Shown here in pieces: positions 1 to 64,000 of a DNA stretch of 64,000 nt. Made by a program: the position numbers and the translations under genes. This stretch comes from Tenacibaculum soleae (GTDB lineage: Bacteria; Bacteroidota; Bacteroidia; Flavobacteriales; Flavobacteriaceae): the NCBI RefSeq assembly GCF_001693415.1, contig NZ_MAKX01000013.1, positions 186,001-250,000 of the forward strand, read 5' to 3'. The notes beneath the pieces are model-generated. The model was not told where the DNA came from. It did no database searches and worked only from the letters and a program-made list of their open reading frames with translations. The stretch's first letter is position 1, and each line of letters begins with the position of its first letter.

Positions 1-63
1 TTTTTAAAAAATTAAAAGAGGTGGTCATATTTGCAAAATAAAGTATTCAATAGTGCAAAAATT

Positions 64-77
64 ATGATATTTATCAT
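64..77. promoter_or_regulatory. FNR/CRP-like palindrome
   Basis: The 14-base sequence ATGATATTTATCAT is an almost perfect inverted repeat and fits the FNR/CRP-family half-site pattern TGAT-N4-ATCA. It lies beyond the ric terminator. If functional, it would most naturally serve a leftward gene outside the window. The family assignment rests on the pattern alone. Confidence 0.35.
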
Positions 78-79
78 GT

Positions 80-113
80 AAAAAGAGTATTCATTATGAA
101 TACTCTTTTTTTG
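80..113. terminator. Intrinsic terminator after ric
   Basis: AAAAAGAGTATTCA and TGAATACTCTTTTT form a perfect stem with a very short loop. T-runs on both ends mean it can act in both directions. It follows the leftward ric gene. Confidence 0.75.
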
Positions 114-126
114 TTTTAAAGCCATT

Positions 127-846
127 TTATTTTAGTTCTTTTTCTAAAGCAATTGATTTAGGGTGTAAAATATTATTTTCTAAGTGTATATGTTGATGTA
201 AATCTTGTTCAAATTCATCTAACTTAGCATATAAAGCTTTAAAAGTATTGCAAGCTTCGGCAGGGGGAGTATAGTTATTTGTTAAAGTAGCAATTTCTTT
301 AAAAATGTCACCAGCACTTTCATGTTCTTGTTCCATCATTCGAATAGGATTATTTACGGTTCCGAAAGGGGCTGAAATATTTTTTGTACCTGATTTTTTA
401 GCATCAACTAATTGTTTGATGAAAGGAAATAAAATCTCTTCTTCTTTTTGCATATGCGCTAATAATTCATTGGCAACTTCATGAAAAAGTTGATTTATTT
501 TTACAACTTCAGTGTAATGATGCCCGTGAACTTTGGCTACTTTATTTGCATATTCAGAAATTAAAGGTAAGCTTTCTTTTACGTATGAATGATGTACATT
601 TTCTATATAAATCATTAAAAAGTCTAACTCCCATTTATTGTAATCTTCTATAACATCTTTTATAGCATCTACAGCAGCAAGTTCTTTTTCAATAATTGTT
701 ATATCTACATTTTTTTTAGCACAAGCTTGGGTTACAGTAATATTACCGCCACAGCAAAAATCAATTCCATGTTTTTTAAAAACATGCGCAGTCTTAATGT
801 TTTCAGCAACATAATTTGCTACTGTCTTTTCGTTTTCTAATACCAT
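127..846 (-). CDS. ric: Iron-sulfur cluster repair di-iron protein (RIC/ScdA/YtfE family)
   Basis: The 239-residue protein starts with a ScdA_N domain carrying the CCGG motif (residues 31-34). A hemerythrin-like four-helix domain follows, with the expected His/Glu ligands (around H86, H110, H131, E135, H175, H221 and E223). Family members are cytoplasmic di-iron proteins that repair Fe-S clusters damaged by nitric oxide or oxidative stress. The length is normal for the full-length ScdA form. The start lies only 4 bases after the stop of the porin gene, so the two are probably co-transcribed from the FNR-like-box promoter near 2110-2153. That arrangement suits nitrosative or low-oxygen control. 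Confidence 0.93.
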   Translation of the reverse strand: MVLENEKTVANYVAENIKTAHVFKKHGIDFCCGGNITVTQACAKKNVDITIIEKELAAVDAIKDVIEDYNKWELDFLMIYIENVHHSYVKESLPLISEYANKVAKVHGHHYTEVVKINQLFHEVANELLAHMQKEEEILFPFIKQLVDAKKSGTKNISAPFGTVNNPIRMMEQEHESAGDIFKEIATLTNNYTPPAEACNTFKALYAKLDEFEQDLHQHIHLENNILHPKSIALEKELK

Positions 847-850
847 AATT

Positions 851-2092
851 TTATTTTTTAGAAGTGAATAGAGTAGGGTTAATAGTAACCATTGCCCATC
901 CCCAGTTATTAGTGTTATTGTTAGATATTCCTTTTAAAGCTTCCATTCCTTCTGAAGCAAACATTTGTGAATATCCTGCTTTAAATCCGATATTTTTAGT
1001 GTAGTTATATGCGTAAACTAAATCTATTTCTGTGCCTAATTGTTTAGAAACGTTTGCATTAATATCTGCTGCTGCAGAAAAACTATGTAAAAAGGCTGTT
1101 AAACTAGATTTTGGATTTAATTTAAAGTTGGCTTTTGCATATACGTCAAGTAAACCAACACTGTTAGCGTGGTTACCTACATAAAAATAATCCATAAACC
1201 CATTAAATTTATGATTTGTACCATATAATGGATTAAAAGCATTGTTTTTGCTAACAGCGGTATTATAATCATTACCACTTTGTAATTCAGTACCTAAACC
1301 AACTGTAGTTTTATCGTTTAACTTGTAATTAGCTTCTAAACCAAGTAAATAAGCACTTAAATCATTATTATTAACATCGTAACCAAATTGATAATATAAA
1401 TTAGCTGCTAATTGTAAATTATTTTGTTTTGTTTTTAAATGCGTACCAATTGTTTGGCTGTATTTAAGTCCGTCAGTAGATTGTAAACCGTTATTTAAGA
1501 ATAAAAAACTACCTGAAAAGTTACTCCATTCCTTATGCAACCATATATATTGCATTGCTTTGTAAGTATTAGGAGTTGTTAAATTTGTTTCTGTTAGGTT
1601 TTCTTTTGATTGATTAAAAGCCAAGCCTAAATCTGCTTTAAAAGACCCTTTTTTATATCTAAATAAAGCTAAATCATGACTACGTGCTTGTTGAGCCCAA
1701 CCTACATTACCAAATATTCTACTGTCATCATAAATAACTTCTTGACGTCCTAATTTTAAAGAATAATTAGCATCTAAAAGTATTTCTGCCCAAGCTTGAT
1801 GTAAACTCAATCCGTTATTATCGGAACTGTTTAATTGCGGTACATCTCCCCAAACCCTCACATCTTGGATACTTATATAAAAATTAAGTTTTTCGATAGA
1901 ATGGGCAAAATTTAAACGGGTTCTCTGTGAGGTAAATAAAGCTGCATTTGCATTGTCTGGAAATAAAGTTTTAAAACCATGCCTGTATTCCGCTCGAGGA
2001 CGTAATTCAGCATCTATCTTTAACTGAGAGTAAGTTAAAGTAGCAACCAAAAAGAGTATAATACTAAGTATTTTGTTTATTTTCATAATCAT
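851..2092 (-). CDS. Alginate-export-family-like outer-membrane porin
   Basis: The 413-residue protein has a Sec signal peptide (MKINKILSIILFLVATLTYS). The rest is rich in alternating aromatic and polar beta-strands and resembles Alginate_exp-type 16- to 18-strand barrels of Bacteroidota. The motifs LKLGRQEVIYDD and RTRLNF near the N-terminus are typical of this group. Two adjacent Met codons are possible starts (residue 1 or 3). The substrate cannot be read from the sequence. In Flavobacteriia such porins are often found near anaerobic or nitrogen-oxide genes, which agrees with the close coupling to ric downstream. The barrel-family call is firm and the substrate is unknown. Confidence 0.75.
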   Translation of the reverse strand: MIMKINKILSIILFLVATLTYSQLKIDAELRPRAEYRHGFKTLFPDNANAALFTSQRTRLNFAHSIEKLNFYISIQDVRVWGDVPQLNSSDNNGLSLHQAWAEILLDANYSLKLGRQEVIYDDSRIFGNVGWAQQARSHDLALFRYKKGSFKADLGLAFNQSKENLTETNLTTPNTYKAMQYIWLHKEWSNFSGSFLFLNNGLQSTDGLKYSQTIGTHLKTKQNNLQLAANLYYQFGYDVNNNDLSAYLLGLEANYKLNDKTTVGLGTELQSGNDYNTAVSKNNAFNPLYGTNHKFNGFMDYFYVGNHANSVGLLDVYAKANFKLNPKSSLTAFLHSFSAAADINANVSKQLGTEIDLVYAYNYTKNIGFKAGYSQMFASEGMEALKGISNNNTNNWGWAMVTINPTLFTSKK

Positions 2093-2109
2093 CTATTTTT
2101 AATTTAATA

Positions 2110-2153
2110 CAAATTTCAATAGAATGATGGCCATAAAAAATGATAAAGGTCAT
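2110..2153 (-). promoter_or_regulatory. Promoter with FNR/CRP-like operator for the porin-ric unit
   Basis: On the minus strand, GAAATTTG (2110-2117) matches the Bacteroidota -7 element TAnnTTTG at 7 of 8 positions. The box ATGATAAAGGTCAT (2140-2153) fits ATGAT-N4-ATCAT with one change. With a start site near 2104 the box is centred about 42 bases upstream, the classic position for activation by a CRP/FNR-type regulator. Seen directly: the sequence and spacing. Inferred: the regulator. Confidence 0.45.
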
Positions 2154-2374
2154 GTTTTGTGTTATCAATATTTAATTTTTATTTACTAACATAACTAGTA
2201 TAAGATGTTTTAGTAGTTTTTTTTGTATAAAACTTAGAATAATGAATGATAATTTTAGCAAAAAATGTGACAATATTTAATATAAGTTGAAGATATAAGA
2301 AGTAAAAGTATTAGTAAATAATAAAATAATAAAATAAGAAAGAAGAATAGGTGTAAAGGTGTAGTATATTAAAA

Positions 2375-2405
2375 AACAAAACCCAGTTATTATAACTGGG
2401 TTTTA
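2375..2405. terminator. Intrinsic terminator after the PorP/SprF gene
   Basis: AAAACCCAGTTAT and ATAACTGGGTTTT form a perfect stem followed by a T-run on the minus strand. The remaining gene-free part of 2093-2421 holds only AT-rich sequence besides the porin promoter. Confidence 0.8.
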
Positions 2406-3302
2406 AAAAAAGGAAACTATTTTAAAATAAAAATTTGAAAATAAATTCATGTGAACCGCTACTATATTTTGAAATATCATTAATGGCATGTTCATACGCA
2501 TATCCTACCTTAAACTCTTTAATAAATTGAAACATTAGTAATCCACTAAAAGATTCTTTTAATCTGTGAGAAACTCCAAATTCAACTTTATCTAAAAGTC
2601 CTAATGTTGTTGTTACATCTATAGAAAGAGGAACACCAGATACATAACGAGTCATGAAAGAAGGAGTTATTTTTAAATTATATTCACCTTCTAGATCAAA
2701 TGTATATCCAGAACCTAAATAAACATGTGGTTTATCTGAAGCTGAAGTAACTACATTTCCTTGCTTTTCAAACCTCTTACTTTGTAACAATACAGGAATG
2801 GATAAACTAACGTAATAGTTTTTTCCTTTGAGGTAAGCACCCGCACCAAAATTGGGATTTATACGGTTTACATTTTGATTAAAAAGAGGGTCGTTAATAT
2901 TTAAAGAATTTAAATCAGCATTAAAAAAAGAAGCGCCTGCTTTTAAACCTAAAAAAAGATCATTGTTTTCTGATAACTTTAATTTGTATGAAAAATCGAT
3001 ATAGACATCGGTTTCTTTAGCAATATATACCTGATCGTTAACAATAGATAAACCTAAACCTATATTTTTGCCAATAGGTGAAGAAATAGATAATGTTTGT
3101 GTATTAGGAGCATCTTTTATACCTACCCATTGTCCTTTAATTAAAGTAGTGAATTCTAAGCCATCATTACTTCCAGCATAAGCTGGGTTAATAACATTCA
3201 TATTTAGGTTATACATTGTAAATGATGGGTCTTGTTGTGCTTTAACTTTTACACATACCATAATTACTAATAAAGCAAGTGTATATTTTATATTATATAA
3301 TT

Positions 3303-5210
<1,908 letters not shown>

Positions 5211-5340
5211 AATATATATTAATAAAAATTTACCACAAGAGTACTATGCTTTAATAATTTTGTAACAAAGCACTTTGCGAATCGTAATTCTACTTTATGA
5301 ATGATTAAAATAATCTAAATCCATTACTTTAAATTCATAA

Positions 5341-5372
5341 AAAAAGCTCAATCATTACAACTGAGCTTTTAT
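5341..5372. terminator. Intrinsic terminator after the 150-residue secreted protein gene
   Basis: AAAAGCTCA (5342-5350) pairs with TGAGCTTTT (5362-5370) across a short loop. An A-run on the plus strand gives a U-run in the leftward transcript. Confidence 0.7.
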
Positions 5373-5409
5373 ATATTTTAAAAGTAAAATTCAATACAGA
5401 TATAATATG

Positions 5410-5862
5410 TTATAGTGTTTTTATAAAATTTACTATTTTTTGCTTGGTCATTATATCTGCTTTAGCCTTATTTTTACTGTAAAAATTACTATAAGTGAAA
5501 TCTGTCCAATCTTTACTTTTCTTATTTGCAGGTACCATCATTATAAAACTTTCGTGATCATAGGTAATCATATATAGCCCCATAATGTTGTAAAAAACAG
5601 GAACACCCATAGTTTGACTTTCGTCATTATTGTATTTATACATTGCTGGAGAGCATTTATTACAAGCAGCAACCATTAATACTTTATCTTTACCCCATAC
5701 ACCGTACTGAAATAGCTTTTCTTTGGTCATTTTACTACCAATTCCTTTTTCTGCAGCCATCAAATAATACTTTCCATTAATAGCTTTTGTAGGTTCTTTA
5801 CTTTGAGAATACAACAAGCAAGGCATTAGCAATACTAGTAGGTATTTAAAAAATATTTTCAT
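5410..5862 (-). CDS. Uncharacterised secreted protein, 150 residues
   Basis: I do not recognise this protein. It has a clear Sec signal peptide ending LLYSQS (about residues 1-21). The mature domain has a CNKC pair (near residues 68-71) and many aromatic residues. The short length and lack of further membrane segments suggest a periplasmic or surface-exposed soluble protein. It starts 13 bases after the stop of the 337-residue secreted protein gene, so the two form a likely operon with the terminator at 5341-5372. Confidence 0.7.
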   Translation of the reverse strand: MKIFFKYLLVLLMPCLLYSQSKEPTKAINGKYYLMAAEKGIGSKMTKEKLFQYGVWGKDKVLMVAACNKCSPAMYKYNNDESQTMGVPVFYNIMGLYMITYDHESFIMMVPANKKSKDWTDFTYSNFYSKNKAKADIMTKQKIVNFIKTL

Positions 5863-5875
5863 AATTGAATATTAT

Positions 5876-6889
5876 TTAGTTAATATTGATTGTTTTACCA
5901 CATCCTGAGTTTTTTCTATACACAAGTCTATTCGTAGAACTATAAGCATTACTACCACCGGACTTGGTTATTTTTTGTAAATAAGCGGCTCGATCACAAT
6001 TCCATGAAGCTGTGCCTCCTGCACTAATTTTTGTTCCTGGATTACGACTACCATTTGTGCCTACATAAATTGTACGACTGCTATTGTTACGAAGAGTTAC
6101 CGTATTTTTTGCTTTGGCTCCTTGGTAATTCGCTTCATTTAGTCTTTTTCTTCTTTGTAAATCTTTATACTCTGGAGTTGCCTTGATAGAGTCATTATAT
6201 CGTTTAATATCTTGTTCTCCTTTATTCTTTGCAGCTATAATATTTTTATCACCTTGTTTTTCTTTTGCTGTTCTAGCGTTTTGTTTAGCTTTCATAGCAA
6301 CTAAATAATCAGTAATTAACTTCTTTAAATTTTTACTTTGCAAGGCTTTGTGTTCTGCCCCATAATCAGGGTTCTTTTTAGACTTGTTTTTCGCTTCTTT
6401 TAATCTCTGAAAAAAAGACTTCTTTTTCTTTTTACCAGTAGTATTTCCTCCTTTTATTTTAACATAGATATCATCAATAAATTGAAACGAGGTTCCGTCT
6501 TTAGAAATTTTATCTAATACAAACACGTAGTCTCCTATAGCTACAATACCGTCTTTTTTATATTTATGTCTTATAACACTTTCATAAGGGTACCCACTAC
6601 ATTCGTAATACCCATCTATTACATTATATCCTCCTCCTTTTTTTCCTTTTTTTTCACCTTCAGCTACAACAGCTGCTATACTATATCCTTCACCAGTTGA
6701 AAGACGTTCAATTTTAAAATTAACTATAAATCGTTTTTCACTAATTTTATAAGTACCATCACCTTCTTTATCCCAAGCTTTTGTATATTCTTGATATTGA
6801 TCTTTCTCAGAAACATTATCAAATAAATTGTTTTGAGACACTACTGCTGTTGTTACTAATAAAGTAAGTATTAAAATTATTTTTTTCAT
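5876..6889 (-). CDS. Uncharacterised secreted protein with a basic central region, 337 residues
   Basis: This protein is not recognised. Residues 1-18 are a Sec signal peptide (LLVTTAVVSQ). A folded region of about 130 residues contains the block GYYECSGYPYESVIRHKYKKDG. A strongly basic, helical stretch with GKKKKKS follows (about 150-250). A C-terminal Gly/Ser/Asn-rich region of about 70 residues (NNSSRTIYVGTNGSRNPG) looks like a small beta-domain. It is probably co-transcribed with the smaller secreted protein downstream. The basic middle segment could bind anionic polymers, but that is only a guess from composition. Confidence 0.7.
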   Translation of the reverse strand: MKKIILILTLLVTTAVVSQNNLFDNVSEKDQYQEYTKAWDKEGDGTYKISEKRFIVNFKIERLSTGEGYSIAAVVAEGEKKGKKGGGYNVIDGYYECSGYPYESVIRHKYKKDGIVAIGDYVFVLDKISKDGTSFQFIDDIYVKIKGGNTTGKKKKKSFFQRLKEAKNKSKKNPDYGAEHKALQSKNLKKLITDYLVAMKAKQNARTAKEKQGDKNIIAAKNKGEQDIKRYNDSIKATPEYKDLQRRKRLNEANYQGAKAKNTVTLRNNSSRTIYVGTNGSRNPGTKISAGGTASWNCDRAAYLQKITKSGGSNAYSSTNRLVYRKNSGCGKTININ

Positions 6890-6907
6890 TGTAATATTTA
6901 TTAAAAG

Positions 6908-6950
6908 TTTAATAGCTGCTTGTAAAATACAAGTAGCTATTTTTTTTCTT
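6908..6950. terminator. Hairpin between the two secreted-protein units
   Basis: AATAGCTGCTTGTA pairs with TACAAGTAGCTATT with one mismatch. The long T-run is on the plus-strand side, so it would be strongest in the rightward direction. For the leftward lipoprotein gene above it the U-run is weak. Confidence 0.45.
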
Positions 6951-6961
6951 TAAAGATTAAA

Positions 6962-8983
6962 CTAGAAACAGTTTCCTGTGGTTGGTAATTGTGCAGCTGT
7001 TAATGCAGAATTTGCACTAAAACCATTGCAACTTGTTACATTAGCTGTATTCCAATTAGATAAATCTTGGCTAAAAGAACCTGCATTATTAAACATGGCT
7101 TGCATAGTAGTAGCATTACTTACATTCCAACCACTAATATTTTGATTAAAATCGGCTGCTCCAGCAAATAGCCCCTCCATCACTTTTACATTACTTACAT
7201 CCCAATTACTAATATCTTGATTAAAAGCAGTATTCTGAAACATATACCTCATAGTTCTTACTCTACTTACATTCCAATTGCTAATATTGCCGTTAAAAGA
7301 AGTTGCACTTCTAAACATCCCCGACATATTATTAACATTACTTACATCCCAATTGTTTAGGTTTTGATCAAAGGCTGATGCGCCAAGAAACATACTAGTC
7401 ATATTTACACTCCCACTTACATCCCAAGTACTAATATCACTATTAAAAACAATTGCATTTGTAAACATGAATGCCATGTTACTTACATTACTTACATCCC
7501 AACTACTAATATGACCTATAAATGATTTAGCATCGTTAAACATACTAAACATATTAGTGATAGTACTTACATCCCAATTATTTAAATTTGCGTTAAATGA
7601 CCTTGCTCTTTTAAATGTATTTGACATATCTGTTACTAAAGATAAATCTGGAGCATCAGTAGCTGTATAGGTAAGTTGTGTACAACCATAAAAAGCACCG
7701 TTCATAGATTTCCACTTAATATCTCCCCATTGTTTTATGGTTTGTATTTTATCAGTATCACCTGTATTATTAAAGTAAATAGCAGGAAAATTCCCTGTAA
7801 TTTTCACTTCATAAATACCTGCGGTAACGTAAGTATGTGTAGTATTAGCTGTTTGACTGGTACTAGTACTACCATCACCCCAATTTACAGTATAATTATA
7901 AGTTAAGCTGTTATTGGTAGGAATTGTTATGCTTTCGTTTGCAGTAGTGGTTTTCCAAGTTGTAATAAATCCATTAGTAGTTGGTTCTACAACATCGGTA
8001 ACATTAATAGTGATATCTTCTGTTAAAGAAAGAGAACCATCGGAAATCTGTATGGTAATATTATGGCTAGTAGCTGTTTCGTAATCTAGGCTTTTTCCAG
8101 GTGCTAAGCTTATTTCTCCATCAACGTTAATCTCAAATAAATTATTTGGGTTATTACTTAAAGAATAGGTAATAACATCTCCTTCAGGGTCTGTTGCTAC
8201 AATGGTACCAATAACAAAAGTATCAGTAATATCTTCTGCAGGATCATTTATTACACTACTGTCTCTAATTTGTGGTGGTTCATTTACATTAGTTACATTA
8301 ATTGTAATGTCTGCAGATGCTGTTAATACACCATCAGAAACTTCTACGGTAATTTGATATGATGTTTCATTTTCATAATCTAGAAAACGATTTGTAGCTA
8401 AGTGTAACTCTCCTGTGTTACTTTGCATAAACTCAAACATAGGGAGTGATGTATCACCGTTTTGAAATGCATTTTGTGTAATAGTGTATGTTAAAGTATT
8501 ATTATTGGCATCCGTGGCTACAATATTTGCTACTTCTGTAGCGGTATCTATGTTTTCATCTACATCAAAACCTTGTGCTACAATTTCAGGTGCAACGTTC
8601 TCATCTACATCAATAACATTTATAGTTATTATTGCCGATGCTGTTAATTTTCCATCTGATACTTCAATAGTAATTGTATGTTTTTTAGCTGTTTCATAAT
8701 CTAAAGACATTCCTGCTGCAAGGTTTAAATTTCCGTTATCAAAAATTTTAAATAGATTATTACTATTAGTTTTAATATTATAACTAAGTTTATCATCTTC
8801 AAGATCAGTAGCAATTACTTTTCCTATAATATTATTAGGTCCTAAATCTTCAGAGAAATTAAAAGTTTGTGCTTTTATTTCTGGGGCTGTGTTTATAAGT
8901 ATATTGTCTTCCTTATCACAACTAACGAAGGCTAATACTGTACATATTATAAATAATACTGATGCTTTAAATACTTTTTTCAT
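6962..8983 (-). CDS. Surface lipoprotein with cadherin-like, PKD-like and BspA-type repeats
   Basis: The 673-residue protein starts with a lipoprotein signal (lipobox LAFVSC, Cys 22). Three cadherin-like repeats follow (about 35-335), each with an L-D-Y-E-T-A motif and a DITINV strand. Next is a PKD-like domain (about 345-400, VNWGDGSTSTS). After that come about eight 24- to 25-residue BspA/DUF285-type repeats (about 440-655) with the core NWDVSNVxNMxxMF. The protein probably sits on the outer membrane surface and binds polysaccharide or another cell. It appears transcribed alone and ends close to the two-component pair, whose genes point the same way. Calls on the repeats are firm and the binding partner is unknown. 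Confidence 0.85.
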   Translation of the reverse strand: MKKVFKASVLFIICTVLAFVSCDKEDNILINTAPEIKAQTFNFSEDLGPNNIIGKVIATDLEDDKLSYNIKTNSNNLFKIFDNGNLNLAAGMSLDYETAKKHTITIEVSDGKLTASAIITINVIDVDENVAPEIVAQGFDVDENIDTATEVANIVATDANNNTLTYTITQNAFQNGDTSLPMFEFMQSNTGELHLATNRFLDYENETSYQITVEVSDGVLTASADITINVTNVNEPPQIRDSSVINDPAEDITDTFVIGTIVATDPEGDVITYSLSNNPNNLFEINVDGEISLAPGKSLDYETATSHNITIQISDGSLSLTEDITINVTDVVEPTTNGFITTWKTTTANESITIPTNNSLTYNYTVNWGDGSTSTSQTANTTHTYVTAGIYEVKITGNFPAIYFNNTGDTDKIQTIKQWGDIKWKSMNGAFYGCTQLTYTATDAPDLSLVTDMSNTFKRARSFNANLNNWDVSTITNMFSMFNDAKSFIGHISSWDVSNVSNMAFMFTNAIVFNSDISTWDVSGSVNMTSMFLGASAFDQNLNNWDVSNVNNMSGMFRSATSFNGNISNWNVSRVRTMRYMFQNTAFNQDISNWDVSNVKVMEGLFAGAADFNQNISGWNVSNATTMQAMFNNAGSFSQDLSNWNTANVTSCNGFSANSALTAAQLPTTGNCF
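7040..7600. repeat. Tandem BspA-type coding repeats of about 72-75 bases
   Basis: The plus strand shows repeated blocks containing TTACATCCCA and CTAATAT at a period of about 75 bases (for example near 7190, 7265, 7335, 7415, 7490 and 7565). They encode the NWDVSN repeats of the lipoprotein. They are moderately diverged, so they are old rather than freshly duplicated. Confidence 0.8.
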
Positions 8984-9223
8984 CCTTTTATTTTTATAGG
9001 TTTTTTAATTTAAAGACAACAATACTTCATTAACTAGTTTTTATAATAAACAACTTTGTGAATGGTAAATTGAGTTTGTAAAGGGTAAGTTTTTTATAAA
9101 GGAATTAATAGTAAGTTGTACTATAAAAGTTAAAAAAAAATGACGATGAGTGAAAAACTAGAAATCAAAAGTTTTTAATCATTACCAAAAAAAATGAGTG
9201 AAGTTATTGAAATTTGATATTAG

Positions 9224-12193
9224 TTAAAATCTGTTTTTAAAAGGCATTATTACTACTACTTTTGTTCCTGATGCAGCTCCATCAAGGTATAAATCCTCAA
9301 TACTATACCCAATATTTTGATTGTATTGTTTTTTAAAAATTTCTAAACGTTTTTCAATAGCTCCTAAAGCAAATGATTCATGATGATTTCCTTGGCGTTC
9401 ACCTATTTCTTTAGCCTTAACTCTTCCTATGCCATTATCTGTAATAATACATTGTAATTTGTTTTGGGTAAAACTAAACTTAATATTAAGCTCTTTTTTA
9501 CCAGGTTTATGTAATAAACCGTGTACTAACGCATTTTCTATAAAGGGCTGTATTAATAAGGAGGGTACTTCTAAATCATTATTTTCATTATAACTAATGC
9601 GATAGTTAAATTCTTTTCCAAACCGCAGTTTTTCTAATTGTAAATACACGTTCAAAAATTGTAATTCTTTATTTATTGAAATAAAATCTTGGTTAGAATA
9701 ACTTAAGGCATTACGTATTAACTCTGCAAATAAAACAATAGAATCATAAGTAGCATCTGTATCTTGTTTTAATACTAGATCTTGTATCGAGTTTAAGGCA
9801 TTAAATATAAAATGTGGATTCATTTGTGAACGCAAAGCTGTTAGATTAATCGCGATGAGTTCTTTTTCTAAGTTTATTTTTTCTAATTGTATAAGGCGTT
9901 CTTTTTCTTTTCTATTTAATTTTATTTTATAATATAGTATTATACTTCCTAGAAGTAAAAAAGATATGATTGTCCTAAACCACCATGTTGTCCAGAAAGC
10001 TTTTTTTATAGTAAATTTTAACTCTTTTATTTTATACCCTTTTTGGCTACTATTTAAATAAGGTTGTACTTGAAATATGTAATTTCCTGATGGTAAACTG
10101 TTATATTTTACTGTACTTACTCCTGCTTCTGTAAGAATCCAATTATTATTTATTCCTTTTAATCGATATTTATATTTTCCATTTTTATCAAATGAAAACC
10201 CTGTAACATTGAACCCTATTTTTATCGTATTTTGAGTATGGTTTAAAACATATTCTGGTTTTATCAATGTATCTTTTTCATTAATTTGAAATGTATTAAA
10301 GTAAACTTTTGGATTGTATTTTTTAAAAGTTTTCTTCTTGTTTATAGAAAATAAACCTTCATTAGAAGAGAAAAACACTTTATTATTAATAAACTCTATA
10401 CCAGAGATGTCGTAAGAGGGAATACCTTCTTTTTTTGTAAGCTTTTTAAACTGTAAACTAGTTGTGTTAAACTTTTGAATGCTATTATCTGTAGCAATCC
10501 ATAAAGTATTTTTATCAGCTTTAATTTTTTCAATATTGTTTGAGGTTAATCCACTTTTAGTAGTGTAATGATTAACTACGGAATTGTTTTTTATAGCAAA
10601 AATACCATCTTTAAAAGTACCAACCCAAATAACATCATTAGTTGTTTTTGTTATTGATTTGGTATAAATAAATTTGTTGTTATATTGAATACTTTTGGCA
10701 TTCCAAGTACTATCATACACCATTAAACCGTCTACATATGAAATATACACCTCTTTCTTTTTTTCATTGTAATAAGATGTATACGTTCTTTTACCCCTAG
10801 ATATTGTTTTTACTTTACCACGAAAAAAATCCTTTTTAAGCATAATATTTGATTTTTTAAGTAGAGTAGCAGTGTTAGAGCTTGCACCTAATATATTATC
10901 ATTTACTATAGAGAAACTTTTAACAGATTGATATGTATCTGTTTTAATATATTGATTCTTTTTATAATCAAGCACATAAGAAGTAATATCTTTACTAACT
11001 AAAATAATATTATTTGATAGGCATTTAATAGCAGATACTCTATCATTAGTTGGTAGTTTTATAATTTTTGATTTGTAGTTGTTTGTGTTATAAAAACCTA
11101 AATTTCCATTTCTAAGTCCAAAAACTAATGTGCTATCATTTAGTTTATCTAAGCTACTAATATTTTTATTTAATATATTACTAGTTTCAATATTAATATT
11201 AGGAATAAGATATATTCCATTATTTAATGTTGATAACCAGTAATTATTATCCTTGTCTTTTAATATTTTAGTTACATTTTTATCTTTTAAAAAATGTTTT
11301 TTTAATTGAAAGCAGTTTTTAACATATTCATATACCCAAACACCTTTATTAGTACCAAACCATACTTCTTTATTGTTTTCAAAAATAGTATGCGTTCCAT
11401 ATTTATTAATATCTTCAAAACCATTGATAATTTTTATATTCTTTTTTAATGTATTTATTTTAAAAAAAATATTATCAAAACCATTTTCTTGCATTAAAAA
11501 TAAATCTGTACCACACTTAAAACTAATTGATTTGGTTGGAGGAATTGGTTTTACTTTTTTATTTTTAACCAATAGCTTTCTAGCTAAAAAACTTTTAACT
11601 TTATTATTTGCGGTTACCCTAGATATTGAATCAATAGTTTGATAGTAAATAGCATCATTATAACTAAAAGTACCTCCTATATAAGTTTTAGCTTTTATAA
11701 CAGTTTTTATTTTTTTTGTAATTAAATTAATTTGATAAATATCTGATCTTGTAAATACCCATAAATAGTTTTTTTTAACAAAAAACTTTGCGAGAACTCC
11801 TTTTAGCTGCTTATTTAAATCAATAAATAAAGTTAATTTATCTCCTTCGACATAAAAGAATTGTCCAGATATATTATTACACCAAATACGTTTTCTTGGG
11901 TCTTGTTGAACACCAAATACTGAGAGTCCCCGTTGTTCTATGTTATTATATTTTTTATACTCTTTGCCAGTGTATTTAAAAAAACCTTTGTCTGCACACA
12001 GCCAAATAAAACCTTTATCATCTTCAAAAATATCATAAAATTCTTTATCAGGTAATCCTTCTTTTTCCGTGAGGTGTATTGTTATAGGTTCTTGAGCAAA
12101 AACTATAAATGAAACAAAAAAAAGTATACTTAACACAAGCTTTTTTTTAGGCTTATATATATTTTTTGAAATGTTATTTAATTGTTTCTTCAA
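9224..12193 (-). CDS. Two-component propeller sensor histidine kinase (LytS/His_kinase type)
   Basis: The 989-residue protein has a signal anchor (about 18-34, LVLSILFFVSFIVFA). Periplasmic two-component-regulator beta-propeller blades (about 40-630) follow, then a Y_Y_Y domain (about 640-720). A transmembrane helix (about 730-755) leads into a cytoplasmic LytS-type kinase with phosphoacceptor His in NPHFIFNALNSIQ (about residue 792), N-box QPFIENALVHG and G-box DNGIGR. It senses an unknown periplasmic or carbohydrate-like signal and phosphorylates the partner regulator encoded just upstream. The two coding regions overlap by 20 bases, which implies translational coupling. The target genes are not evident; the adjacent surface lipoprotein is one candidate. 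Confidence 0.92.
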   Translation of the reverse strand: MKKQLNNISKNIYKPKKKLVLSILFFVSFIVFAQEPITIHLTEKEGLPDKEFYDIFEDDKGFIWLCADKGFFKYTGKEYKKYNNIEQRGLSVFGVQQDPRKRIWCNNISGQFFYVEGDKLTLFIDLNKQLKGVLAKFFVKKNYLWVFTRSDIYQINLITKKIKTVIKAKTYIGGTFSYNDAIYYQTIDSISRVTANNKVKSFLARKLLVKNKKVKPIPPTKSISFKCGTDLFLMQENGFDNIFFKINTLKKNIKIINGFEDINKYGTHTIFENNKEVWFGTNKGVWVYEYVKNCFQLKKHFLKDKNVTKILKDKDNNYWLSTLNNGIYLIPNINIETSNILNKNISSLDKLNDSTLVFGLRNGNLGFYNTNNYKSKIIKLPTNDRVSAIKCLSNNIILVSKDITSYVLDYKKNQYIKTDTYQSVKSFSIVNDNILGASSNTATLLKKSNIMLKKDFFRGKVKTISRGKRTYTSYYNEKKKEVYISYVDGLMVYDSTWNAKSIQYNNKFIYTKSITKTTNDVIWVGTFKDGIFAIKNNSVVNHYTTKSGLTSNNIEKIKADKNTLWIATDNSIQKFNTTSLQFKKLTKKEGIPSYDISGIEFINNKVFFSSNEGLFSINKKKTFKKYNPKVYFNTFQINEKDTLIKPEYVLNHTQNTIKIGFNVTGFSFDKNGKYKYRLKGINNNWILTEAGVSTVKYNSLPSGNYIFQVQPYLNSSQKGYKIKELKFTIKKAFWTTWWFRTIISFLLLGSIILYYKIKLNRKEKERLIQLEKINLEKELIAINLTALRSQMNPHFIFNALNSIQDLVLKQDTDATYDSIVLFAELIRNALSYSNQDFISINKELQFLNVYLQLEKLRFGKEFNYRISYNENNDLEVPSLLIQPFIENALVHGLLHKPGKKELNIKFSFTQNKLQCIITDNGIGRVKAKEIGERQGNHHESFALGAIEKRLEIFKKQYNQNIGYSIEDLYLDGAASGTKVVVIMPFKNRF

Positions 12194-12920
12194 AATTATT
12201 TATTCTATTTCTTGAAATTTTTGCTTTAAGAGTAGTGTGAGTTAAAGTTACAACTAAATCTGTTTTATTTAAGAATTTTACAAAATTTAAGTTAATAATC
12301 CATCCTCTATGAGAACGAAAAAAAGAAGGTTCTTTTGAAAGAATTCCTTCAAAATATTTAAGGTTTTTACTTGTAGTAATTTTTTTGTTTTCTTTTAAGT
12401 GTATAACGCTATATGCACCACTTGCTTCTATAGAAACAATATTTTTTAAATCAATAATATGCCTATTTCCTAATTCAGGAATTACTATTTTTTTATAATT
12501 TTTATCTTTTATCGTTTTTAATAATGACTGATAGTCTATTAATTGATTTTTATGTTCTAATTTTTGTTCTAGTTTTTCAAGAGCTATATTTAACTTATTT
12601 CTATCAATTGGTTTAACTAGGTAATCAATAGCATTTAGTTCAAATGCTTTTATGGCATATTGATCGTAAGCAGTTACAAAAATAATTTCGAAGTTTATTT
12701 CATCAAAAAAATTTGCTATTTCATAACCTGCATAATTTGGCATTTGAACATCCAAAAATATTACATTGGGTTTTAATATTTTAATTTGCTTAACACCTTG
12801 TTCTAAATTATTACAAGTATTGAGAATGTTGATTTTAGAAGAAGATCTTTCTAATAAATTGGTCAGTACATTTCTTGCACTTTCTTCATCATCAATTAGT
12901 ATTGCTTTAATTTGTGTCAT
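12174..12920 (-). CDS. LytTR-family response regulator
   Basis: The 248-residue protein has an N-terminal receiver domain with acidic pocket DDE (10-12), phosphoacceptor D57 in FLDVQMP and the conserved KP (KPIDR). It is joined to a C-terminal LytTR DNA-binding domain (about 145-245) with the FFRSHRGWIINL motif. It is the first gene of the pair and overlaps the kinase gene by 20 bases. LytTR regulators bind direct-repeat sites at promoters, and I could not identify a site by eye. Confidence in the family is high and the regulon is unknown. Confidence 0.95.
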   Translation of the reverse strand: MTQIKAILIDDEESARNVLTNLLERSSSKINILNTCNNLEQGVKQIKILKPNVIFLDVQMPNYAGYEIANFFDEINFEIIFVTAYDQYAIKAFELNAIDYLVKPIDRNKLNIALEKLEQKLEHKNQLIDYQSLLKTIKDKNYKKIVIPELGNRHIIDLKNIVSIEASGAYSVIHLKENKKITTSKNLKYFEGILSKEPSFFRSHRGWIINLNFVKFLNKTDLVVTLTHTTLKAKISRNRINNFEETIK

Positions 12921-13061
12921 ATAAACAAAGATACTAATAGAGTTTTTATTTACTACAATAGACTTTATGAAGATAAAATTGACTTTGCGAGATTAAATAA
13001 GATTATTATCTCATATTAATTTTTAATAAAAAAACAAAGTGCCAATGAAAAGAAATAATAA

Positions 13062-14456
13062 TTACTTTCCGATACAAAAATTACCGAAAATGTGACCAAG
13101 TATGTCTTTGTCAACATCATATTCACCAGTAATGTTTCCTAAATGGCGTAAACATTCACGGATATCGATAGAAAATAAATCGGTAGAAATTTCTAAATCA
13201 ATTCCTTGTTGTACAGAAGTAATGGCTTGTAAAGCATTGTTTAAGGCTTCAAAATGACGAGAATTGGTAACAATAGTTTCATTATTACTTAAAGCTCCTG
13301 TGTTTACTAAAGAAGTTAATTCGGTTTTAAGTTCGTCGATACCCGTTTTTTGTTTTGCAGAAAGTAAGATTAGATTTTCAATTTCTGATTGTAAAACAGT
13401 AGTATCATGGCACGATAACGTATCAATTTTATTTGCGATAACTAACAAACGTTTATTAGGAAAACGTTCTTTAATAGTTTCAATTTCATTTAAAAATTCT
13501 TCGCTAGCGTAAGAAAATTTATTAGCATCAATTAAAAAGATAATCAACTGTGCATTTTCTGCTTTTTCATACGCTTTTTTTATACCTATATTCTCTACAA
13601 CATCTTCTGTTTCACGAATACCAGCAGTATCAATAAATCGAAAAGCAACACCATCAATTATTAATTCATCTTCAATTGCATCTCTTGTAGTACCAGCAAT
13701 GTCTGAAACAATGGCTTTTTCTTCGTTTAAAAGCGTATTTAATAAAGTAGATTTACCAACATTAGGTTCACCAATAATAGCAACTGGAATTCCATTTTTC
13801 ATGGCATTTCCAAAGGCAAAAGAATCAATTAATCGTTTTAAAACAAAGGTGATTTTAGTAACTAATTCTTTAAACTTTGTTCTGTCAGCAAATTCTACAT
13901 CTTCTCCCGAAAAATCTAATTCTAGTTCTATTAAAGCAGCAAAATCTAATAATTGTACTCGAAGTTCTTTTAGTTCATTCGTAATTCCACCACGCATTTG
14001 TTGAATAGCCATTTGATGACTAGCCGCAGAGTTTGAGGCTATGACATCGGCTACAGCTTCCGCTTGCGATAAATCCATTTTTCCATTTAAGAATGCGCGC
14101 ATGGTAAATTCACCATTATCAGCCATTCTACAGCCATTTTTTAAAAACAATTGAATAATTTCTTGCTGAATAAAAACAGATCCATGACAAGAAATTTCAA
14201 CCACATTTTCACCGGTATAAGAACGTGGGTTTTTAAAAACAGATACCAAAACTTCATCTAAAATAATGTTATCATTTACAATATGCCCTAAATGAATTGT
14301 ATGTGACTTTTGATTCAATAAAGATTTTGCATTGGTTACCGATTTAAAAAAACTATTAACAATGGTGATAGCATTTTTTCCAGAAAGTCTAATAACAGCA
14401 ATAGCTCCAACACCTGATGGAGTTGCCATAGCAATAATTGTATCGTTTTGAATCAT
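13062..14456 (-). CDS. mnmE: tRNA modification GTPase MnmE
   Basis: At 464 residues it is the normal MnmE length. It has an N-terminal formyl-THF-binding-like domain (1-120), a helical domain interrupted by a Ras-like G domain with G1 GEPNVGKST (about 226), G2 region DIAGTTRD, G3 DTAG and G4 NKID, and the C-terminal FCIGK catalytic-cysteine motif. With MnmG it installs the carboxymethylaminomethyl group on wobble uridine of several tRNAs. It stands alone here with no obvious operon partner. All expected motifs are intact. Confidence 0.98.
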   Translation of the reverse strand: MIQNDTIIAMATPSGVGAIAVIRLSGKNAITIVNSFFKSVTNAKSLLNQKSHTIHLGHIVNDNIILDEVLVSVFKNPRSYTGENVVEISCHGSVFIQQEIIQLFLKNGCRMADNGEFTMRAFLNGKMDLSQAEAVADVIASNSAASHQMAIQQMRGGITNELKELRVQLLDFAALIELELDFSGEDVEFADRTKFKELVTKITFVLKRLIDSFAFGNAMKNGIPVAIIGEPNVGKSTLLNTLLNEEKAIVSDIAGTTRDAIEDELIIDGVAFRFIDTAGIRETEDVVENIGIKKAYEKAENAQLIIFLIDANKFSYASEEFLNEIETIKERFPNKRLLVIANKIDTLSCHDTTVLQSEIENLILLSAKQKTGIDELKTELTSLVNTGALSNNETIVTNSRHFEALNNALQAITSVQQGIDLEISTDLFSIDIRECLRHLGNITGEYDVDKDILGHIFGNFCIGK

Positions 14457-14730
14457 ACTACAAAATTACCTAATATCAATTAAAATATCTCATTTATGAT
14501 AAAGTAATTTTTGGTCAACAAAAGTAATAAGCTTATTTTTAAATATTTATTTGCGGTAAATCAAAAAAACATGAAATATTTTATTTCTTCTTAATACATA
14601 CAAAGATTGTATCCGTATGTGAAAAAGAGTTTAGAATTAATTTAGTTTTTATTTTTTAATATATTTCACTAAAATATAGTGTATAAGGCGTTGAAAGATA
14701 GCTTTTGTTATTAATTGTAAAAAAGCGTAA

Positions 14731-15534
14731 TTACAAATTTTTTGAATATGCTTTTATTAGAGGGTATTCTTTTTTAAAATATTCTTTAGGAGATTCAGAC
14801 ATAAATAGTTTAAAATCTTTTATAAAATGAGAATGATCATAATAGTTGTACATGTAAATAAGATCGTTGATGGCAATTTTTTTATTTTCGTATTTACGCA
14901 TTAGTTTTATAAATCGTATTAATCTAATATATTTTCCAGGAGTTAAACCAATAATTTTTTTAAATTTTACCTCTAAAGATTTTTGTGATAATGAAACAAT
15001 CTTTAATAAATCAGTAACTTGTAACATTCCTTCTTTCTCTAAAATATAATCAATAGCAATGTCAATTCGATTAACATCTTTATCAATATGTAAATCTAAT
15101 GAATCAATTAAATTGATGATTTTTTGAATTAAAACAGGTATGTCGTTTTCATAATCTAAAAATATAGGATTAAATTGATCAAATATTTTTTTATTTATGA
15201 GTTCTAATTGTGGATGTTTATTTGTTAATGAAGCTATATCAATGCCAAATATTTTGTATAGTGCTGTGGGATGTAAGTTAGCGCCAATATTATGACCTTT
15301 AAAATTTACTGAAAAGTTGTAGGTAGCATCATATTGACCTAATAGGGTAAGCCCTTTTATATTTGTTGTTTTATTATTATAAATAATGGTCTGTTTATCT
15401 CCATATATATACGCAATTGCAGGAAAGCCTGTTGGTATAATTATTGATTGAAAAGGAATTGTTTGAATATTAATACTAAAGAGGTTATTTAAAAGACCTC
15501 TAGAGTCTTTTTTGTTAAAAAAAGTATATTCCAT
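14731..15534 (-). CDS. AraC-family transcriptional regulator
   Basis: The 267-residue protein has an N-terminal sensing region of DUF6597 type (about 1-130, with SIIIPTGFPAIAYIYGD). A C-terminal double helix-turn-helix (about 160-255) contains LQVTDLLKIVSLSQKSLEVKF and a second segment with YDHSHFIKDFKLFM and PKEY. It is monocistronic and flanked on both sides by AT-rich sequence. Upstream of mnmE, the 274-base gap (14457-14730) shows no gene or clear signal. Its target genes cannot be inferred from neighbours. Confidence 0.88.
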   Translation of the reverse strand: MEYTFFNKKDSRGLLNNLFSINIQTIPFQSIIIPTGFPAIAYIYGDKQTIIYNNKTTNIKGLTLLGQYDATYNFSVNFKGHNIGANLHPTALYKIFGIDIASLTNKHPQLELINKKIFDQFNPIFLDYENDIPVLIQKIINLIDSLDLHIDKDVNRIDIAIDYILEKEGMLQVTDLLKIVSLSQKSLEVKFKKIIGLTPGKYIRLIRFIKLMRKYENKKIAINDLIYMYNYYDHSHFIKDFKLFMSESPKEYFKKEYPLIKAYSKNL

Positions 15535-15663
15535 CTATTATTTTTATGTAAAAATAATAAGGTTATTGAAATGGTTGTTACCAATATGTGTAATTAAACA
15601 AAAATACTTTATAGTTTGTATGAATAATGTAAAAAATCGTAAAAAGTAAATTTCTTATAAAAG

Positions 15664-15699
15664 AAAAAGCAATCAATTAGTAATTGATTGCTTTTTTAT
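15664..15699. terminator. Intrinsic terminator after purL
   Basis: AAAAAGCAATCAATTA and TAATTGATTGCTTTTTT form a strong stem just past the leftward purL stop, with a U-run in the transcript. Confidence 0.8.
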
Positions 15700-15719
15700 T
15701 AATTTAAAGATTATTCTTC

Positions 15720-18700
15720 TTATTTAAAATCAATAATCCATTTTTTAGCATTTACAAAGGCTTCTAACCAAGGTGAAATTTCATCTTTTCTATTTGATGG
15801 ATAATTAGCCCAGTTCCATTGAAAAGTAGAACGCTCAATATGAGGCATTGTTACTAAATGTCTTCCGGAATTATCACACATCATTGCGGTGTTAAAATCA
15901 GATCCGTTTGGATTATTTGGATATCCTTCATAACCATACTTAGCAACAATGTTATAGTTTTCTTCAGTTTCTGGTAAATTAAACTTTCCTTCACCATGAG
16001 AAATCCAAACACCTAATTCACTTCCAGCTAATGAAGATAACATAATAGAGTTGTTTTCTTGTATTTTAACTGAAGTAAATGAACTTTCGTGTTTTTTAGA
16101 ATCGTTGTGTACTAATTTACCGTGTACTTTATGATCAGGATTTATTAAATCTAATTCCATCCATAATTGTGCCCCATTACAGATACCTACAGATAAAGTA
16201 TCTTCACGTTTAAAGAAATTATTTAAAGCAGTATTGGCTTTTTCGTTGTATTTAAAAGCACCTGCCCATCCTTTCGCAGAACCTAAAACATCAGAGTTAG
16301 AAAAACCACCAACAGCTCCGATAAATTGAATGTCTTCTAAAGTTTCACGACCAGAAATTAAATCGGTCATATGTACATCTTTTACATCAAAACCAGCTAA
16401 ATACATTGCATTTGCCATTTCTCGTTCAGAATTTGAACCTTTTTCACGGATAATTGCTGCTTTTGGTCTTTTAGTAACCGATCCAACTGTATCAGCTAAT
16501 TTACCTGTAAAGTGAGTAGGGAAGGTGTATTGTAAAGGTTGTGCTTTATAATTATCAAATCTATCTTTAGCTAAACCATTTGCAGTTTGTTTTTGATCTA
16601 ATAAATATGACGTTTTATACCAAACATCTCTTATTTGAGCAACATCAAAAGAGAAGTTATCTTCGTTGTTTTTAATGGTTACTTTACCTGAATTATTTGC
16701 AGTACCAATAGTAAAGAACTCAATCTTGTTTTCTGATAAAATTGTTTCAACAGAAGCATCAGCTTGAAAAACAATTCCTGAATTTTCAGCAAATAAAACT
16801 TTTAAAGAATCTTCTTCGTTCAAGGCTGAAATATCAAAATCAGCTCCTAAATTAATATCAGCAAAACACATTTCTAATAAAGTAGTAATTAATCCACCAG
16901 AAGCAACATCGTGTCCAGCAGAAATTTTATCAGCTTTAATTAAATTCTGAATTGTGTTAAAGGTATCTTTTACAAATTTAGCGTTTTTTACATCAGGAGC
17001 ATCGCTACCAATAGTATTTAAAACTTGATTAAAAGAACTTCCTCCTAATTTAAATTCGTCTTGAGAAATATTAATATAATAGATGTTTTCTCCGTTTTGT
17101 TGTAAAACAGGCTCAACAACTTTAGTAATTTCATTACAGTTAGCTGCAGCAGAAATGATAACAGTTCCTGGTGAAATTACTTCGTCATCTTTATATTTTT
17201 GTTTCATTGAAAGCGAATCTTTCCCGGTAGGAACATTGATTCCTAAATCAATAGAAAACTCAGAAATAGCTTTAACTGCTTTGTATAAACGAGCATCTTC
17301 ACCTTCGTTTTTACAAGGCCACATCCAGTTTGCTGATAAAGAAACTGATGCTAAATTATCTTTTAAAGGTGCCCAAATAATATTTGTTAACGATTCGGTA
17401 ATTGAATTTCTACTTCCTGCTTCTGGGTGAATTAAACCCGAAATAGGCGAGTGCCCAATTGAAGTAGCAATACCTTCTTTTCCGTTATAATCTAATGCCA
17501 TAACTCCAACATTATTTAACGGAATTTGTAACGATCCAACACATTGTTGTTTAGCAACTTTACCACCAACACAACGGTCTACTTTATTGGTTAACCAATC
17601 TTTACAAGCAACAGCTTCTAACTGTAAAACTTGTTCTAAATAGATTTGTAAATTTTTAGTTTTATATCTTGAATTTTTGTAATTTCTTACAACTGTTTTA
17701 TCGGTTAGAACAGTTTTAGGAGAAGAACCAAACATATCTTCTAAAGCTAAATCCATTGGTTTATCACCTTTAGTTTCAGATTCAAAAGTAAAGCGATCAT
17801 TTCCTGTAACATCACCAACTCTATACATTGGCGAACGCTCACGCTCAGCAATTTTTTGTAAAGTATGAATGTGTTTATCAGCAATTACTAATCCCATTCT
17901 TTCTTGAGATTCATTTCCGATAACCTCTTTAGCAGATAAAGTAGGATCACCAACAGGTAATTTATCTAGATTGATTTTACCACCAGTATCTTCAACTAAT
18001 TCTGACAAACAATTTAAATGCCCACCAGCACCATGGTCGTGAATAGAAACAATAAAGTTTTCATCACTTTCAACCATTCCACGAACAGCGTTTGCTGCAC
18101 GTTTTTGCATTTCTGGATTAGAACGTTGTACTGCGTTTAATTCGATACCCGAAGCAAATTCACCAGTATCAGCTGATGAAACTGCGGCACCACCCATTCC
18201 AATTCTATAGTTTTCACCACCAAGAATAACGATTTTATCGCCTTCTTGTGGCGTATCTTTTAATGCTTGGTCTGCTTTACCATAACCAATACCACCAGCT
18301 TGCATGATTACTTTGTCAAAACCTAATTTTCTAGGTTTTGCATCACTAGAAGCTGCATTTTCTTCGTGTTCAAAAGTTAAAACAGAACCTGTAATTAAAG
18401 GTTGTCCGAATTTATTACCAAAGTCAGAAGCTCCGTTTGATGCTTTTATTAAAATATCCATCGGAGTCTGGTATAGCCAATCTCTAGCTTCAAATTTTTG
18501 TTCCCAAAGTCTATCTTTTTCTAATCTAGAATAAGAAGTCATATATACGGCTGTTCCTGCTAAGGGTAAAGATCCTTTACCACCAGCTAACCTATCACGA
18601 ATTTCTCCTCCAGATCCTGTTGCCGCACCATTAAAAGGCTCAACAGTTGTAGGGAAGTTATGAGTTTCAGCCTTTAATGATATTACAGATTCGTATTCTT

Positions 18701-19406
18701 TTGTTTGGTAAAAATCAGGTTTATCAGCACTTTTAGGGGCAAATTGTTCTACTTTAGGTCCTTTAACAAAAGCAACATTATCTTTATATGCTGAAACAAT
18801 ATCGTTTGGATGTTGTTTTGATGTTTCTTTAATTAGCTTAAATAGGGAAGTAGGCATTTCTTCTCCATCGATAACAAAAGTTCCATTAAATATTTTATGG
18901 CGGCAGTGTTCAGAATTTACTTGGCTAAATCCAAATACTTCAGAATCGGTTAGTTTTCTACCTATTTTAGTAGCAACACTTTCTAAATATTCAACTTCTT
19001 CATCGCTTAAAGCCAAACCTTCTTGTTGATTATATGCTGCGATATCTTCAATATTTAAAATAGGTTCAGGCTGAATATCAATAGTGAAAATCTCTTGATT
19101 TAGACTGTTGTATTTTTGAGAAATCATTGGGTCGAAAGAAGAAAAATCTTCAGAAACAGTTTCAAACTCTTCTATTCTGATAATATCAGAAATACCCATG
19201 TTTTGTGTTATTTCTACAGCATTTGTACTCCAAGGAGTAATCATTGCTGCTCTTGGGCCAATAAAAAAGACGTCTAAAGACGTCGCATTTATTTTAGGTT
19301 GGTTGCCAAATAACCAGGTAAGTTTTGAAATAGTTTCGGTAGATAATTCTTTTGTTGTCTGAACAGCAAATACTTTACTGTTTACGTTTCCAAAGAAATG
19401 AATCAT
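15720..19406 (-). CDS. purL: Phosphoribosylformylglycinamidine synthase (large single-chain PurL)
   Basis: The 1228-residue protein has the single-chain architecture also found in proteobacteria. An N-terminal domain and linker are followed by two AIRS-type synthase halves, with the ATP/substrate motif KAETHNFPTTVEPFNGAATG near 250. A C-terminal glutamine amidotransferase carries the nucleophile Cys in GICNGAQ (about residue 1073) and the MPHIERSTFQWNW block. It makes FGAM from FGAR, glutamine and ATP in purine synthesis. No other purine genes adjoin it. Frame and length are intact. Confidence 0.98.
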   Translation of the reverse strand: MIHFFGNVNSKVFAVQTTKELSTETISKLTWLFGNQPKINATSLDVFFIGPRAAMITPWSTNAVEITQNMGISDIIRIEEFETVSEDFSSFDPMISQKYNSLNQEIFTIDIQPEPILNIEDIAAYNQQEGLALSDEEVEYLESVATKIGRKLTDSEVFGFSQVNSEHCRHKIFNGTFVIDGEEMPTSLFKLIKETSKQHPNDIVSAYKDNVAFVKGPKVEQFAPKSADKPDFYQTKEYESVISLKAETHNFPTTVEPFNGAATGSGGEIRDRLAGGKGSLPLAGTAVYMTSYSRLEKDRLWEQKFEARDWLYQTPMDILIKASNGASDFGNKFGQPLITGSVLTFEHEENAASSDAKPRKLGFDKVIMQAGGIGYGKADQALKDTPQEGDKIVILGGENYRIGMGGAAVSSADTGEFASGIELNAVQRSNPEMQKRAANAVRGMVESDENFIVSIHDHGAGGHLNCLSELVEDTGGKINLDKLPVGDPTLSAKEVIGNESQERMGLVIADKHIHTLQKIAERERSPMYRVGDVTGNDRFTFESETKGDKPMDLALEDMFGSSPKTVLTDKTVVRNYKNSRYKTKNLQIYLEQVLQLEAVACKDWLTNKVDRCVGGKVAKQQCVGSLQIPLNNVGVMALDYNGKEGIATSIGHSPISGLIHPEAGSRNSITESLTNIIWAPLKDNLASVSLSANWMWPCKNEGEDARLYKAVKAISEFSIDLGINVPTGKDSLSMKQKYKDDEVISPGTVIISAAANCNEITKVVEPVLQQNGENIYYINISQDEFKLGGSSFNQVLNTIGSDAPDVKNAKFVKDTFNTIQNLIKADKISAGHDVASGGLITTLLEMCFADINLGADFDISALNEEDSLKVLFAENSGIVFQADASVETILSENKIEFFTIGTANNSGKVTIKNNEDNFSFDVAQIRDVWYKTSYLLDQKQTANGLAKDRFDNYKAQPLQYTFPTHFTGKLADTVGSVTKRPKAAIIREKGSNSEREMANAMYLAGFDVKDVHMTDLISGRETLEDIQFIGAVGGFSNSDVLGSAKGWAGAFKYNEKANTALNNFFKREDTLSVGICNGAQLWMELDLINPDHKVHGKLVHNDSKKHESSFTSVKIQENNSIMLSSLAGSELGVWISHGEGKFNLPETEENYNIVAKYGYEGYPNNPNGSDFNTAMMCDNSGRHLVTMPHIERSTFQWNWANYPSNRKDEISPWLEAFVNAKKWIIDFK

Positions 19407-19468
19407 TATGTTGTTGTGTTAGTGTTGTTTTATAGGGGGTAAATTTACTTATTTTGAATGAAATATCG

Positions 19469-19503
19469 GCATAAAAAAAGCAGCAATTTTGCTGCTTTTT
19501 TTT
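19469..19503. terminator. Intrinsic terminator after the CarboxypepD_reg protein gene
   Basis: AAAAAAAGCAGCAA and TTGCTGCTTTTTTT form a perfect stem with a short loop, immediately past the leftward stop codon. Confidence 0.8.
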
Positions 19504-20293
19504 AATTATTATCTTCAGGAATTTTATTTATTTCTATTTTTCCTTTTTTCTGGGCTTTGTAATTTTCATAACAGTTTAAAACGGCTTCAATAATTTGGAG
19601 GTCACTTGCCTTTTTTATAAAATATTCAGAATAATTACAGTCAGATAGTAACTTAGTTAATTCTTGTCTATCCATTTCTAAGTATTCCATCATTACTTCT
19701 CTGTCAAATTTACCCGCTAGCATTTTACGTAAATCATCTTCCTTTTTTAACTTTTTAAGCTTTTTAAGTTGCTTAGGTTTTTTGCCAAATAAGTTATAAA
19801 CTACATCTACAGGATTAAAAATTTTATCAACAATTGAGGTTCTTTTTTGGGGTTTACCAACTTCATAAGTTTGTGGTAATCCGTTAATATGAATTCTTGT
19901 AAAACGATCTTTAGGCACCTGTTTAACATCAACCTCTAAAACACCTATTAATTTTGTTGACTTAATAACAATTTCTTTAACATCTTCAGGTTTTTCTTCT
20001 AAAGATATAATAACCTCATTTCCTTTTAAAAGATCGTTAGTTACTTTTAATTTTATAGATGAAAACCCTATAAATGAAACTAGAACAGTATCGTTGACTT
20101 TTGATGTTAATTCAAAAACTCCATCTTCATTGGTAATTGTACCTGTAACAGAGTTTAAGTTTAAAATATGTGCAGCACTTAAAGGTTTTTTGTTGTCAGC
20201 TCTAATAACTTGTCCTTTTAGTTTTTGATTTTGAGCATACCCTAAAACAGTTATGAATAGAAATATAATGAGAGATAAATGTTTTTTTTTCAT
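19502..20293 (-). CDS. CarboxypepD_reg-like domain secreted protein
   Basis: The 263-residue protein has a Sec signal peptide (about 1-20, FLFITVLGYAQ). A carboxypeptidase-regulatory-like beta-domain follows (about 24-110), with LKGQVIRADNKKPLSAAHI, TNEDGVFEL and SFIGFSS. A second region of about 150 residues ends in a helical Lys-rich part (PKQLKKLKKLKKEDDLRKM). The first domain is common in TonB-associated and surface proteins of Bacteroidota, but no barrel follows here, so it is probably periplasmic. The function of the C-terminal half is unknown. Confidence 0.82.
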   Translation of the reverse strand: MKKKHLSLIIFLFITVLGYAQNQKLKGQVIRADNKKPLSAAHILNLNSVTGTITNEDGVFELTSKVNDTVLVSFIGFSSIKLKVTNDLLKGNEVIISLEEKPEDVKEIVIKSTKLIGVLEVDVKQVPKDRFTRIHINGLPQTYEVGKPQKRTSIVDKIFNPVDVVYNLFGKKPKQLKKLKKLKKEDDLRKMLAGKFDREVMMEYLEMDRQELTKLLSDCNYSEYFIKKASDLQIIEAVLNCYENYKAQKKGKIEINKIPEDNN

Positions 20294-20412
20294 AATGTAA
20301 AAGTAGTAATTATTAAACTGCTATTAGTTAATAAAAATGTAAAAAGATGTTTAGAATAGCAATAATGAACAATAAAGAAATCTAGTTTTTAACAAGATTA
20401 TTTTTTAAATAG

Positions 20413-20496
20413 TGCACGTAACAGGAGTTGAACCTGCACGTTCTTACGAACACAAGCCCCTCAAGCCTGCGCGTCTACCAATTCCGCCATACGTGC
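20413..20496 (-). tRNA. tRNA-Leu (anticodon GAG)
   Basis: An 84-base type II tRNA with a long variable arm. The acceptor stem is GCACGTA/TACGTGC with A discriminator. The anticodon stem CAGGC/GCTTG holds loop TTGAGGG, giving GAG. The T-arm is GGTTCAACTCC-like. CCA is not encoded. Only 7 bases separate its 5' end from the U-run of the upstream terminator-like hairpin, so it has no room for its own promoter. Confidence 0.95.
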
Positions 20497-20506
20497 ATAA
20501 ATAAAA

Positions 20507-20533
20507 AAAAGCTAAGCAGATTGCTTAGCTTTT
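20507..20533. terminator. Terminator-like hairpin between tRNA-Lys and tRNA-Leu
   Basis: AAAAGCTAAGCA pairs perfectly with TGCTTAGCTTTT across a 3-base loop. In the leftward transcript an eight-base U-run follows. It begins 2 bases after the 3' end of tRNA-Lys and just before tRNA-Leu. Confidence 0.75.
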
Positions 20534-20535
20534 CG

Positions 20536-20608
20536 TGACCGGGCTGGGGCTCGAACCCAGGACCCTCTCCTTAAAAGGGAGATGCTCTACCAACTGAGCT
20601 ACCAGGTC
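20536..20608 (-). tRNA. tRNA-Lys (anticodon TTT)
   Basis: A 73-base cloverleaf with acceptor GACCTGG/CCCGGTC and A discriminator. The anticodon stem TCTCC/GGAGA holds loop CTTTTAA, giving TTT, and the T-arm CTGGG/CCCAG encloses TTCGAGC. One acceptor pair (5-68) is T-C instead of a Watson-Crick pair. CCA is not encoded. Confidence 0.96.
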
Positions 20609-20632
20609 ATTGCTTCTTTCTGAAAGCGGTTG

Positions 20633-20640
20633 CAAATATA
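20633..20640 (-). promoter_or_regulatory. -7 promoter element for tRNA-Lys
   Basis: The minus strand reads TATATTTG, an exact match to the Bacteroidota TAnnTTTG element. The predicted start is about 18 bases before the mature tRNA-Lys 5' end. Confidence 0.6.
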
Positions 20641-20715
20641 CAACAGTTCTTTAAATCTAAAAAACTTTTTTGTAATATTTTTTATTGATATTTGTAATCG
20701 TTTAATTATTAGTTT

Positions 20716-21234
20716 ATGAAAATAGTATTGGTAGGGTATATGGCTAGTGGAAAATCTACAATTGGTAGATTATTATCACAAAAAGTGAACTTTTCTTTTA
20801 TTGATTTAGATGATTACATTGAAAAAAAGGAAAAAATGACGGTATCTGAAATCTTTGAAAAGAAAGGTGAAATTTATTTTAGAAAAAAAGAACATTTATA
20901 TTTAAAAGAACTAATGGTGTTAGATATGGATATTATTTTATCATTAGGAGGAGGAACTCCTTGCTATGCTGGTAATATGGATATAATTACAGAATCGAAT
21001 AACACGAATGCTATATATTTAAAAACAAGTATTGCTACGATAGTTGAAAGATTGAAAAATGAAAAAAACCAAAGACCTTTAGTAGCTCGATTAAAAGAAG
21101 ATGAATTAGTTGAATTTGTTGCCAAACACTTATTTGAAAGAAGTTACTTTTATAACAAATCAACACATAAATTAACCGTTGATAATAAAAATATTAATGA
21201 AATCGTTAATGAATTAATAAAAATATTAGGTTAA
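20716..21234 (+). CDS. aroK: Shikimate kinase
   Basis: The 172-residue protein has P-loop GYMASGKST (7-15), the shikimate-binding DLDDYIE and FRKKE segments, LGGGTPC, and the lid NQRPLV. It phosphorylates shikimate at the 3-hydroxyl in aromatic amino acid synthesis. It lies alone on the plus strand. Its last 9 bases overlap the 3' end of the convergent phosphoribosyltransferase gene. All active-site motifs are intact. Confidence 0.97.
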   Translation: MKIVLVGYMASGKSTIGRLLSQKVNFSFIDLDDYIEKKEKMTVSEIFEKKGEIYFRKKEHLYLKELMVLDMDIILSLGGGTPCYAGNMDIITESNNTNAIYLKTSIATIVERLKNEKNQRPLVARLKEDELVEFVAKHLFERSYFYNKSTHKLTVDNKNINEIVNELIKILG

Positions 21235-21729
21235 ATAAACAACTGTTTCGTTATTTTTAAATTCTACAGTTACATGTTCTTTAATAGATGTAGAAAGTGA
21301 AATTCCTTTAAAATCTGCTTTTACAGGATATTTTTTATGATTTCTATTAACCAATACAGCAGTTTTAAATCGTTTTAAAGGAACGTCTAAAAAATGTTTG
21401 ATAGCATAAATTAATGTAGTTCCCGAATTTAAAACATCATCAACCAAAACTAACGATTTATTTTCATATTCATTAACATTTAAAGATGTTGTGATTGATT
21501 TTATAGGATTTTTTTTGTCAATTAAAATTTTACATATTTTGATTTTTAAGGAAGAAATTTCTGATAAAATTTCAATTACTTTTTCAGCAAAAATGTATCC
21601 ATTATCAGCAATTCCCGCAATTATAATTTCTTTTTCATCACTATTACTTTCGTAAATTTGAAAAGCAATACGACGAATTTTTTGTTCAACTTGTAAATTA
21701 TTTAATATAATAGTATCTGAAACAGTCAT
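21226..21729 (-). CDS. Phosphoribosyltransferase family protein (PyrR/Hpt-like)
   Basis: The 167-residue type I phosphoribosyltransferase has the PRPP-binding motif LVLVDDVLNSGTTLIYA (about residues 95-110). The N-terminal hood region resembles PyrR-type proteins. The substrate base cannot be decided by eye; it could be uracil or purine, or it could be a regulator. It follows the S4-protein gene by 27 bases, suggesting co-transcription. It ends convergently with aroK. Confidence 0.85.
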   Translation of the reverse strand: MTVSDTIILNNLQVEQKIRRIAFQIYESNSDEKEIIIAGIADNGYIFAEKVIEILSEISSLKIKICKILIDKKNPIKSITTSLNVNEYENKSLVLVDDVLNSGTTLIYAIKHFLDVPLKRFKTAVLVNRNHKKYPVKADFKGISLSTSIKEHVTVEFKNNETVVYLT

Positions 21730-21756
21730 TATTTTTATTTTTTTTTGATAAAGGTA

Positions 21757-22146
21757 TTACAAATTAAGATTATTTTCTTCAAAATCACCACTATAATCAT
21801 CAATATCTCGACGATCTTTTTTGGTAGGTCTTCCTGCTCCTTTTTTTCGGTAATAATCTTTTGAGTATTTCAATAGTTCAGTCCTTTCAAATTCTTCTTT
21901 TGGAGTTAGATCTTTTCTATATAAATCAACTAATTTTGCACCTACCCGGTTAGGTGGTATGTCTAAAACTTTTATTTTATAGTTAATTTGATTCTTTCTA
22001 ATCGTTATTTCTTCATTCCCAAAAATATCCTTTGAGGGTTTTAAGTTTGAGCCATCAATTTTAACATGCCCTTTTTTACAAGCTTCAGTAGCTATGCTAC
22101 GTGTTTTAAATAAACGAATACACCATAAATATTTATCGATTCTCAT
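21757..22146 (-). CDS. S4-domain RNA-binding protein (Hsp15/HslR-like)
   Basis: The 129-residue protein has an S4 RNA-binding domain at the N-terminus (1-65; MRIDKYLWCIRLFKTRS and a KKGHVKIDG turn). A charged C-terminal tail (RKKGAGRPTKKDRRDIDDY) follows. Hsp15 relatives bind 50S subunits carrying stalled nascent chains. It is the first gene of a two-gene unit with the phosphoribosyltransferase. Family length and order are normal. Confidence 0.9.
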   Translation of the reverse strand: MRIDKYLWCIRLFKTRSIATEACKKGHVKIDGSNLKPSKDIFGNEEITIRKNQINYKIKVLDIPPNRVGAKLVDLYRKDLTPKEEFERTELLKYSKDYYRKKGAGRPTKKDRRDIDDYSGDFEENNLNL

Positions 22147-22225
22147 ATAAAAAGTTAAAATTTATCTTTTAGTTTTTTACAAAGGTATAAAAATGGTAAA
22201 TTGCGCGTTAAAATTTCGATATTAA

Positions 22226-23131
22226 ATGATAAAATTTAAACATTTATTTTATACTATAGCAATAGCTACTATTTTATATTCTTGCGGAAGCGATAATAAC
22301 AACAATACTGTAGATAACTTTGATCATGCTGCTCAAGCTCCTATTGATAATGATTCAATAGTGAATTTTTTGAAAAACAATTACTATGATACCGATAAAG
22401 ATTCTGTTAAAGTAATTGATGCTGGTCAAACACCATCACTATGGGAAGAAAGAGAAGGAAATGAAGGAGGTGTTGATGTTAAACTTTATATAAAAGATGT
22501 TAAAGATAATGATGTAGATTATAAATTATATTATTATTTAAAAAAACAAGGTATTCCTGATGTTGATAAAGGCTATCCAAAAATGATGGATTCTGTATAT
22601 GTAAAATATAAAGGGCAAATTATAATAAAAAAGGATAGTTTAAGTGTTGATTTTGAAAAAAATACCGCATGGTTTTCTTTAATTCAAGTGATTAAGGGAT
22701 GGACATATGGTTTTCCTCATTTTAAAGGAGGTAATAATATAACATCTAATGGGCCGATAACATATGACAAAGGAGGTAAAGGAATCTTATTTATACCATC
22801 GGGTTTAGCATATAAAAATAGCGGTACGTTAAGTATTGCTGGTAATTCAAACTTAATGTTTACGTTTGAGTTATGGGATTTTGTTAAAGACACTGATGAT
22901 GATCAAGATAATGTACCTTCTTACTCTGAAGATATTGATGGTGACGGAGATCCGAGAAATGATGATACCAATGGAAATAGAATACCTAACTATTTAGATA
23001 CAGATGATGATGGAGATGGAGTTTTAACTAAAGATGAAGATGCAAACGGTGATGGTGATCCTAGAAATGATTTTAGCGACCCAAATAAACCTACTATTCC
23101 TGATTATTTGAATAGAGATATTAGAAAATAA
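22226..23131 (+). CDS. FKBP-type peptidyl-prolyl isomerase lipoprotein with a calcium-binding-like tail
   Basis: The 301-residue protein begins with a lipobox (ILYSC, Cys 20) and so is a lipoprotein. The middle (about 125-225) is FKBP-like, with VKYKGQII, FSLIQVIKGWTYGF and GILFIPSGLAYKNSG. The C-terminal 75 residues hold DTDDDQDNVPS, DIDGDGDP and DTDDDGDG, which resemble type-3 thrombospondin/EF-like calcium loops. It may fold proteins in the periplasm or at the outer membrane, as GldI-type FKBPs do in gliding Flavobacteriia. It is monocistronic and ends in a shared convergent terminator. Confidence 0.88.
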   Translation: MIKFKHLFYTIAIATILYSCGSDNNNNTVDNFDHAAQAPIDNDSIVNFLKNNYYDTDKDSVKVIDAGQTPSLWEEREGNEGGVDVKLYIKDVKDNDVDYKLYYYLKKQGIPDVDKGYPKMMDSVYVKYKGQIIIKKDSLSVDFEKNTAWFSLIQVIKGWTYGFPHFKGGNNITSNGPITYDKGGKGILFIPSGLAYKNSGTLSIAGNSNLMFTFELWDFVKDTDDDQDNVPSYSEDIDGDGDPRNDDTNGNRIPNYLDTDDDGDGVLTKDEDANGDGDPRNDFSDPNKPTIPDYLNRDIRK

Positions 23132-23140
23132 AATATTTTA

Positions 23141-23183
23141 AGCATAAAAAAATCCGAAGTTTTGGCTTCGGATTTTTTTATGC
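23141..23183. terminator. Bidirectional terminator between the FKBP and PorT-like genes
   Basis: The stem AAGCATAAAAAAATCCGAAG...CTTCGGATTTTTTTATGCTT spans the gap between the convergent stops, with T-runs on both ends. It can serve both genes. Confidence 0.85.
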
Positions 23184-23199
23184 TTAATTTTTAGTAGGA

Positions 23200-23841
23200 T
23201 TAAAATCTATATGATAAACCAATAATAATTTGATTTACTCTAGTATCAAAAGTTGTTTTGTTTGATACGCCAAGAACATCTCTTGTAAAGTTAGATTCTG
23301 TATCAGAAAAGGCTCTTTCCCAACGAGCATCTATTCCTATTTTACCTATATCAATACCAAAACCTAATTGCATTCCTAGGGTAAAGCCATCCGATTTTAC
23401 ATCTTTAAGATCACTAATGCTAAAGTCTCCATCTATGACATACTGAAAAGTTGGTCCAGCAAAAATGCGCCCCATACCGAATACCTTTTTACCTAATAGT
23501 ACAGGCACGTCTATTTTTCTAAATTCATAGCTTGTAACTACATTTTTTACAACAATTCCACCAATTCCAGAAGTTTGTGTTTTATATGTAACATCATTAT
23601 TTAATTGAGTGTACACGAGTTCAGGTTGAATGTACAAACCAATAACAGGTATTTTTATTCTAGTCCATATACCAGCGTGAAAACCTGTTTTACTTTTTGC
23701 TCCACTAAAAATGTCACTACTTACGTTTGTAATAGATTTCGAATTATAATTTACCCCTCCTTTAATACCAAATTGTATTTGACTTTGACTCAATGGAACT
23801 CCTCCTATAAAAAGAAGTGTTAATAAAATTATTTTTTTCAT
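23200..23841 (-). CDS. PorT-like outer-membrane beta-barrel protein
   Basis: The 213-residue protein has a Sec signal peptide (about 1-20, PLSQSQ) and alternating beta-strands. It carries the outer_beta-barrel/PorT features QFGIKGGVNYNSKS at the start and IIIGLSYRF at the C-terminus. The internal segment GLYIQPELVYTQL is characteristic of this family. It sits in the outer membrane with no clear functional clue from neighbours. A true PorT role in type IX secretion is possible but not shown, since many paralogues exist. Confidence 0.82.
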   Translation of the reverse strand: MKKIILLTLLFIGGVPLSQSQIQFGIKGGVNYNSKSITNVSSDIFSGAKSKTGFHAGIWTRIKIPVIGLYIQPELVYTQLNNDVTYKTQTSGIGGIVVKNVVTSYEFRKIDVPVLLGKKVFGMGRIFAGPTFQYVIDGDFSISDLKDVKSDGFTLGMQLGFGIDIGKIGIDARWERAFSDTESNFTRDVLGVSNKTTFDTRVNQIIIGLSYRF

Positions 23842-23901
23842 TATATCTTATTTTAGACTACTATTAAAAACTTACTTTTTGTTAATTTATTGAGTGTTTA
23901 G

Positions 23902-23944
23902 CAAAAAAAAAGCATCATTTTTAAGTCAAAATGATGCTTTTTTT
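23902..23944. terminator. Intrinsic terminator after the transketolase C-half gene
   Basis: AAAAAAAAAGCATCATTTT pairs with AAAATGATGCTTTTTTTT. A short loop and flanking T-runs follow the leftward stop codon. Confidence 0.8.
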
Positions 23945-23959
23945 TATTTTTAAGTAAAA

Positions 23960-24910
23960 TTATTTTCTTGAAATAACTTTTTCTACGGCTTTAATAATCG
24001 CCTTATCATTTAATTCATATTTTTCCATAAGTTGAGCTGGTGTTGCAGACTCTCCAAAACTGTCATTAACAGCTACAAATTCTTGAGGAGTAGGAGTGTT
24101 TGTTGCTAAACAACGAGCAACGCTTTCACCTAAACCTCCAAATTTATTATGCTCTTCAGCAGTTACTATACAGCCTGTTTTTGCTATAGATTTTAAGATG
24201 ATATCTTCATCTAAAGGTTTAATGGTATGAATGTTTATTACTTCAGCAGTTATTCCTTTAGTTTCTAATTGTTCAGCAGCCTGTAAAGCTTCCCAAACTA
24301 AATGCCCTGTTGCCACAATTGTCACATCATTTCCTTCTGTAAGTTTTATTCCTTTACCTATCTCAAAAGGTTCATCAGTCATAAAAACTGGTACTTTTGG
24401 TCTACCAAAACGTAAATATACAGGTCCATCATAATCAGCGATAGCTAATGTTGCTGCTTTGGTTTGGCTGTAGTCACAAGTGTTTATTACTGTCATGCCC
24501 GGCAACATTTTCATCAATCCAATATCTTCTAAAATTTGATGAGTAGCCCCGTCTTCACCAAGAGTTAATCCTGCATGAGATGCACAAATTTTAACATTTT
24601 TGTCTGAATAGGCTACTGATTGACGAATTTGATCGTATACACGACCTGTAGAGAAGTTTGCAAAAGTTCCTGTAAATGGAATTTTACCTCCAATAGTTAA
24701 ACCAGCAGCAATACCAATCATATTTGCTTCAGCAATTCCTATTTGAAAGAAACGTTCGGGATGATTGTTTTTAAAATCTCCCATTTTTAAAGAACCTGTT
24801 AAATCTGCACATAATGCTACTACATTAGAGTTGGTTTTTCCTAATTCAGTTAAACCATCACCAAATCCAGATCTAGTGTCTTTTTTTTCGGTATACGTGT
24901 ATTTTTTCAT
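23960..24910 (-). CDS. Transketolase, C-terminal subunit (split form)
   Basis: The 316-residue protein carries only the pyrimidine-binding and C-terminal domains of transketolase, with GLTELGKTNSNVVALCADLT, ASHAGLTLGEDGATHQ and YLRFGRP. In Bacteroidota transketolase is often made from separate N and C subunits. The N subunit, which carries the diphosphate site, is usually the neighbour but is not in this window. It may pair with one made elsewhere. It lies after maf in the same direction. Active-site residues for this half are present. Confidence 0.93.
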   Translation of the reverse strand: MKKYTYTEKKDTRSGFGDGLTELGKTNSNVVALCADLTGSLKMGDFKNNHPERFFQIGIAEANMIGIAAGLTIGGKIPFTGTFANFSTGRVYDQIRQSVAYSDKNVKICASHAGLTLGEDGATHQILEDIGLMKMLPGMTVINTCDYSQTKAATLAIADYDGPVYLRFGRPKVPVFMTDEPFEIGKGIKLTEGNDVTIVATGHLVWEALQAAEQLETKGITAEVINIHTIKPLDEDIILKSIAKTGCIVTAEEHNKFGGLGESVARCLATNTPTPQEFVAVNDSFGESATPAQLMEKYELNDKAIIKAVEKVISRK

Positions 24911-24965
24911 TAGTATTTGTTGTGTGTTGTAAGTGTCAAAAATAATCTTTTATAAAAAAACAACG

Positions 24966-25547
24966 TTACAATTTTAGTAATTCTTTATAAAGTTTATGAA
25001 CAGGGAAGCCCATAACGTTAAAATAACTACCTTCTATTTCGGTTATTCCTATCTTTCCAATCCATTCTTGAATTCCATAAGCTCCTGCCTTGTCAAAAGG
25101 TTTGTAGTTGTTTACGTAATAATCAATTTCAGAATTGGTTAGTTTTTTAAAGGTAACTGTTGTAGTATCATTAAAAACTTTTTGAAAATTTTTACTTGAT
25201 ATACAAACAGATGTAATTACTTTATGTGTTTTTTCAGATAATTCATTTAACATTTTAAAAGCCTCATCATAATTTTTAGGTTTACCAAGTGCTTTATTAT
25301 TAGACCAAACAATCGTGTCTGAAGTAATTAATAAATCTTTAGCAGTTAACTCATCTTTAAATGGTTTGGATTTTAAAATAGCAAGAAAATCGGTTATTTC
25401 TGATTTTTTTAAATTGTTTGGGTAAATTTCTTCAATTTCCTTTGTTTTTATAATAAAAGGAATGTTTAAGTCTTTTATAAGTTCTTGTCTCCTTGGTGAA
25501 TTTGAGGCTAGAATTACGTTGTAATTAATCAATTTTTCAGATAACAT
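24966..25547 (-). CDS. maf: Maf-like nucleoside triphosphate pyrophosphatase
   Basis: The 193-residue protein begins with the Maf signature LASNSPRRQELIK and has the conserved TSDTIVW and GYAFDKAGAYG-like motif (KPFDKAGAYGIQ). It likely hydrolyses dTTP/UTP or modified nucleotides as a housekeeping enzyme. It overlaps the start of the upstream UbiA-like gene by about 11 bases, and the transketolase gene follows. Length and motifs are normal. Confidence 0.93.
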   Translation of the reverse strand: MLSEKLINYNVILASNSPRRQELIKDLNIPFIIKTKEIEEIYPNNLKKSEITDFLAILKSKPFKDELTAKDLLITSDTIVWSNNKALGKPKNYDEAFKMLNELSEKTHKVITSVCISSKNFQKVFNDTTTVTFKKLTNSEIDYYVNNYKPFDKAGAYGIQEWIGKIGITEIEGSYFNVMGFPVHKLYKELLKL

Positions 25548-26427
25548 ATTTAAAGTAGTAAGCTATAGCAATAACACCCATGATACCGAAAGCATGAAGT
25601 GCTTTCATTTTTTTAAGTAACGATCTATAACTTTTATTAGTGGTTGCTTTTGTTAATAAATACATTGTATACACTTGAGGTAACAAATTTGAAAGTACTA
25701 TTGTAATAAAAAGGTATTTTGATTTTTTAAGACTAAAAGCTAGAAATAAAATTAAAATAGCTGAAAAAAACATCATACTTAATATAACTGATTTAGCTCT
25801 TTTTCTACCCAAAAGAATAGACATTGTCTTTCGTTTGTTTAAGTTATCTTCATTTATAGTTGTAATACCTTTAATAGTTTCTTCAATTAAGGTGCTTATA
25901 AATGATAATAATAGATAAACCATTGTAATAAACTGAAGTTTAAAAAAAATATTCCATTGATTTGTTGTCAAATTAATAGGAGTATCAATAGCCCAAACAC
26001 ATAGTATTGTAAAAGGAAGAAGGAAAGATTTAATTAGATGACTTAAAAAAGAGTTTTTTTCAGTATATTTTGAAAAAACTATAGCTGTAATAGCACAAAA
26101 AAGAAAAAGAAAAGAAAAGTATGGTTTTTGAATTTTAAAAGATAAACATACACCAGATAAAAAACCTAAAACAAGACATAAAGAAGAAATTATTTTTAAG
26201 TTTTGTGAATTTATGCTAATTTTATTATGATAATAATGTTTTAGAATATAGATGCTTATGTAAAAAAGCATACATGAAAATGTAAATATTGTTATGTCAA
26301 CAAAAGACAATGTTGTTTCAAAACCAAAACCATATAAAAAACAATATTTTACTAAAAAAATAATAAAAGAAAAATATAAAAGCCTTTTCCATTCAATAAC
26401 GTTAAAAAAGATTTCTAAAATTTTCAT
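25537..26427 (-). CDS. Multi-pass membrane protein, UbiA-like with degenerate active site
   Basis: The 296-residue protein has about eight transmembrane helices. Its layout, and the neighbouring maf, match the geranylgeranylglycerol-phosphate-type UbiA prenyltransferase of Flavobacteriia. The first Asp-rich motif, normally NDxxDxxxD, appears as KHYYHNKIS. The second, normally DxxxD, reads EETIKGITTINED. The conserved tail KTMSILLGRKRAK is kept. With the aspartates that hold Mg-diphosphate gone it is probably not a working transferase, or it uses another chemistry. The UbiA link is an inference by pattern. Confidence 0.55.
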   Translation of the reverse strand: MKILEIFFNVIEWKRLLYFSFIIFLVKYCFLYGFGFETTLSFVDITIFTFSCMLFYISIYILKHYYHNKISINSQNLKIISSLCLVLGFLSGVCLSFKIQKPYFSFLFLFCAITAIVFSKYTEKNSFLSHLIKSFLLPFTILCVWAIDTPINLTTNQWNIFFKLQFITMVYLLLSFISTLIEETIKGITTINEDNLNKRKTMSILLGRKRAKSVILSMMFFSAILILFLAFSLKKSKYLFITIVLSNLLPQVYTMYLLTKATTNKSYRSLLKKMKALHAFGIMGVIAIAYYFKYVI

Positions 26428-26429
26428 TA

Positions 26430-26888
26430 CTAATTGAAATCTTTTTTAATTCTAGCTAAATCCCTTTTGTTATCTCTATCTTTCATAGTTTCACGCTTGT
26501 CATGCGTTTTCTTTCCTTTAGCTAAAGCAATATCTAATTTAGCCCAACCATCTTTATTAATAAAAAGTTTAAGTGGCACAATAGTACTCCCTTTAGCTTC
26601 AACTTCTCTTTCTAGTTTTTTTAACTCACGCTTATTTAATAATAAACGACGTTCACTTGTAGTTTTATGGTTAAAATGGTTTCCAAAGGCATACTCTTCA
26701 ATATACATATTGATGATAAAAAGTTCTCCTTGATCATTAAATTCACAAAAACTTTCGGTTATTCGAGCTTTGCTAAGTCTTATTGATTTTATTTCTGTAC
26801 CAGTAAGTTGTATACCAGCCGTATATTTATCTAAAATCTCGTATTCGTAACGAGCTTTCTTATTTTGTATGTTTATGTTTTTTTGCAT
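26430..26888 (-). CDS. smpB: SsrA-binding protein SmpB
   Basis: The 152-residue protein shows the SmpB signatures ARYEYEILDKYTAGIQLTGTEIKSIR, NHFNHKTTSERRLLLNK and the basic tail KKTHDKRETMKDRDNKRD. It binds tmRNA to rescue stalled ribosomes. It is the first gene of a probable unit with the UbiA-like, maf and transketolase genes, with 2-base to overlapping gaps. Normal length. Confidence 0.98.
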   Translation of the reverse strand: MQKNINIQNKKARYEYEILDKYTAGIQLTGTEIKSIRLSKARITESFCEFNDQGELFIINMYIEEYAFGNHFNHKTTSERRLLLNKRELKKLEREVEAKGSTIVPLKLFINKDGWAKLDIALAKGKKTHDKRETMKDRDNKRDLARIKKDFN

Positions 26889-27057
26889 ATGTAATAAACA
26901 AATATACTCATATAATTTTTCAGCTAAAAAGAAATAGTATACTATGTTTTAAAAAATTATTTTTTGGTATAAAATAATGTAACATTGGTAATAATTAAAC
27001 TAAAAACACTTTATTTTTATTAACATAATATTATAAGGATTGATGTTAATATTCTTG

Positions 27058-27065
27058 TAATTTTG
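27058..27065 (+). promoter_or_regulatory. -7 promoter element for the DUF6503 lipoprotein gene
   Basis: TAATTTTG is an exact TAnnTTTG match. A TTG (27040-27042) 15 bases upstream may serve as the -33 region. The predicted start is about 20 bases before the ATG. Confidence 0.5.
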
Positions 27066-27090
27066 AATTTCAAATTTGAAATAAAATAAT

Positions 27091-27822
27091 ATGCGATATC
27101 TAATATTAATGTTACTTTTTGTAGTTTCCTGTAAACCTGAAAAAGAAAAACTTACTGTTCAACAAATTGTTGACAAATCTATTCAATATTCTAATTTAGA
27201 TAAAATTAAAGATGCAACACTCTCTTTTAATTTTCGAAATAATAATTATACAGCAAAAAGAAAAAAAGGGGAATTTGAATTTACAAAAACTACGGTAAAA
27301 GACTCGGTGGTTACAAAAGATCTTTTATCAAACAGTAATTTTCAACGATTTGTAAATGATAGTTTGGTCTCGTTATCTGAAAAAAAAGAAAATATTTATC
27401 GTAATTCTGTAAACTCAGTACACTATTTTTCAATTTTACCTTTAGGTTTAAACGATAATGCTGTTCATAAAAAACTATTAGAATCGGTAATTATAAAAGG
27501 AAAAGAATATTATAAAATACAAGTAACTTTTTCTGAAGATGGTGGAGGGGATGATTTTGATGATGTTTTTATTTATTGGTTTAATAAAGAAACTTTTTAT
27601 TTAGAGTATTTAGCCTATAAATATCATACTAACGGCGGCGGTGTTCGTTTTAGAGATGTTAAAAAAGAAAACTTAGTGAACGGAATTCGTTTTGTAGATT
27701 ATAATAACTATAAGCCTATGGATAAAAATATAGATTTTAATACTATAGATAAATTATATGAAGAAGGTAAGTTAAAAAAGTTATCAGAAATTGTGTTAGA
27801 AAACATCAAGATTAAATTTTAA
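27091..27822 (+). CDS. DUF6503-family lipoprotein
   Basis: The 243-residue protein begins with a lipobox (FVVSC, about Cys 14). The body is a soluble mixed domain with VQQIVDKSIQYSNLDKIKDATLSFNFR and VHYFSILPLGLNDNA, which match the uncharacterised DUF6503 type common in Flavobacteriia. The family resembles lipid-carrier-like folds (outer-membrane lipoprotein sorting), but the role is unknown. Its stop is 27 bases from the stop of the convergent phosphatase, sharing a hairpin. Confidence 0.75.
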   Translation: MRYLILMLLFVVSCKPEKEKLTVQQIVDKSIQYSNLDKIKDATLSFNFRNNNYTAKRKKGEFEFTKTTVKDSVVTKDLLSNSNFQRFVNDSLVSLSEKKENIYRNSVNSVHYFSILPLGLNDNAVHKKLLESVIIKGKEYYKIQVTFSEDGGGDDFDDVFIYWFNKETFYLEYLAYKYHTNGGGVRFRDVKKENLVNGIRFVDYNNYKPMDKNIDFNTIDKLYEEGKLKKLSEIVLENIKIKF

Positions 27823-27838
27823 AAAAAAAACAAAAATC

Positions 27839-27870
27839 AGGCTAAAAGTTAATCAATTTTTAGCCTTTTT
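27839..27870. terminator. Terminator between convergent genes, overlapping the phosphatase 3' end
   Basis: AGGCTAAAA (27839-27847) pairs with TTTTAGCCT (27857-27865), followed by a T-run on the plus strand. The hairpin includes the last codons of the leftward phosphatase gene. Confidence 0.6.
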
Positions 27871-28361
27871 ACTTGGGTGTTATTTTTATCAAGTGAAGTT
27901 TTAAAAGAAATCATAAATAAACTAGCATTATCGTTGTCATCCATTTGTTTGTATATTTCTGATTTTAATATTTTATTAGCAAAAGCTGGTGTGGTGTTAC
28001 TATGTCCAACAATTAAAACAGTTTTACCTAAGGTGTTTTTTTGAAAATCATCATTAAACATACTACTAGGATCGTAACTTAAAATCTTTAAATTTTTACT
28101 TTTTGCTGTCGGAGTAGCAGTTTGCTGAGTTCGGTTATAATTGGTTGAATACACAGCGTCTAAATCAATATCTTTAAAATAATTCTTCCAGTTCTCAGCG
28201 CGTTTTAATCCTATTTTATTCAAATTTGGATTTCTGTTTGTTGCATCGCTTCTGTCTTTTTCTGCATGACGAATTAAGTAGTAAGTTGTAGTTGTTTCTT
28301 TAAAATTACAAGAACCAAACACTGAAAGTGCTAAAAACAAAAGGAAAATATATTTTTTCAT
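27849..28361 (-). CDS. Histidine-phosphatase-family lipoprotein
   Basis: The 170-residue protein has a lipobox (VFGSC, about Cys 18) and the RHG-type catalytic motif as YLIRHAEKD (about 28-36). The second His lies in LIVGHSNTTP, and the NYNRTQQTA segment is also present. It is SixA/phosphoglycerate-mutase-like and probably acts on a periplasmic phosphoester; the substrate is unknown. All catalytic residues are present. It is transcribed alone. Confidence 0.88.
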   Translation of the reverse strand: MKKYIFLLFLALSVFGSCNFKETTTTYYLIRHAEKDRSDATNRNPNLNKIGLKRAENWKNYFKDIDLDAVYSTNYNRTQQTATPTAKSKNLKILSYDPSSMFNDDFQKNTLGKTVLIVGHSNTTPAFANKILKSEIYKQMDDNDNASLFMISFKTSLDKNNTQVKRLKID

Positions 28362-28397
28362 AATAAATGTTTATAAGAGCGAATATACTTAAAAAAC

Positions 28398-28426
28398 AAA
28401 AAGCGATGCTTTTAAACATCGCTTTG
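28398..28426. terminator. Intrinsic terminator after clpB
   Basis: AAAGCGATG (28400-28408) pairs with CATCGCTTT (28417-28425). A U-rich tail follows in the leftward transcript. Confidence 0.8.
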
Positions 28427-28447
28427 AATCAACTATAAAACTAACTT

Positions 28448-31051
28448 CTAATTTTCTATTAAATCAGATTGATTTCTGAAAACTAGTTTATTATCAAAAG
28501 CATCTAATAAAATAATACTATCTGTTGATATAGTTCCTGCTAAAATTTCTTTAGATAATTGGTTTAACACTTCCTTTTGAATAACACGCTTTACTGGTCG
28601 TGCACCAAATTCTGGTTGATAGCCTTTTACGGCTAAATAAGCAACAGCTTCGTCCGTAGCATCAAAAGTGATGTTTTGCTCAGCAATCATTCTTTTAACA
28701 TTATTTAATTGAATTTTTACAATTTGTTTAATGTTCTTTTCTGACAATGGGGTAAACAAGGTGATGTCATCAATTCGGTTAATAAATTCAGGACGTACGG
28801 TTTGTTTTAGTAAACCTAAAACTTCAGTTTTAGCAAGTTCCATAGTGGTGTCAATATCACCTTTTAAATTATCGAATTTTTCTTGAATTATATGGCTCCC
28901 CATGTTAGATGTCATAATAATTATGGCGTTTTTAAAATCAGCAACACGACCTTTATTATCAGTTAATCTACCTTCATCTAATACTTGTAATAAGATGTTA
29001 AAAGTATCGGGATGCGCTTTTTCTATTTCATCTAATAAAATAACAGAATAAGGTTTTCTACGAACAGCTTCTGTTAATTGCCCTCCTTCATCATAACCAA
29101 CATAACCAGGAGGCGCTCCAACTAATCTGCTTACTGAATGACGCTCTTGATATTCACTCATATCAATACGAGTCATGGCGTTTTCATCATCAAATAAATA
29201 ATCGGCTAGTGCCTTTGCCAATTCTGTTTTACCAACACCTGTAGTTCCTAAAAACAAGAAACTTCCGATTGGTTTATTAGGGTTTTGCAATCCTGACCTA
29301 GAACGGCGTACAGCATCAGCAACAGCTTCAATTGCCTCTTCTTGTCCTACGACCCTTTTGTGTAATTCGTCTTCTAATTTTAATAATTTTTCACGTTCTG
29401 ATTGTAACATCTTTGTTACTGGTACACCAGTCCATTTAGCAACAACTTCAGCTATATTATCATAAGTAACCTCTTCTTTAATCAAGGCATTTTCGCTTTG
29501 GTTTGCTAAAATTTCTTGTTGTTTTTCAAGTAATTCTTGCGCTTCCTTTATTTTTCCATAGCGTAACTCAGCAACTTTACCATAATCACCATTTCGTTCT
29601 GCTTTATCAGCTTCTAGTTTGTAGTTTTCAATATCCGTTTTTAATTGCTGAATGGTATCTACAACTGCTTTTTCTGACTGCCATTTTGCGTTAATATCAT
29701 TACGTTCTTCTTTAAAATTAGCTAAATCGGCATTTAATGATTTTAATTTAGTTTCGTCATTTTCACGTTTTATAGCTTCAATTTCAATCTCTAATTGCAT
29801 TATTTTACGATCTAAAACATCTAATTCTTCTGGTTTCGAATTGATTTCCATTCGTAATTTTGCAGCAGCTTCATCCATTAAATCGATAGCTTTATCTGGT
29901 AAAAACCGATTGGTAATATAACGTTGCGATAATTCTACTGCACCAATAATAGCTTCATCTTTAATACGTACTTTATGGTGTGTTTCATATTTGTCTTTAA
30001 TTCCTCGAAGAATAGAAATAGCACTTTCAGTATCAGGTTCATCAACGATAACTTTTTGAAAACGACGTTCTAAAGCCTTATCTTTTTCAAAATATTTTTG
30101 ATACTCATCTAAGGTTGTAGCACCAATAGCACGTAATTCACCTCGCGCCAAAGCGGGTTTTAATATATTGGCAGCATCCATAGCTCCTTGTCCGCCACCA
30201 GCACCAACTAAAGTGTGAATTTCATCAATAAATAACACAATATCTCCTTCAGATGTAGTTACTTCTTTAACAACTGCTTTTAAGCGTTCTTCAAATTCAC
30301 CCTTAAATTTAGCCCCAGCAATTAAGGCTCCCATATCTAACGAGTAAATAATTTTATCTTTTAAATTTTCAGGAACATCACCACGAATAATTCTATGCGC
30401 TAAACCTTCAGCAATGGCGGTTTTACCTGTTCCGGGTTCACCAACTAAAATGGGGTTGTTTTTTGTTCTACGAGATAAAATTTGGAGTAATCGACGAATT
30501 TCTTCATCACGACCAATTACGGGGTCTAATTTTCCGTCTTGTGCTAATTTATTTAAATTATTAGCATATTTATTTAAAGAGTTATAGGTTTCTTCGGCAC
30601 TTTGAGAGGTAACTCTTTCGCCTTTTCGTAACTCATCAATAGCTAATTTTAAATTTTTTTCGCTAACACCTTGGTCTTTTAAAACCTGTGCTATTTGACT
30701 TTTCGATTTGAAAATTGCTAAAATTAAATGTTCAATAGAAACGTACTCATCATCCATTTTTTTAGCAATAATACTTGCTTCGTTTAATGTTTTGTTAGTT
30801 TCTCTAGAAAGCATTAATTCGCCCCCCGTAACTTTAGAAAAACTTTCTAGTTGTTTTTCTAAAATTTGTTGAATCACTTCAACATTAAGGTTAAGTTTCT
30901 TTAAAATAAAAGGAAGTACATTTTCATCAACAATAAATAAAGCTTTAAAAATATGCTCATTTTCTATTTGTTGATTTCCATTGCTTTGCGCTAATTGTTG
31001 CGCTTGTTGAATGGTTTCTTGTGATTTTATTGTATAATTGTTAAAATTCAT
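28448..31051 (-). CDS. clpB: ATP-dependent disaggregase ClpB
   Basis: The 867-residue protein has the full ClpB architecture. A Clp_N repeat domain (1-145) precedes AAA+ 1 with Walker A GEPGTGKT and Walker B VLFIDEIH. An M-domain coiled coil (about 400-530) and AAA+ 2 with Walker A GTTGVGKT and Walker [12 protein letters not shown] follow, and the C-terminal D2-small domain contains [10 protein letters not shown]. With DnaK it rescues aggregated protein. The start and length fit the family. The -33/-7 promoter is visible upstream. Confidence 0.98.
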
Positions 31052-31087
31052 TGTTTTTAGTGTTTATCTTTTCCAAACAATCAAAGT

Positions 31088-31115
31088 CAAAAGTAATACC
31101 ATTAAATAAATTCAA
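31088..31115 (-). promoter_or_regulatory. Promoter for clpB
   Basis: The minus strand shows a -33 TTG (31113-31115) and a -7 TACTTTTG (31088-31095), an exact TAnnTTTG match, separated by 17 bases. It resembles the primary-sigma promoter of Bacteroidota. No separate heat-shock motif was recognised. Confidence 0.6.
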
Positions 31116-31217
31116 CTTATTGATGACAAAATGTCTTTAAAGTTAGTGTTTTACTGACTTTTTGACTTATTGTAAGGTTTCACTATCATACATCGACATA
31201 TATTAAAAATAGATTTA

Positions 31218-31610
31218 ATGGGTATATTTAATTCAATATTTGGAAATAAAGAACAAGAAGAAAAAAAGGAAGAATCTTTTATTAATTGGATTCCATTAAC
31301 TTCTTTAGAACAATTAAAAAAGATAAAAGAGCAATCTAAAAATGAGGCTGTAGCAATTTTTAAACATTCTACCCGATGTGGAATTAGTAGCATGGTAATT
31401 AAACGTTTTGTAAGTAGTTTTGATGAAAGTTTAAAAGACTTTAAAGTATACTATCTTGATTTACTTTCTTATCGAGATATCTCAGATGAAATAGGGTATG
31501 AGTTTCAGGTTTTGCATCAATCACCACAATTATTAGTAATTAAAAATAGTACTGTTGTGGCACATGCTTCTCATTATGAGATTGCTCGAATCGATTTAAG
31601 AGAATTCTAA
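31218..31610 (+). CDS. ytxJ: Bacillithiol-system monothiol redox protein YtxJ
   Basis: The 130-residue thioredoxin-fold protein has the single active Cys in FKHSTRCGISS (Cys 54) and the QSPQLLVIKN cis-Pro segment, typical of YtxJ. It is thought to act as a bacilliredoxin that removes bacillithiol from proteins. Its presence suggests the host makes bacillithiol. It is 167 bases from the clpB start in the opposite direction. Confidence 0.93.
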   Translation: MGIFNSIFGNKEQEEKKEESFINWIPLTSLEQLKKIKEQSKNEAVAIFKHSTRCGISSMVIKRFVSSFDESLKDFKVYYLDLLSYRDISDEIGYEFQVLHQSPQLLVIKNSTVVAHASHYEIARIDLREF

Positions 31611-31650
31611 AAAAGTCACGGATTTTAGCCAATTTTACTTAAATACGTCG

Positions 31651-31658
31651 TATTTTTG
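31651..31658 (+). promoter_or_regulatory. -7 promoter element for the SF2 helicase
   Basis: TATTTTTG is an exact TAnnTTTG match, with a predicted start near 31665. This leaves a short leader before the TTG start codon at 31681 and supports that start. Confidence 0.5.
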
Positions 31659-31680
31659 CTTACTACAAAAAAGTATAAAA

Positions 31681-33237
31681 TTGAGCGACGAAATCACAAC
31701 AACACAAGAAACGAAAGGGAAAAATTTATACGATTATCAGAAAGAAGCACTTTTTAAAATTTTTAAAAGTTTTGAAAATGCTCCTGAGAATTATCATTTA
31801 TTATATCAATTACCAACGGGAGGAGGTAAAACAGTAATTTTTTCTGAAATTACCCGTCAATACATCAAACATTACCAAAAAAAGGTGTTAATAATGACAC
31901 ACCGAATTGAGTTATGTAAACAAACTGCTAAAATGTTAGGCGAGTTTGGTGTAGAAAATAAAATTATTGATAGCAAAGCTAGTTTAGATGATCAAGGGCA
32001 ATACGACTGTTTTGTAGCCATGGTTGAAACACTTAACAATCGTTTAAATGACGATATGTTAGATATTTCTGATGTTGGTTTAGTTATCATAGATGAGGCA
32101 CATTACAATTCATTTACAAAATTATTTAAGTTTTTTGATAAATCGTTTGTACTTGGGGTTACAGCAACTCCGTTGAGTTCGAATATTAAATTACCAATGA
32201 AAGACAATTATGATGATTTAATTGCAGGTGAAAGTATTGGAACTTTAATTCAGAATGAATATTTAGCAAGAGCAAATGTTTTTTCATATAATGTTGGTTT
32301 AACGTCTTTAGAAATTGGAGCAAATGGAGATTATACCGTAAAGTCTTCTGAAGATTTATATACAAATACCGATATGTTATCTAAGCTTTTACAAGCTTAT
32401 GAAGAACGAGCAAAAGGAACTAAAACTTTAATTTTTAATAACGGAATTAATACGTCATTGCATGTATATGATACCTTTAAAAGAGCAGGTTATCCAATAG
32501 CACATTTAGATAATACAAACACTAAAAAAGAACGTGATTTTATCTTAAAGTGGTTTCATAAAACTCCCAATGCTATTATTACTTCGGTTAGTATTTTAAC
32601 AACTGGTTTTGATGAACCTTCAGTGAAATCAATCATATTAAATAGAGCAACAAAATCATTAACCTTATACTATCAAATGATTGGTAGAGGGTCGCGTGTT
32701 TTACCAGGGAAATCTGAATTTAATGTAATTGATTTAGGAAATAATTTTCATCGTTTTGGCCCTTGGGGAGCTGATTTAGATTGGCATAAAATGTTTAGAG
32801 CACCTAATTTTTATTTAGATAATTTATTGTCTGATGAAGAAATAGAAAACGACTTTAGATATGAATTGCCAGCAGATGTAAAAGAAGAGTTTTCAAAATC
32901 AGAAGATTTATATTTTGATGTTAAAAAAGTATATATTGATACAATTCAAGCAGGACAATCGTCAAAAAAAGTATTAGAAAAGTCAATCGTGCACCATGCA
33001 AAAATTTGTATTGAAAATAGTGAAGATGTTTTTGATGCGCTTATTTTAGCTAAAAAATTAGGTGGTGAAATAGATGACAGAATACATAGGTATTCTAAAT
33101 GTATTTGTAAAAGCACTCATAATTTTATTGATTGGTTACAAGATGATTATCGTAAAAAATTGAATTCATATTTACGCGCTAATTTTGATGAAGTTTATGA
33201 ACAAATTCATGGGCATCCACCGCCAGAAGAAGAATAA
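31681..33237 (+). CDS. DEAD/DEAH-box superfamily 2 helicase
   Basis: The 518-residue helicase has Walker A PTGGGKT (about 47-53), Walker B VIIDEAH, motif III GVTATP and the C-terminal SVKSIILNRATKSL and QMIGRGSRV motifs. It resembles the SSL2/XPB-like helicase group. The start codon is TTG, supported by the promoter spacing upstream; no ATG lies nearby in frame. The last part (about 400-518) is family-specific and not recognised. DNA or RNA substrate is unknown. A terminator hairpin follows. Confidence 0.9.
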   Translation: MSDEITTTQETKGKNLYDYQKEALFKIFKSFENAPENYHLLYQLPTGGGKTVIFSEITRQYIKHYQKKVLIMTHRIELCKQTAKMLGEFGVENKIIDSKASLDDQGQYDCFVAMVETLNNRLNDDMLDISDVGLVIIDEAHYNSFTKLFKFFDKSFVLGVTATPLSSNIKLPMKDNYDDLIAGESIGTLIQNEYLARANVFSYNVGLTSLEIGANGDYTVKSSEDLYTNTDMLSKLLQAYEERAKGTKTLIFNNGINTSLHVYDTFKRAGYPIAHLDNTNTKKERDFILKWFHKTPNAIITSVSILTTGFDEPSVKSIILNRATKSLTLYYQMIGRGSRVLPGKSEFNVIDLGNNFHRFGPWGADLDWHKMFRAPNFYLDNLLSDEEIENDFRYELPADVKEEFSKSEDLYFDVKKVYIDTIQAGQSSKKVLEKSIVHHAKICIENSEDVFDALILAKKLGGEIDDRIHRYSKCICKSTHNFIDWLQDDYRKKLNSYLRANFDEVYEQIHGHPPPEEE

Positions 33238-33310
33238 AACAATTATTTAATAAATATTAAACCTCCTATATATTAAATTCAATACTAGGAGATTTGAAAC
33301 GAAACTATTA

Positions 33311-33345
33311 AAAATCAGTAGCTACCTAGTTACTGATTTTTTTAT
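33311..33345 (+). terminator. Terminator after the SF2 helicase
   Basis: AAAATCAGTA (33311-33320) pairs with TACTGATTTT (33331-33340), followed by a T-run. The rest of the 344-base gene-free stretch to 33581 shows AT-rich sequence only. Confidence 0.7.
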
Positions 33346-33581
33346 TTACAGGTGAAATACTATTTGTTATTAGTGTCTTTTTCAGCAGCGATTTTAAAAT
33401 GCGTAAAATCTCCTTCAATATTTTTTTTCTTTACTTTTAATTAAGTGTTAACAACTGTTGTTGTAAATCAGTTTTTATCTAGATTAATAGTGTTGTGATT
33501 TGTAAAGATAGACGTGCTAATTTTTTTTAAAATAGCTTAAATAATTGATAGTATTTTTAATTTTAACGCTTTTGTTTTGAG

Positions 33582-34019
33582 TTAGATAGCTTGTTTTATA
33601 AAGTCTTCGTATTCGTAAAAAAACAACTCAAATTGGGTCATCGTTGCTACATAAAATTCGTAGCAATCACGCCATGTATTTTTATTATGGATGCTAAATT
33701 TTTTATCAAAAGGAACATATATACGACGGATAATTTTACGATTATCAAGCTCAAAGTTATCATGGTAAATAACTTCAGGTAAATATTCGGTTTCTAATAT
33801 TTTTTTTAAAGAAAGTAACTGGTCGTATAATAATATGTTAGCATCTTCATCAATATGCTCAAAATCTAAGCAAACAGATGCTTTTTTACGATCTGCCTGA
33901 AATTTAAAAGCAAATCCTTTTATTTTAGTATTGTATAACAACCATTTTCGTGGAAATGATTTACCAAAACTAGTCCAAAACTCTTTACGTAATTGTGCTG
34001 ATTCTTGTTTACTAAACAT
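33582..34019 (-). CDS. DUF4268-domain protein
   Basis: The 145-residue protein matches DUF4268, with SAQLRKEFWTSFGKSFPRKW at the N-terminus and VCLDFEH in the middle. The domain is found in restriction-modification-linked and stand-alone proteins and resembles a nuclease-like fold, but its role is unknown. Its start overlaps the stop of miaE by one base, so they form a two-gene unit. Confidence 0.85.
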   Translation of the reverse strand: MFSKQESAQLRKEFWTSFGKSFPRKWLLYNTKIKGFAFKFQADRKKASVCLDFEHIDEDANILLYDQLLSLKKILETEYLPEVIYHDNFELDNRKIIRRIYVPFDKKFSIHNKNTWRDCYEFYVATMTQFELFFYEYEDFIKQAI

Positions 34020-34600
34020 TATCCGTGTACTTTAGCAGCCGTTCCTCTATTTCTCATCATTTCTGCTTCAAAAGCAACCAAATCATCCCATTTTTTATCT
34101 ACAATTTCTCTATCTTGATATTTACGAGCAAAACCCAAAAAAACGGTATAATGATTAGCTTCTGATATCATTAAATCTTTATAGAATTTAGACAATTCTT
34201 CATCTTCCATATTTTCAGAAAAAACTTTAAAACGTTCACAACTTCTCGCTTCAATTAAAGCAGCAATTAATAAACGTTGCACCAAAGCATTGGTTCTATC
34301 TTTAGTTTTTTTGAAAAATTTTTGTAATTGAATAGCATAGTCATTTTTTTGCTCTCTTCCTAAAACCATTCCGCGTTTTACCATAAAGTCATGTACCATT
34401 TTAAAATGTTCCATTTCTTCAATGGCAATTTCGCTCATACTTTGTACAAGCTCTGTTTCTTCAGAGTAATTTATAATTATAGATACTGCATTTGAAGCCG
34501 CTTTTTGCTCTAAAAAAGCATGATCGGTTAATATCTGTTGCAAATTATCTTTGGCTATATCTGCCCAAGAGGTTTTAGTTTCAAATTGTAATCCTAACAT
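34019..34600 (-). CDS. miaE: tRNA-(ms2io6A) hydroxylase MiaE-like
   Basis: The 193-residue ferritin-like di-iron protein has metal ligands in IAIEEMEHFKMVH, EARSCERFKVF and EANHYTVF. In bacteria with MiaE it hydroxylates ms2i6A-37 in tRNAs. The 5' gene of a pair with DUF4268. Length and metal motifs fit the family. Confidence 0.9.
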   Translation of the reverse strand: MLGLQFETKTSWADIAKDNLQQILTDHAFLEQKAASNAVSIIINYSEETELVQSMSEIAIEEMEHFKMVHDFMVKRGMVLGREQKNDYAIQLQKFFKKTKDRTNALVQRLLIAALIEARSCERFKVFSENMEDEELSKFYKDLMISEANHYTVFLGFARKYQDREIVDKKWDDLVAFEAEMMRNRGTAAKVHG

Positions 34601-34745
34601 ATTCTAAATTCATTTATCGTTTGCAAAACTAAGGATTATTACATTTAAGAAACTAATAGTAACCTTATTTTTTAGTTTAAATAGCTGCTATTTTATTTTT
34701 TATAGAATTGATTCTTAAAATAGTAAGAAAAAAATATAAAAATGG

Positions 34746-34753
34746 TAACTTTG
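34746..34753 (+). promoter_or_regulatory. -7 promoter element for the alpha-2-macroglobulin gene
   Basis: TAACTTTG is an exact TAnnTTTG match lying downstream of the first in-frame ATG (34742). It therefore favours the second ATG at 34778 as the true start. Confidence 0.55.
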
Positions 34754-34777
34754 AAGTACTTCAAAAAATATTTTGCT

Positions 34778-37700
34778 ATGAAAAAAAATATAAAATTAAT
34801 TGTTTTATTGATACTGGTATTTGTTGCTAATGCTTGTAAAAAAAATACAGAATTAGAGAAAGATATAAATGCATATAACGAATATATTGCTGTTTTTCCA
34901 GAAAAAATGGTTTCTGTTACTTCAAAACTTGATTTTTTTTTAAAGAAAAAAATTAATGCGACTGTAACTAATGATGTGATAACAATTAAACCAAGTGTAA
35001 AAGGAAATGTAACATTAGATAATAATGTTATTTCTTTTGTGCCTAGTGAAAAATTGGAGAGTAATCAAGAATATAAAATTACACTTCATTTAGCTAAATT
35101 GTATGCTAATATTGATCCTGCTTTAAAAGATTTTACAATTAATGTAAAAACAAAAGAGTTGTTGTTTAATATAGCTTTACAAGCTCCAAAAGTATATACT
35201 AAAGATTGGTATTTTGTTGAAGGTGTTTTAACAGCGAGTGATGTTATTGAGAAGGAAAAGTTAGCAGAAATAGTAAGGCTAGCTTATAAAGGAAAAAAAG
35301 CTGCCATTAAATTTCAAACTTTTGAAAACCTAGCTTCTAAAGTATATTTTAAAATAGATAGTTTACAACGATTTGTTGATGATGAAAATTTAAAAGTATC
35401 ATGGAGTGGTGGTGCAATAAAATCAGCCTCAAAAGGTACACGAGAATTAACCATTACAGGAAAAAATAATTTTAAAGTTTTAAATGTAGAGGTTGCTAAT
35501 ACGGATAAACAACGGATAGAGATTAGTTTTTCTGATCCAATAAAAAAATCACAAGATTTAAAAGGCTTAATTCAGTTTAAAAATACACAAAAAAGAAATT
35601 TCACCTACAATATTGCTAATAATATAGTAACAGTTTACCCGAAATCATCTTTTAAAAACAAGGTGAATATTGAAATATTTAAAGGAATAAAAAATACCGA
35701 AAATTATAAATTAAAAGAATCATTTAGTAAAACTCTACATTTTCAACAATTAAAACCTTCGGTAAGCTTTATAAAAAGTGGAACTATTTTACCAAACTCA
35801 AAAAACCTTAAGATTAATTTTAATGCAGTTAATTTAAAAGCTGTTGATGTAACGGTTTTTAAAATTTATAAGGATAATGTATTACAGTTTTTACAGAGTA
35901 ATAACCTAAGTAATCAAGGTAATTTGCGTTATGTTGGGCGCCCTGAAGCTAAATATACAGTAAATCTTACCAATCAAGGGGTTGATTTAACCAAAGAAAA
36001 TGCCTTTGCAATTGATTTGGCTGAAATTTTAACAATTGAAGATGGTGCAATGTACCGAGTTGATTTTTCTTTCAATCAACAATATTCTAATTATTCTTGT
36101 GATGAAAACATAAATAATAGTACAATTATTTATGGTAAAAAAGAAATAGATACCAAACAGTACGACAATCCTAATTATTATAATAATGACTACTATTATA
36201 GCTATCGATGGAATGAAAGAGATAATCCATGCTCAACTTCTTACTATTATAATAAAAATAAAAGTACTAATATTTTAGCTACAAATTTAGGCGCAATCGT
36301 AAAAAGAGGTAATAACAACGCTATTTTTATAGCGGTAACTAATTTGTTAACAACCGAAGCTGTTGCAGGTGCTACGGTAACGCTATATAATTTCCAACAA
36401 CAGCCTATTATAAATGCAACAACAAATAAAGACGGAATTGCTAATTTTGATGGAATTAAAAACGCTTTTTTTGCTGTAATTACCAAAAATAAAAACACAA
36501 CTTACATTAAATTAAATGACGGAAACGCACTTTCTATGAGTAAGTTTGATGTTTCAGGATCAAAATTACAAAAAGGAATTAAAGGATATATTTATGGCGA
36601 ACGTGGTGTTTGGCGTCCAGGTGATAACTTATTTTTAACTTTTGTGTTAAATGATAATGCGAATCCGATACCTGATAATCATCCTATTAAATTTGAACTA
36701 CTTAATCCGCAGGGAAAAATAATAGAAAGAAAGGTACTTTTTAAGAATACAAATAATGTGTATGCGTATGCACCAAAAACAAAACAAGATGCCGTTACCG
36801 GAAATTGGAAATTAAGAGTAAGTGTTGGTGGTGCTGTTTTTAATAAAACACTTAAAATAGAAACAATAAAACCTAATCGTTTAAAAATAAAACTTAAAAC
36901 CAAAGCTGATTTTATAAAAGCTGATACACCAATTGAAGGAAATGTTGATGTAAAATGGTTACACGGAGCAATTGCTAGAAATTTAAAATTAGACATTAAC
37001 GGTAAGTTTACACAATCGAAAACAGTATTCGAAAATTTTAAAAATTATAATTTTGATGATGTTACGCGTAGGTTTGGTACAGAAGAATTTAAAGTATTAA
37101 AAGGAAATTTAGACAACGAAGGAAAAACAAATTTTTCGACAAAACCAAGGTTAGATAAAAAAGCTCCGGGAATGTTAAAAGCTAGTTTTATAACCAAGGT
37201 TTATGAAAATGGTGGCGATTTTAGTACCGATGTTTTTTCAAAAAAAGTATCTACATATAAAACTTATGTTGGGTTGTTAAATGCAACAGAACAACAATCT
37301 AAAAATTATTTATTTACGGATGAAAAATATACGTTTAATGTAGCAACAGTTACTGAAAATGGAGTAGGAGTTACAAATGATTTAGAAGTAAAGGTTTATA
37401 AATTATCATGGCGTTGGTGGTGGAGTACTACTGATAACGGACTTTCTAGTTATGATGGTACTCGTTATCATCAAAGTTATAAAACATTACAAGTAAAAAC
37501 CAATGCTAAAGGTAAAGGTTCGTTTGATTTGAAAATTAGTGAAAACGATTGGGGACGTTACCTTATAAAAGTTATCGATAAAAAAAGTAAGCATGTTACT
37601 TCGAATATTGCTTATTTTGATTGGCCATCTTGGTATGGAAAGAAAAAAGGAAGTCAAGATAAAACCAATGCCACGATGTTGGTTTTTACTACCGATAAAG

Positions 37701-40273
37701 AATCTTATGAAGTAAATGAAACCGCTACAGTTAAGTTCCCATCTTCACAAGGAGGAAGAGCATTAATTACAATTGAAAACGGAACCGAAGTATTAAATCA
37801 TTTTTGGGTAGCTACCACAGCAAAACAAACGGAATTTAAATTCCCAGTATTGGCAAATTACACACCCAATGTATTTGTAAATATCTCGTTATTACAAAAA
37901 CACAGTCAAACTGCAAACGATTTACCAATTCGTATGTACGGTTCTATACCAATGTTGGTAAACGATCCTGCAACGAAATTAGCACCTGAAATTGACTTAG
38001 CAGATGAGTTAAGACCTGAGTCAATAGCTAAAATTAAAGTAAAAGAGAAAAACGGAAAAGCAATGACCTATACAATTGCTTTGGTTGATGATGGATTATT
38101 AGATTTAACACGTTTTAAAACTCCAAACCCTTGGAATACCTTTTATGCGCGTCAATCATTAGGTGTAAAAACTTGGGATGTTTTTGATGATGTAATTGGC
38201 GCCTATGGCGGAAAAGTAAACCAGATATTAAGTATCGGGGGTGATGAAGCCGAAGCAGGAAGTAAAAATAAAAAAGCCAATCGTTTTAAACCGATGGTAA
38301 CCTATTTAGGACCGTTTAACTTAGCAAAAGGAGCTACAAAAGAGCATCAAATTAAAATACCTAAATATGTTGGTTCTGTACGAGCGATGGTGATAGCAAC
38401 GGATGCTAAAAATGATGCCTACGGTAGTGACGAAAAAACTGCTTTTGTACGTAAACCTGTGATGATTTTAGCATCATTACCACGAAAAATTACCCCACAA
38501 GAAACCGTAACTTTACCAGTAACTGTTTTTGCAATGTTACCTTCAGTAAAAAAGGTGAAAGTTACAGTACAACCAAATGAATCATTTACAATTGTGGGCG
38601 ATAAGACTCAAACTTTATCATTTAACCAACCAGATGAAAAGATGGCTTATTTCACCTTAAAAGTAAATGATTTTAAAGGAATAGGAAAAGTAAAAATTGA
38701 TGCCCTTTCTGGTCGCGAAAAAGCATCCTACGAAGTAGAAATAGATGTTTTAAATCCGAATCCTGTAACCACAGAGGTAAAAGATTTAGTATTAAAATCA
38801 AACGAGGCAAAGGAGCTTAATTTTACCACCTTTGGTACAAAAGGTACTAATACAGCAAGTATCGAATTATCTACATTGCCACCAATGAACTTTACCAAAC
38901 GTATGGGATATTTAATTCAATATCCACACGGTTGTGTAGAGCAAACAACCTCTAGTGCTTTTCCGCAGTTATATTTAGCAGAAATTTTTGAATTATCCGA
39001 AGAGAAAAAACAAGATATAGAGCGAAATATAAAAGCTACGATTCAGCGTTTATCTGATTTTCAAGTTTCAAATGGCGGATTGTCGTATTGGCAAGGAAAT
39101 GGAAGTGCTAATAGCTGGGGAACTTCATACGCAGGTCATTTTATGATAGAAGCAGCTAAAAAAGGATATGCTTTACCAATAGGATTTAAATCAAAATGGA
39201 TTGGTTACCAAAAACAGCAAGCACGTAATTGGCGTAATAATTCGTCATATTACAACAACGCTTTATCACAAGCATACAGACTCTATACATTAAGTTTGGC
39301 AAGCAGTGCAGATATTGCTTCGATGAATCGTTTACGAGAAACAAAAGGGATTTCTAACGAAGCAAAAATGCGATTGGCAAGTGCCTATGCGTTGATTGGT
39401 AAACAGTCAATTGCAAAAGGAATTTTAAATGGTTTAACGGCAAATGATTACAATAAACGACGTTATTCTAATTACGGATCTGAAACCCGTAATAAAGCCA
39501 TGGCATTAGCTACTTATACATTGTTAAAAGAGGAAACAAAAGCTATTAAATTAGCAAAAGAAATTGCTGAAAGTTTATCTAGCAATAAATGGATGAGCAC
39601 ACAAACAACAGCTTATAGTTTATTAGCGATGAGCAAATATGCGTTGCAAAACGGTGGTAGTACAGGAATTAAAGCGAGTTATACTTTAAATAAAAATTCT
39701 AAAAATATTGAAATATCAAAAGCATTGTATGCCGAAGATATTGAAGATATCACTAAAGAAAACACTTTTAAAATAGCGAATAAAAATAGCGGAGTACTTT
39801 ATGTACGTGTTTTTAACAAAGGAATTTTGCCTGTCGGAGAAGAAAAGGTATTTCAAAATAATTTAGAAACAACAATTATTTACAAAACAAAAGATGGCAA
39901 TCGTATAATACCAAGTAATTTATCGCAAGGAACCAATTTTGTGGCAGAAGTTACCGTAAAAAATACAACAAATGATAACGTAGAAAACGTGGCGTTAACA
40001 CAGTTTATTCCTTCAGGATGGGAAATTATAAATACTCGTTTTACTGATTTTGGAAATAATACAACATCATCTCAAGTAGATTTTACGGATATTCGGGATG
40101 CTAGTATTAGTAATTATTTTACACTTAAAAAGTATGAGAGCAAAACGTTTAGAGTGTTATTAAATGCCTCGTATTTAGGAACCTATTATTTGCCAGGAGT
40201 TCAAGTAGCGGCGATGTATGATAATGATTATATAGCTAGAACAAAAGGCGAATGGATTAAGGTAGTGAAGTAA
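34778..40273 (+). CDS. Alpha-2-macroglobulin family lipoprotein
   Basis: The protein is about 1831 residues long. It starts with a lipobox (FVANAC, Cys 20 from the chosen ATG), so it is anchored as a lipoprotein. MG-type beta domains follow, with MG2 features GYIYGERGVWRPGD near 605. The central body has YVGSVRAMV-type segments and a thioester-region motif reading PHGCVEQ (about residue 1385), with the Cys and Gln of the thioester conserved. Such proteins trap attacking proteases and are often encoded beside pbpC. Here the pbpC gene is about 19 kb downstream. The earlier ATG at 34742 lies upstream of the -7 element and was rejected. Confidence 0.93.
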   Translation: MKKNIKLIVLLILVFVANACKKNTELEKDINAYNEYIAVFPEKMVSVTSKLDFFLKKKINATVTNDVITIKPSVKGNVTLDNNVISFVPSEKLESNQEYKITLHLAKLYANIDPALKDFTINVKTKELLFNIALQAPKVYTKDWYFVEGVLTASDVIEKEKLAEIVRLAYKGKKAAIKFQTFENLASKVYFKIDSLQRFVDDENLKVSWSGGAIKSASKGTRELTITGKNNFKVLNVEVANTDKQRIEISFSDPIKKSQDLKGLIQFKNTQKRNFTYNIANNIVTVYPKSSFKNKVNIEIFKGIKNTENYKLKESFSKTLHFQQLKPSVSFIKSGTILPNSKNLKINFNAVNLKAVDVTVFKIYKDNVLQFLQSNNLSNQGNLRYVGRPEAKYTVNLTNQGVDLTKENAFAIDLAEILTIEDGAMYRVDFSFNQQYSNYSCDENINNSTIIYGKKEIDTKQYDNPNYYNNDYYYSYRWNERDNPCSTSYYYNKNKSTNILATNLGAIVKRGNNNAIFIAVTNLLTTEAVAGATVTLYNFQQQPIINATTNKDGIANFDGIKNAFFAVITKNKNTTYIKLNDGNALSMSKFDVSGSKLQKGIKGYIYGERGVWRPGDNLFLTFVLNDNANPIPDNHPIKFELLNPQGKIIERKVLFKNTNNVYAYAPKTKQDAVTGNWKLRVSVGGAVFNKTLKIETIKPNRLKIKLKTKADFIKADTPIEGNVDVKWLHGAIARNLKLDINGKFTQSKTVFENFKNYNFDDVTRRFGTEEFKVLKGNLDNEGKTNFSTKPRLDKKAPGMLKASFITKVYENGGDFSTDVFSKKVSTYKTYVGLLNATEQQSKNYLFTDEKYTFNVATVTENGVGVTNDLEVKVYKLSWRWWWSTTDNGLSSYDGTRYHQSYKTLQVKTNAKGKGSFDLKISENDWGRYLIKVIDKKSKHVTSNIAYFDWPSWYGKKKGSQDKTNATMLVFTTDKESYEVNETATVKFPSSQGGRALITIENGTEVLNHFWVATTAKQTEFKFPVLANYTPNVFVNISLLQKHSQTANDLPIRMYGSIPMLVNDPATKLAPEIDLADELRPESIAKIKVKEKNGKAMTYTIALVDDGLLDLTRFKTPNPWNTFYARQSLGVKTWDVFDDVIGAYGGKVNQILSIGGDEAEAGSKNKKANRFKPMVTYLGPFNLAKGATKEHQIKIPKYVGSVRAMVIATDAKNDAYGSDEKTAFVRKPVMILASLPRKITPQETVTLPVTVFAMLPSVKKVKVTVQPNESFTIVGDKTQTLSFNQPDEKMAYFTLKVNDFKGIGKVKIDALSGREKASYEVEIDVLNPNPVTTEVKDLVLKSNEAKELNFTTFGTKGTNTASIELSTLPPMNFTKRMGYLIQYPHGCVEQTTSSAFPQLYLAEIFELSEEKKQDIERNIKATIQRLSDFQVSNGGLSYWQGNGSANSWGTSYAGHFMIEAAKKGYALPIGFKSKWIGYQKQQARNWRNNSSYYNNALSQAYRLYTLSLASSADIASMNRLRETKGISNEAKMRLASAYALIGKQSIAKGILNGLTANDYNKRRYSNYGSETRNKAMALATYTLLKEETKAIKLAKEIAESLSSNKWMSTQTTAYSLLAMSKYALQNGGSTGIKASYTLNKNSKNIEISKALYAEDIEDITKENTFKIANKNSGVLYVRVFNKGILPVGEEKVFQNNLETTIIYKTKDGNRIIPSNLSQGTNFVAEVTVKNTTNDNVENVALTQFIPSGWEIINTRFTDFGNNTTSSQVDFTDIRDASISNYFTLKKYESKTFRVLLNASYLGTYYLPGVQVAAMYDNDYIARTKGEWIKVVK

Positions 40274-40286
40274 TTTTAATAGTCTT

Positions 40287-40321
40287 AAATAAGAAGTTCT
40301 TTAATATGAGGCTTCTTATTT
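40287..40321 (+). terminator. Hairpin terminator after the alpha-2-macroglobulin gene
   Basis: AATAAGAAG (40288-40296) pairs with CTTCTTATT (40312-40320), followed by a T-rich stretch. Confidence 0.55.
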
Positions 40322-40464
40322 TAAATTATATAGAAAAGTGTTTTTTTTATAAAAAGTATGTTGGTAGCGAAGCTATTATTGCAAACAATCCATCATTAAA
40401 AAGTAACAGTTCAGAAATTAAAAATATAATAAACGAATTTATTATCAGAATTTTGAATCGTTAA
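40306..40464 (+). CDS. Possible small ORF before the serine hydrolase
   Basis: A 52-codon open frame starts in the loop of the hairpin and ends in TAA directly against the serine hydrolase ATG. The product (MRLLILNYIEKCFFYKKY..., rich in Asn, Lys and Ile) matches nothing I know. The start inside a terminator and the lack of a promoter element upstream argue against it. It could be a remnant or chance. Confidence 0.15.
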   Translation: MRLLILNYIEKCFFYKKYVGSEAIIANNPSLKSNSSEIKNIINEFIIRILNR

Positions 40465-41517
40465 ATGCATATTGAAAAAATAAAAATGATGGTAAATAAA
40501 CAAATAAAACAATTTTTTAAAATAGTATTCATTATTGCAAGTATTTGTTCTTTGGCTTTTGTGCCTTGGGTTTTAGTAAAGGCATGGATAAAACCGTTAC
40601 CAAATACAGTTCAAGAGCAAGTAAACGAAGCTATTAATTATGGGTTAGACGGAATGATTGTTTATGTAGATGAAGCAGGAAAACCACCCGCGTTTTATAC
40701 TGGAGGTTGGAAAAATAGAGCAAATAAAATACCAGCGGATCATAAATCGTTATTTAATATTGGTAGTATAAGTAAGCTATATGTTGCTGTTGCTATCACT
40801 AAATTAGTAAAAAACAAACGATTATCTTTAGATAAAACTGTAGCTGATTATTTTCCAGAATTGGTAGGGAGAATTGAAAATGTAGAAAATATTACGATAC
40901 GATTATTAGTTCAGCATCGAAGTGGTATTCCTAATTATACTGAATATGGTTATTGGGAAAACCCAACAAAAACATATGAGAAAGCACTTGACTTAGTTTT
41001 AGATTTACCTGCCAACTTTAAACCTGATGAAGATTACGAATATTCAAACACCAATTATTTACTACTTAGAGTTCTTATTGATAAAGTGGTAGGTTATAGC
41101 CGTAATCAATATATTAAAGAAGAAATTTTAGAGCCACTTGATCTTAAAAATACATTTAGTTCGCATAGTGAAGTAAATTTAAATGATATAATGAGTGGTT
41201 ATTATGTTGGTTATGATGAAGACCAAAAAACAGCATATGACGGTATGTTTGCTACCGCAGAAGATGTAGGTGTTTTTTTACGAGCATTAAACGATGGTTC
41301 GGTATTTAAGGATGGAGAACAAGAAATATACACTTCTATTTACGAATATGAACATGGTGGTTTAGTTCCTGGTTATCAAAGTTTGGCAGAATATCATAAA
41401 GATATTGATACGGTTGTTGTTCAATTTATAAATACGACTGATTTTAGAGGGTATCAATGGAATTTATCACAAATTATAATTAATCGTATTGTAAAAATAT
41501 TAGAAAACAATAAATAA
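40465..41517 (+). CDS. Beta-lactamase-family serine hydrolase
   Basis: The 350-residue protein has an N-terminal signal anchor (about 17-40) and a class C/esterase-type fold with SxxK as SISK (101-104) and YxN as YSN (193-195). The catalytic domain faces the periplasm. It could be a D,D-peptidase or an esterase; the substrate is unknown. A GAATTTTG near-match to -7 (40448-40455) would place the transcript start near 40462. In that case translation may begin at the Met codons at 40486. It is translationally abutted to the next gene. Confidence 0.88.
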   Translation: MHIEKIKMMVNKQIKQFFKIVFIIASICSLAFVPWVLVKAWIKPLPNTVQEQVNEAINYGLDGMIVYVDEAGKPPAFYTGGWKNRANKIPADHKSLFNIGSISKLYVAVAITKLVKNKRLSLDKTVADYFPELVGRIENVENITIRLLVQHRSGIPNYTEYGYWENPTKTYEKALDLVLDLPANFKPDEDYEYSNTNYLLLRVLIDKVVGYSRNQYIKEEILEPLDLKNTFSSHSEVNLNDIMSGYYVGYDEDQKTAYDGMFATAEDVGVFLRALNDGSVFKDGEQEIYTSIYEYEHGGLVPGYQSLAEYHKDIDTVVVQFINTTDFRGYQWNLSQIIINRIVKILENNK

Positions 41518-42972
41518 TTGAAAACGGATAAAAATTGTACATCAAGTTTTACGATTTGTAAAGAATGTCAAGGGCAAGGTAAAAAAAGTAAAAGAGTGCG
41601 TAAAAATGTACAACTTGCTTATGAAGCGACATTGGATGCATATGAAAAATCCGATAAACAAAAAGTAGCCCCTATTCGCCCAAAGGCAGTACAACAGGCT
41701 TGTTTAAAATGTAATGGTTCAGGATTATTAGCGGTTGACAAATATCCTATAGCAGATATAGAGAATTATCCACATGTAGCTATAATTGGCGGAGGTATTG
41801 GTGGTGTAGCACTTGCTGTTGCGTGTTTGCATCGTAATATTCCGTTTACACTTTATGAACGTGATGCTAGTTTTAATTCTAGATCACAAGGTTACGGACT
41901 TACCTTGCAACAAGCTAGCAATGCTATTAAAGGGTTGGGTATTTTTAAACTGAAAGAAGGTGTTGTTTCAACAAAACATGTGGTTCATAATCCCGAAGGA
42001 AAAGTTATCGGAGAATGGGGGATGAGAAAATGGATAGATTCTAATGTTAAAAAAACTTCGAAACGAACAAATATACACATCGCCAGACAGTCTTTACGAT
42101 TTGAATTACTAGCACAATTAAGGGATACTAAATCTGTAAAATGGGGACATCAATTAATAAATTTTAAGGAATCTGAAGATGAATCAGTAACGTTGAGTTT
42201 TAAAGTTGATGGAGAAATTAAAAAAGAAAAAGCAGATTTGGTAGTAGGTGCAGACGGGATTAGAAGTACTGTTCGTAAACTTTTAATAGGTGATGATATT
42301 ACGCCATTACGTTATTTAGGTTGTATTGTGATATTAGGTATTTGTCCTTTAAAAGATATTAAAAATAGTGATAATTCTTTGTTAGATTCTGCTACTGTAT
42401 TTCAAACAGCGAATGGTAATGAACGTATTTATATGATGCCTTTTACATCAGATGCTGTTATGTGGCAACTAAGTTTTCCGATATCAGAACAAGCTGCAAA
42501 ACAATTAAGCGAAAAAGGACCTAAAGCACTTAAAGATGAAGCTTGTCGTAGAACTCCGTGGCACAATCCTATTCCACAAATTTTAGCAGCTACAGATGAA
42601 AGTAATATTTCAGGATATCCGGTGTATGATAGAGAATTATTAAAACCAGAGTTGTTATCCAAAGCAAAAAAAGTAACATTAATTGGTGATGCAGCACATC
42701 CTATGAGTCCGTTTAAAGGGCAAGGAGCTAATCAGGCTTTATTAGATGCCCTGGCCTTGGCTAGAGGAATATCTAAAGGATGTAGACCTTTATCAGAATG
42801 GAGAAAAATAGGAATAAGAGAAAGTGTATTAACTGATTTTGAAATAGAAATGATAACGCGTAGTGCATCAAAAGTACAAGGATCTGCAGAGGCTGTAAAA
42901 TTTTTACATTCTAAAGATGTGCTTCAAGAAATGAATGGCCCAAGACGACAATTTATAAATAAAAATACTTAG
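41518..42972 (+). CDS. FAD-dependent monooxygenase with N-terminal DnaJ-like zinc-finger pair
   Basis: The 484-residue protein begins with two CxxCxGxG motifs, CKECQGQG (14-21) and CLKCNGSG (62-69), as in the zinc-binding part of DnaJ. A PHBH-type flavin monooxygenase follows, with Rossmann IIGGGIGG (about 89-96), the GADGIRS motif and GDAAHPMSPFKGQGANQAL (about 390-410). The start codon is TTG, directly adjacent to the stop of the serine hydrolase, so translation is coupled. It would hydroxylate a small aromatic or similar molecule. The zinc pair suggests protein-protein contact. The combination is unusual in my reading. Confidence 0.85.
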   Translation: MKTDKNCTSSFTICKECQGQGKKSKRVRKNVQLAYEATLDAYEKSDKQKVAPIRPKAVQQACLKCNGSGLLAVDKYPIADIENYPHVAIIGGGIGGVALAVACLHRNIPFTLYERDASFNSRSQGYGLTLQQASNAIKGLGIFKLKEGVVSTKHVVHNPEGKVIGEWGMRKWIDSNVKKTSKRTNIHIARQSLRFELLAQLRDTKSVKWGHQLINFKESEDESVTLSFKVDGEIKKEKADLVVGADGIRSTVRKLLIGDDITPLRYLGCIVILGICPLKDIKNSDNSLLDSATVFQTANGNERIYMMPFTSDAVMWQLSFPISEQAAKQLSEKGPKALKDEACRRTPWHNPIPQILAATDESNISGYPVYDRELLKPELLSKAKKVTLIGDAAHPMSPFKGQGANQALLDALALARGISKGCRPLSEWRKIGIRESVLTDFEIEMITRSASKVQGSAEAVKFLHSKDVLQEMNGPRRQFINKNT

Positions 42973-43778
42973 GAAATAGAATTGATATAGCTAATTGTTT
43001 TGCTGTTAAATAAGGATGCCTTTTCTACATTAACTACATGACCACATTTTTTTAAAACTACTAAAGAAGCGTTTACATGTTTTTCAACCACATTTTTAAT
43101 AGCAGGTAAAAACAAGTGGTCTTCATCTCCCATAATATATAGCGTTGGTATTTTTAAATCTTTCATTCTAAATAATCGCAAAAGCGGATTAATTTCAGAA
43201 GTTAATTTAAACCAACGCAAAAACTCTTTTTGATAAAGTTTTTTAGCTTCGTTAACAAAAAGTAATCGCGATTTTTTATGATTTTTTTTAGGCATAATTA
43301 TAAAAGCAAAAAGCTTGTATAATAGCATATATGGCACTATTGATTTAAATAAGTTACCAACAAAAATTAAAAAACGAGAGCGTAAATTAAATTTAATAAT
43401 AGCACCTCCCATAATCATACTACTCACTAAACTTGGTTTCTTTTCAGCTAAGTTTCTAATTAAAATAGTACCCAAAGAAATACCAACAAAATGCGATTTT
43501 TTTATCTGTAAATAATCAATAACCTCTACAATATCGTCAGTAATAGCATCAAATGTGTATTTTTGATTAAATGGCGATTTTATAACTGATTTACTATCTC
43601 CATGACCGCGTAAATCAACAATTAAAACATTAAAATGTTTTTTAAAATCACGAAGTTGTTTGTACCAAATAGTGCTACTACCACCAGCACCATGTACAAA
43701 TGTTACCCATTGGGTAGAAACAGCATGTTTGTAAGAATAATAATTTAACAAATTATAGATGTTTATAAATCCGAGCAA
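42969..43778 (-). CDS. Alpha/beta hydrolase
   Basis: The 269-residue alpha/beta hydrolase has oxyanion region HGAGGS (29-34), nucleophile S101 in VGISLGT, acid in MGDEDHL (about 217) and His in CGHVVNVEKA (about 246). It is likely an esterase or C-C hydrolase. Its 3' end overlaps the convergent monooxygenase by 4 bases. It begins just upstream of the ten-gene operon's terminator and is not part of that operon. Confidence 0.88.
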   Translation of the reverse strand: MLGFINIYNLLNYYSYKHAVSTQWVTFVHGAGGSSTIWYKQLRDFKKHFNVLIVDLRGHGDSKSVIKSPFNQKYTFDAITDDIVEVIDYLQIKKSHFVGISLGTILIRNLAEKKPSLVSSMIMGGAIIKFNLRSRFLIFVGNLFKSIVPYMLLYKLFAFIIMPKKNHKKSRLLFVNEAKKLYQKEFLRWFKLTSEINPLLRLFRMKDLKIPTLYIMGDEDHLFLPAIKNVVEKHVNASLVVLKKCGHVVNVEKASLFNSKTISYINSIS

Positions 43779-43841
43779 AAATAATTAATTAAAAACTTAG
43801 AATCTTAGTTTAATGCCTTTTTAAAATAATTCTTTAAAATT

Positions 43842-43875
43842 GCAGTAAGAACCTGTGTTAAGGTTCTTACTGTAA
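43842..43875 (-). terminator. Terminator of the ten-gene operon
   Basis: CAGTAAGAACC (43843-43853) pairs perfectly with GGTTCTTACTG (43862-43872) across 8 bases. The U-run is imperfect. It follows the last gene of the operon. Confidence 0.65.
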
Positions 43876-43895
43876 TGAGTTATTATTAAGTTAAT

Positions 43896-44561
43896 TTATA
43901 TATTGAAAGTGATGATTGTATCAGCACGAATAATTTGTGTACTTCCAGGTATATAAGCAGGTTTTTGTTCAGAAAAAGTTGATTCGTCTTGCAATTCACT
44001 TTCTTTTACATTTTCACCAAAAGCATAATTTAAATTGTATTCATTTAATAAAACCTTTATCTCTGCAAATGTTCTTTTTATAAAGTTTCCATTAGTATCT
44101 TTTACCGTTGAATTTATAAAATCAGGTAAAAAACGTATAATTTGAGTATCAGAAGGAGGCACAGGCATAATATCAAACTGAATTTCGGCACTTGCGTTTA
44201 AATTCATATTGTATTTATTAGTATTCGTAGCATTTACAGGTGTTGCATACATTTTGGTGCGAAAAGCTTTTCCTTTATTTAAAACACTCGATGATTGTTG
44301 TGATAAGGATAATGATATTTTAGCTTTTGCCGTTGTTTTTGGAATTGTGTAAAAGGTAGGTTGATATCCAATTTCGCGGAGTAACTTTAAAGATGTTTCT
44401 GCATTATCAGGATCTGAATTATAAATTTCTAAGGTTTGCCTTAATGAGCCTTTGTCTAATGCGGCTTGTGCTTCACCAACACCCTCGCCAATAGAAGCTA
44501 TAAAATCTCCTAAAGGTGCAGCAAAAGCATCTTTTAAATAATCATTTGAATTGTTTGACAT
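43896..44561 (-). CDS. Operon gene 10: divergent module protein, 221 residues
   Basis: I do not recognise this protein, but it is a distant paralogue of others in the operon. The N-terminal helix reads APLGDFIASIGEGVGEAQAALD, which matches the shared helix in its AQxALD core. The strand motif is REIGYQPTFYT (about 85-95). The C-terminal core appears as NASAEIQFDIMPVPPSD (about 123-140), a weak match to the shared motif. It is followed by about 80 further residues. There is no signal peptide. It is the last gene, 4 bases after its neighbour. Confidence 0.75.
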   Translation of the reverse strand: MSNNSNDYLKDAFAAPLGDFIASIGEGVGEAQAALDKGSLRQTLEIYNSDPDNAETSLKLLREIGYQPTFYTIPKTTAKAKISLSLSQQSSSVLNKGKAFRTKMYATPVNATNTNKYNMNLNASAEIQFDIMPVPPSDTQIIRFLPDFINSTVKDTNGNFIKRTFAEIKVLLNEYNLNYAFGENVKESELQDESTFSEQKPAYIPGSTQIIRADTIITFNI

Positions 44562-44565
44562 GTTT

Positions 44566-46311
44566 TTAGTTTTTTAATGGTTTAGCAAAAATTACAATTA
44601 CTTCTTGTCCTTGAATTATTTCCGACCCTACTTCTGGTATTTGTTTAATTGCTTGTCCTTCTATAAATTTAGGATTATCTGTTGGCTGGTAAACCACATC
44701 TAATTTTAGCCCATAATTTGTGATGATTTTTCTTGCAGCTGTTTCTGTAAGCCCTATAATATTCGGAACCGTATTTTTTGATTTTATACTGGTTGTATTC
44801 GGAACAATATCAATACTTATATCACTAATTGCAGCGGCATTAATATCTTTCGCAGATTCAAAATCAACCAAACCAAATAAAGTGCCTTGAGGTCCTTTTT
44901 CTACCGTAGCTTTTAAGTTTAATGAAATGTTTGCCATTTTGAATCTAGAGTTGTCCATTTCTGCATCAGCAATTGCAATATCATTTATAATACTACTATA
45001 TACTTTTTTAGCATCTAATTTATTCGGATTCTCAGCATCAACATAACTTTGTATTTCGGTTACTTTGGTTTCTAGTTTAGAAATTTCAATTTCTTTTACC
45101 GCTGTGTTTTGAGTAAGTGTAGCTATTTCATTGTTTTTTTCAGAAACAAGTTGTTGTGATATTTTTACTTTTTCAACTAAATCATCAATAGAGTTTTGTT
45201 GTGTTTGTAAATCGTTTTTTGTTTTTTTAACTTCTAAAAAAATCGATTGTTTTTCTTTTATAAGTTCATTTTGAGTTTTTTGTAAATCCTTAATAGTGTT
45301 TGTTTTTTCTAATAGGACTTTTTTAAGTTTATCAGTTTTAGAAGTATCATTTTTTAATATTGATATTTCTTTTTTTAACATTTCTATTTCTTGACTTTTC
45401 TCAGTTAAATTGTATTGTATTATCGCTGTTTTTTCTTCGTAATTAGCAACTAATTTTTCTAATTCTTTAACACGAATAGTAAGTTCATCTTTAGTTACTT
45501 CAGAAGATTTTAAAATTTCAATTTCTTCTTGTAAATCAATCAATTTTTCGTTTTGGTTATTTAATTTTTTTAAAAGAGATTCAATTTCATTGGTTTTATC
45601 CTCTAACGTTTTTATTAGTAGCTTAACTTCTTGAGAAGTATCACCTTTATGAGCGTTATTTAGCTGTTCTTTTAAATCTGCAATTTCATTAAGACTATTA
45701 TCTAAAGATTGCTTTAATAATGACTCAGTTTCTTCATGTTCATTTAAATGTTCGTGAAGTTTTTTAAGTTGACTATCATGTTTTTCATTAACCTTTTTAA
45801 GGTCGATTTCTTGCTGCTTTGTTAAGGTGTTTAGTTTTCTGTTTTCTTCTTCTAATATTAAAAAATCTTTTTGAAAACCATATAAATAAATAGGAGAGGC
45901 AATAATTATTGAATTATTTTTTTTGATAAATAAAGATTCATCTAAAAGCCAAAGTTTCTGAAAATCAATAGCGATTTGTAAATTATCCTCATCAAAGAAG
46001 ATAGTAGGAGCTTCAGAAATAATTAAAGTTTTTTTCTGGTTAGATTTTACAATTCTAAACATTGGTAAACTTCCTTCGCTCATGCAATCTCGTACAAGTC
46101 TAGTAATCAATTCCTCTTTAGCAAGTCGAACAGGAATTTCATATGTATGAGATAATAATCCTTTTTTTGTTTCAATCCTCGTAACAAGTTTTCTCCAAGT
46201 TTTGTTTTCAATATCTAAAAACTCTATATCTAAAGTATAAGCTTTTAAAGCAGTATTATTAGCTGCTATTAAGTCGCATTTAAAAAGTAAAGAGCGGTAT
46301 TTTGTAGCCAT
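44566..46311 (-). CDS. Operon gene 9: coiled-coil and PASTA-domain protein, 581 residues
   Basis: This gene has an N-terminal beta-rich domain (1-145) and a long coiled coil (about 148-425). A module-like segment follows (about 438-504, IINDIAIADAEMD then MANISLNLKATVEKG), and then one PASTA-like domain (514-577, VPNIIGLTETAARKII and GSEIIQGQEVIVIF). PASTA domains usually bind peptidoglycan fragments outside the membrane. Here no signal peptide or membrane anchor is visible. It is 2-4 bases from both neighbours in the operon. Confidence 0.82.
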   Translation of the reverse strand: MATKYRSLLFKCDLIAANNTALKAYTLDIEFLDIENKTWRKLVTRIETKKGLLSHTYEIPVRLAKEELITRLVRDCMSEGSLPMFRIVKSNQKKTLIISEAPTIFFDEDNLQIAIDFQKLWLLDESLFIKKNNSIIIASPIYLYGFQKDFLILEEENRKLNTLTKQQEIDLKKVNEKHDSQLKKLHEHLNEHEETESLLKQSLDNSLNEIADLKEQLNNAHKGDTSQEVKLLIKTLEDKTNEIESLLKKLNNQNEKLIDLQEEIEILKSSEVTKDELTIRVKELEKLVANYEEKTAIIQYNLTEKSQEIEMLKKEISILKNDTSKTDKLKKVLLEKTNTIKDLQKTQNELIKEKQSIFLEVKKTKNDLQTQQNSIDDLVEKVKISQQLVSEKNNEIATLTQNTAVKEIEISKLETKVTEIQSYVDAENPNKLDAKKVYSSIINDIAIADAEMDNSRFKMANISLNLKATVEKGPQGTLFGLVDFESAKDINAAAISDISIDIVPNTTSIKSKNTVPNIIGLTETAARKIITNYGLKLDVVYQPTDNPKFIEGQAIKQIPEVGSEIIQGQEVIVIFAKPLKN

Positions 46312-46313
46312 AA

Positions 46314-47021
46314 TTAGTGTTTTTGAATTGATATTTTAGTAAAAACAGTTCCCACATTAATATCAATTTGTATGGTGTTTTTAGCATTATAATCTGTTGT
46401 GTCTATTTGAATTGTATTTACAGCAATTCCGTTAATATCTGTAATAACTTCTCCTTGTTTTACAAAGTTTGTATTGTGATTTAAAACGCTGTTTGTATTT
46501 AATAAAATGGTTTTATCTCTGTTATAATTAAATTCTACTAAAGCACCCGGAATTTTCTCACCAGCAGAATTAAAAATAGCAACTTCAATATCGTAAATAT
46601 TAGAAGTATTGGTTTGTTTAGGAATTGCTTCAATAATTAATTGAGGCAAACCATCATTAGGGGCAATAGCAACAAAACGACCAGAAATACTGCTGGTTAT
46701 TTTATCGGATTCAGTAGCGCTAGTTGTTTTATTTACTGGACGATAAGTCATCATAGGAGCTGGTGAATACGGCATTTCCGCCATTGAATATTTACCATAA
46801 CCTTTACTTTGATTATAAGTTCCATCGGTTGTAGAGGATGTTTCTAATTCGGTTTCTACCTGTAAGGTAAAATCTAAATATGGCAAGGTATATAAAGTAT
46901 TCGGACGTCCATATTCATCATAAGGAGCAGCATTACGCAACTGATGTTGCGCTTCATTTAAGCTTTCTGAAATTCCGAGTAGTATTTCTTTTAAGGTAAT
47001 AGATGTATTTTGTGTGCTCAT
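46314..47021 (-). CDS. Operon gene 8: beta-rich protein with a weak module helix, 235 residues
   Basis: Not recognised. The N-terminus has the helix core LKEILLGISESLNEAQHQL (about 11-29), a weak match to the shared module. A beta-rich C-terminal region (about 110-233) follows, with EVAIFNSAGEKIPGALVEFNYN, which resembles an Ig-like or CARDB/transthyretin-type beta fold. There is no signal peptide. It sits within the operon between gene 7 and gene 9. Confidence 0.7.
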   Translation of the reverse strand: MSTQNTSITLKEILLGISESLNEAQHQLRNAAPYDEYGRPNTLYTLPYLDFTLQVETELETSSTTDGTYNQSKGYGKYSMAEMPYSPAPMMTYRPVNKTTSATESDKITSSISGRFVAIAPNDGLPQLIIEAIPKQTNTSNIYDIEVAIFNSAGEKIPGALVEFNYNRDKTILLNTNSVLNHNTNFVKQGEVITDINGIAVNTIQIDTTDYNAKNTIQIDINVGTVFTKISIQKH

Positions 47022-47042
47022 GATATTTATTTGGTATGTAAA

Positions 47043-48338
47043 TTAGAATGAAAAAGGATCTTTTGTAGATTTTGTTTCCTTTTTGGTTGGAAGTTCATCT
47101 GTAAATTCTTTGACTTTTTTTGCAGTAGAAAATATCTCTGAAATATTAATTGTATTAAATCCTTTTGAAGCTTTTTCTTCTTTTTTATTGAATATTTTGT
47201 CTAAGGAATTTAACTTTAATGAAGCTTTTTCATTCTTATCTAATTTATTTAATTCATCAGAATTATTAAAAAGATTATTAACAGTTGTATTCGTTTTATT
47301 TAAATGTTTTTTTGATGTTTTGTAAAAGTTATTTACTTTGTTTAAGTTTTTATTTAAAGCATTAATATTTTCAGTATTCTTTTTTTTTGATGGTAATGGG
47401 GTTTTAAATCCGTTTTGTTGTATTTTTTTAACAAAAACTGTTTTCTTTTTATCTATTTTATTAAAAGTGTCTATTGTTTTTTCAGCAGTTTTAGTAATTG
47501 TACTTATTGTTTTAATAGTTTTAGAAAAAGAGTTGTTTATTGATGTTTCCTTTTGGGTATTAAGATTATTAGAAAGTAAATCGTTTATTTTATTTAAACT
47601 TTGAGAAACATCATTAGCTACAGTATTTACTTTTTTAATTGTTTTAGAAGTGTTATCTATAGTTTTAGTAATTTTTTTTATTTCTTCAGGAATTTTCGTT
47701 TTCTTTTCATCTACATGAATAAGTTTTTTAGAAAATTTAGCCAGATTTTTATCAACTTTATTTATATTTTTTAAAGCATTACTACTAATGTTTGTAACTT
47801 TTTTAGCTGTCTTTTTTACATTATAAAAAGTTTTAAGTAAAGCTTTTGATTGCTTCTTTTTACTAGAAAATTCTTCTTTTTTATTTTCTTTTTTAGATAA
47901 TAGATTTGTAGATTTTTTTTGTGTTTTTTCAATGAAATCTACATTAAAAAAATCCTTTTCCTTTCTATTTAGATTACTATTTTCTTTAACTTTATTTTTT
48001 CTTCTTTCAAGAGTTTTTAGCTTTTTTTTTGCTTCTTTATACTCTTCTTTTCTTTTTTGATAAATAGATTTTATCTCAGTATCATAGCTCTTGTTGGTAG
48101 AAGAATGCTCTTCTGTTTTACCAGTAAGAGCATTCATGTTTTGTTCTAGTTCTTTTTGCTCCTCTAATAAGCTTTTTAAATTAACATTGGACGCAGCAAT
48201 ATCTTCTAACGATGTATCATTAGTGGCAGGTTGTATTAAATCTGATAAAGAAAGTTTTTCGTTTTCAGCAGCTTCATCTTTTACCGATTTTTTAGCCGGT
48301 TCTTCTTGCTTTATAAACTGTTTCCAATGTTTAGCCAT
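47043..48338 (-). CDS. Operon gene 7: lysine-rich coiled-coil protein, 431 residues
   Basis: Not recognised. Nearly all of the 431 residues are highly charged, low-complexity and helical, with lysine and asparagine excess. A repeated spacing of hydrophobic residues (KTIKTISTITKTAEKTIDTFNK) suggests a long coiled coil or scaffold. There is no signal peptide or TM helix. It starts 2 bases after gene 6. It may be a filament or linker part of the assembly. That role is only a guess. Confidence 0.75.
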   Translation of the reverse strand: MAKHWKQFIKQEEPAKKSVKDEAAENEKLSLSDLIQPATNDTSLEDIAASNVNLKSLLEEQKELEQNMNALTGKTEEHSSTNKSYDTEIKSIYQKRKEEYKEAKKKLKTLERRKNKVKENSNLNRKEKDFFNVDFIEKTQKKSTNLLSKKENKKEEFSSKKKQSKALLKTFYNVKKTAKKVTNISSNALKNINKVDKNLAKFSKKLIHVDEKKTKIPEEIKKITKTIDNTSKTIKKVNTVANDVSQSLNKINDLLSNNLNTQKETSINNSFSKTIKTISTITKTAEKTIDTFNKIDKKKTVFVKKIQQNGFKTPLPSKKKNTENINALNKNLNKVNNFYKTSKKHLNKTNTTVNNLFNNSDELNKLDKNEKASLKLNSLDKIFNKKEEKASKGFNTINISEIFSTAKKVKEFTDELPTKKETKSTKDPFSF

Positions 48339-48340
48339 TT

Positions 48341-48826
48341 TTAAGGAGTGTTTAGTTTGTTTCTTTTATCTTCAAGTTCAGTTGCTATCATTGCACGTAA
48401 GCGCTGTTCAAACACAGGTGGATTTGGTACTGCTACCAACTTGGTGCGTAACATTGAACTACCTTCTGCTGAGTATTGATATTTTTGTGAAAAACTAGCA
48501 GAAACAGATGCGCTAACAGCAACAAAGCCTACATTAACGCCAGCACTTACAGACGTAGAAACTCCAAATTCTGTAGTTTGACTCATAGAAACAGACATTT
48601 TCATTTCTAAAACAGTATCTACATATTGATAAAATGTAGGCGTAAAACCAAGGGAAAGCAAACTATATTCTTCACCACCCATATCCACTTTTGTATCTAC
48701 CAACTCTTTTGCCAATTCCATAGATACTTTATCTAAGGCACGTTGTGCTTGAGCGATTCCTATACCAAGTGTTTTTACCATTTCTGGTAAAGGTGCATTT
48801 AAAATTTCTTTCGTTATACGTCCCAT
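48341..48826 (-). CDS. Operon gene 6: minimal module protein, 161 residues
   Basis: This 161-residue protein shows the shared module with little else. Helix: NAPLPEMVKTLGIGIAQAQRALD (about 10-32). Strand: LLSLGFTPTFYQYVDTVLEMKMS (about 55-77). A Ser/Val-rich hydrophobic stretch follows. The C-terminal motif is KYQYSAEGSSMLRTKLVAVPNP (about 114-135). There is no signal peptide. It is close to gene 4 in size and arrangement and is probably the basic building block of the family. Confidence 0.8.
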   Translation of the reverse strand: MGRITKEILNAPLPEMVKTLGIGIAQAQRALDKVSMELAKELVDTKVDMGGEEYSLLSLGFTPTFYQYVDTVLEMKMSVSMSQTTEFGVSTSVSAGVNVGFVAVSASVSASFSQKYQYSAEGSSMLRTKLVAVPNPPVFEQRLRAMIATELEDKRNKLNTP

Positions 48827-48843
48827 TTTAGTATGTTATTAAA

Positions 48844-49794
48844 TTATGATTCTGATTCTTCTCGCGCAATTTCCATTTGTTGTTGAATGCGTTCTTCTAA
48901 GATTGCTGGTGGTGGAATAGGAACTAACTTGGTTTGTAGAATACTAGAACCTTCTGCTGAATAACTAAATTTTTGTGAAAACCCTGCATTTACTTGTGTT
49001 GTGGTAACAGTTCTGTTATTGTTATACTTAGCTCTAGCTTTGAAAATATTAACACTTGCACCACCACTATTGTTTTTACTTTCTGTTTTACGATCATAAG
49101 AAAATGATGAAGAACCTTCTCTTGTAAATTTGATAGAAATACTAACACGTATCATAGTATCTACAAATTGATAAAAAGTAGGAGAAAAACCTAGCTCTAA
49201 CATAGATAAACGCTGTGGTAACATAACTTCTCTAGTCCCTCTACCAGGAATAACCATTTTTTTACCAGGAACAATTACTGGAACAGCTTTTCCATTAGTC
49301 CCATCCAGCTCAATATATGTATCTCCTTTGTATTGGTACCATTTAGTATTGGCTTTATCCCTATAATAAACTTCTGGATTTTTTTGACTATCAGGCGTAA
49401 AAGTTGTACCAGTATCTAAAGGAGCGGCACTTACATCAATAACCTCTCTATCATAACCCGCCTCTGTATCACCATTAAATTTAGCTTCAATAGCAGCTTG
49501 ATATGCTTGGTCGCTATTTGAGTTGTATAGTTCTACCGCATCTGTTAGTTGTACTTTTTCTTTACCAAAAAAGACACGACTATCTTTAAAATTTATAAAT
49601 TCTTGTTCGTTTCCATTACTATCTTTTATAGTGTCTTTAACAGCTTTAAGTCCTCCCATCATTTCAGCAACTTCGATAGAATTAGAGTCTAATGCCATTT
49701 GTGCTTCGGCTATGGAAAAAGCCATTTGTCGAATCATATCGCCCATCGGAACGTCTAATAATTCTTGTCCTATACTAGGATTTTTTCTAAACAT
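48844..49794 (-). CDS. Operon gene 5: module protein with insert after the helix, 316 residues
   Basis: This 316-residue paralogue has the helix DVPMGDMIRQMAFSIAEAQMALDSNSI (split here for length: core AEAQMALDSNSI, about 27-38). A polar insert of about 150 residues follows (about 45-195). The strand is LELGFSPTFYQFVDTM (about 199-214). The C-terminal motif KFSYSAEGSSILQTKLVPIP (about 276-295) ends with PPP and a final helix. The insert is not recognised. There is no signal peptide. Confidence 0.8.
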   Translation of the reverse strand: MFRKNPSIGQELLDVPMGDMIRQMAFSIAEAQMALDSNSIEVAEMMGGLKAVKDTIKDSNGNEQEFINFKDSRVFFGKEKVQLTDAVELYNSNSDQAYQAAIEAKFNGDTEAGYDREVIDVSAAPLDTGTTFTPDSQKNPEVYYRDKANTKWYQYKGDTYIELDGTNGKAVPVIVPGKKMVIPGRGTREVMLPQRLSMLELGFSPTFYQFVDTMIRVSISIKFTREGSSSFSYDRKTESKNNSGGASVNIFKARAKYNNNRTVTTTQVNAGFSQKFSYSAEGSSILQTKLVPIPPPAILEERIQQQMEIAREESES

Positions 49795-49805
49795 ATTTTT
49801 TGTTT

Positions 49806-50342
49806 TTATTTGTCTTTTGTTATTGTTGATTTTAATATTTCATAATATACATCTGGTGCTGGTAGCGATACAATTTTTGCAGCAATAGAAGAGGAAGCCT
49901 CTGCTGAAACAGAAAACTTACGTGCATAATGAGCAGATATAGAAATTCCGAACATTTGGGTTTCTGTACTGTCATTATTTGCACTAAAACTATTGTTGGC
50001 ATTGTTTGCACTTGCGTTAGTATTGGTATTTGAGTTAGAACTGTTTCCGTAGTTAAAACCTAAAGAACCACCATAACTTTCAGATTCTGCTACTGAGAAC
50101 TCCATTTTCACTTCAAAAGAAGCTTCTGTAAAAGCATAAAAAGTAGGAGCAAAGCCAAGACTTATTAGGTTGTGTTCTTCGTCACCTACACCAATTTTAA
50201 TAGTTGCCATTTCGTTCGCTAAACGAATAGAATTAGCATCTAATGCAGCTTGTGCATTGGCAATAGAAGCACCTAGTTTCTCTAACATAAATGGTAGAGG
50301 TGCATTGGTGATTTGTTGTATAACTTGTGGTGCTGCGCTCAT
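49806..50342 (-). CDS. Operon gene 4: short module protein, 178 residues
   Basis: This 178-residue paralogue has helix core ANAQAALDANSIRLA (about 28-42), strand LISLGFAPTFYAFTEASFEV (about 59-78) and an Asn/Ser-rich linker (about 95-125). The C-terminal motif is ARKFSVSAEASSSIAAKIVS (about 138-157) with a PAP end. It has no signal peptide. It is near gene 6 in length and is separated from gene 3 by 5 bases. Confidence 0.8.
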   Translation of the reverse strand: MSAAPQVIQQITNAPLPFMLEKLGASIANAQAALDANSIRLANEMATIKIGVGDEEHNLISLGFAPTFYAFTEASFEVKMEFSVAESESYGGSLGFNYGNSSNSNTNTNASANNANNSFSANNDSTETQMFGISISAHYARKFSVSAEASSSIAAKIVSLPAPDVYYEILKSTITKDK

Positions 50343-50347
50343 AATTA

Positions 50348-52126
50348 TTAGCTTCCAGAAGTTGTATTACCAGTTAATGATTCAATGTAGTTTTCTAAAC
50401 CAGTAGGAGGTGGAACAGAAATCATGCGAGCAGAAACAGAAGCGTTTCCTTCTACAGATACTCCAAATTGTCTTGCATAACGTACATCTAAAGAACCGCT
50501 TAAGGCAGAAATTTTTGGGTCTTTAATACTTTTTAAGTCAGATTTTGCAAAATATTCACTATTGATTACTTTGTGTATGTTTAACGAGTCGTTATTATTA
50601 CTGGAGTTTTGGGTGTTAGACGATTTATCTTCAATCGTTATGTCTTCAGTATCGTTAGAAAATAGGGTATATTCTATTTTGGCATCTTTTCTTAGAGAAT
50701 ACACCACATCGCCAGAAACTTGAGCGTAAAACTTATTCGTATTATCTAATTTTGTTTTTACTTCAGCTAGACTATTTATAGTCTCGTTTATATTAACATC
50801 ACTACCAGATCCAATTACAAAACTGAGTGTAGTATTAGCAGCAGTTGCTGCGTATTTTTGCATAATACCAGATGTTGCTGTAGCCCAATTTGTAACTATG
50901 GAAGCAGAGTTGCTTTGGCTAAAATCGCCGCCTTCAACAAAAATATATTCGTTGCCATTAGTATCAATTTCAATTACAGCCTTTCGGTAATCAGCATCAT
51001 TTTTATTGTCACCAACATTAGTTTTAGCTTTTTGCTCACCTTCAGAATTAATTTCTATTACCTGAGTTTCATTAACACCTAAAGCTATCAAATAATTTTT
51101 TACCGTATTGGCTCTTTTTAGCCCCAAATCATTATTAAAATTATCGCTACTAACACTATCTGTATGACCTGTTACTTTAACAGTAACATCAGCATCGTTT
51201 AGCATAATAAAAGCTAAAGCTCTAAGTTTATCTTTTAGGTTTTCTGTGTTTTTTGGACTTGTACCTTTGCTGTACGTAAAATCAATAGCATGGTGTTTCG
51301 AAAAATCGAAAAAAACAGTTAGTTTGTCTTCATGTTGTATACCAAACTTAAAGCTACTGTTAACGATAACATTTAAATTGTCTGCTAAATTTGTTTTATC
51401 TATAGTTATATTATTAGCATTAGTAGTTCCTTTAATTTTAATACTTACATTAGAGTAGTCTTTAAATTTAAGAATACCTGTATCTTCTGCATAATAATTT
51501 AGCATGGACAACATACCAAAGCCATTATAATTATGTGTTCTTATATCATTGCTGCTACTAGCGTTAACAACATCTTTAGTTTCAATTATTTTAGAATCTA
51601 CTCTCTGTATTTCTGAGTCTGACGATAAGTTTTCAGCAGTTTCTTCAAGCCTGTTAATGCTACCAGTTTCTTTACTAGTATTTACAGTACTTTGATTTAC
51701 TTTAAGTGTGTGTTCATTAGATAAAGTTGTCCAATATTTTCTACTACTTTTAAACTCTTTATACTTTTCTTCCTGATAGCTATTTTCAATATCTTGAATA
51801 TGTTTTTCTGTATAGCCTTTCTTTTTACTAGCGTCATATTCTATACTTAAATCAACTTCAATGTCTTCTTGAATTGTCATTTTTAAGCTAATAGAAGCAG
51901 ATACATCTGCGTATTCGAAAGAATAAAAAGCAGGTTGAAACCCTAATTCTAATAGAGATTTATTACCAACCTTTGTTTCAGAAAGCCTGGTAATTTGTTT
52001 AACGGAATTGGTATCTAAGCGCTCTTGCGCGTCAGCAATACCTAAGGCTAGCCCAGTTACAATACTACTAACATCTACGTTTTGTAGTATTTTGGCACCT
52101 TGATCAAGTGTGTTAATGTTTGCCAT
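50348..52126 (-). CDS. Operon gene 3: module protein carrying an OmpA-like domain, 592 residues
   Basis: This 592-residue paralogue has helix core IADAQERLDTNS (30-41) and strand LLELGFQPAFYSF (58-70). A linker and coiled region run to about 265. An OmpA-like domain (about 268-388) contains TGHTDSVSSDNF, KRANTVKNYLIALG and NDADYRKAVIEI. A further region leads to the C-terminal module motif ARQFGVSVEGNASVSARMIS (551-570) and PPP. OmpA-like domains normally bind peptidoglycan outside the membrane. No signal peptide is present here. It is the largest module member. Confidence 0.88.
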   Translation of the reverse strand: MANINTLDQGAKILQNVDVSSIVTGLALGIADAQERLDTNSVKQITRLSETKVGNKSLLELGFQPAFYSFEYADVSASISLKMTIQEDIEVDLSIEYDASKKKGYTEKHIQDIENSYQEEKYKEFKSSRKYWTTLSNEHTLKVNQSTVNTSKETGSINRLEETAENLSSDSEIQRVDSKIIETKDVVNASSSNDIRTHNYNGFGMLSMLNYYAEDTGILKFKDYSNVSIKIKGTTNANNITIDKTNLADNLNVIVNSSFKFGIQHEDKLTVFFDFSKHHAIDFTYSKGTSPKNTENLKDKLRALAFIMLNDADVTVKVTGHTDSVSSDNFNNDLGLKRANTVKNYLIALGVNETQVIEINSEGEQKAKTNVGDNKNDADYRKAVIEIDTNGNEYIFVEGGDFSQSNSASIVTNWATATSGIMQKYAATAANTTLSFVIGSGSDVNINETINSLAEVKTKLDNTNKFYAQVSGDVVYSLRKDAKIEYTLFSNDTEDITIEDKSSNTQNSSNNNDSLNIHKVINSEYFAKSDLKSIKDPKISALSGSLDVRYARQFGVSVEGNASVSARMISVPPPTGLENYIESLTGNTTSGS

Positions 52127-52145
52127 ATTTAATTGTTTTTAATGG

Positions 52146-52691
52146 TTAAAAAGGAGAAATTCCCTCGGGCAAATCCATGGCTATTTTTGGATTTACAGAT
52201 TCTTTTCTCACTATAAAATAATTGTGTTTTTTTTGTAATCGGGTTACCTGATCTTTGTTTATTTTATAACCTCTTAAAAGCCAGTTTAACAATTCATCAG
52301 TTATAGGATGTTTTCCTTTTCCTATTTCCTTTTGTGCGTTTGTTAATAATGTTTTAGCTTCTTCTTGTTCTTCTTTCAAGATGTGTTGTATGGCTTGTCT
52401 TTCACAAACAAAAGCATTGTGTTTTTTTACCAATACATTGGTTTCTTTATCAGCTAAAAAATCTCTGTAGTTTTTACAAAAAGATATAACTTCATCATAA
52501 GAACCTAGTTGCTCTAAAGCTTCCATAACACATTGACTATAATGCTGAAAAAAGAGTTCGCTATCTTTTTGTGTTTGTGTTAATCGTAAAGCCTCTTTAT
52601 AATGACGTAAAGCTTCTTTATAATTTTTATCTAAGGCGTGCATTTTACCACGTTCGGCAATTCTAAAATGCAACATTTTTTTATTTTCCAT
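52146..52691 (-). CDS. Operon gene 2: TPR-like protein, 181 residues
   Basis: This 181-residue protein has a tetratricopeptide pattern at the N-terminus (GKMHALDKNYKEALRHYKEAL, about 14-34). Two or three further helical pairs follow to about 130. There is no signal peptide. TPR proteins commonly act as adaptor scaffolds. It follows gene 1 by 3 bases and precedes the module genes. Similar to small chaperone-like TPR proteins, but nothing more specific can be said. Confidence 0.8.
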   Translation of the reverse strand: MENKKMLHFRIAERGKMHALDKNYKEALRHYKEALRLTQTQKDSELFFQHYSQCVMEALEQLGSYDEVISFCKNYRDFLADKETNVLVKKHNAFVCERQAIQHILKEEQEEAKTLLTNAQKEIGKGKHPITDELLNWLLRGYKINKDQVTRLQKKHNYFIVRKESVNPKIAMDLPEGISPF

Positions 52692-52694
52692 AAG

Positions 52695-53753
52695 TTAAAT
52701 AAGTGTTGGTTCGCAGTTTAGTAGTACTAATTGAGCATATAAATAATTGGCTATTAAATCAGGTATTTTAGTACTGCTTTTCCAGTGATTTGTATTTTCA
52801 TTAAAAGAACTTACATCAATAAATTGAGCTAGTATTTTTTTAACAGCTGCATGATCTTTAATTTCATCAACAACTAATTCTCTTGTTGTTTTAAAATTAT
52901 TTTCTACAGAAATTTCAATACCAATTTCATTACATTTTTTTATTGTTTTTTGAGCAGATTGATTACTAATACGATCAAAAAGAGTAATAGGTAAGTGTTG
53001 TTTTAAATCAGATAAAATAGTTGAAGGCATACCAATTTTATCTGTTAAAAAAGAAACATGTTGTGTGTTATTAACATCAAAAGAAGTTAAATTAATAGTA
53101 ACTAATTGATGTGTTTGGTTAATTACACGAATTCCTGTTTTAGATTGATGTTCTCTCCAAATGTTACTGCTTTCAGTAAAAGTTAAATCTTTTAAAATAT
53201 ATGCCCCATTTACTAAGGTTTCTAGTGGTTTGTTAATTTTAGTAGTAAGTCTTTTTAAATCATTTTTAGCAAATTTATCAGATATATAAATACTAAATAG
53301 ATCATTTCTAGGGTTAGAATAACAAACCAAAGCATCTAAACGATCTTGTAATGCAACTGCGGTAGCTTTAGAAACACCACCTAAAACAATACCAGGCTGA
53401 GCGAGTAACATGTTTAAAGCTTCTGATTGTTTACAACCTAAAAATTCAGATAATTGATGAATTACATTAGGTAACTTAATAATATCATCAAAATAAATAC
53501 TGATTTCCACTTGTTCTTTACTGATTTCTACTTTTTCTTTTTCATCAGTTACTTGTACATCTAAACCAAGTTTAGTTAATGTTGACGCTGCTTTTTCGGC
53601 TAAATCTAAATCTATTTTTTGAAATAAAACAGAAGGCGCATTGTACAACATTTTTAAAATGAATTCTTGTGGCATTTTAAAAGAGTCGGCTAATAATTTT
53701 GATACACTAGGATTTGCGGTTCCAATAGAATTGATAATTACAGTGTTTTCCAT
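52695..53753 (-). CDS. Operon gene 1: protein with L7/L12-like repeats, 352 residues
   Basis: This 352-residue protein contains three to four repeats of about 65-70 residues, clearest at 4-68, 84-145 and 216-283. The pattern matches the C-terminal domain of ribosomal protein L7/L12: a strand, a helix with SKLLADSF or HQLSEFLGCK, a middle L...LP or AQPGIVL segment, then helix SKATAVALQDRLDAL. No signal peptide or TM helix. It opens the operon just downstream of the divergent control region. Function is unknown. The fold assignment is by pattern and spacing only. Confidence 0.65.
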   Translation of the reverse strand: MENTVIINSIGTANPSVSKLLADSFKMPQEFILKMLYNAPSVLFQKIDLDLAEKAASTLTKLGLDVQVTDEKEKVEISKEQVEISIYFDDIIKLPNVIHQLSEFLGCKQSEALNMLLAQPGIVLGGVSKATAVALQDRLDALVCYSNPRNDLFSIYISDKFAKNDLKRLTTKINKPLETLVNGAYILKDLTFTESSNIWREHQSKTGIRVINQTHQLVTINLTSFDVNNTQHVSFLTDKIGMPSTILSDLKQHLPITLFDRISNQSAQKTIKKCNEIGIEISVENNFKTTRELVVDEIKDHAAVKKILAQFIDVSSFNENTNHWKSSTKIPDLIANYLYAQLVLLNCEPTLI

Positions 53754-53804
53754 TTAAATAATTTTGTTAAAGTTTATAATACAGTTGCTTACTGTTGAGT
53801 TTTA

Positions 53805-53897
53805 CAAACTTCACTATATATTTATGTTTATTAGACGTTTGATAAACGTATAATACACTGTAAAATAAACCTTAAACTTTAGGGTTGTTTAACCCTA
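53805..53897. promoter_or_regulatory. Divergent control region with inverted repeats
   Basis: Between the ten-gene operon and the regulatory cluster lie three inverted repeats. They are ACGTTT-GAT-AAACGT (53835-53849), AACCTTAAA-C-TTTAGGGTT with one mismatch (53868-53886), and TAGGGTT-GTTT-AACCCTA (53880-53897). On the minus strand GAAGTTTG (53805-53812) is a 7 of 8 match to the -7 element. The first inverted repeat would then be centred about 44 bases upstream of the operon start. This would suit a LuxR-type activator. The role is inferred. Confidence 0.45.
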
Positions 53898-53912
53898 TGC
53901 CTTTAGGTTTTA

Positions 53913-53920
53913 TAAATTTG
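53913..53920 (+). promoter_or_regulatory. -7 promoter element for the regulatory cluster
   Basis: TAAATTTG is an exact TAnnTTTG match. A TTG (53885-53887) lies about 25 bases upstream. The start would be about 65 bases before the ATG of the 224-residue protein gene. Confidence 0.5.
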
Positions 53921-53991
53921 AAAGGAATTTGAAGAAAATTGTTTCTTTGTGTCTTAATAAATTATATTTAACACTTAAAAATTAACGAACT

Positions 53992-54666
53992 ATGATTACA
54001 TCTTTATTATTAGCAATTACAGTTATTGCTTTCGGTATTTATATTTATAAGTACCCACCAAAAAAACCAATACATACATCTAAAACCAGTATTTGTTTAG
54101 ATTATTCATCTGAACCAATGAATCAATTAAGTGTACCTTTAGTTCATGAAATGGTAAATGGTTATAAAAACAATCAATTAGCAAAGATTAACAGTAGTTT
54201 AAATATTAATGATGCTCATTCCATTAGGTTTGAATTAGAAACTCTGAAAGCGTTTATTTACCATACAGAAATGAATGCAAAAAAACATAAAGTACCTAGT
54301 AAAAGTTTAGGAATACGTATGTATTATTCTCGTTATCCTGAAAAGGAAACATGGAAAAGACCTTTTACTGATTTGTCAGATTTTTTAGGAAACTCTACTA
54401 CTGAAAAATATGAAAAATTACATACTTTAGTTATGATTCCAACTATTCGTAGAGGAGAAGTAGATTTTGACTTTAACCCATTAGACGAAAAAACATATAC
54501 TACAAGTTTAAAGAAAAATGAAGCGTATTTAAATAATGGGGCACAAACCAGAACAGCAGCATTAAGTGGAAGTAAAAGCTCAAGAAGTTCTTCTAGTAAT
54601 ACAGGGTCTCAAAATCATGGAAGTTTAATACCACCTGTAATCGGTTCAGGTGAAGGTTTCTCTTAA
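53992..54666 (+). CDS. Single-TM protein of the regulatory cluster, 224 residues
   Basis: Not recognised. One transmembrane helix at the N-terminus (about 3-18) is followed by a soluble domain containing LGIRMYYSRYPEK and LHTLVMIPTIRRGEVDFDFNP. A Ser/Gly-rich C-terminal tail (about 190-224) follows. The domain occurs, as I recall, in Bacteroidota next to 7TM-kinase-regulator sets, but no function is known to me. It is the first gene of a four-gene rightward unit divergent from the ten-gene operon. Confidence 0.7.
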   Translation: MITSLLLAITVIAFGIYIYKYPPKKPIHTSKTSICLDYSSEPMNQLSVPLVHEMVNGYKNNQLAKINSSLNINDAHSIRFELETLKAFIYHTEMNAKKHKVPSKSLGIRMYYSRYPEKETWKRPFTDLSDFLGNSTTEKYEKLHTLVMIPTIRRGEVDFDFNPLDEKTYTTSLKKNEAYLNNGAQTRTAALSGSKSSRSSSSNTGSQNHGSLIPPVIGSGEGFS

Positions 54667-54674
54667 AAAAAAAC

Positions 54675-55328
54675 ATGTATAAATTATATCCATATATGAA
54701 TGATATATTACTAGGGTTAGAGTTTTTTTCAGCCCTAGTTGCTTTGCTTTATATTAATAAATTAAAAAAAACGTACTGGAAATGGTTTGCAGTGTATTTA
54801 GTATTTATTTTTATCCAAGAGTTTTTTTGGAAATTTAATTCGTCTTTTTTAAGTATAAGAAAACAAAGTTATTATGCTTTTATAGGTATTCCTTTTCAAT
54901 ATTTATTTCTCTATTGGCTATATGCTTATAAATCTCTAAAAAACAAAAAACTCTTTTTAATTTTATCTTTCATATATTTATTAACTTTTATTCCTTTGGA
55001 ATTATATAATAAAAAAATAATAACACTTTATTCTATAAATTTAACAATGGGAAGTATTATATTAATTTTCTTAGTTGTATTGGAATTTATTAAGCAAATT
55101 AAAACGGATAATATCCTTGAATTTAAAGAGAATAAAATGTTTTATATAAATATAGCGATTGTATTATTTTACGTAGGTACTTATCCGTTTACTGCTTTTT
55201 ATTATGAGTTAGCAAAAACGCCATATATAAGAATTTGGAATGCATATTATTTATATTTTTTAATAGCTAATTGTATGATGTATTTATTATTTATAGCTTC
55301 TTTTATATGGGGAAAACACAAATCATAA
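54675..55328 (+). CDS. Multi-TM membrane protein of the regulatory cluster, 217 residues
   Basis: The 217-residue protein has about six to seven transmembrane helices with no recognised active motif. The layout, and the kinase that follows, suggest a membrane sensor or signal-transducing partner. Its 3' end overlaps the kinase start by about 22 bases, so translation is coupled. The exact topology cannot be fixed by eye. Confidence 0.7.
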   Translation: MYKLYPYMNDILLGLEFFSALVALLYINKLKKTYWKWFAVYLVFIFIQEFFWKFNSSFLSIRKQSYYAFIGIPFQYLFLYWLYAYKSLKNKKLFLILSFIYLLTFIPLELYNKKIITLYSINLTMGSIILIFLVVLEFIKQIKTDNILEFKENKMFYINIAIVLFYVGTYPFTAFYYELAKTPYIRIWNAYYLYFLIANCMMYLLFIASFIWGKHKS

Positions 55329-56083
55329 TAACTTTAATTTTATTTAATGTTATTTTTATTACTTTTTTAGGAGCTATATTCATTTTTATTAGAGAGTATA
55401 AAAAGAAAAAGAAAGCGCATTTACAGCAAATTTACGCTATTGATGAAACACATAAAGAAGAGTTATTAGAAACTCAACTTGAAATTCAAACCCAAACAAT
55501 GCAGTATATAGGGCAAGAAATTCATGATAATATTGGACAAAAATTAACATTAGCAAGTATATACACACAACAATTAATTTTTGAAAATAAAGCTCCTGAA
55601 ATTAACGAAAGTATTAAAGGTATCAATGACATTATTAATCAATCATTGCAAGAATTAAGGCAATTGTCAAAATCTTTAACCGATGACTCTATTAAAAATA
55701 ATTCAATTGATAAACTTATTGAAAATGAATGTAAAAAGGTAAATGATTTAAAAAAATGTAATGCTCAGTTTTCGAAACATATCGATATCGAGTTAGATTC
55801 TTATCAAATTAAAAGTATCTTACTAAGAATCACTCAAGAGTTCCTTCAAAATAGTATAAAACACTCGCAGTGTAAGAATATTTTTATTTCACTACATATT
55901 TCTAATACTATTATACGTTTTATATTAGAAGATGATGGTATTGGTTTTAAATCTGAAGCAGTAAAATCAAATGGTATAGGACTTCAAAATATTAGAAAAA
56001 GAACTGAATTAATTGGAGGTAATATATTATTAGAAAGTGTTGAAAAGGTAGGCACAAAATTAACCATTGAAATCCCCATATAA
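55307..56083 (+). CDS. NarL-type sensor histidine kinase
   Basis: The protein is about 258 residues long from the ATG at 55307. One N-terminal transmembrane helix (about 5-27) is followed by a HisKA_3 dimerisation domain with phosphoacceptor His in GQEIHDNIGQK (about residue 72). A HATPase domain follows, with the N-box NSIKH and G-box DDGIGFK, and ends with GTKLTIEIP. No sensing domain is present, so it probably receives its signal from the membrane protein before it. The earlier TTG at 55271 was rejected because it lies inside the upstream gene and adds only a few residues. Confidence 0.9.
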   Translation: MGKTQIIITLILFNVIFITFLGAIFIFIREYKKKKKAHLQQIYAIDETHKEELLETQLEIQTQTMQYIGQEIHDNIGQKLTLASIYTQQLIFENKAPEINESIKGINDIINQSLQELRQLSKSLTDDSIKNNSIDKLIENECKKVNDLKKCNAQFSKHIDIELDSYQIKSILLRITQEFLQNSIKHSQCKNIFISLHISNTIIRFILEDDGIGFKSEAVKSNGIGLQNIRKRTELIGGNILLESVEKVGTKLTIEIPI

Positions 56084-56725
56084 ATGAAAAAAACTATTGT
56101 TATTATTGACGATCATATTTTAATAGCACAAGCATTAAGTAATATTATTTCAAATTTTGAAGAATTTGAAGTTTTATATGTTTGTGAAAACGGAAAAGAT
56201 TTTCAAGATAAAATTAATAGTAAAGGAGTTCCTGATATTGTTTTATTAGACATTAGTATGCCAGTTATGGATGGGTTTGAAACAGCTAAATGGATTAAAG
56301 AAACACATAAAGGTATTTTAATTATGGCTTTAAGCATGCAAGATGATGAATCTAGCTTAATTAAAATGATTAAAAATGGTGCAAAAGGCTATCTTCTAAA
56401 AAATGTATATCCAACCGATTTAAAAAAAGCACTTAAAAAACTCATTGAAAAAGGGCGTTTTTTTCCAGAATGGGCTTCTAGTAAAATTTTTGACAGTATT
56501 AGTGATGGTTCTGAAGCTAATCAAAAAATAAAATTAACTGACCGTGAAATAGAGTTCTTAAAATACACAGTTACCGAAATGAACTACAGGGAGATTTCTG
56601 AAAAAATGTTTTGCAGCCCACGAACTATAGAAAACTATAGAGATAGTTTATTTGAAAAATTAGAATTAAAAACTAGAGTAGGCTTAGCTGTATATGCTTT
56701 AAAAAATGGATTTATAAATGGTTAA
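56084..56725 (+). CDS. NarL/LuxR-type response regulator
   Basis: The 213-residue protein has a receiver domain with DDH (9-11), phosphoacceptor D56 in VLLDISMP and conserved KNV (Lys) near 105. The LuxR-type HTH at about 148-210 contains LTDREIEFLKYT and MFCSPRTIENYRDSLFEKL. The kinase stop and the ATG of this gene abut, so they are one unit. It is the obvious candidate regulator for the divergent ten-gene operon. That link rests on position only. Confidence 0.93.
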   Translation: MKKTIVIIDDHILIAQALSNIISNFEEFEVLYVCENGKDFQDKINSKGVPDIVLLDISMPVMDGFETAKWIKETHKGILIMALSMQDDESSLIKMIKNGAKGYLLKNVYPTDLKKALKKLIEKGRFFPEWASSKIFDSISDGSEANQKIKLTDREIEFLKYTVTEMNYREISEKMFCSPRTIENYRDSLFEKLELKTRVGLAVYALKNGFING

Positions 56726-56825
56726 TAAAATGTTTTTTTCAAAATTTTGATTTAGTCTTTTGAATCAAATAAATATCTTGTGCTAGATTAAACGAGTTAT
56801 TTATAAAAGCTTTAAAAAGACTAAC

Positions 56826-56833
56826 TATCTTTG
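56826..56833 (+). promoter_or_regulatory. -7 promoter element for the DbpA-like helicase
   Basis: TATCTTTG is an exact TAnnTTTG match. The predicted start is about 30 bases before the ATG. A clear -33 was not found. Confidence 0.5.
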
Positions 56834-56867
56834 CAGCTCTTATAAAAACTTCATAGATATAATAATT

Positions 56868-58181
56868 ATGGCAATGACACTGAAAACACAAGAAGATATT
56901 TTAGCAAAATTAAATATTTATGAGTTAAATGAAATGCAACAAAAAGCTATTTCAACAATTGATCAAACCACCAATACAGTAATACTTTCGCCAACAGGTA
57001 CCGGTAAAACACTAGGTTTTTTATTACCAACCTTAAAGTTAATTGAACCTGATAATAAAGGCATTCAAGTTTTAATTTTAGTACCATCAAGAGAGTTAGC
57101 GATTCAAATAGAACAGGTAATTCGTGAAATGGGTACAGGTTTAAAAGTAAATGCTGTTTATGGCGGACGATCGATGGCAAAAGATAAGACGGAATTAAAA
57201 CATATACCAAGTATATTAATTGGTACACCTGGAAGAATTTCAGACCATTTTGCAAATAATCGTTTTGCTAAAGATAGTATTAAAACCTTAATTTTAGATG
57301 AGTTTGACAAATCATTAGAAGTAGGTTTTGAATATGAAATGCGAGGAATAATTAATCAATTACCTAATATAAATAAACGTATTTTAACATCTGCTACGCA
57401 GGAAGCTGAAATCCCTGCATTTGTTGGCTTAAGCAATCCAACGATGTTGAATTATTTAACAGGTAAAAAACCCAAAAAATTAACCTTAAAAACAGTTATT
57501 TCTTCTTCAAAAAATAAAAACCAAACCTTAGTTGAATTGCTGCAACATTTAGGAAATCAGCAAGGAATTATATTTTGTAACTTAAAAGAAAGTATTAATG
57601 ATGTGAGTGCTTTTTTAACACAAAATAAAATAGCACACAGTTGTTTTTCTGGAGGAATGGAACAAAGAGATCGAGAACGTTCTTTAATAAAATTTAGAAA
57701 CGGAACAAGTCAAGTTTTAATTGCGACTGATTTAGCTGCAAGAGGGATTGACATTCCTGAAATGAAATATATTATTCATTACGAATTGCCACAACGAATA
57801 GAAGAATTTACGCATAGAAATGGTAGAACAGCCAGAGTAAATGCAAAAGGAACAGCGTATGTTTTAAAATGGCAAAAAGAAAGTTTGCCAGAGTTTCTTA
57901 AAAACATACCAAATGCTGATATTTCTCAAAAAGAAAAACTAAAACCACGATATTGGGAAACGTTATTTATTTCGGGAGGAAGAAAAGATAAAATATCGAA
58001 AGGAGATATTGCAGGGTTGTTCTTTAAAAAAGGAAATTTAACCAAAGAACAGTTAGGTGTAATTGAATTAAAACAAGATTGTGCTTTTATTGCTGTCCCA
58101 ATAACAGAAGTAAAACAGCTAATTGAAAACTTAAATAATAGACGTTTAAAAAATAAAAAAGTGCGTATTACGTTAGCTTAA
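56868..58181 (+). CDS. DEAD-box RNA helicase with DbpA-type RNA-binding domain
   Basis: The 437-residue helicase has the Q motif NEMQQKAI, motif I SPTGTGKT, motif II as DEFD instead of DEAD, motif III SAT and motif VI HRNGRTAR. A C-terminal domain (about 365-437) with GGRKDKISKGDIAGLF matches the DbpA RNA-binding type that targets 23S rRNA. It probably assists ribosome assembly. The two in-frame Met codons at residues 1 and 3 are both possible starts. Confidence 0.93.
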   Translation: MAMTLKTQEDILAKLNIYELNEMQQKAISTIDQTTNTVILSPTGTGKTLGFLLPTLKLIEPDNKGIQVLILVPSRELAIQIEQVIREMGTGLKVNAVYGGRSMAKDKTELKHIPSILIGTPGRISDHFANNRFAKDSIKTLILDEFDKSLEVGFEYEMRGIINQLPNINKRILTSATQEAEIPAFVGLSNPTMLNYLTGKKPKKLTLKTVISSSKNKNQTLVELLQHLGNQQGIIFCNLKESINDVSAFLTQNKIAHSCFSGGMEQRDRERSLIKFRNGTSQVLIATDLAARGIDIPEMKYIIHYELPQRIEEFTHRNGRTARVNAKGTAYVLKWQKESLPEFLKNIPNADISQKEKLKPRYWETLFISGGRKDKISKGDIAGLFFKKGNLTKEQLGVIELKQDCAFIAVPITEVKQLIENLNNRRLKNKKVRITLA

Positions 58182-58190
58182 ACTAAATTT

Positions 58191-58239
58191 AGAGCTAAAA
58201 AAAAGTAGTTACAATTTGTAACTACTTTTTTTTAGCTCT
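58191..58239. terminator. Long shared terminator between the helicase and Dus genes
   Basis: AGAGCTAAAAAAAAGTAGTTAC pairs perfectly with its complement (58191-58239), giving a stem of over 20 bases. The Dus stop codon and last Ser codon lie inside the stem. It can stop transcripts from both sides. Confidence 0.85.
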
Positions 58240-59179
58240 CACTACTCAAAATTTCTTTCACAGCAGCTTGATATTTTTTAGGATTCGTAGCTTTTTTAAT
58301 TTTCTTATAGGTTTTACGTGGATCAGAAAAAGATTGCGAAAAATATTCCCAAAAACCTAACATTTTCATTTTAATAGGCGTTGGTCCAGATAAATATTCG
58401 TCGTATTGTTGATAAATTTCATCATGAAACTCGCCAAAACGTTTCCATCTATCTTTCGGATACTCGGTTGTGTTATTTTTAATCATTTGTGGTAAAAACG
58501 GATCGGCAATTAAACCACGACCAATCATAAAATGTGTAATACTCGGAAAACGTTGTTGCATTGCTTTAAAACCATCGACAGAAGTAATATCTCCATTATA
58601 ATATAGTTGATGTTTAGAAACATCAATACATTTCTGAAAAGCATCTAAATCAACACCGCCTTTATACAATTGTTTTCCTATTCGTGCGTGAATAGCTATA
58701 TTTTTTAAAGGATATTTCTCTAAAATAGGGAAGGAGTGTAATATTTCTTCGCTGTTTTCATAACCCATTCGCATTTTCATAGAAACTACAATATTAGTTT
58801 CGTTATGTACTTTGTGCAAAACTTCATCTATTCTTGCGGGATTACAAATCAATCCAGATCCCATTCCCGATTTTGTAACCATTGGGTATGGGCAACCTAA
58901 GTTCCAATTCAATTCCTTGTAACCTAAAGTTTGCACATATTTAGCAACAAATAAAAACTCATCAGGGTCGTTGGTAATTACTTGCGGAATAACGGTTAAG
59001 GTATCGTTATTTTCAGGTAATAAATCACGTTCATAACTCGATTTAATTTTCATTTTTCCGTTTAAACGAATATAGGGCGCGTAATACGTATCAATACCTC
59101 CAAAATATTTATGCTGTGCATTTCTAAATCGAAAATCGGTAAAACCTTGTAAGGGTGATGAAAGTAGGGTAAAACTCAT
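58232..59179 (-). CDS. tRNA-dihydrouridine synthase (Dus family)
   Basis: The 315-residue TIM-barrel flavoprotein has the catalytic Cys in NLGCPYPMVTKSGMGSGL (about residue 95), ARIGKQLYKGG, and GRGLIADPFL in the FMN-binding strand. It reduces uridine in tRNA D-loops. It is of DusC-like or short type; which position it modifies cannot be told. The start is near the divergent -7 element and the inverted repeat at 59216-59235. Confidence 0.9.
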   Translation of the reverse strand: MSFTLLSSPLQGFTDFRFRNAQHKYFGGIDTYYAPYIRLNGKMKIKSSYERDLLPENNDTLTVIPQVITNDPDEFLFVAKYVQTLGYKELNWNLGCPYPMVTKSGMGSGLICNPARIDEVLHKVHNETNIVVSMKMRMGYENSEEILHSFPILEKYPLKNIAIHARIGKQLYKGGVDLDAFQKCIDVSKHQLYYNGDITSVDGFKAMQQRFPSITHFMIGRGLIADPFLPQMIKNNTTEYPKDRWKRFGEFHDEIYQQYDEYLSGPTPIKMKMLGFWEYFSQSFSDPRKTYKKIKKATNPKKYQAAVKEILSSES

Positions 59180-59196
59180 AAATATTTAATAAGTTG

Positions 59197-59235
59197 CAAA
59201 TATAACTTACTTATGGTTTACAATTAACTGTAAAC
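59197..59235. promoter_or_regulatory. Divergent promoter with an inverted repeat (Dus and small membrane protein)
   Basis: GTTTACA-ATTAAC-TGTAAAC (59216-59235) is a perfect 7-base inverted repeat with a 6-base spacer. On the minus strand TATATTTG (59197-59204) is an exact -7 element, and TTG (59221-59223), inside the repeat, is the -33 with a 16-base spacer. On the plus strand a -7 TACTTTTG lies at 59240-59247. A regulator bound at the repeat would affect both genes. Confidence 0.55.
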
Positions 59236-59273
59236 GATATACTTTTGTTAAAGACACCTGCATCAAAAAATAA

Positions 59274-59693
59274 ATGATAAAAAAAATGAAATTGTATAAG
59301 TTATTAGAAAAAGTTTATCTAAATCCTAAAAAACTATTTTTAATAGATGCTATGGGAGCACTATTGTCAGCCTTTTTATTAGGAGTTGTTTTGGTAACAT
59401 TTAAAAACTTATTTGGAGTTCCTGTTTCAGTATTGTACTTATTAACTTTATTTCCAATTATTTTTGCTGTTTATGATATTCTGTGTTATTTAAAAGCAAA
59501 AAACAACCTCAAACTATTTTTAAAAACAATAGCCTATCTTAATATCTTATATTGCTTTGTATCAGTAGTGATTTTATTAAACAGATATAAACAAATTACT
59601 TTTTTAGGATATAGCTATTTTTTAGTTGAAATTTTAATTATTCTAACACTTGCTAACTTTCAAATTAAGGTTGGCAATAAATTAAAAAAATAA
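59274..59693 (+). CDS. Small multi-TM protein, 139 residues
   Basis: The 139-residue hydrophobic protein has about four transmembrane helices and no recognised motif. The N-terminal region has KKMKLYKLLEKVYL before the first helix. It precedes pbpC by 27 bases and could be co-transcribed with it. No function can be assigned. Confidence 0.65.
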   Translation: MIKKMKLYKLLEKVYLNPKKLFLIDAMGALLSAFLLGVVLVTFKNLFGVPVSVLYLLTLFPIIFAVYDILCYLKAKNNLKLFLKTIAYLNILYCFVSVVILLNRYKQITFLGYSYFLVEILIILTLANFQIKVGNKLKK

Positions 59694-59720
59694 GAGAGAT
59701 TGTACATTTACTAATTGCAA

Positions 59721-62069
59721 ATGAATAAAGTTATTTACACCATACAGAAACATAAATTAAAGCTACTATTTATTAGCATACTATCACTTGTATACTATTA
59801 CTGCTTACCTAAAAAACTATTTGTAACCCCAATAGCAACCGTAGTTACTGACAAAAATAATGAATTATTAGGAGCAGTTATTGCAGATGATGGGCAGTGG
59901 CGTTTTCCTGAATTAGACTCTGTTCCAGTAAAATTTGAACAATGTATTTTACAATTTGAAGATGCTTATTTTTACAATCACTTCGGATTTAATCCAGTAT
60001 CTATTGGAAAAGCATTTGTTGAAAATGTAAAAGCTAAAAAGGTAATTCGTGGCGGAAGTACACTTACGCAACAAGTAATTCGATTATCACGTAAAAACAA
60101 AAAACGTTCTTATTTTGAAAAGTTTCAAGAATTAATATTAGCAACACGATTAGAATTTCGATTATCAAAAAAAGCAATTTTAAAATTATACGCTTCACAC
60201 GCACCTTTTGGCGGAAATGTAGTGGGGTTAGAAATGGCTTCTTGGCGTTATTTTGGGTTGCAATCACACCAATTATCATGGGCAGAAACTGCAACTTTAG
60301 CTGTTTTACCAAATGCACCTTCGTTGATATATCCGGGTAAAAATCAACAAATACTAAAAGAAAAACGAAACAGATTGCTTAAAAAATTATATGAAACAGC
60401 TATTATTGATAAAACTACTTTTGAGTTATCGTTGTTAGAAGAAATTCCTAAAAAGCCCTATAATTTACCCACTTTAGCAGCACATTTTGTACAAGAAGTA
60501 GCCCAAAAACACAAAGGGAAACAGTTGCAAAGCTCTTTAGATATTCATTTGCAAAAACAAGTAAATAGTTTAGTTAAAAAACATTATGAACGTCAAAAAC
60601 AAAATGAAGTTTATAATATGGCGGTTTTAGTTTTAGATGTTAAAACCAGAAAAATATTAAGTTATGTAGGTAATAGCCCAACTGATAAAGCACATCAAAA
60701 AAATGTAAATAATGTAATTTCTGCACGAAGTACAGGAAGTACTTTAAAGCCTTTTTTATATGCACAAATGTTACAATCGGGAGCAATTTTACCAACGCAA
60801 TTAGTGGCAGATGTGCCTACCGAAATAGCGGGTTATACGCCTAAAAATTTCGATTTATCTTTTGATGGAGCTGTTCCTGCAAATCAAGCATTAACTCGTT
60901 CGCTAAACATCCCTTCAGTACGAATGTTACAATCATATGGATTAGAAAAATTTAGAGCAGATTTAAATGAATATTCGATTCGAGACATCAATAAATCGGC
61001 TAATTATTATGGATTGTCATTAATTTTAGGTGGGGCAGAAGCTAGTTTGTGGGATTTATGTAAAACTTTTGCAAGTTATGCAGGTGTTATAAATCATTAT
61101 GAACAAACAAAACATAATTATTATTCGAATGAATTTACAGAGCCTAGTTATATAAAGTCAGATAAAATATCTTTTGGAAACGTTCAAGAAAATGAAACTC
61201 ATATTGATGCTGGAGTTGCTTTTACAACCTTAAATACATTAACAGAAGTTAACAGGCCTTTTACCGATCAGGCTTGGAAATATTTTGATTCTTCGCAAAA
61301 AATAGGATGGAAAACAGGTACCAGTTTTGGTAATAAAGATGCTTGGGCAATTGGTGTTACTCCGAAATACGTAGTTGGAGTTTGGATTGGTAATTCAGAC
61401 GGAGAAGGAAGACCCGATTTAACAGGAGTAGGTAGTGCGGCTCCTTTAATGTTTAATGTTTTTGATGTGTTACCAAAATCGAATTGGTTTTTAGAACCCT
61501 ATGAAGCTTTAGTTGAAGAAAATATTTGTCAAAAAAGCGGCTATTTGGCATTGCCTATTTGTAAATCAGTTGTAAAAAGAATACCCAAAAACGGTGTGAG
61601 AGCAAAACCTTGCCCGTACCACAAACAAATTACGGTAGATCTTTCAGAAAAACACCAAGTAAATTCTAATTGTGAATCGGTTGCTAACATGAAAACCAAA
61701 ACTTGGTTTGTTTTACCACCTTTAATGGCACATTATTATCAACAAAAAAATGCAGATTATAGTATATTGCCAAACTATAGAAAAGATTGTAATGAGTTGC
61801 TAAATAACACGATGGATTTTGTGTTTCCAACAAAATATCGTTCAAAAATATCGTTAACAAAAGGGCTAAATAATAAAGTAAATCCTGTGATTTTAAAAGT
61901 TACACATGCCAATGCAGATGCTCTTTTATATTGGTATTTAAACGATGTTTTTATAGGTGAAACTTCTCAATATCATGAACTAGCGATAACACCGAAAAGG
62001 GGGAATCACAAAATTATCGTGATTGATAATTTAGGAAACGAGAAAACCCGATTTTTAGAAATATTATAA
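59721..62069 (+). CDS. pbpC: Penicillin-binding protein 1C
   Basis: The 782-residue bifunctional enzyme has an N-terminal TM helix (about 13-30). A GT51 glycosyltransferase domain carries GGSTLTQQVIRLSRK (about 113-127). The transpeptidase domain has SxxK as STLK (about 335), SxN as SLN and KTG as KTGTSFGNKDAW. A C-terminal BiPBP-like domain follows. It polymerises and crosslinks peptidoglycan. The start at ATG 59721 was chosen over the TTG two codons earlier. In many bacteria the neighbour is an alpha-2-macroglobulin gene, which here is about 19 kb upstream. Confidence 0.95.
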   Translation: MNKVIYTIQKHKLKLLFISILSLVYYYCLPKKLFVTPIATVVTDKNNELLGAVIADDGQWRFPELDSVPVKFEQCILQFEDAYFYNHFGFNPVSIGKAFVENVKAKKVIRGGSTLTQQVIRLSRKNKKRSYFEKFQELILATRLEFRLSKKAILKLYASHAPFGGNVVGLEMASWRYFGLQSHQLSWAETATLAVLPNAPSLIYPGKNQQILKEKRNRLLKKLYETAIIDKTTFELSLLEEIPKKPYNLPTLAAHFVQEVAQKHKGKQLQSSLDIHLQKQVNSLVKKHYERQKQNEVYNMAVLVLDVKTRKILSYVGNSPTDKAHQKNVNNVISARSTGSTLKPFLYAQMLQSGAILPTQLVADVPTEIAGYTPKNFDLSFDGAVPANQALTRSLNIPSVRMLQSYGLEKFRADLNEYSIRDINKSANYYGLSLILGGAEASLWDLCKTFASYAGVINHYEQTKHNYYSNEFTEPSYIKSDKISFGNVQENETHIDAGVAFTTLNTLTEVNRPFTDQAWKYFDSSQKIGWKTGTSFGNKDAWAIGVTPKYVVGVWIGNSDGEGRPDLTGVGSAAPLMFNVFDVLPKSNWFLEPYEALVEENICQKSGYLALPICKSVVKRIPKNGVRAKPCPYHKQITVDLSEKHQVNSNCESVANMKTKTWFVLPPLMAHYYQQKNADYSILPNYRKDCNELLNNTMDFVFPTKYRSKISLTKGLNNKVNPVILKVTHANADALLYWYLNDVFIGETSQYHELAITPKRGNHKIIVIDNLGNEKTRFLEIL

Positions 62070-62080
62070 ATTAATTATCA

Positions 62081-62150
62081 GAAGCTATTTCCCGCTTTCC
62101 GCACTCGCTCTCTGCGAGGAGCTCAAACAATTGCTACAATCGGGGCTAGG
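62081..62150. repeat. GC-rich intergenic repeat-like element
   Basis: The gap between pbpC and the SulP gene holds a conspicuously GC-rich stretch. On the minus strand it reads TAGCCCCGATTG, then an AT part, a hairpin CTCGC-AGAGA-GCGAG, and GCGGAAAGCGGGAAATAGCT. From memory, similar TAGCCCCGAT...AAAGCGGGAAATAGC elements recur between genes in Flavobacteriaceae genomes. Only one copy lies in this window, so the repeat status is not shown here. Confidence 0.5.
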
Positions 62151-62157
62151 ATTTTTA

Positions 62158-64000
62158 TTAGTTTTTAGAAAATTCTAGTTTTTTCTCACAAACCGTTTTT
62201 TTCAAACGAACACCATAATCTGCCAATGTTTTAATTTCTTTAATACCAGCTAATCGTTCTCTTCCTATTATTAATAAACCTTTGTTATTACCTTCAATAT
62301 GATAGTATTTGTTACTCTCAAAAAATAAAATAAGTTCATCTGAAAAAAACTGTTTTATTTCAGATTCATTTTTTCCTGATAAATAAAAACGCTTTGAAAA
62401 ATCAGGGTGCTTATCAATATCAATATCTTTAAAACCAGTAAAATGATATATATATTCAAAAATACCTTCTTTATCTAATGTAAACTCAGGTGTATATTTT
62501 TCAATATCAATATACATCATGGTTACCTTAATTACTTGTTTTGCAATTAATTCACCTTCAGAAAATTCAACATCAAATAAAGAGCAATTTTCATTTGATA
62601 AAATATTTGATATTTTACTAATCTTTCTAGTTTTAAAATACCCAAAATGCGGAATTTTAGTAACTTCTTCTTCAGGAAAAGCTTCATATTTCCATCTTAA
62701 TTCACTACAGATGTTTTGTAGGGATTTTTGTCTTTTTGTTAATATATTTTTATTTTCTTGAATTTGAAAAGGATTATTTTTACGTAAAGCAAACGGATGT
62801 TCGCTTCCTGTTTTATAACCATCTAAACCAATTACTTCAAAATGACCACCTTTTCGCTTAAAGGTTTCTGCATAATTGTTAAGATTTTCCATTACAGAAT
62901 GATCTATAAAATCACACAAAGAAAAATCGATAATAGCATCTTCACTTTCAGGTATTTGATCTAGTTTAGATTTTAATTTAGTATAGTTTAAAAAGCTAGA
63001 AAAGTTTTTAACTGAAACATAATATTTATCATCTTCTTTAAACATTAAAACATTAGGTTTTAATAAGTTTCTAATAAATAGCGTGATGTTTTTATTAATA
63101 ATTATATGAATAATAAAAGTTATGCATATTCCTGCTAAAATACCTGTAATTAAATTGGTCGTAATTGTGGTAAGGAGAGTTGCTAAAAATATAATTAACT
63201 GTTCTTTACCTATTTTAAATACTTTTTTAATGTTTTCAGGTGAAGCTAATTTATATCCTGTATATACTAAAATAGCAGCTAATGCAGGTAGCGGAATTTT
63301 ACGTAATTCGGTGGCAAAAAGTAAAATAAAAACAATTAAAAATACTGCATGAAAAAAGTTAGCTGATCGATTACTACCTTTATTATTTACATTTACAGAG
63401 CTACGTGCAATTACAGTAACAACATTTAATCCACCTAAAAAACCACTAACAACTGTTGCTAAACCCAAAGCACGAATGTCTTTATTTATATTTGAACGTC
63501 TTTTTAAAGGATCTAACTTGTCAACCGCTTTAATACTTAGTAAACTTTCAATACTTGCAATTAAAGTAATGGCAATAACTGCATTAATAAATTCGAACTG
63601 ATATACTTTACCAAAATCAGGAAAAGCAAAATTTGATAAAACATCATCAGGTAAATTTATTAGTAAACTTTTATCGATAGGATATGCTGTGGTCGCAACC
63701 AAATCGTAATAATAATACAAACCAACACTTAAAACTACAATCCACATTGGAGCTGGAATTAATTGAAAGTATTTATTACGAATTTTACTATAAAAAATCA
63801 TAATTAATAAACTAATTACTCCTACTAAACCAGCATAAAAAACACTTGTATTATCTGTTTTAATTAAATTTATAATTCCACCAGGAACTTGCATTAGTAA
63901 TTCAATAATACTTCCTTTGGCGTTTAAATTACCAAACATTACATGTATTTGTTTGGCAAAAATACCAATACCAATAGCCGCTAACATTCCTTGAATAGCG
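62158..64000 (-). CDS. SulP-family anion transporter with STAS domain, partial
   Basis: The 5' end lies beyond the window. The visible part contains many TM helices, with AIQGMLAAIGIG and TVIARSSVNVNNKG as in SulP/SLC26 carriers. A STAS domain follows (about 320-395 of the visible part), and after it an extra domain of about 200 residues of unknown function with GLLIIGRERLAGIK near the end. It probably carries sulfate, bicarbonate or another anion. The extra C-terminal domain might bind nucleotide or protein partners. Confidence 0.9.
   Translation of the reverse strand, partial: AIQGMLAAIGIGIFAKQIHVMFGNLNAKGSIIELLMQVPGGIINLIKTDNTSVFYAGLVGVISLLIMIFYSKIRNKYFQLIPAPMWIVVLSVGLYYYYDLVATTAYPIDKSLLINLPDDVLSNFAFPDFGKVYQFEFINAVIAITLIASIESLLSIKAVDKLDPLKRRSNINKDIRALGLATVVSGFLGGLNVVTVIARSSVNVNNKGSNRSANFFHAVFLIVFILLFATELRKIPLPALAAILVYTGYKLASPENIKKVFKIGKEQLIIFLATLLTTITTNLITGILAGICITFIIHIIINKNITLFIRNLLKPNVLMFKEDDKYYVSVKNFSSFLNYTKLKSKLDQIPESEDAIIDFSLCDFIDHSVMENLNNYAETFKRKGGHFEVIGLDGYKTGSEHPFALRKNNPFQIQENKNILTKRQKSLQNICSELRWKYEAFPEEEVTKIPHFGYFKTRKISKISNILSNENCSLFDVEFSEGELIAKQVIKVTMMYIDIEKYTPEFTLDKEGIFEYIYHFTGFKDIDIDKHPDFSKRFYLSGKNESEIKQFFSDELILFFESNKYYHIEGNNKGLLIIGRERLAGIKEIKTLADYGVRLKKTVCEKKLEFSKN

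What the first reader, a model, noticed from the sequence alone, without database searches (positions are those of the whole stretch)
43896..53753. Ten-gene operon of leaderless paralogues: candidate undescribed multi-protein system
Ten genes run leftward with gaps of about 2 to 21 bases and one clear terminator at the end. At least five products (genes 3, 4, 5, 6, 10) share one module, and genes 8 and 9 show weaker traces. The other partners are an L7/L12-like repeat protein, a TPR protein and a lysine-rich coiled coil. None has a signal peptide, yet two carry domains normally found outside the cytoplasm (OmpA-like and PASTA). I do not recognise any known operon of this composition. No tube, sheath, baseplate, capsid or terminase genes were seen, so it does not look like a standard injection system or phage. 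A large assembly of co-evolved subunits is the simplest inference.
Basis: partly seen in the sequence, partly recalled or inferred. Interest (0 to 1): 0.9.

Follow-up and report, generated by a model that had tools for sequence, protein, structure and literature searches.

The report
Ten-gene leaderless cell-wall-binding protein assembly
A rare set of ten genes, kept in the same order in distantly related bacteria, seems to build one large protein assembly from five related parts that carries cell-wall-binding pieces but has no export signals; what it does is unknown, and its nearest relatives are also uncharacterised.

Summary
Ten leftward genes (43896-53753) sit 2-21 bases apart. Five products share one module; none of the ten shows a hydrophobic leader. 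The operon was found in 23 further loci; 21 of the 24 have all ten genes in the same order and the other three are cut by contig ends. Flanking genes are not generally conserved and few genomes carry it (6 of 116 in the genus; 4 of 395 phylum genomes have the module). A five-gene relative lies on a Sphaerotilus plasmid and in an unnamed family of the same phylum.

The module is a distant relative of the uncharacterised family DUF2589: both halves match, 0 of 200 column shuffles each; five unrelated families do not. In gene 3 an OmpA domain with an invariant motif sits inside the module's hairpin loop, and this 440-residue insert has been swapped between operons as a cassette.

Best reading: a leaderless, non-enzymatic, wall-binding particle used in microbial conflict. 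The conserved unit is well supported; the function is inference (about 0.35). No sign of a phage, gas vesicle or contractile system.

The parts
52695..53753 (-). g1, 352 aa, repeats resembling the ribosomal L7/L12 C-terminal domain
   Evidence: Pfam L12 in 9 of 18 homologues, best 6.2e-6; in the genus found in 6 of 116 genomes, the five module carriers plus G534, whose g1 locus is identical to the operon locus L048 (50 of 50 60-mers)
52146..52691 (-). g2, 181 aa, TPR-like; the most constrained gene (dN/dS 0.04)
   Evidence: Pfam TPR_2 5.5e-5, below cut-off
50348..52126 (-). g3, 592 aa: module split by a ~440-residue insert that holds an OmpA-type domain; insert swapped between operons
   Evidence: OmpA E 7.7e-12, 14 of 15 homologues; G-x-T-D...N..L...R invariant in 15 of 15; cassette swap
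49806..50342 (-). g4, 178 aa, module protein with a low-complexity hairpin loop
   Evidence: phmmer to g6 1.3e-30
48844..49794 (-). g5, 316 aa, module protein with an insert between helix and first strand (101-172 residues between the two motifs in the 17 of 24 homologues that could be measured)
48341..48826 (-). g6, 161 aa, the minimal module: N-terminal helix, long beta hairpin, C-terminal helix in a low-confidence model
   Evidence: alignment of 25; AF2 model, pLDDT 55
47043..48338 (-). g7, 431 aa, lysine-rich (20-26% K in intact homologues) coiled-coil-like protein with a conserved W-K/T-x-F/L motif near its N-terminus; fast-evolving
   Evidence: intact ORF between g6 and g8 in 22 of 23 other loci, a fragment in L045; dN/dS 0.36-0.37
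46314..47021 (-). g8, 235 aa, beginning weakly like the module, Big_1-like end
   Evidence: Big_1 in 3 of 13, best 0.0024
44566..46311 (-). g9, 581 aa: N-terminal domain without a family, coiled coil, conserved domain, C-terminal PASTA
   Evidence: PASTA in 13 of 13 homologues
43896..44561 (-). g10, 221 aa: module plus C-terminal diverged PASTA-like domain
   Evidence: phmmer to g6 1.2e-14; hhalign to the PASTA end of g9 92%, E 4.9e-7; no PASTA match by Pfam
43839..43876 (.). 16-pair hairpin after g10, possible terminator

Best explanation
The operon encodes one heteromeric, non-enzymatic protein particle put together in the cytoplasm. Five paralogous helix-hairpin-helix subunits (distant DUF2589 relatives) form its body; coiled coils (g7, g9), the L12-like repeats (g1) and the TPR-like protein (g2) scaffold or assist assembly. 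The hairpin loop of g3 carries an OmpA domain and g9/g10 end in PASTA domains, so the particle has several peptidoglycan-binding points. As none of the ten has a visible export signal, the particle meets cell wall only when a membrane is breached, most likely on release from lysed producers. The swapped insert of g3 is the part that differs between strains, as a recognition part would. I take it to be a wall-targeting weapon or cargo carrier in microbial conflict. Shown: conserved unit, paralogy, DUF2589 kinship, wall-binding domains with an invariant motif, cassette swap, no visible leader, no enzyme family over cut-off. Inferred: one particle, release by lysis, antagonistic role.
For: Ten genes in constant order in 21 of 24 loci, the rest cut by contig ends, with differing flanks. 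All ten under purifying selection against the near relative L039, dN/dS 0.04-0.36. Sporadic distribution. OmpA in 14 of 15 g3 and PASTA in 13 of 13 g9; OmpA residues G, T, D, N, L, R invariant in 15 of 15 although inserts of the other type are only 12-36% identical to the window's by segment. Insert swap: relative L038 keeps g3's module halves at 80% and 94% but its middle at 17-29%, while remote operons share the window's middle at 61-69%; AU tests p 5e-48 and 2e-4. No leader seen. Neighbours: a CHAP + PG_binding_1 protein ends 12 bases before g1 in the Lutibacter locus L049; some DUF2589 clusters have CHAP, M15, patatin, subtilase, trypsin, TIR or SpvB/TcdB-like genes close by.
Against: No complex was shown; both AF2 models are poor. 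Neighbouring genes were picked by eye for scanning (20 proteins) with no background control, and I saw no hydrolase of this kind adjoining the operon in most of the loci printed (9 of 22 with flanks). The period-2 hairpin pattern that would suit a pore is strong within g6 (z 14.6 among related sequences) but not exceptional against shuffled whole proteins (mean z 0-1.8, up to 12 sequences a family). Release by lysis is untested; an intracellular role explains the same data.
Confidence: 0.35

Rival explanations
1. Intracellular defence complex: the assembly stays in the cytoplasm, its OmpA/PASTA domains sense DAP-containing wall fragments or precursors (or wall damage during phage attack), and the paralogous modules pass this on by polymerising, ending in growth arrest or death.
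For: No leader; sporadic distribution with differing flanks; swapped recognition-like insert; two DUF2589 clusters lie near ThsB-type TIR or trypsin genes. Kaur et al. 2020 (PMC7159879, passages seen) report OmpA and PASTA domains in iSTAND conflict systems.
Against: No NTPase, TIR, nuclease or protease family over cut-off in the ten genes; PADLOC gave only weak matches (PD-T4-6 in 3 of 25 g6 members, best 5e-4, and on g9's PASTA stretch, 6e-5); no killing domain identified.
Confidence: 0.3
2. A structural intracellular polymer: shell, tube or cytoskeleton-like scaffold built from module subunits, with no role in conflict.
For: Several paralogous small subunits plus coiled coils; no enzyme family over cut-off.
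Against: Not homologous to gas-vesicle protein GvpA (score 9.1, reached by 53 of 60 shuffles); does not explain two kinds of wall-binding domain or the swapped insert.
Confidence: 0.15
3. Cell-surface or matrix proteins exported by an unrecognised Sec-independent route.
For: OmpA, PASTA and Big_1-like domains are usually extracytoplasmic (domains; usual place: recalled).
Against: No leader or membrane segment by hydropathy, save one g8 homologue; no secretion family found in the operon.
Confidence: 0.1
4. Cargo or accessory of a contractile injection system encoded elsewhere in the genome.
For: Phage-sheath matches in 4 of 6 carriers against 24 of 110 other genomes of the genus, Fisher p 0.029 uncorrected; only 7 of 116 pass Pfam's cut-off (two of them carriers, G067 and G072).
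Against: The window's own genome (99.99% complete) and carrier G068 have no sheath match, and VipB is absent from all 116.
Confidence: 0.05

Closest known systems
DUF2589 (PF11655) and its three-gene clusters in Bacteroidota
   Same: Same layout by alignment: N-terminal helix region, strand, variable segment, strand, C-terminal helix region; halves match independently. Close gene clusters of a module protein, a second related protein and a helical one.
   Different: No DUF2589 match by HMMER at E<=1 in any of the ten; five module paralogues instead of one to three; OmpA, PASTA, L12-like and TPR partners not seen by eye in the triplets (not scanned). DUF2589 itself has no known function: one paper in the held library, in passing.
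Five-gene clusters on the Sphaerotilus sulfidivorans plasmid and in family f32
   Same: Two module proteins, a g8-like protein and a coiled-coil protein in one operon.
   Different: No OmpA, PASTA, L12 or TPR match at E<=0.05 in the ten proteins of two such clusters; a ~100-residue unknown protein comes first.
iSTAND / VMAP conflict systems (Kaur et al. 2020, PMC7159879; passages seen)
   Same: OmpA and PASTA domains in a sporadic multi-gene system.
   Different: No STAND, MoxR or vWA match in the ten genes; their wall-binding domains typically follow a membrane segment, not seen here.
Gas vesicle protein GvpA
   Same: alpha-beta-beta-alpha order (GvpA's recalled; the module's from a low-confidence model).
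   Different: No sequence relation.

Membership tests
DUF2589 (PF11655) | match over Pfam's gathering score | tested here: not met
   no DUF2589 match at E<=1 for g1-g10
DUF2589 superfamily | profile-profile homology over both halves, colinear | tested here: met
   whole 44.8 v shuffle max 20.4, 0 of 150, reversed 19.2; N half 24.8 v 14.7 and C half 30.8 v 16.8, 0 of 200 each (aligned cores 41 and 24 columns); controls GvpA, D3, g1, g2, s1 score 9-14, inside their shuffles
DUF2589 triplet system | second (D2) and third (D3) partner genes | tested here: inconclusive
   D2 is related to the module (32.2 v 23.4, 0 of 150); g8-D2 2.5% and no D3 counterpart seen
Trypco2 (PF19631) | Pfam match in g8 or g9 | tested here: not met
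   none at E<=1; own genome has no match
Contractile injection system / T6SS / tailocin | sheath, tube or VipB in the operon or the genome | tested here: not met
   no such family in the ten, apart from a tape-measure match of g9's coiled coil at 0.0061; own genome has no PF04984 or PF05943 match
Gas vesicle | GvpA homology | tested here: not met
iSTAND/VMAP ternary conflict system | STAND or MoxR NTPase, vWA or VMAP domain | tested here: not met
   none in the ten genes; the rest of the genome not examined
PD-T4-6 (PADLOC) | full-profile match including the kinase part (kinase nature recalled) | tested here: not met
   weak matches in 3 of 25 g6 members (window protein: profile 302-408 of 433) and of g9's PASTA stretch to another PD-T4-6 profile; no kinase family in the ten
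beta-pore-forming toxin | amphipathic transmembrane hairpin and a known PFT fold | tested here: inconclusive
   period-2 pattern in g6 not exceptional overall; several pore toxins among the listed fold matches but best E of the list 1.3 and model pLDDT 55
OmpA-like peptidoglycan-binding domain | Pfam match and DAP-binding Asp/Arg (residue roles recalled) | tested here: met
   14 of 15 at E<=0.05, D323 and R338 invariant in 15 of 15; PDB relatives include peptidoglycan-associated lipoprotein; binding itself not tested

The most novel reading that the evidence does not exclude
A new class of protein machine: a self-assembling, leaderless particle built from DUF2589-superfamily subunits whose hairpin loops are display sites, with exchangeable peptidoglycan-recognition cassettes, and of which the DUF2589 gene triplets are the minimal form. 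It would be neither phage-derived nor a secretion system, and would give the first function to a scattered family.
Probability: 0.35. Interest if true: 0.85.

Novelty: new variant of a known kind. Interest (0 to 1): 0.62.

Why it matters
It ties an unannotated ten-gene operon to DUF2589, a family with no known function, and turns both into a testable question. The cassette swap inside a hairpin loop points to the part under exchange, and the invariant wall-binding motif predicts a ligand. If the particle reading holds, it is a non-phage, non-secreted wall-targeting machine; if the intracellular reading holds, it is a bacterial sensor of wall fragments.

Tried and rejected
Family libraries gave no family over its cut-off for the module. 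PADLOC PD-T4-6 dropped: 3 of 25 members, partial. Two AF2 runs on g6 (36 and 81 sequences) were poor (pLDDT 42.7, 55.1). PDB: no match at E<=0.001, and none of 197 re-aligned chains at Z>=5, which excludes no fold. BFVD: one match at E<=0.001, A0A516MP19, unnamed viral protein, E 2.1e-5, TM 0.44, rmsd 10; three scans of viral contigs and three searches of phage records found no relative, so it stays a lead. Gas vesicle and contractile-system ideas tested and dropped. g9's middle domain against the short clusters' counterpart failed (49 of 150 shuffles reach it).

Two-component cassette: the four divergent genes 53992-56725 also stand, in the same order, beside a DUF2589 triplet in another genus (L138), and a diverged set beside one in the own genus (L133). 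I first took this as strong evidence of shared function, but the cassette's first gene has matches, mostly weak and partial, in 72 of 349 family genomes, and none of ten such loci that I fetched, all with the whole cassette, has a module, DUF2589 or operon gene in the stretch held (repeated because one search's print was cut). Among the 10-gene loci only the window and its two near relatives L038 and L039 show the whole cassette within the flanks held (L045 has a weaker kinase-regulator pair). I keep it as suggestive.

Limits: wide searches outside the phylum were one genome scan, plasmids, phages and viral contigs. Paper searches behind 'not described'. PMC10907252 was seen in passages and not used.
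Full report
OBSERVATION. In transcription order: g1 L12-like repeats, g2 TPR-like, g3 module + OmpA, g4, g5 and g6 module, g7 lysine-rich coiled coil, g8, g9 coiled coil + PASTA, g10 module + PASTA-like end. BLAST and phmmer inside the set confirm g3, g4, g5, g6 and g10 as paralogues. g8 is at most a weak relative, g9 is not one. Operon G+C is that of the window, 0.299 against 0.289 for the rest.

CONSERVED UNIT. The genome belongs to a genus whose named loci are Tenacibaculum (G068's contig has the length, 2,820,326 bases, of Tenacibaculum sp. AHE14PA). A profile of the five paralogues hits 5 of 147 relatives including the window's genome, all in the own genus, 1 of 35 genera. The single protein g6 finds 21 named loci: Tenacibaculum, Kordia, Dokdonia, Lutibacter, Flavobacterium, Crocinitomix, a Sediminibacterium MAG and unnamed Flavobacteriaceae/Flavobacteriales. 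21 of 24 have all ten genes in the same order; in the other three (L045, L051, L056) the missing genes lie past contig ends, and L045, a low-coverage MAG, has only a fragment of g7. Of the flanking genes, seven similarity groups recur in three or four loci, mostly close relatives, and none is general. g1 is found in 6 of 116 genus genomes: the five module carriers plus G534, whose locus is identical to operon locus L048. The g6 profile hits 4 of 395 genomes of the phylum: own plus three of family f32. Against L039 all ten genes have dN/dS 0.04-0.36.

SHORT FORM. A Sphaerotilus sulfidivorans plasmid and the f32 genomes (probably green sulfur bacteria, my guess from content) carry a five-gene cluster: a ~100-residue protein, two module proteins, a g8-like protein and a coiled-coil protein; Pfam finds no OmpA, PASTA, L12 or TPR in two of these clusters. 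In a second draw of f32, 1 of 61 genomes, the centre genome itself, had it. No relative was found in phage records or viral contigs.

WHAT THE MODULE IS. By HMMER it matches no family over its cut-off. Profile-profile comparison shows a distant relation to DUF2589: score 44.8 against a maximum of 20.4 in 150 column shuffles and 19.2 reversed; the N and C halves match separately and in order, 0 of 200 shuffles each, over cores of 41 and 24 columns. Five unrelated families (GvpA, the triplets' helical protein D3, g1, g2, s1) score 9-14, inside their shuffles. The DUF2589 partner protein D2 is also related to the module (32.2 against 23.4). DUF2589 is in 18 of 296 phylum genomes, often as part of a gene triplet. 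The better AF2 model gives helix 12-44, strands 65-85 and 114-133, helix 137-158, at mean pLDDT 55: topology only.

WALL-BINDING PARTS. OmpA is found in 14 of 15 g3 proteins and PASTA in 13 of 13 g9. In the OmpA domain G320, T322, D323, N331, L334 and R338 are invariant in 15 of 15; that the Asp and Arg bind diaminopimelate in such domains is recalled. None of the ten shows a leader by hydropathy.

CASSETTE SWAP. g3 of L038, the window's nearest relative by g6 (94%) and g2 (96%), has module halves 80% and 94% identical to the window's but a middle of 17-29%; L039, L045, L052 and L062 share the window-type middle at 61-78%, although in L045, L052 and L062 g9 is only 30-38% identical. On the tree of six other genes the window groups with L038 and L039, and a clade of the four window-type rows tested (window, L039, L052, L062) is rejected (p 5e-48); on the insert tree a clade of window, L038 and L039 is rejected (p 2e-4) (quick tree for the first, LG+G4 without mixture for both; the groups were named after seeing the identities, and long branches are present). 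The insert sits in the hairpin loop of the module.

NEIGHBOURS. In the Lutibacter locus a CHAP + PG_binding_1 protein ends 12 bases before g1. Next to or near DUF2589 clusters Pfam confirms CHAP (L132), patatin and M15 (L134), subtilase (L135, 8 bases from the triplet), SpvB/TcdB (L139), trypsin (L116), ThsB-type TIR (L119), and an endonuclease (L121, opposite strand). I chose 20 proteins by eye for scanning and have no background rate; other DUF2589 loci (L117, L118, L133, L137, L138, L140) showed none by eye.

MECHANISM. Shown: a conserved, selected, sporadic unit of module paralogues with coiled coils and wall-binding domains, no visible leader, no enzyme family over cut-off, one exchanged insert. 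Inferred: they form one particle; since wall binding is conserved and export signals are not seen, the particle acts where wall becomes reachable, most simply after lysis; the exchanged insert sets specificity. I rate this wall-targeting conflict particle at 0.35 and an intracellular wall-fragment or phage-attack sensor at 0.3. A contractile system is not needed: the own genome has no sheath or VipB match, although sheath matches are commoner among carriers (4 of 6 against 24 of 110, p 0.029 uncorrected).

NOVELTY. In the held library DUF2589 appears in one paper, in passing, PF11655 in none, and no paper described this composition in the searches made. I file it as a new, expanded variant of an uncharacterised domain family rather than as a proven new class.

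Noticed in passing
53992-56725 (+): Divergent four-gene cassette: small protein, membrane protein, histidine kinase, response regulator; also beside a DUF2589 triplet in another genus (L138) and, diverged, in L133.
   Followed up: partly
L058, about 4.5 kb after g10: Caspase-like gene (by eye) near the Crocinitomix operon.
   Followed up: no
L114 (Vibrio sp. 16 plasmid) 921-6537: HlyD-type adaptor and peptidase-containing ABC exporter genes upstream of two DUF2589 stretches.
   Followed up: no
L139 2622-6818: SpvB/TcdB-like gene about 230 bases after a DUF2589 triplet.
   Followed up: no
47043-48338 (-): g7 and its intact homologues share a short motif near the N-terminus (W-K/T-x-F/L after a basic start) although the rest diverges fast; could be a docking peptide.
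   Followed up: no
g6 model m41684e264948: Unnamed viral protein A0A516MP19 matches the low-confidence g6 model over 164 columns (Foldseek E 2.1e-5).
   Followed up: partly
42969-43778 (-): Alpha/beta hydrolase on the same strand 117 bases after g10, beyond the hairpin; among the flanks compared only L039 has a relative there.
   Followed up: partly
G028, G067, G072, G534: Four of six operon carriers in the genus also have a phage-sheath match, against 24 of 110 others.
   Followed up: partly
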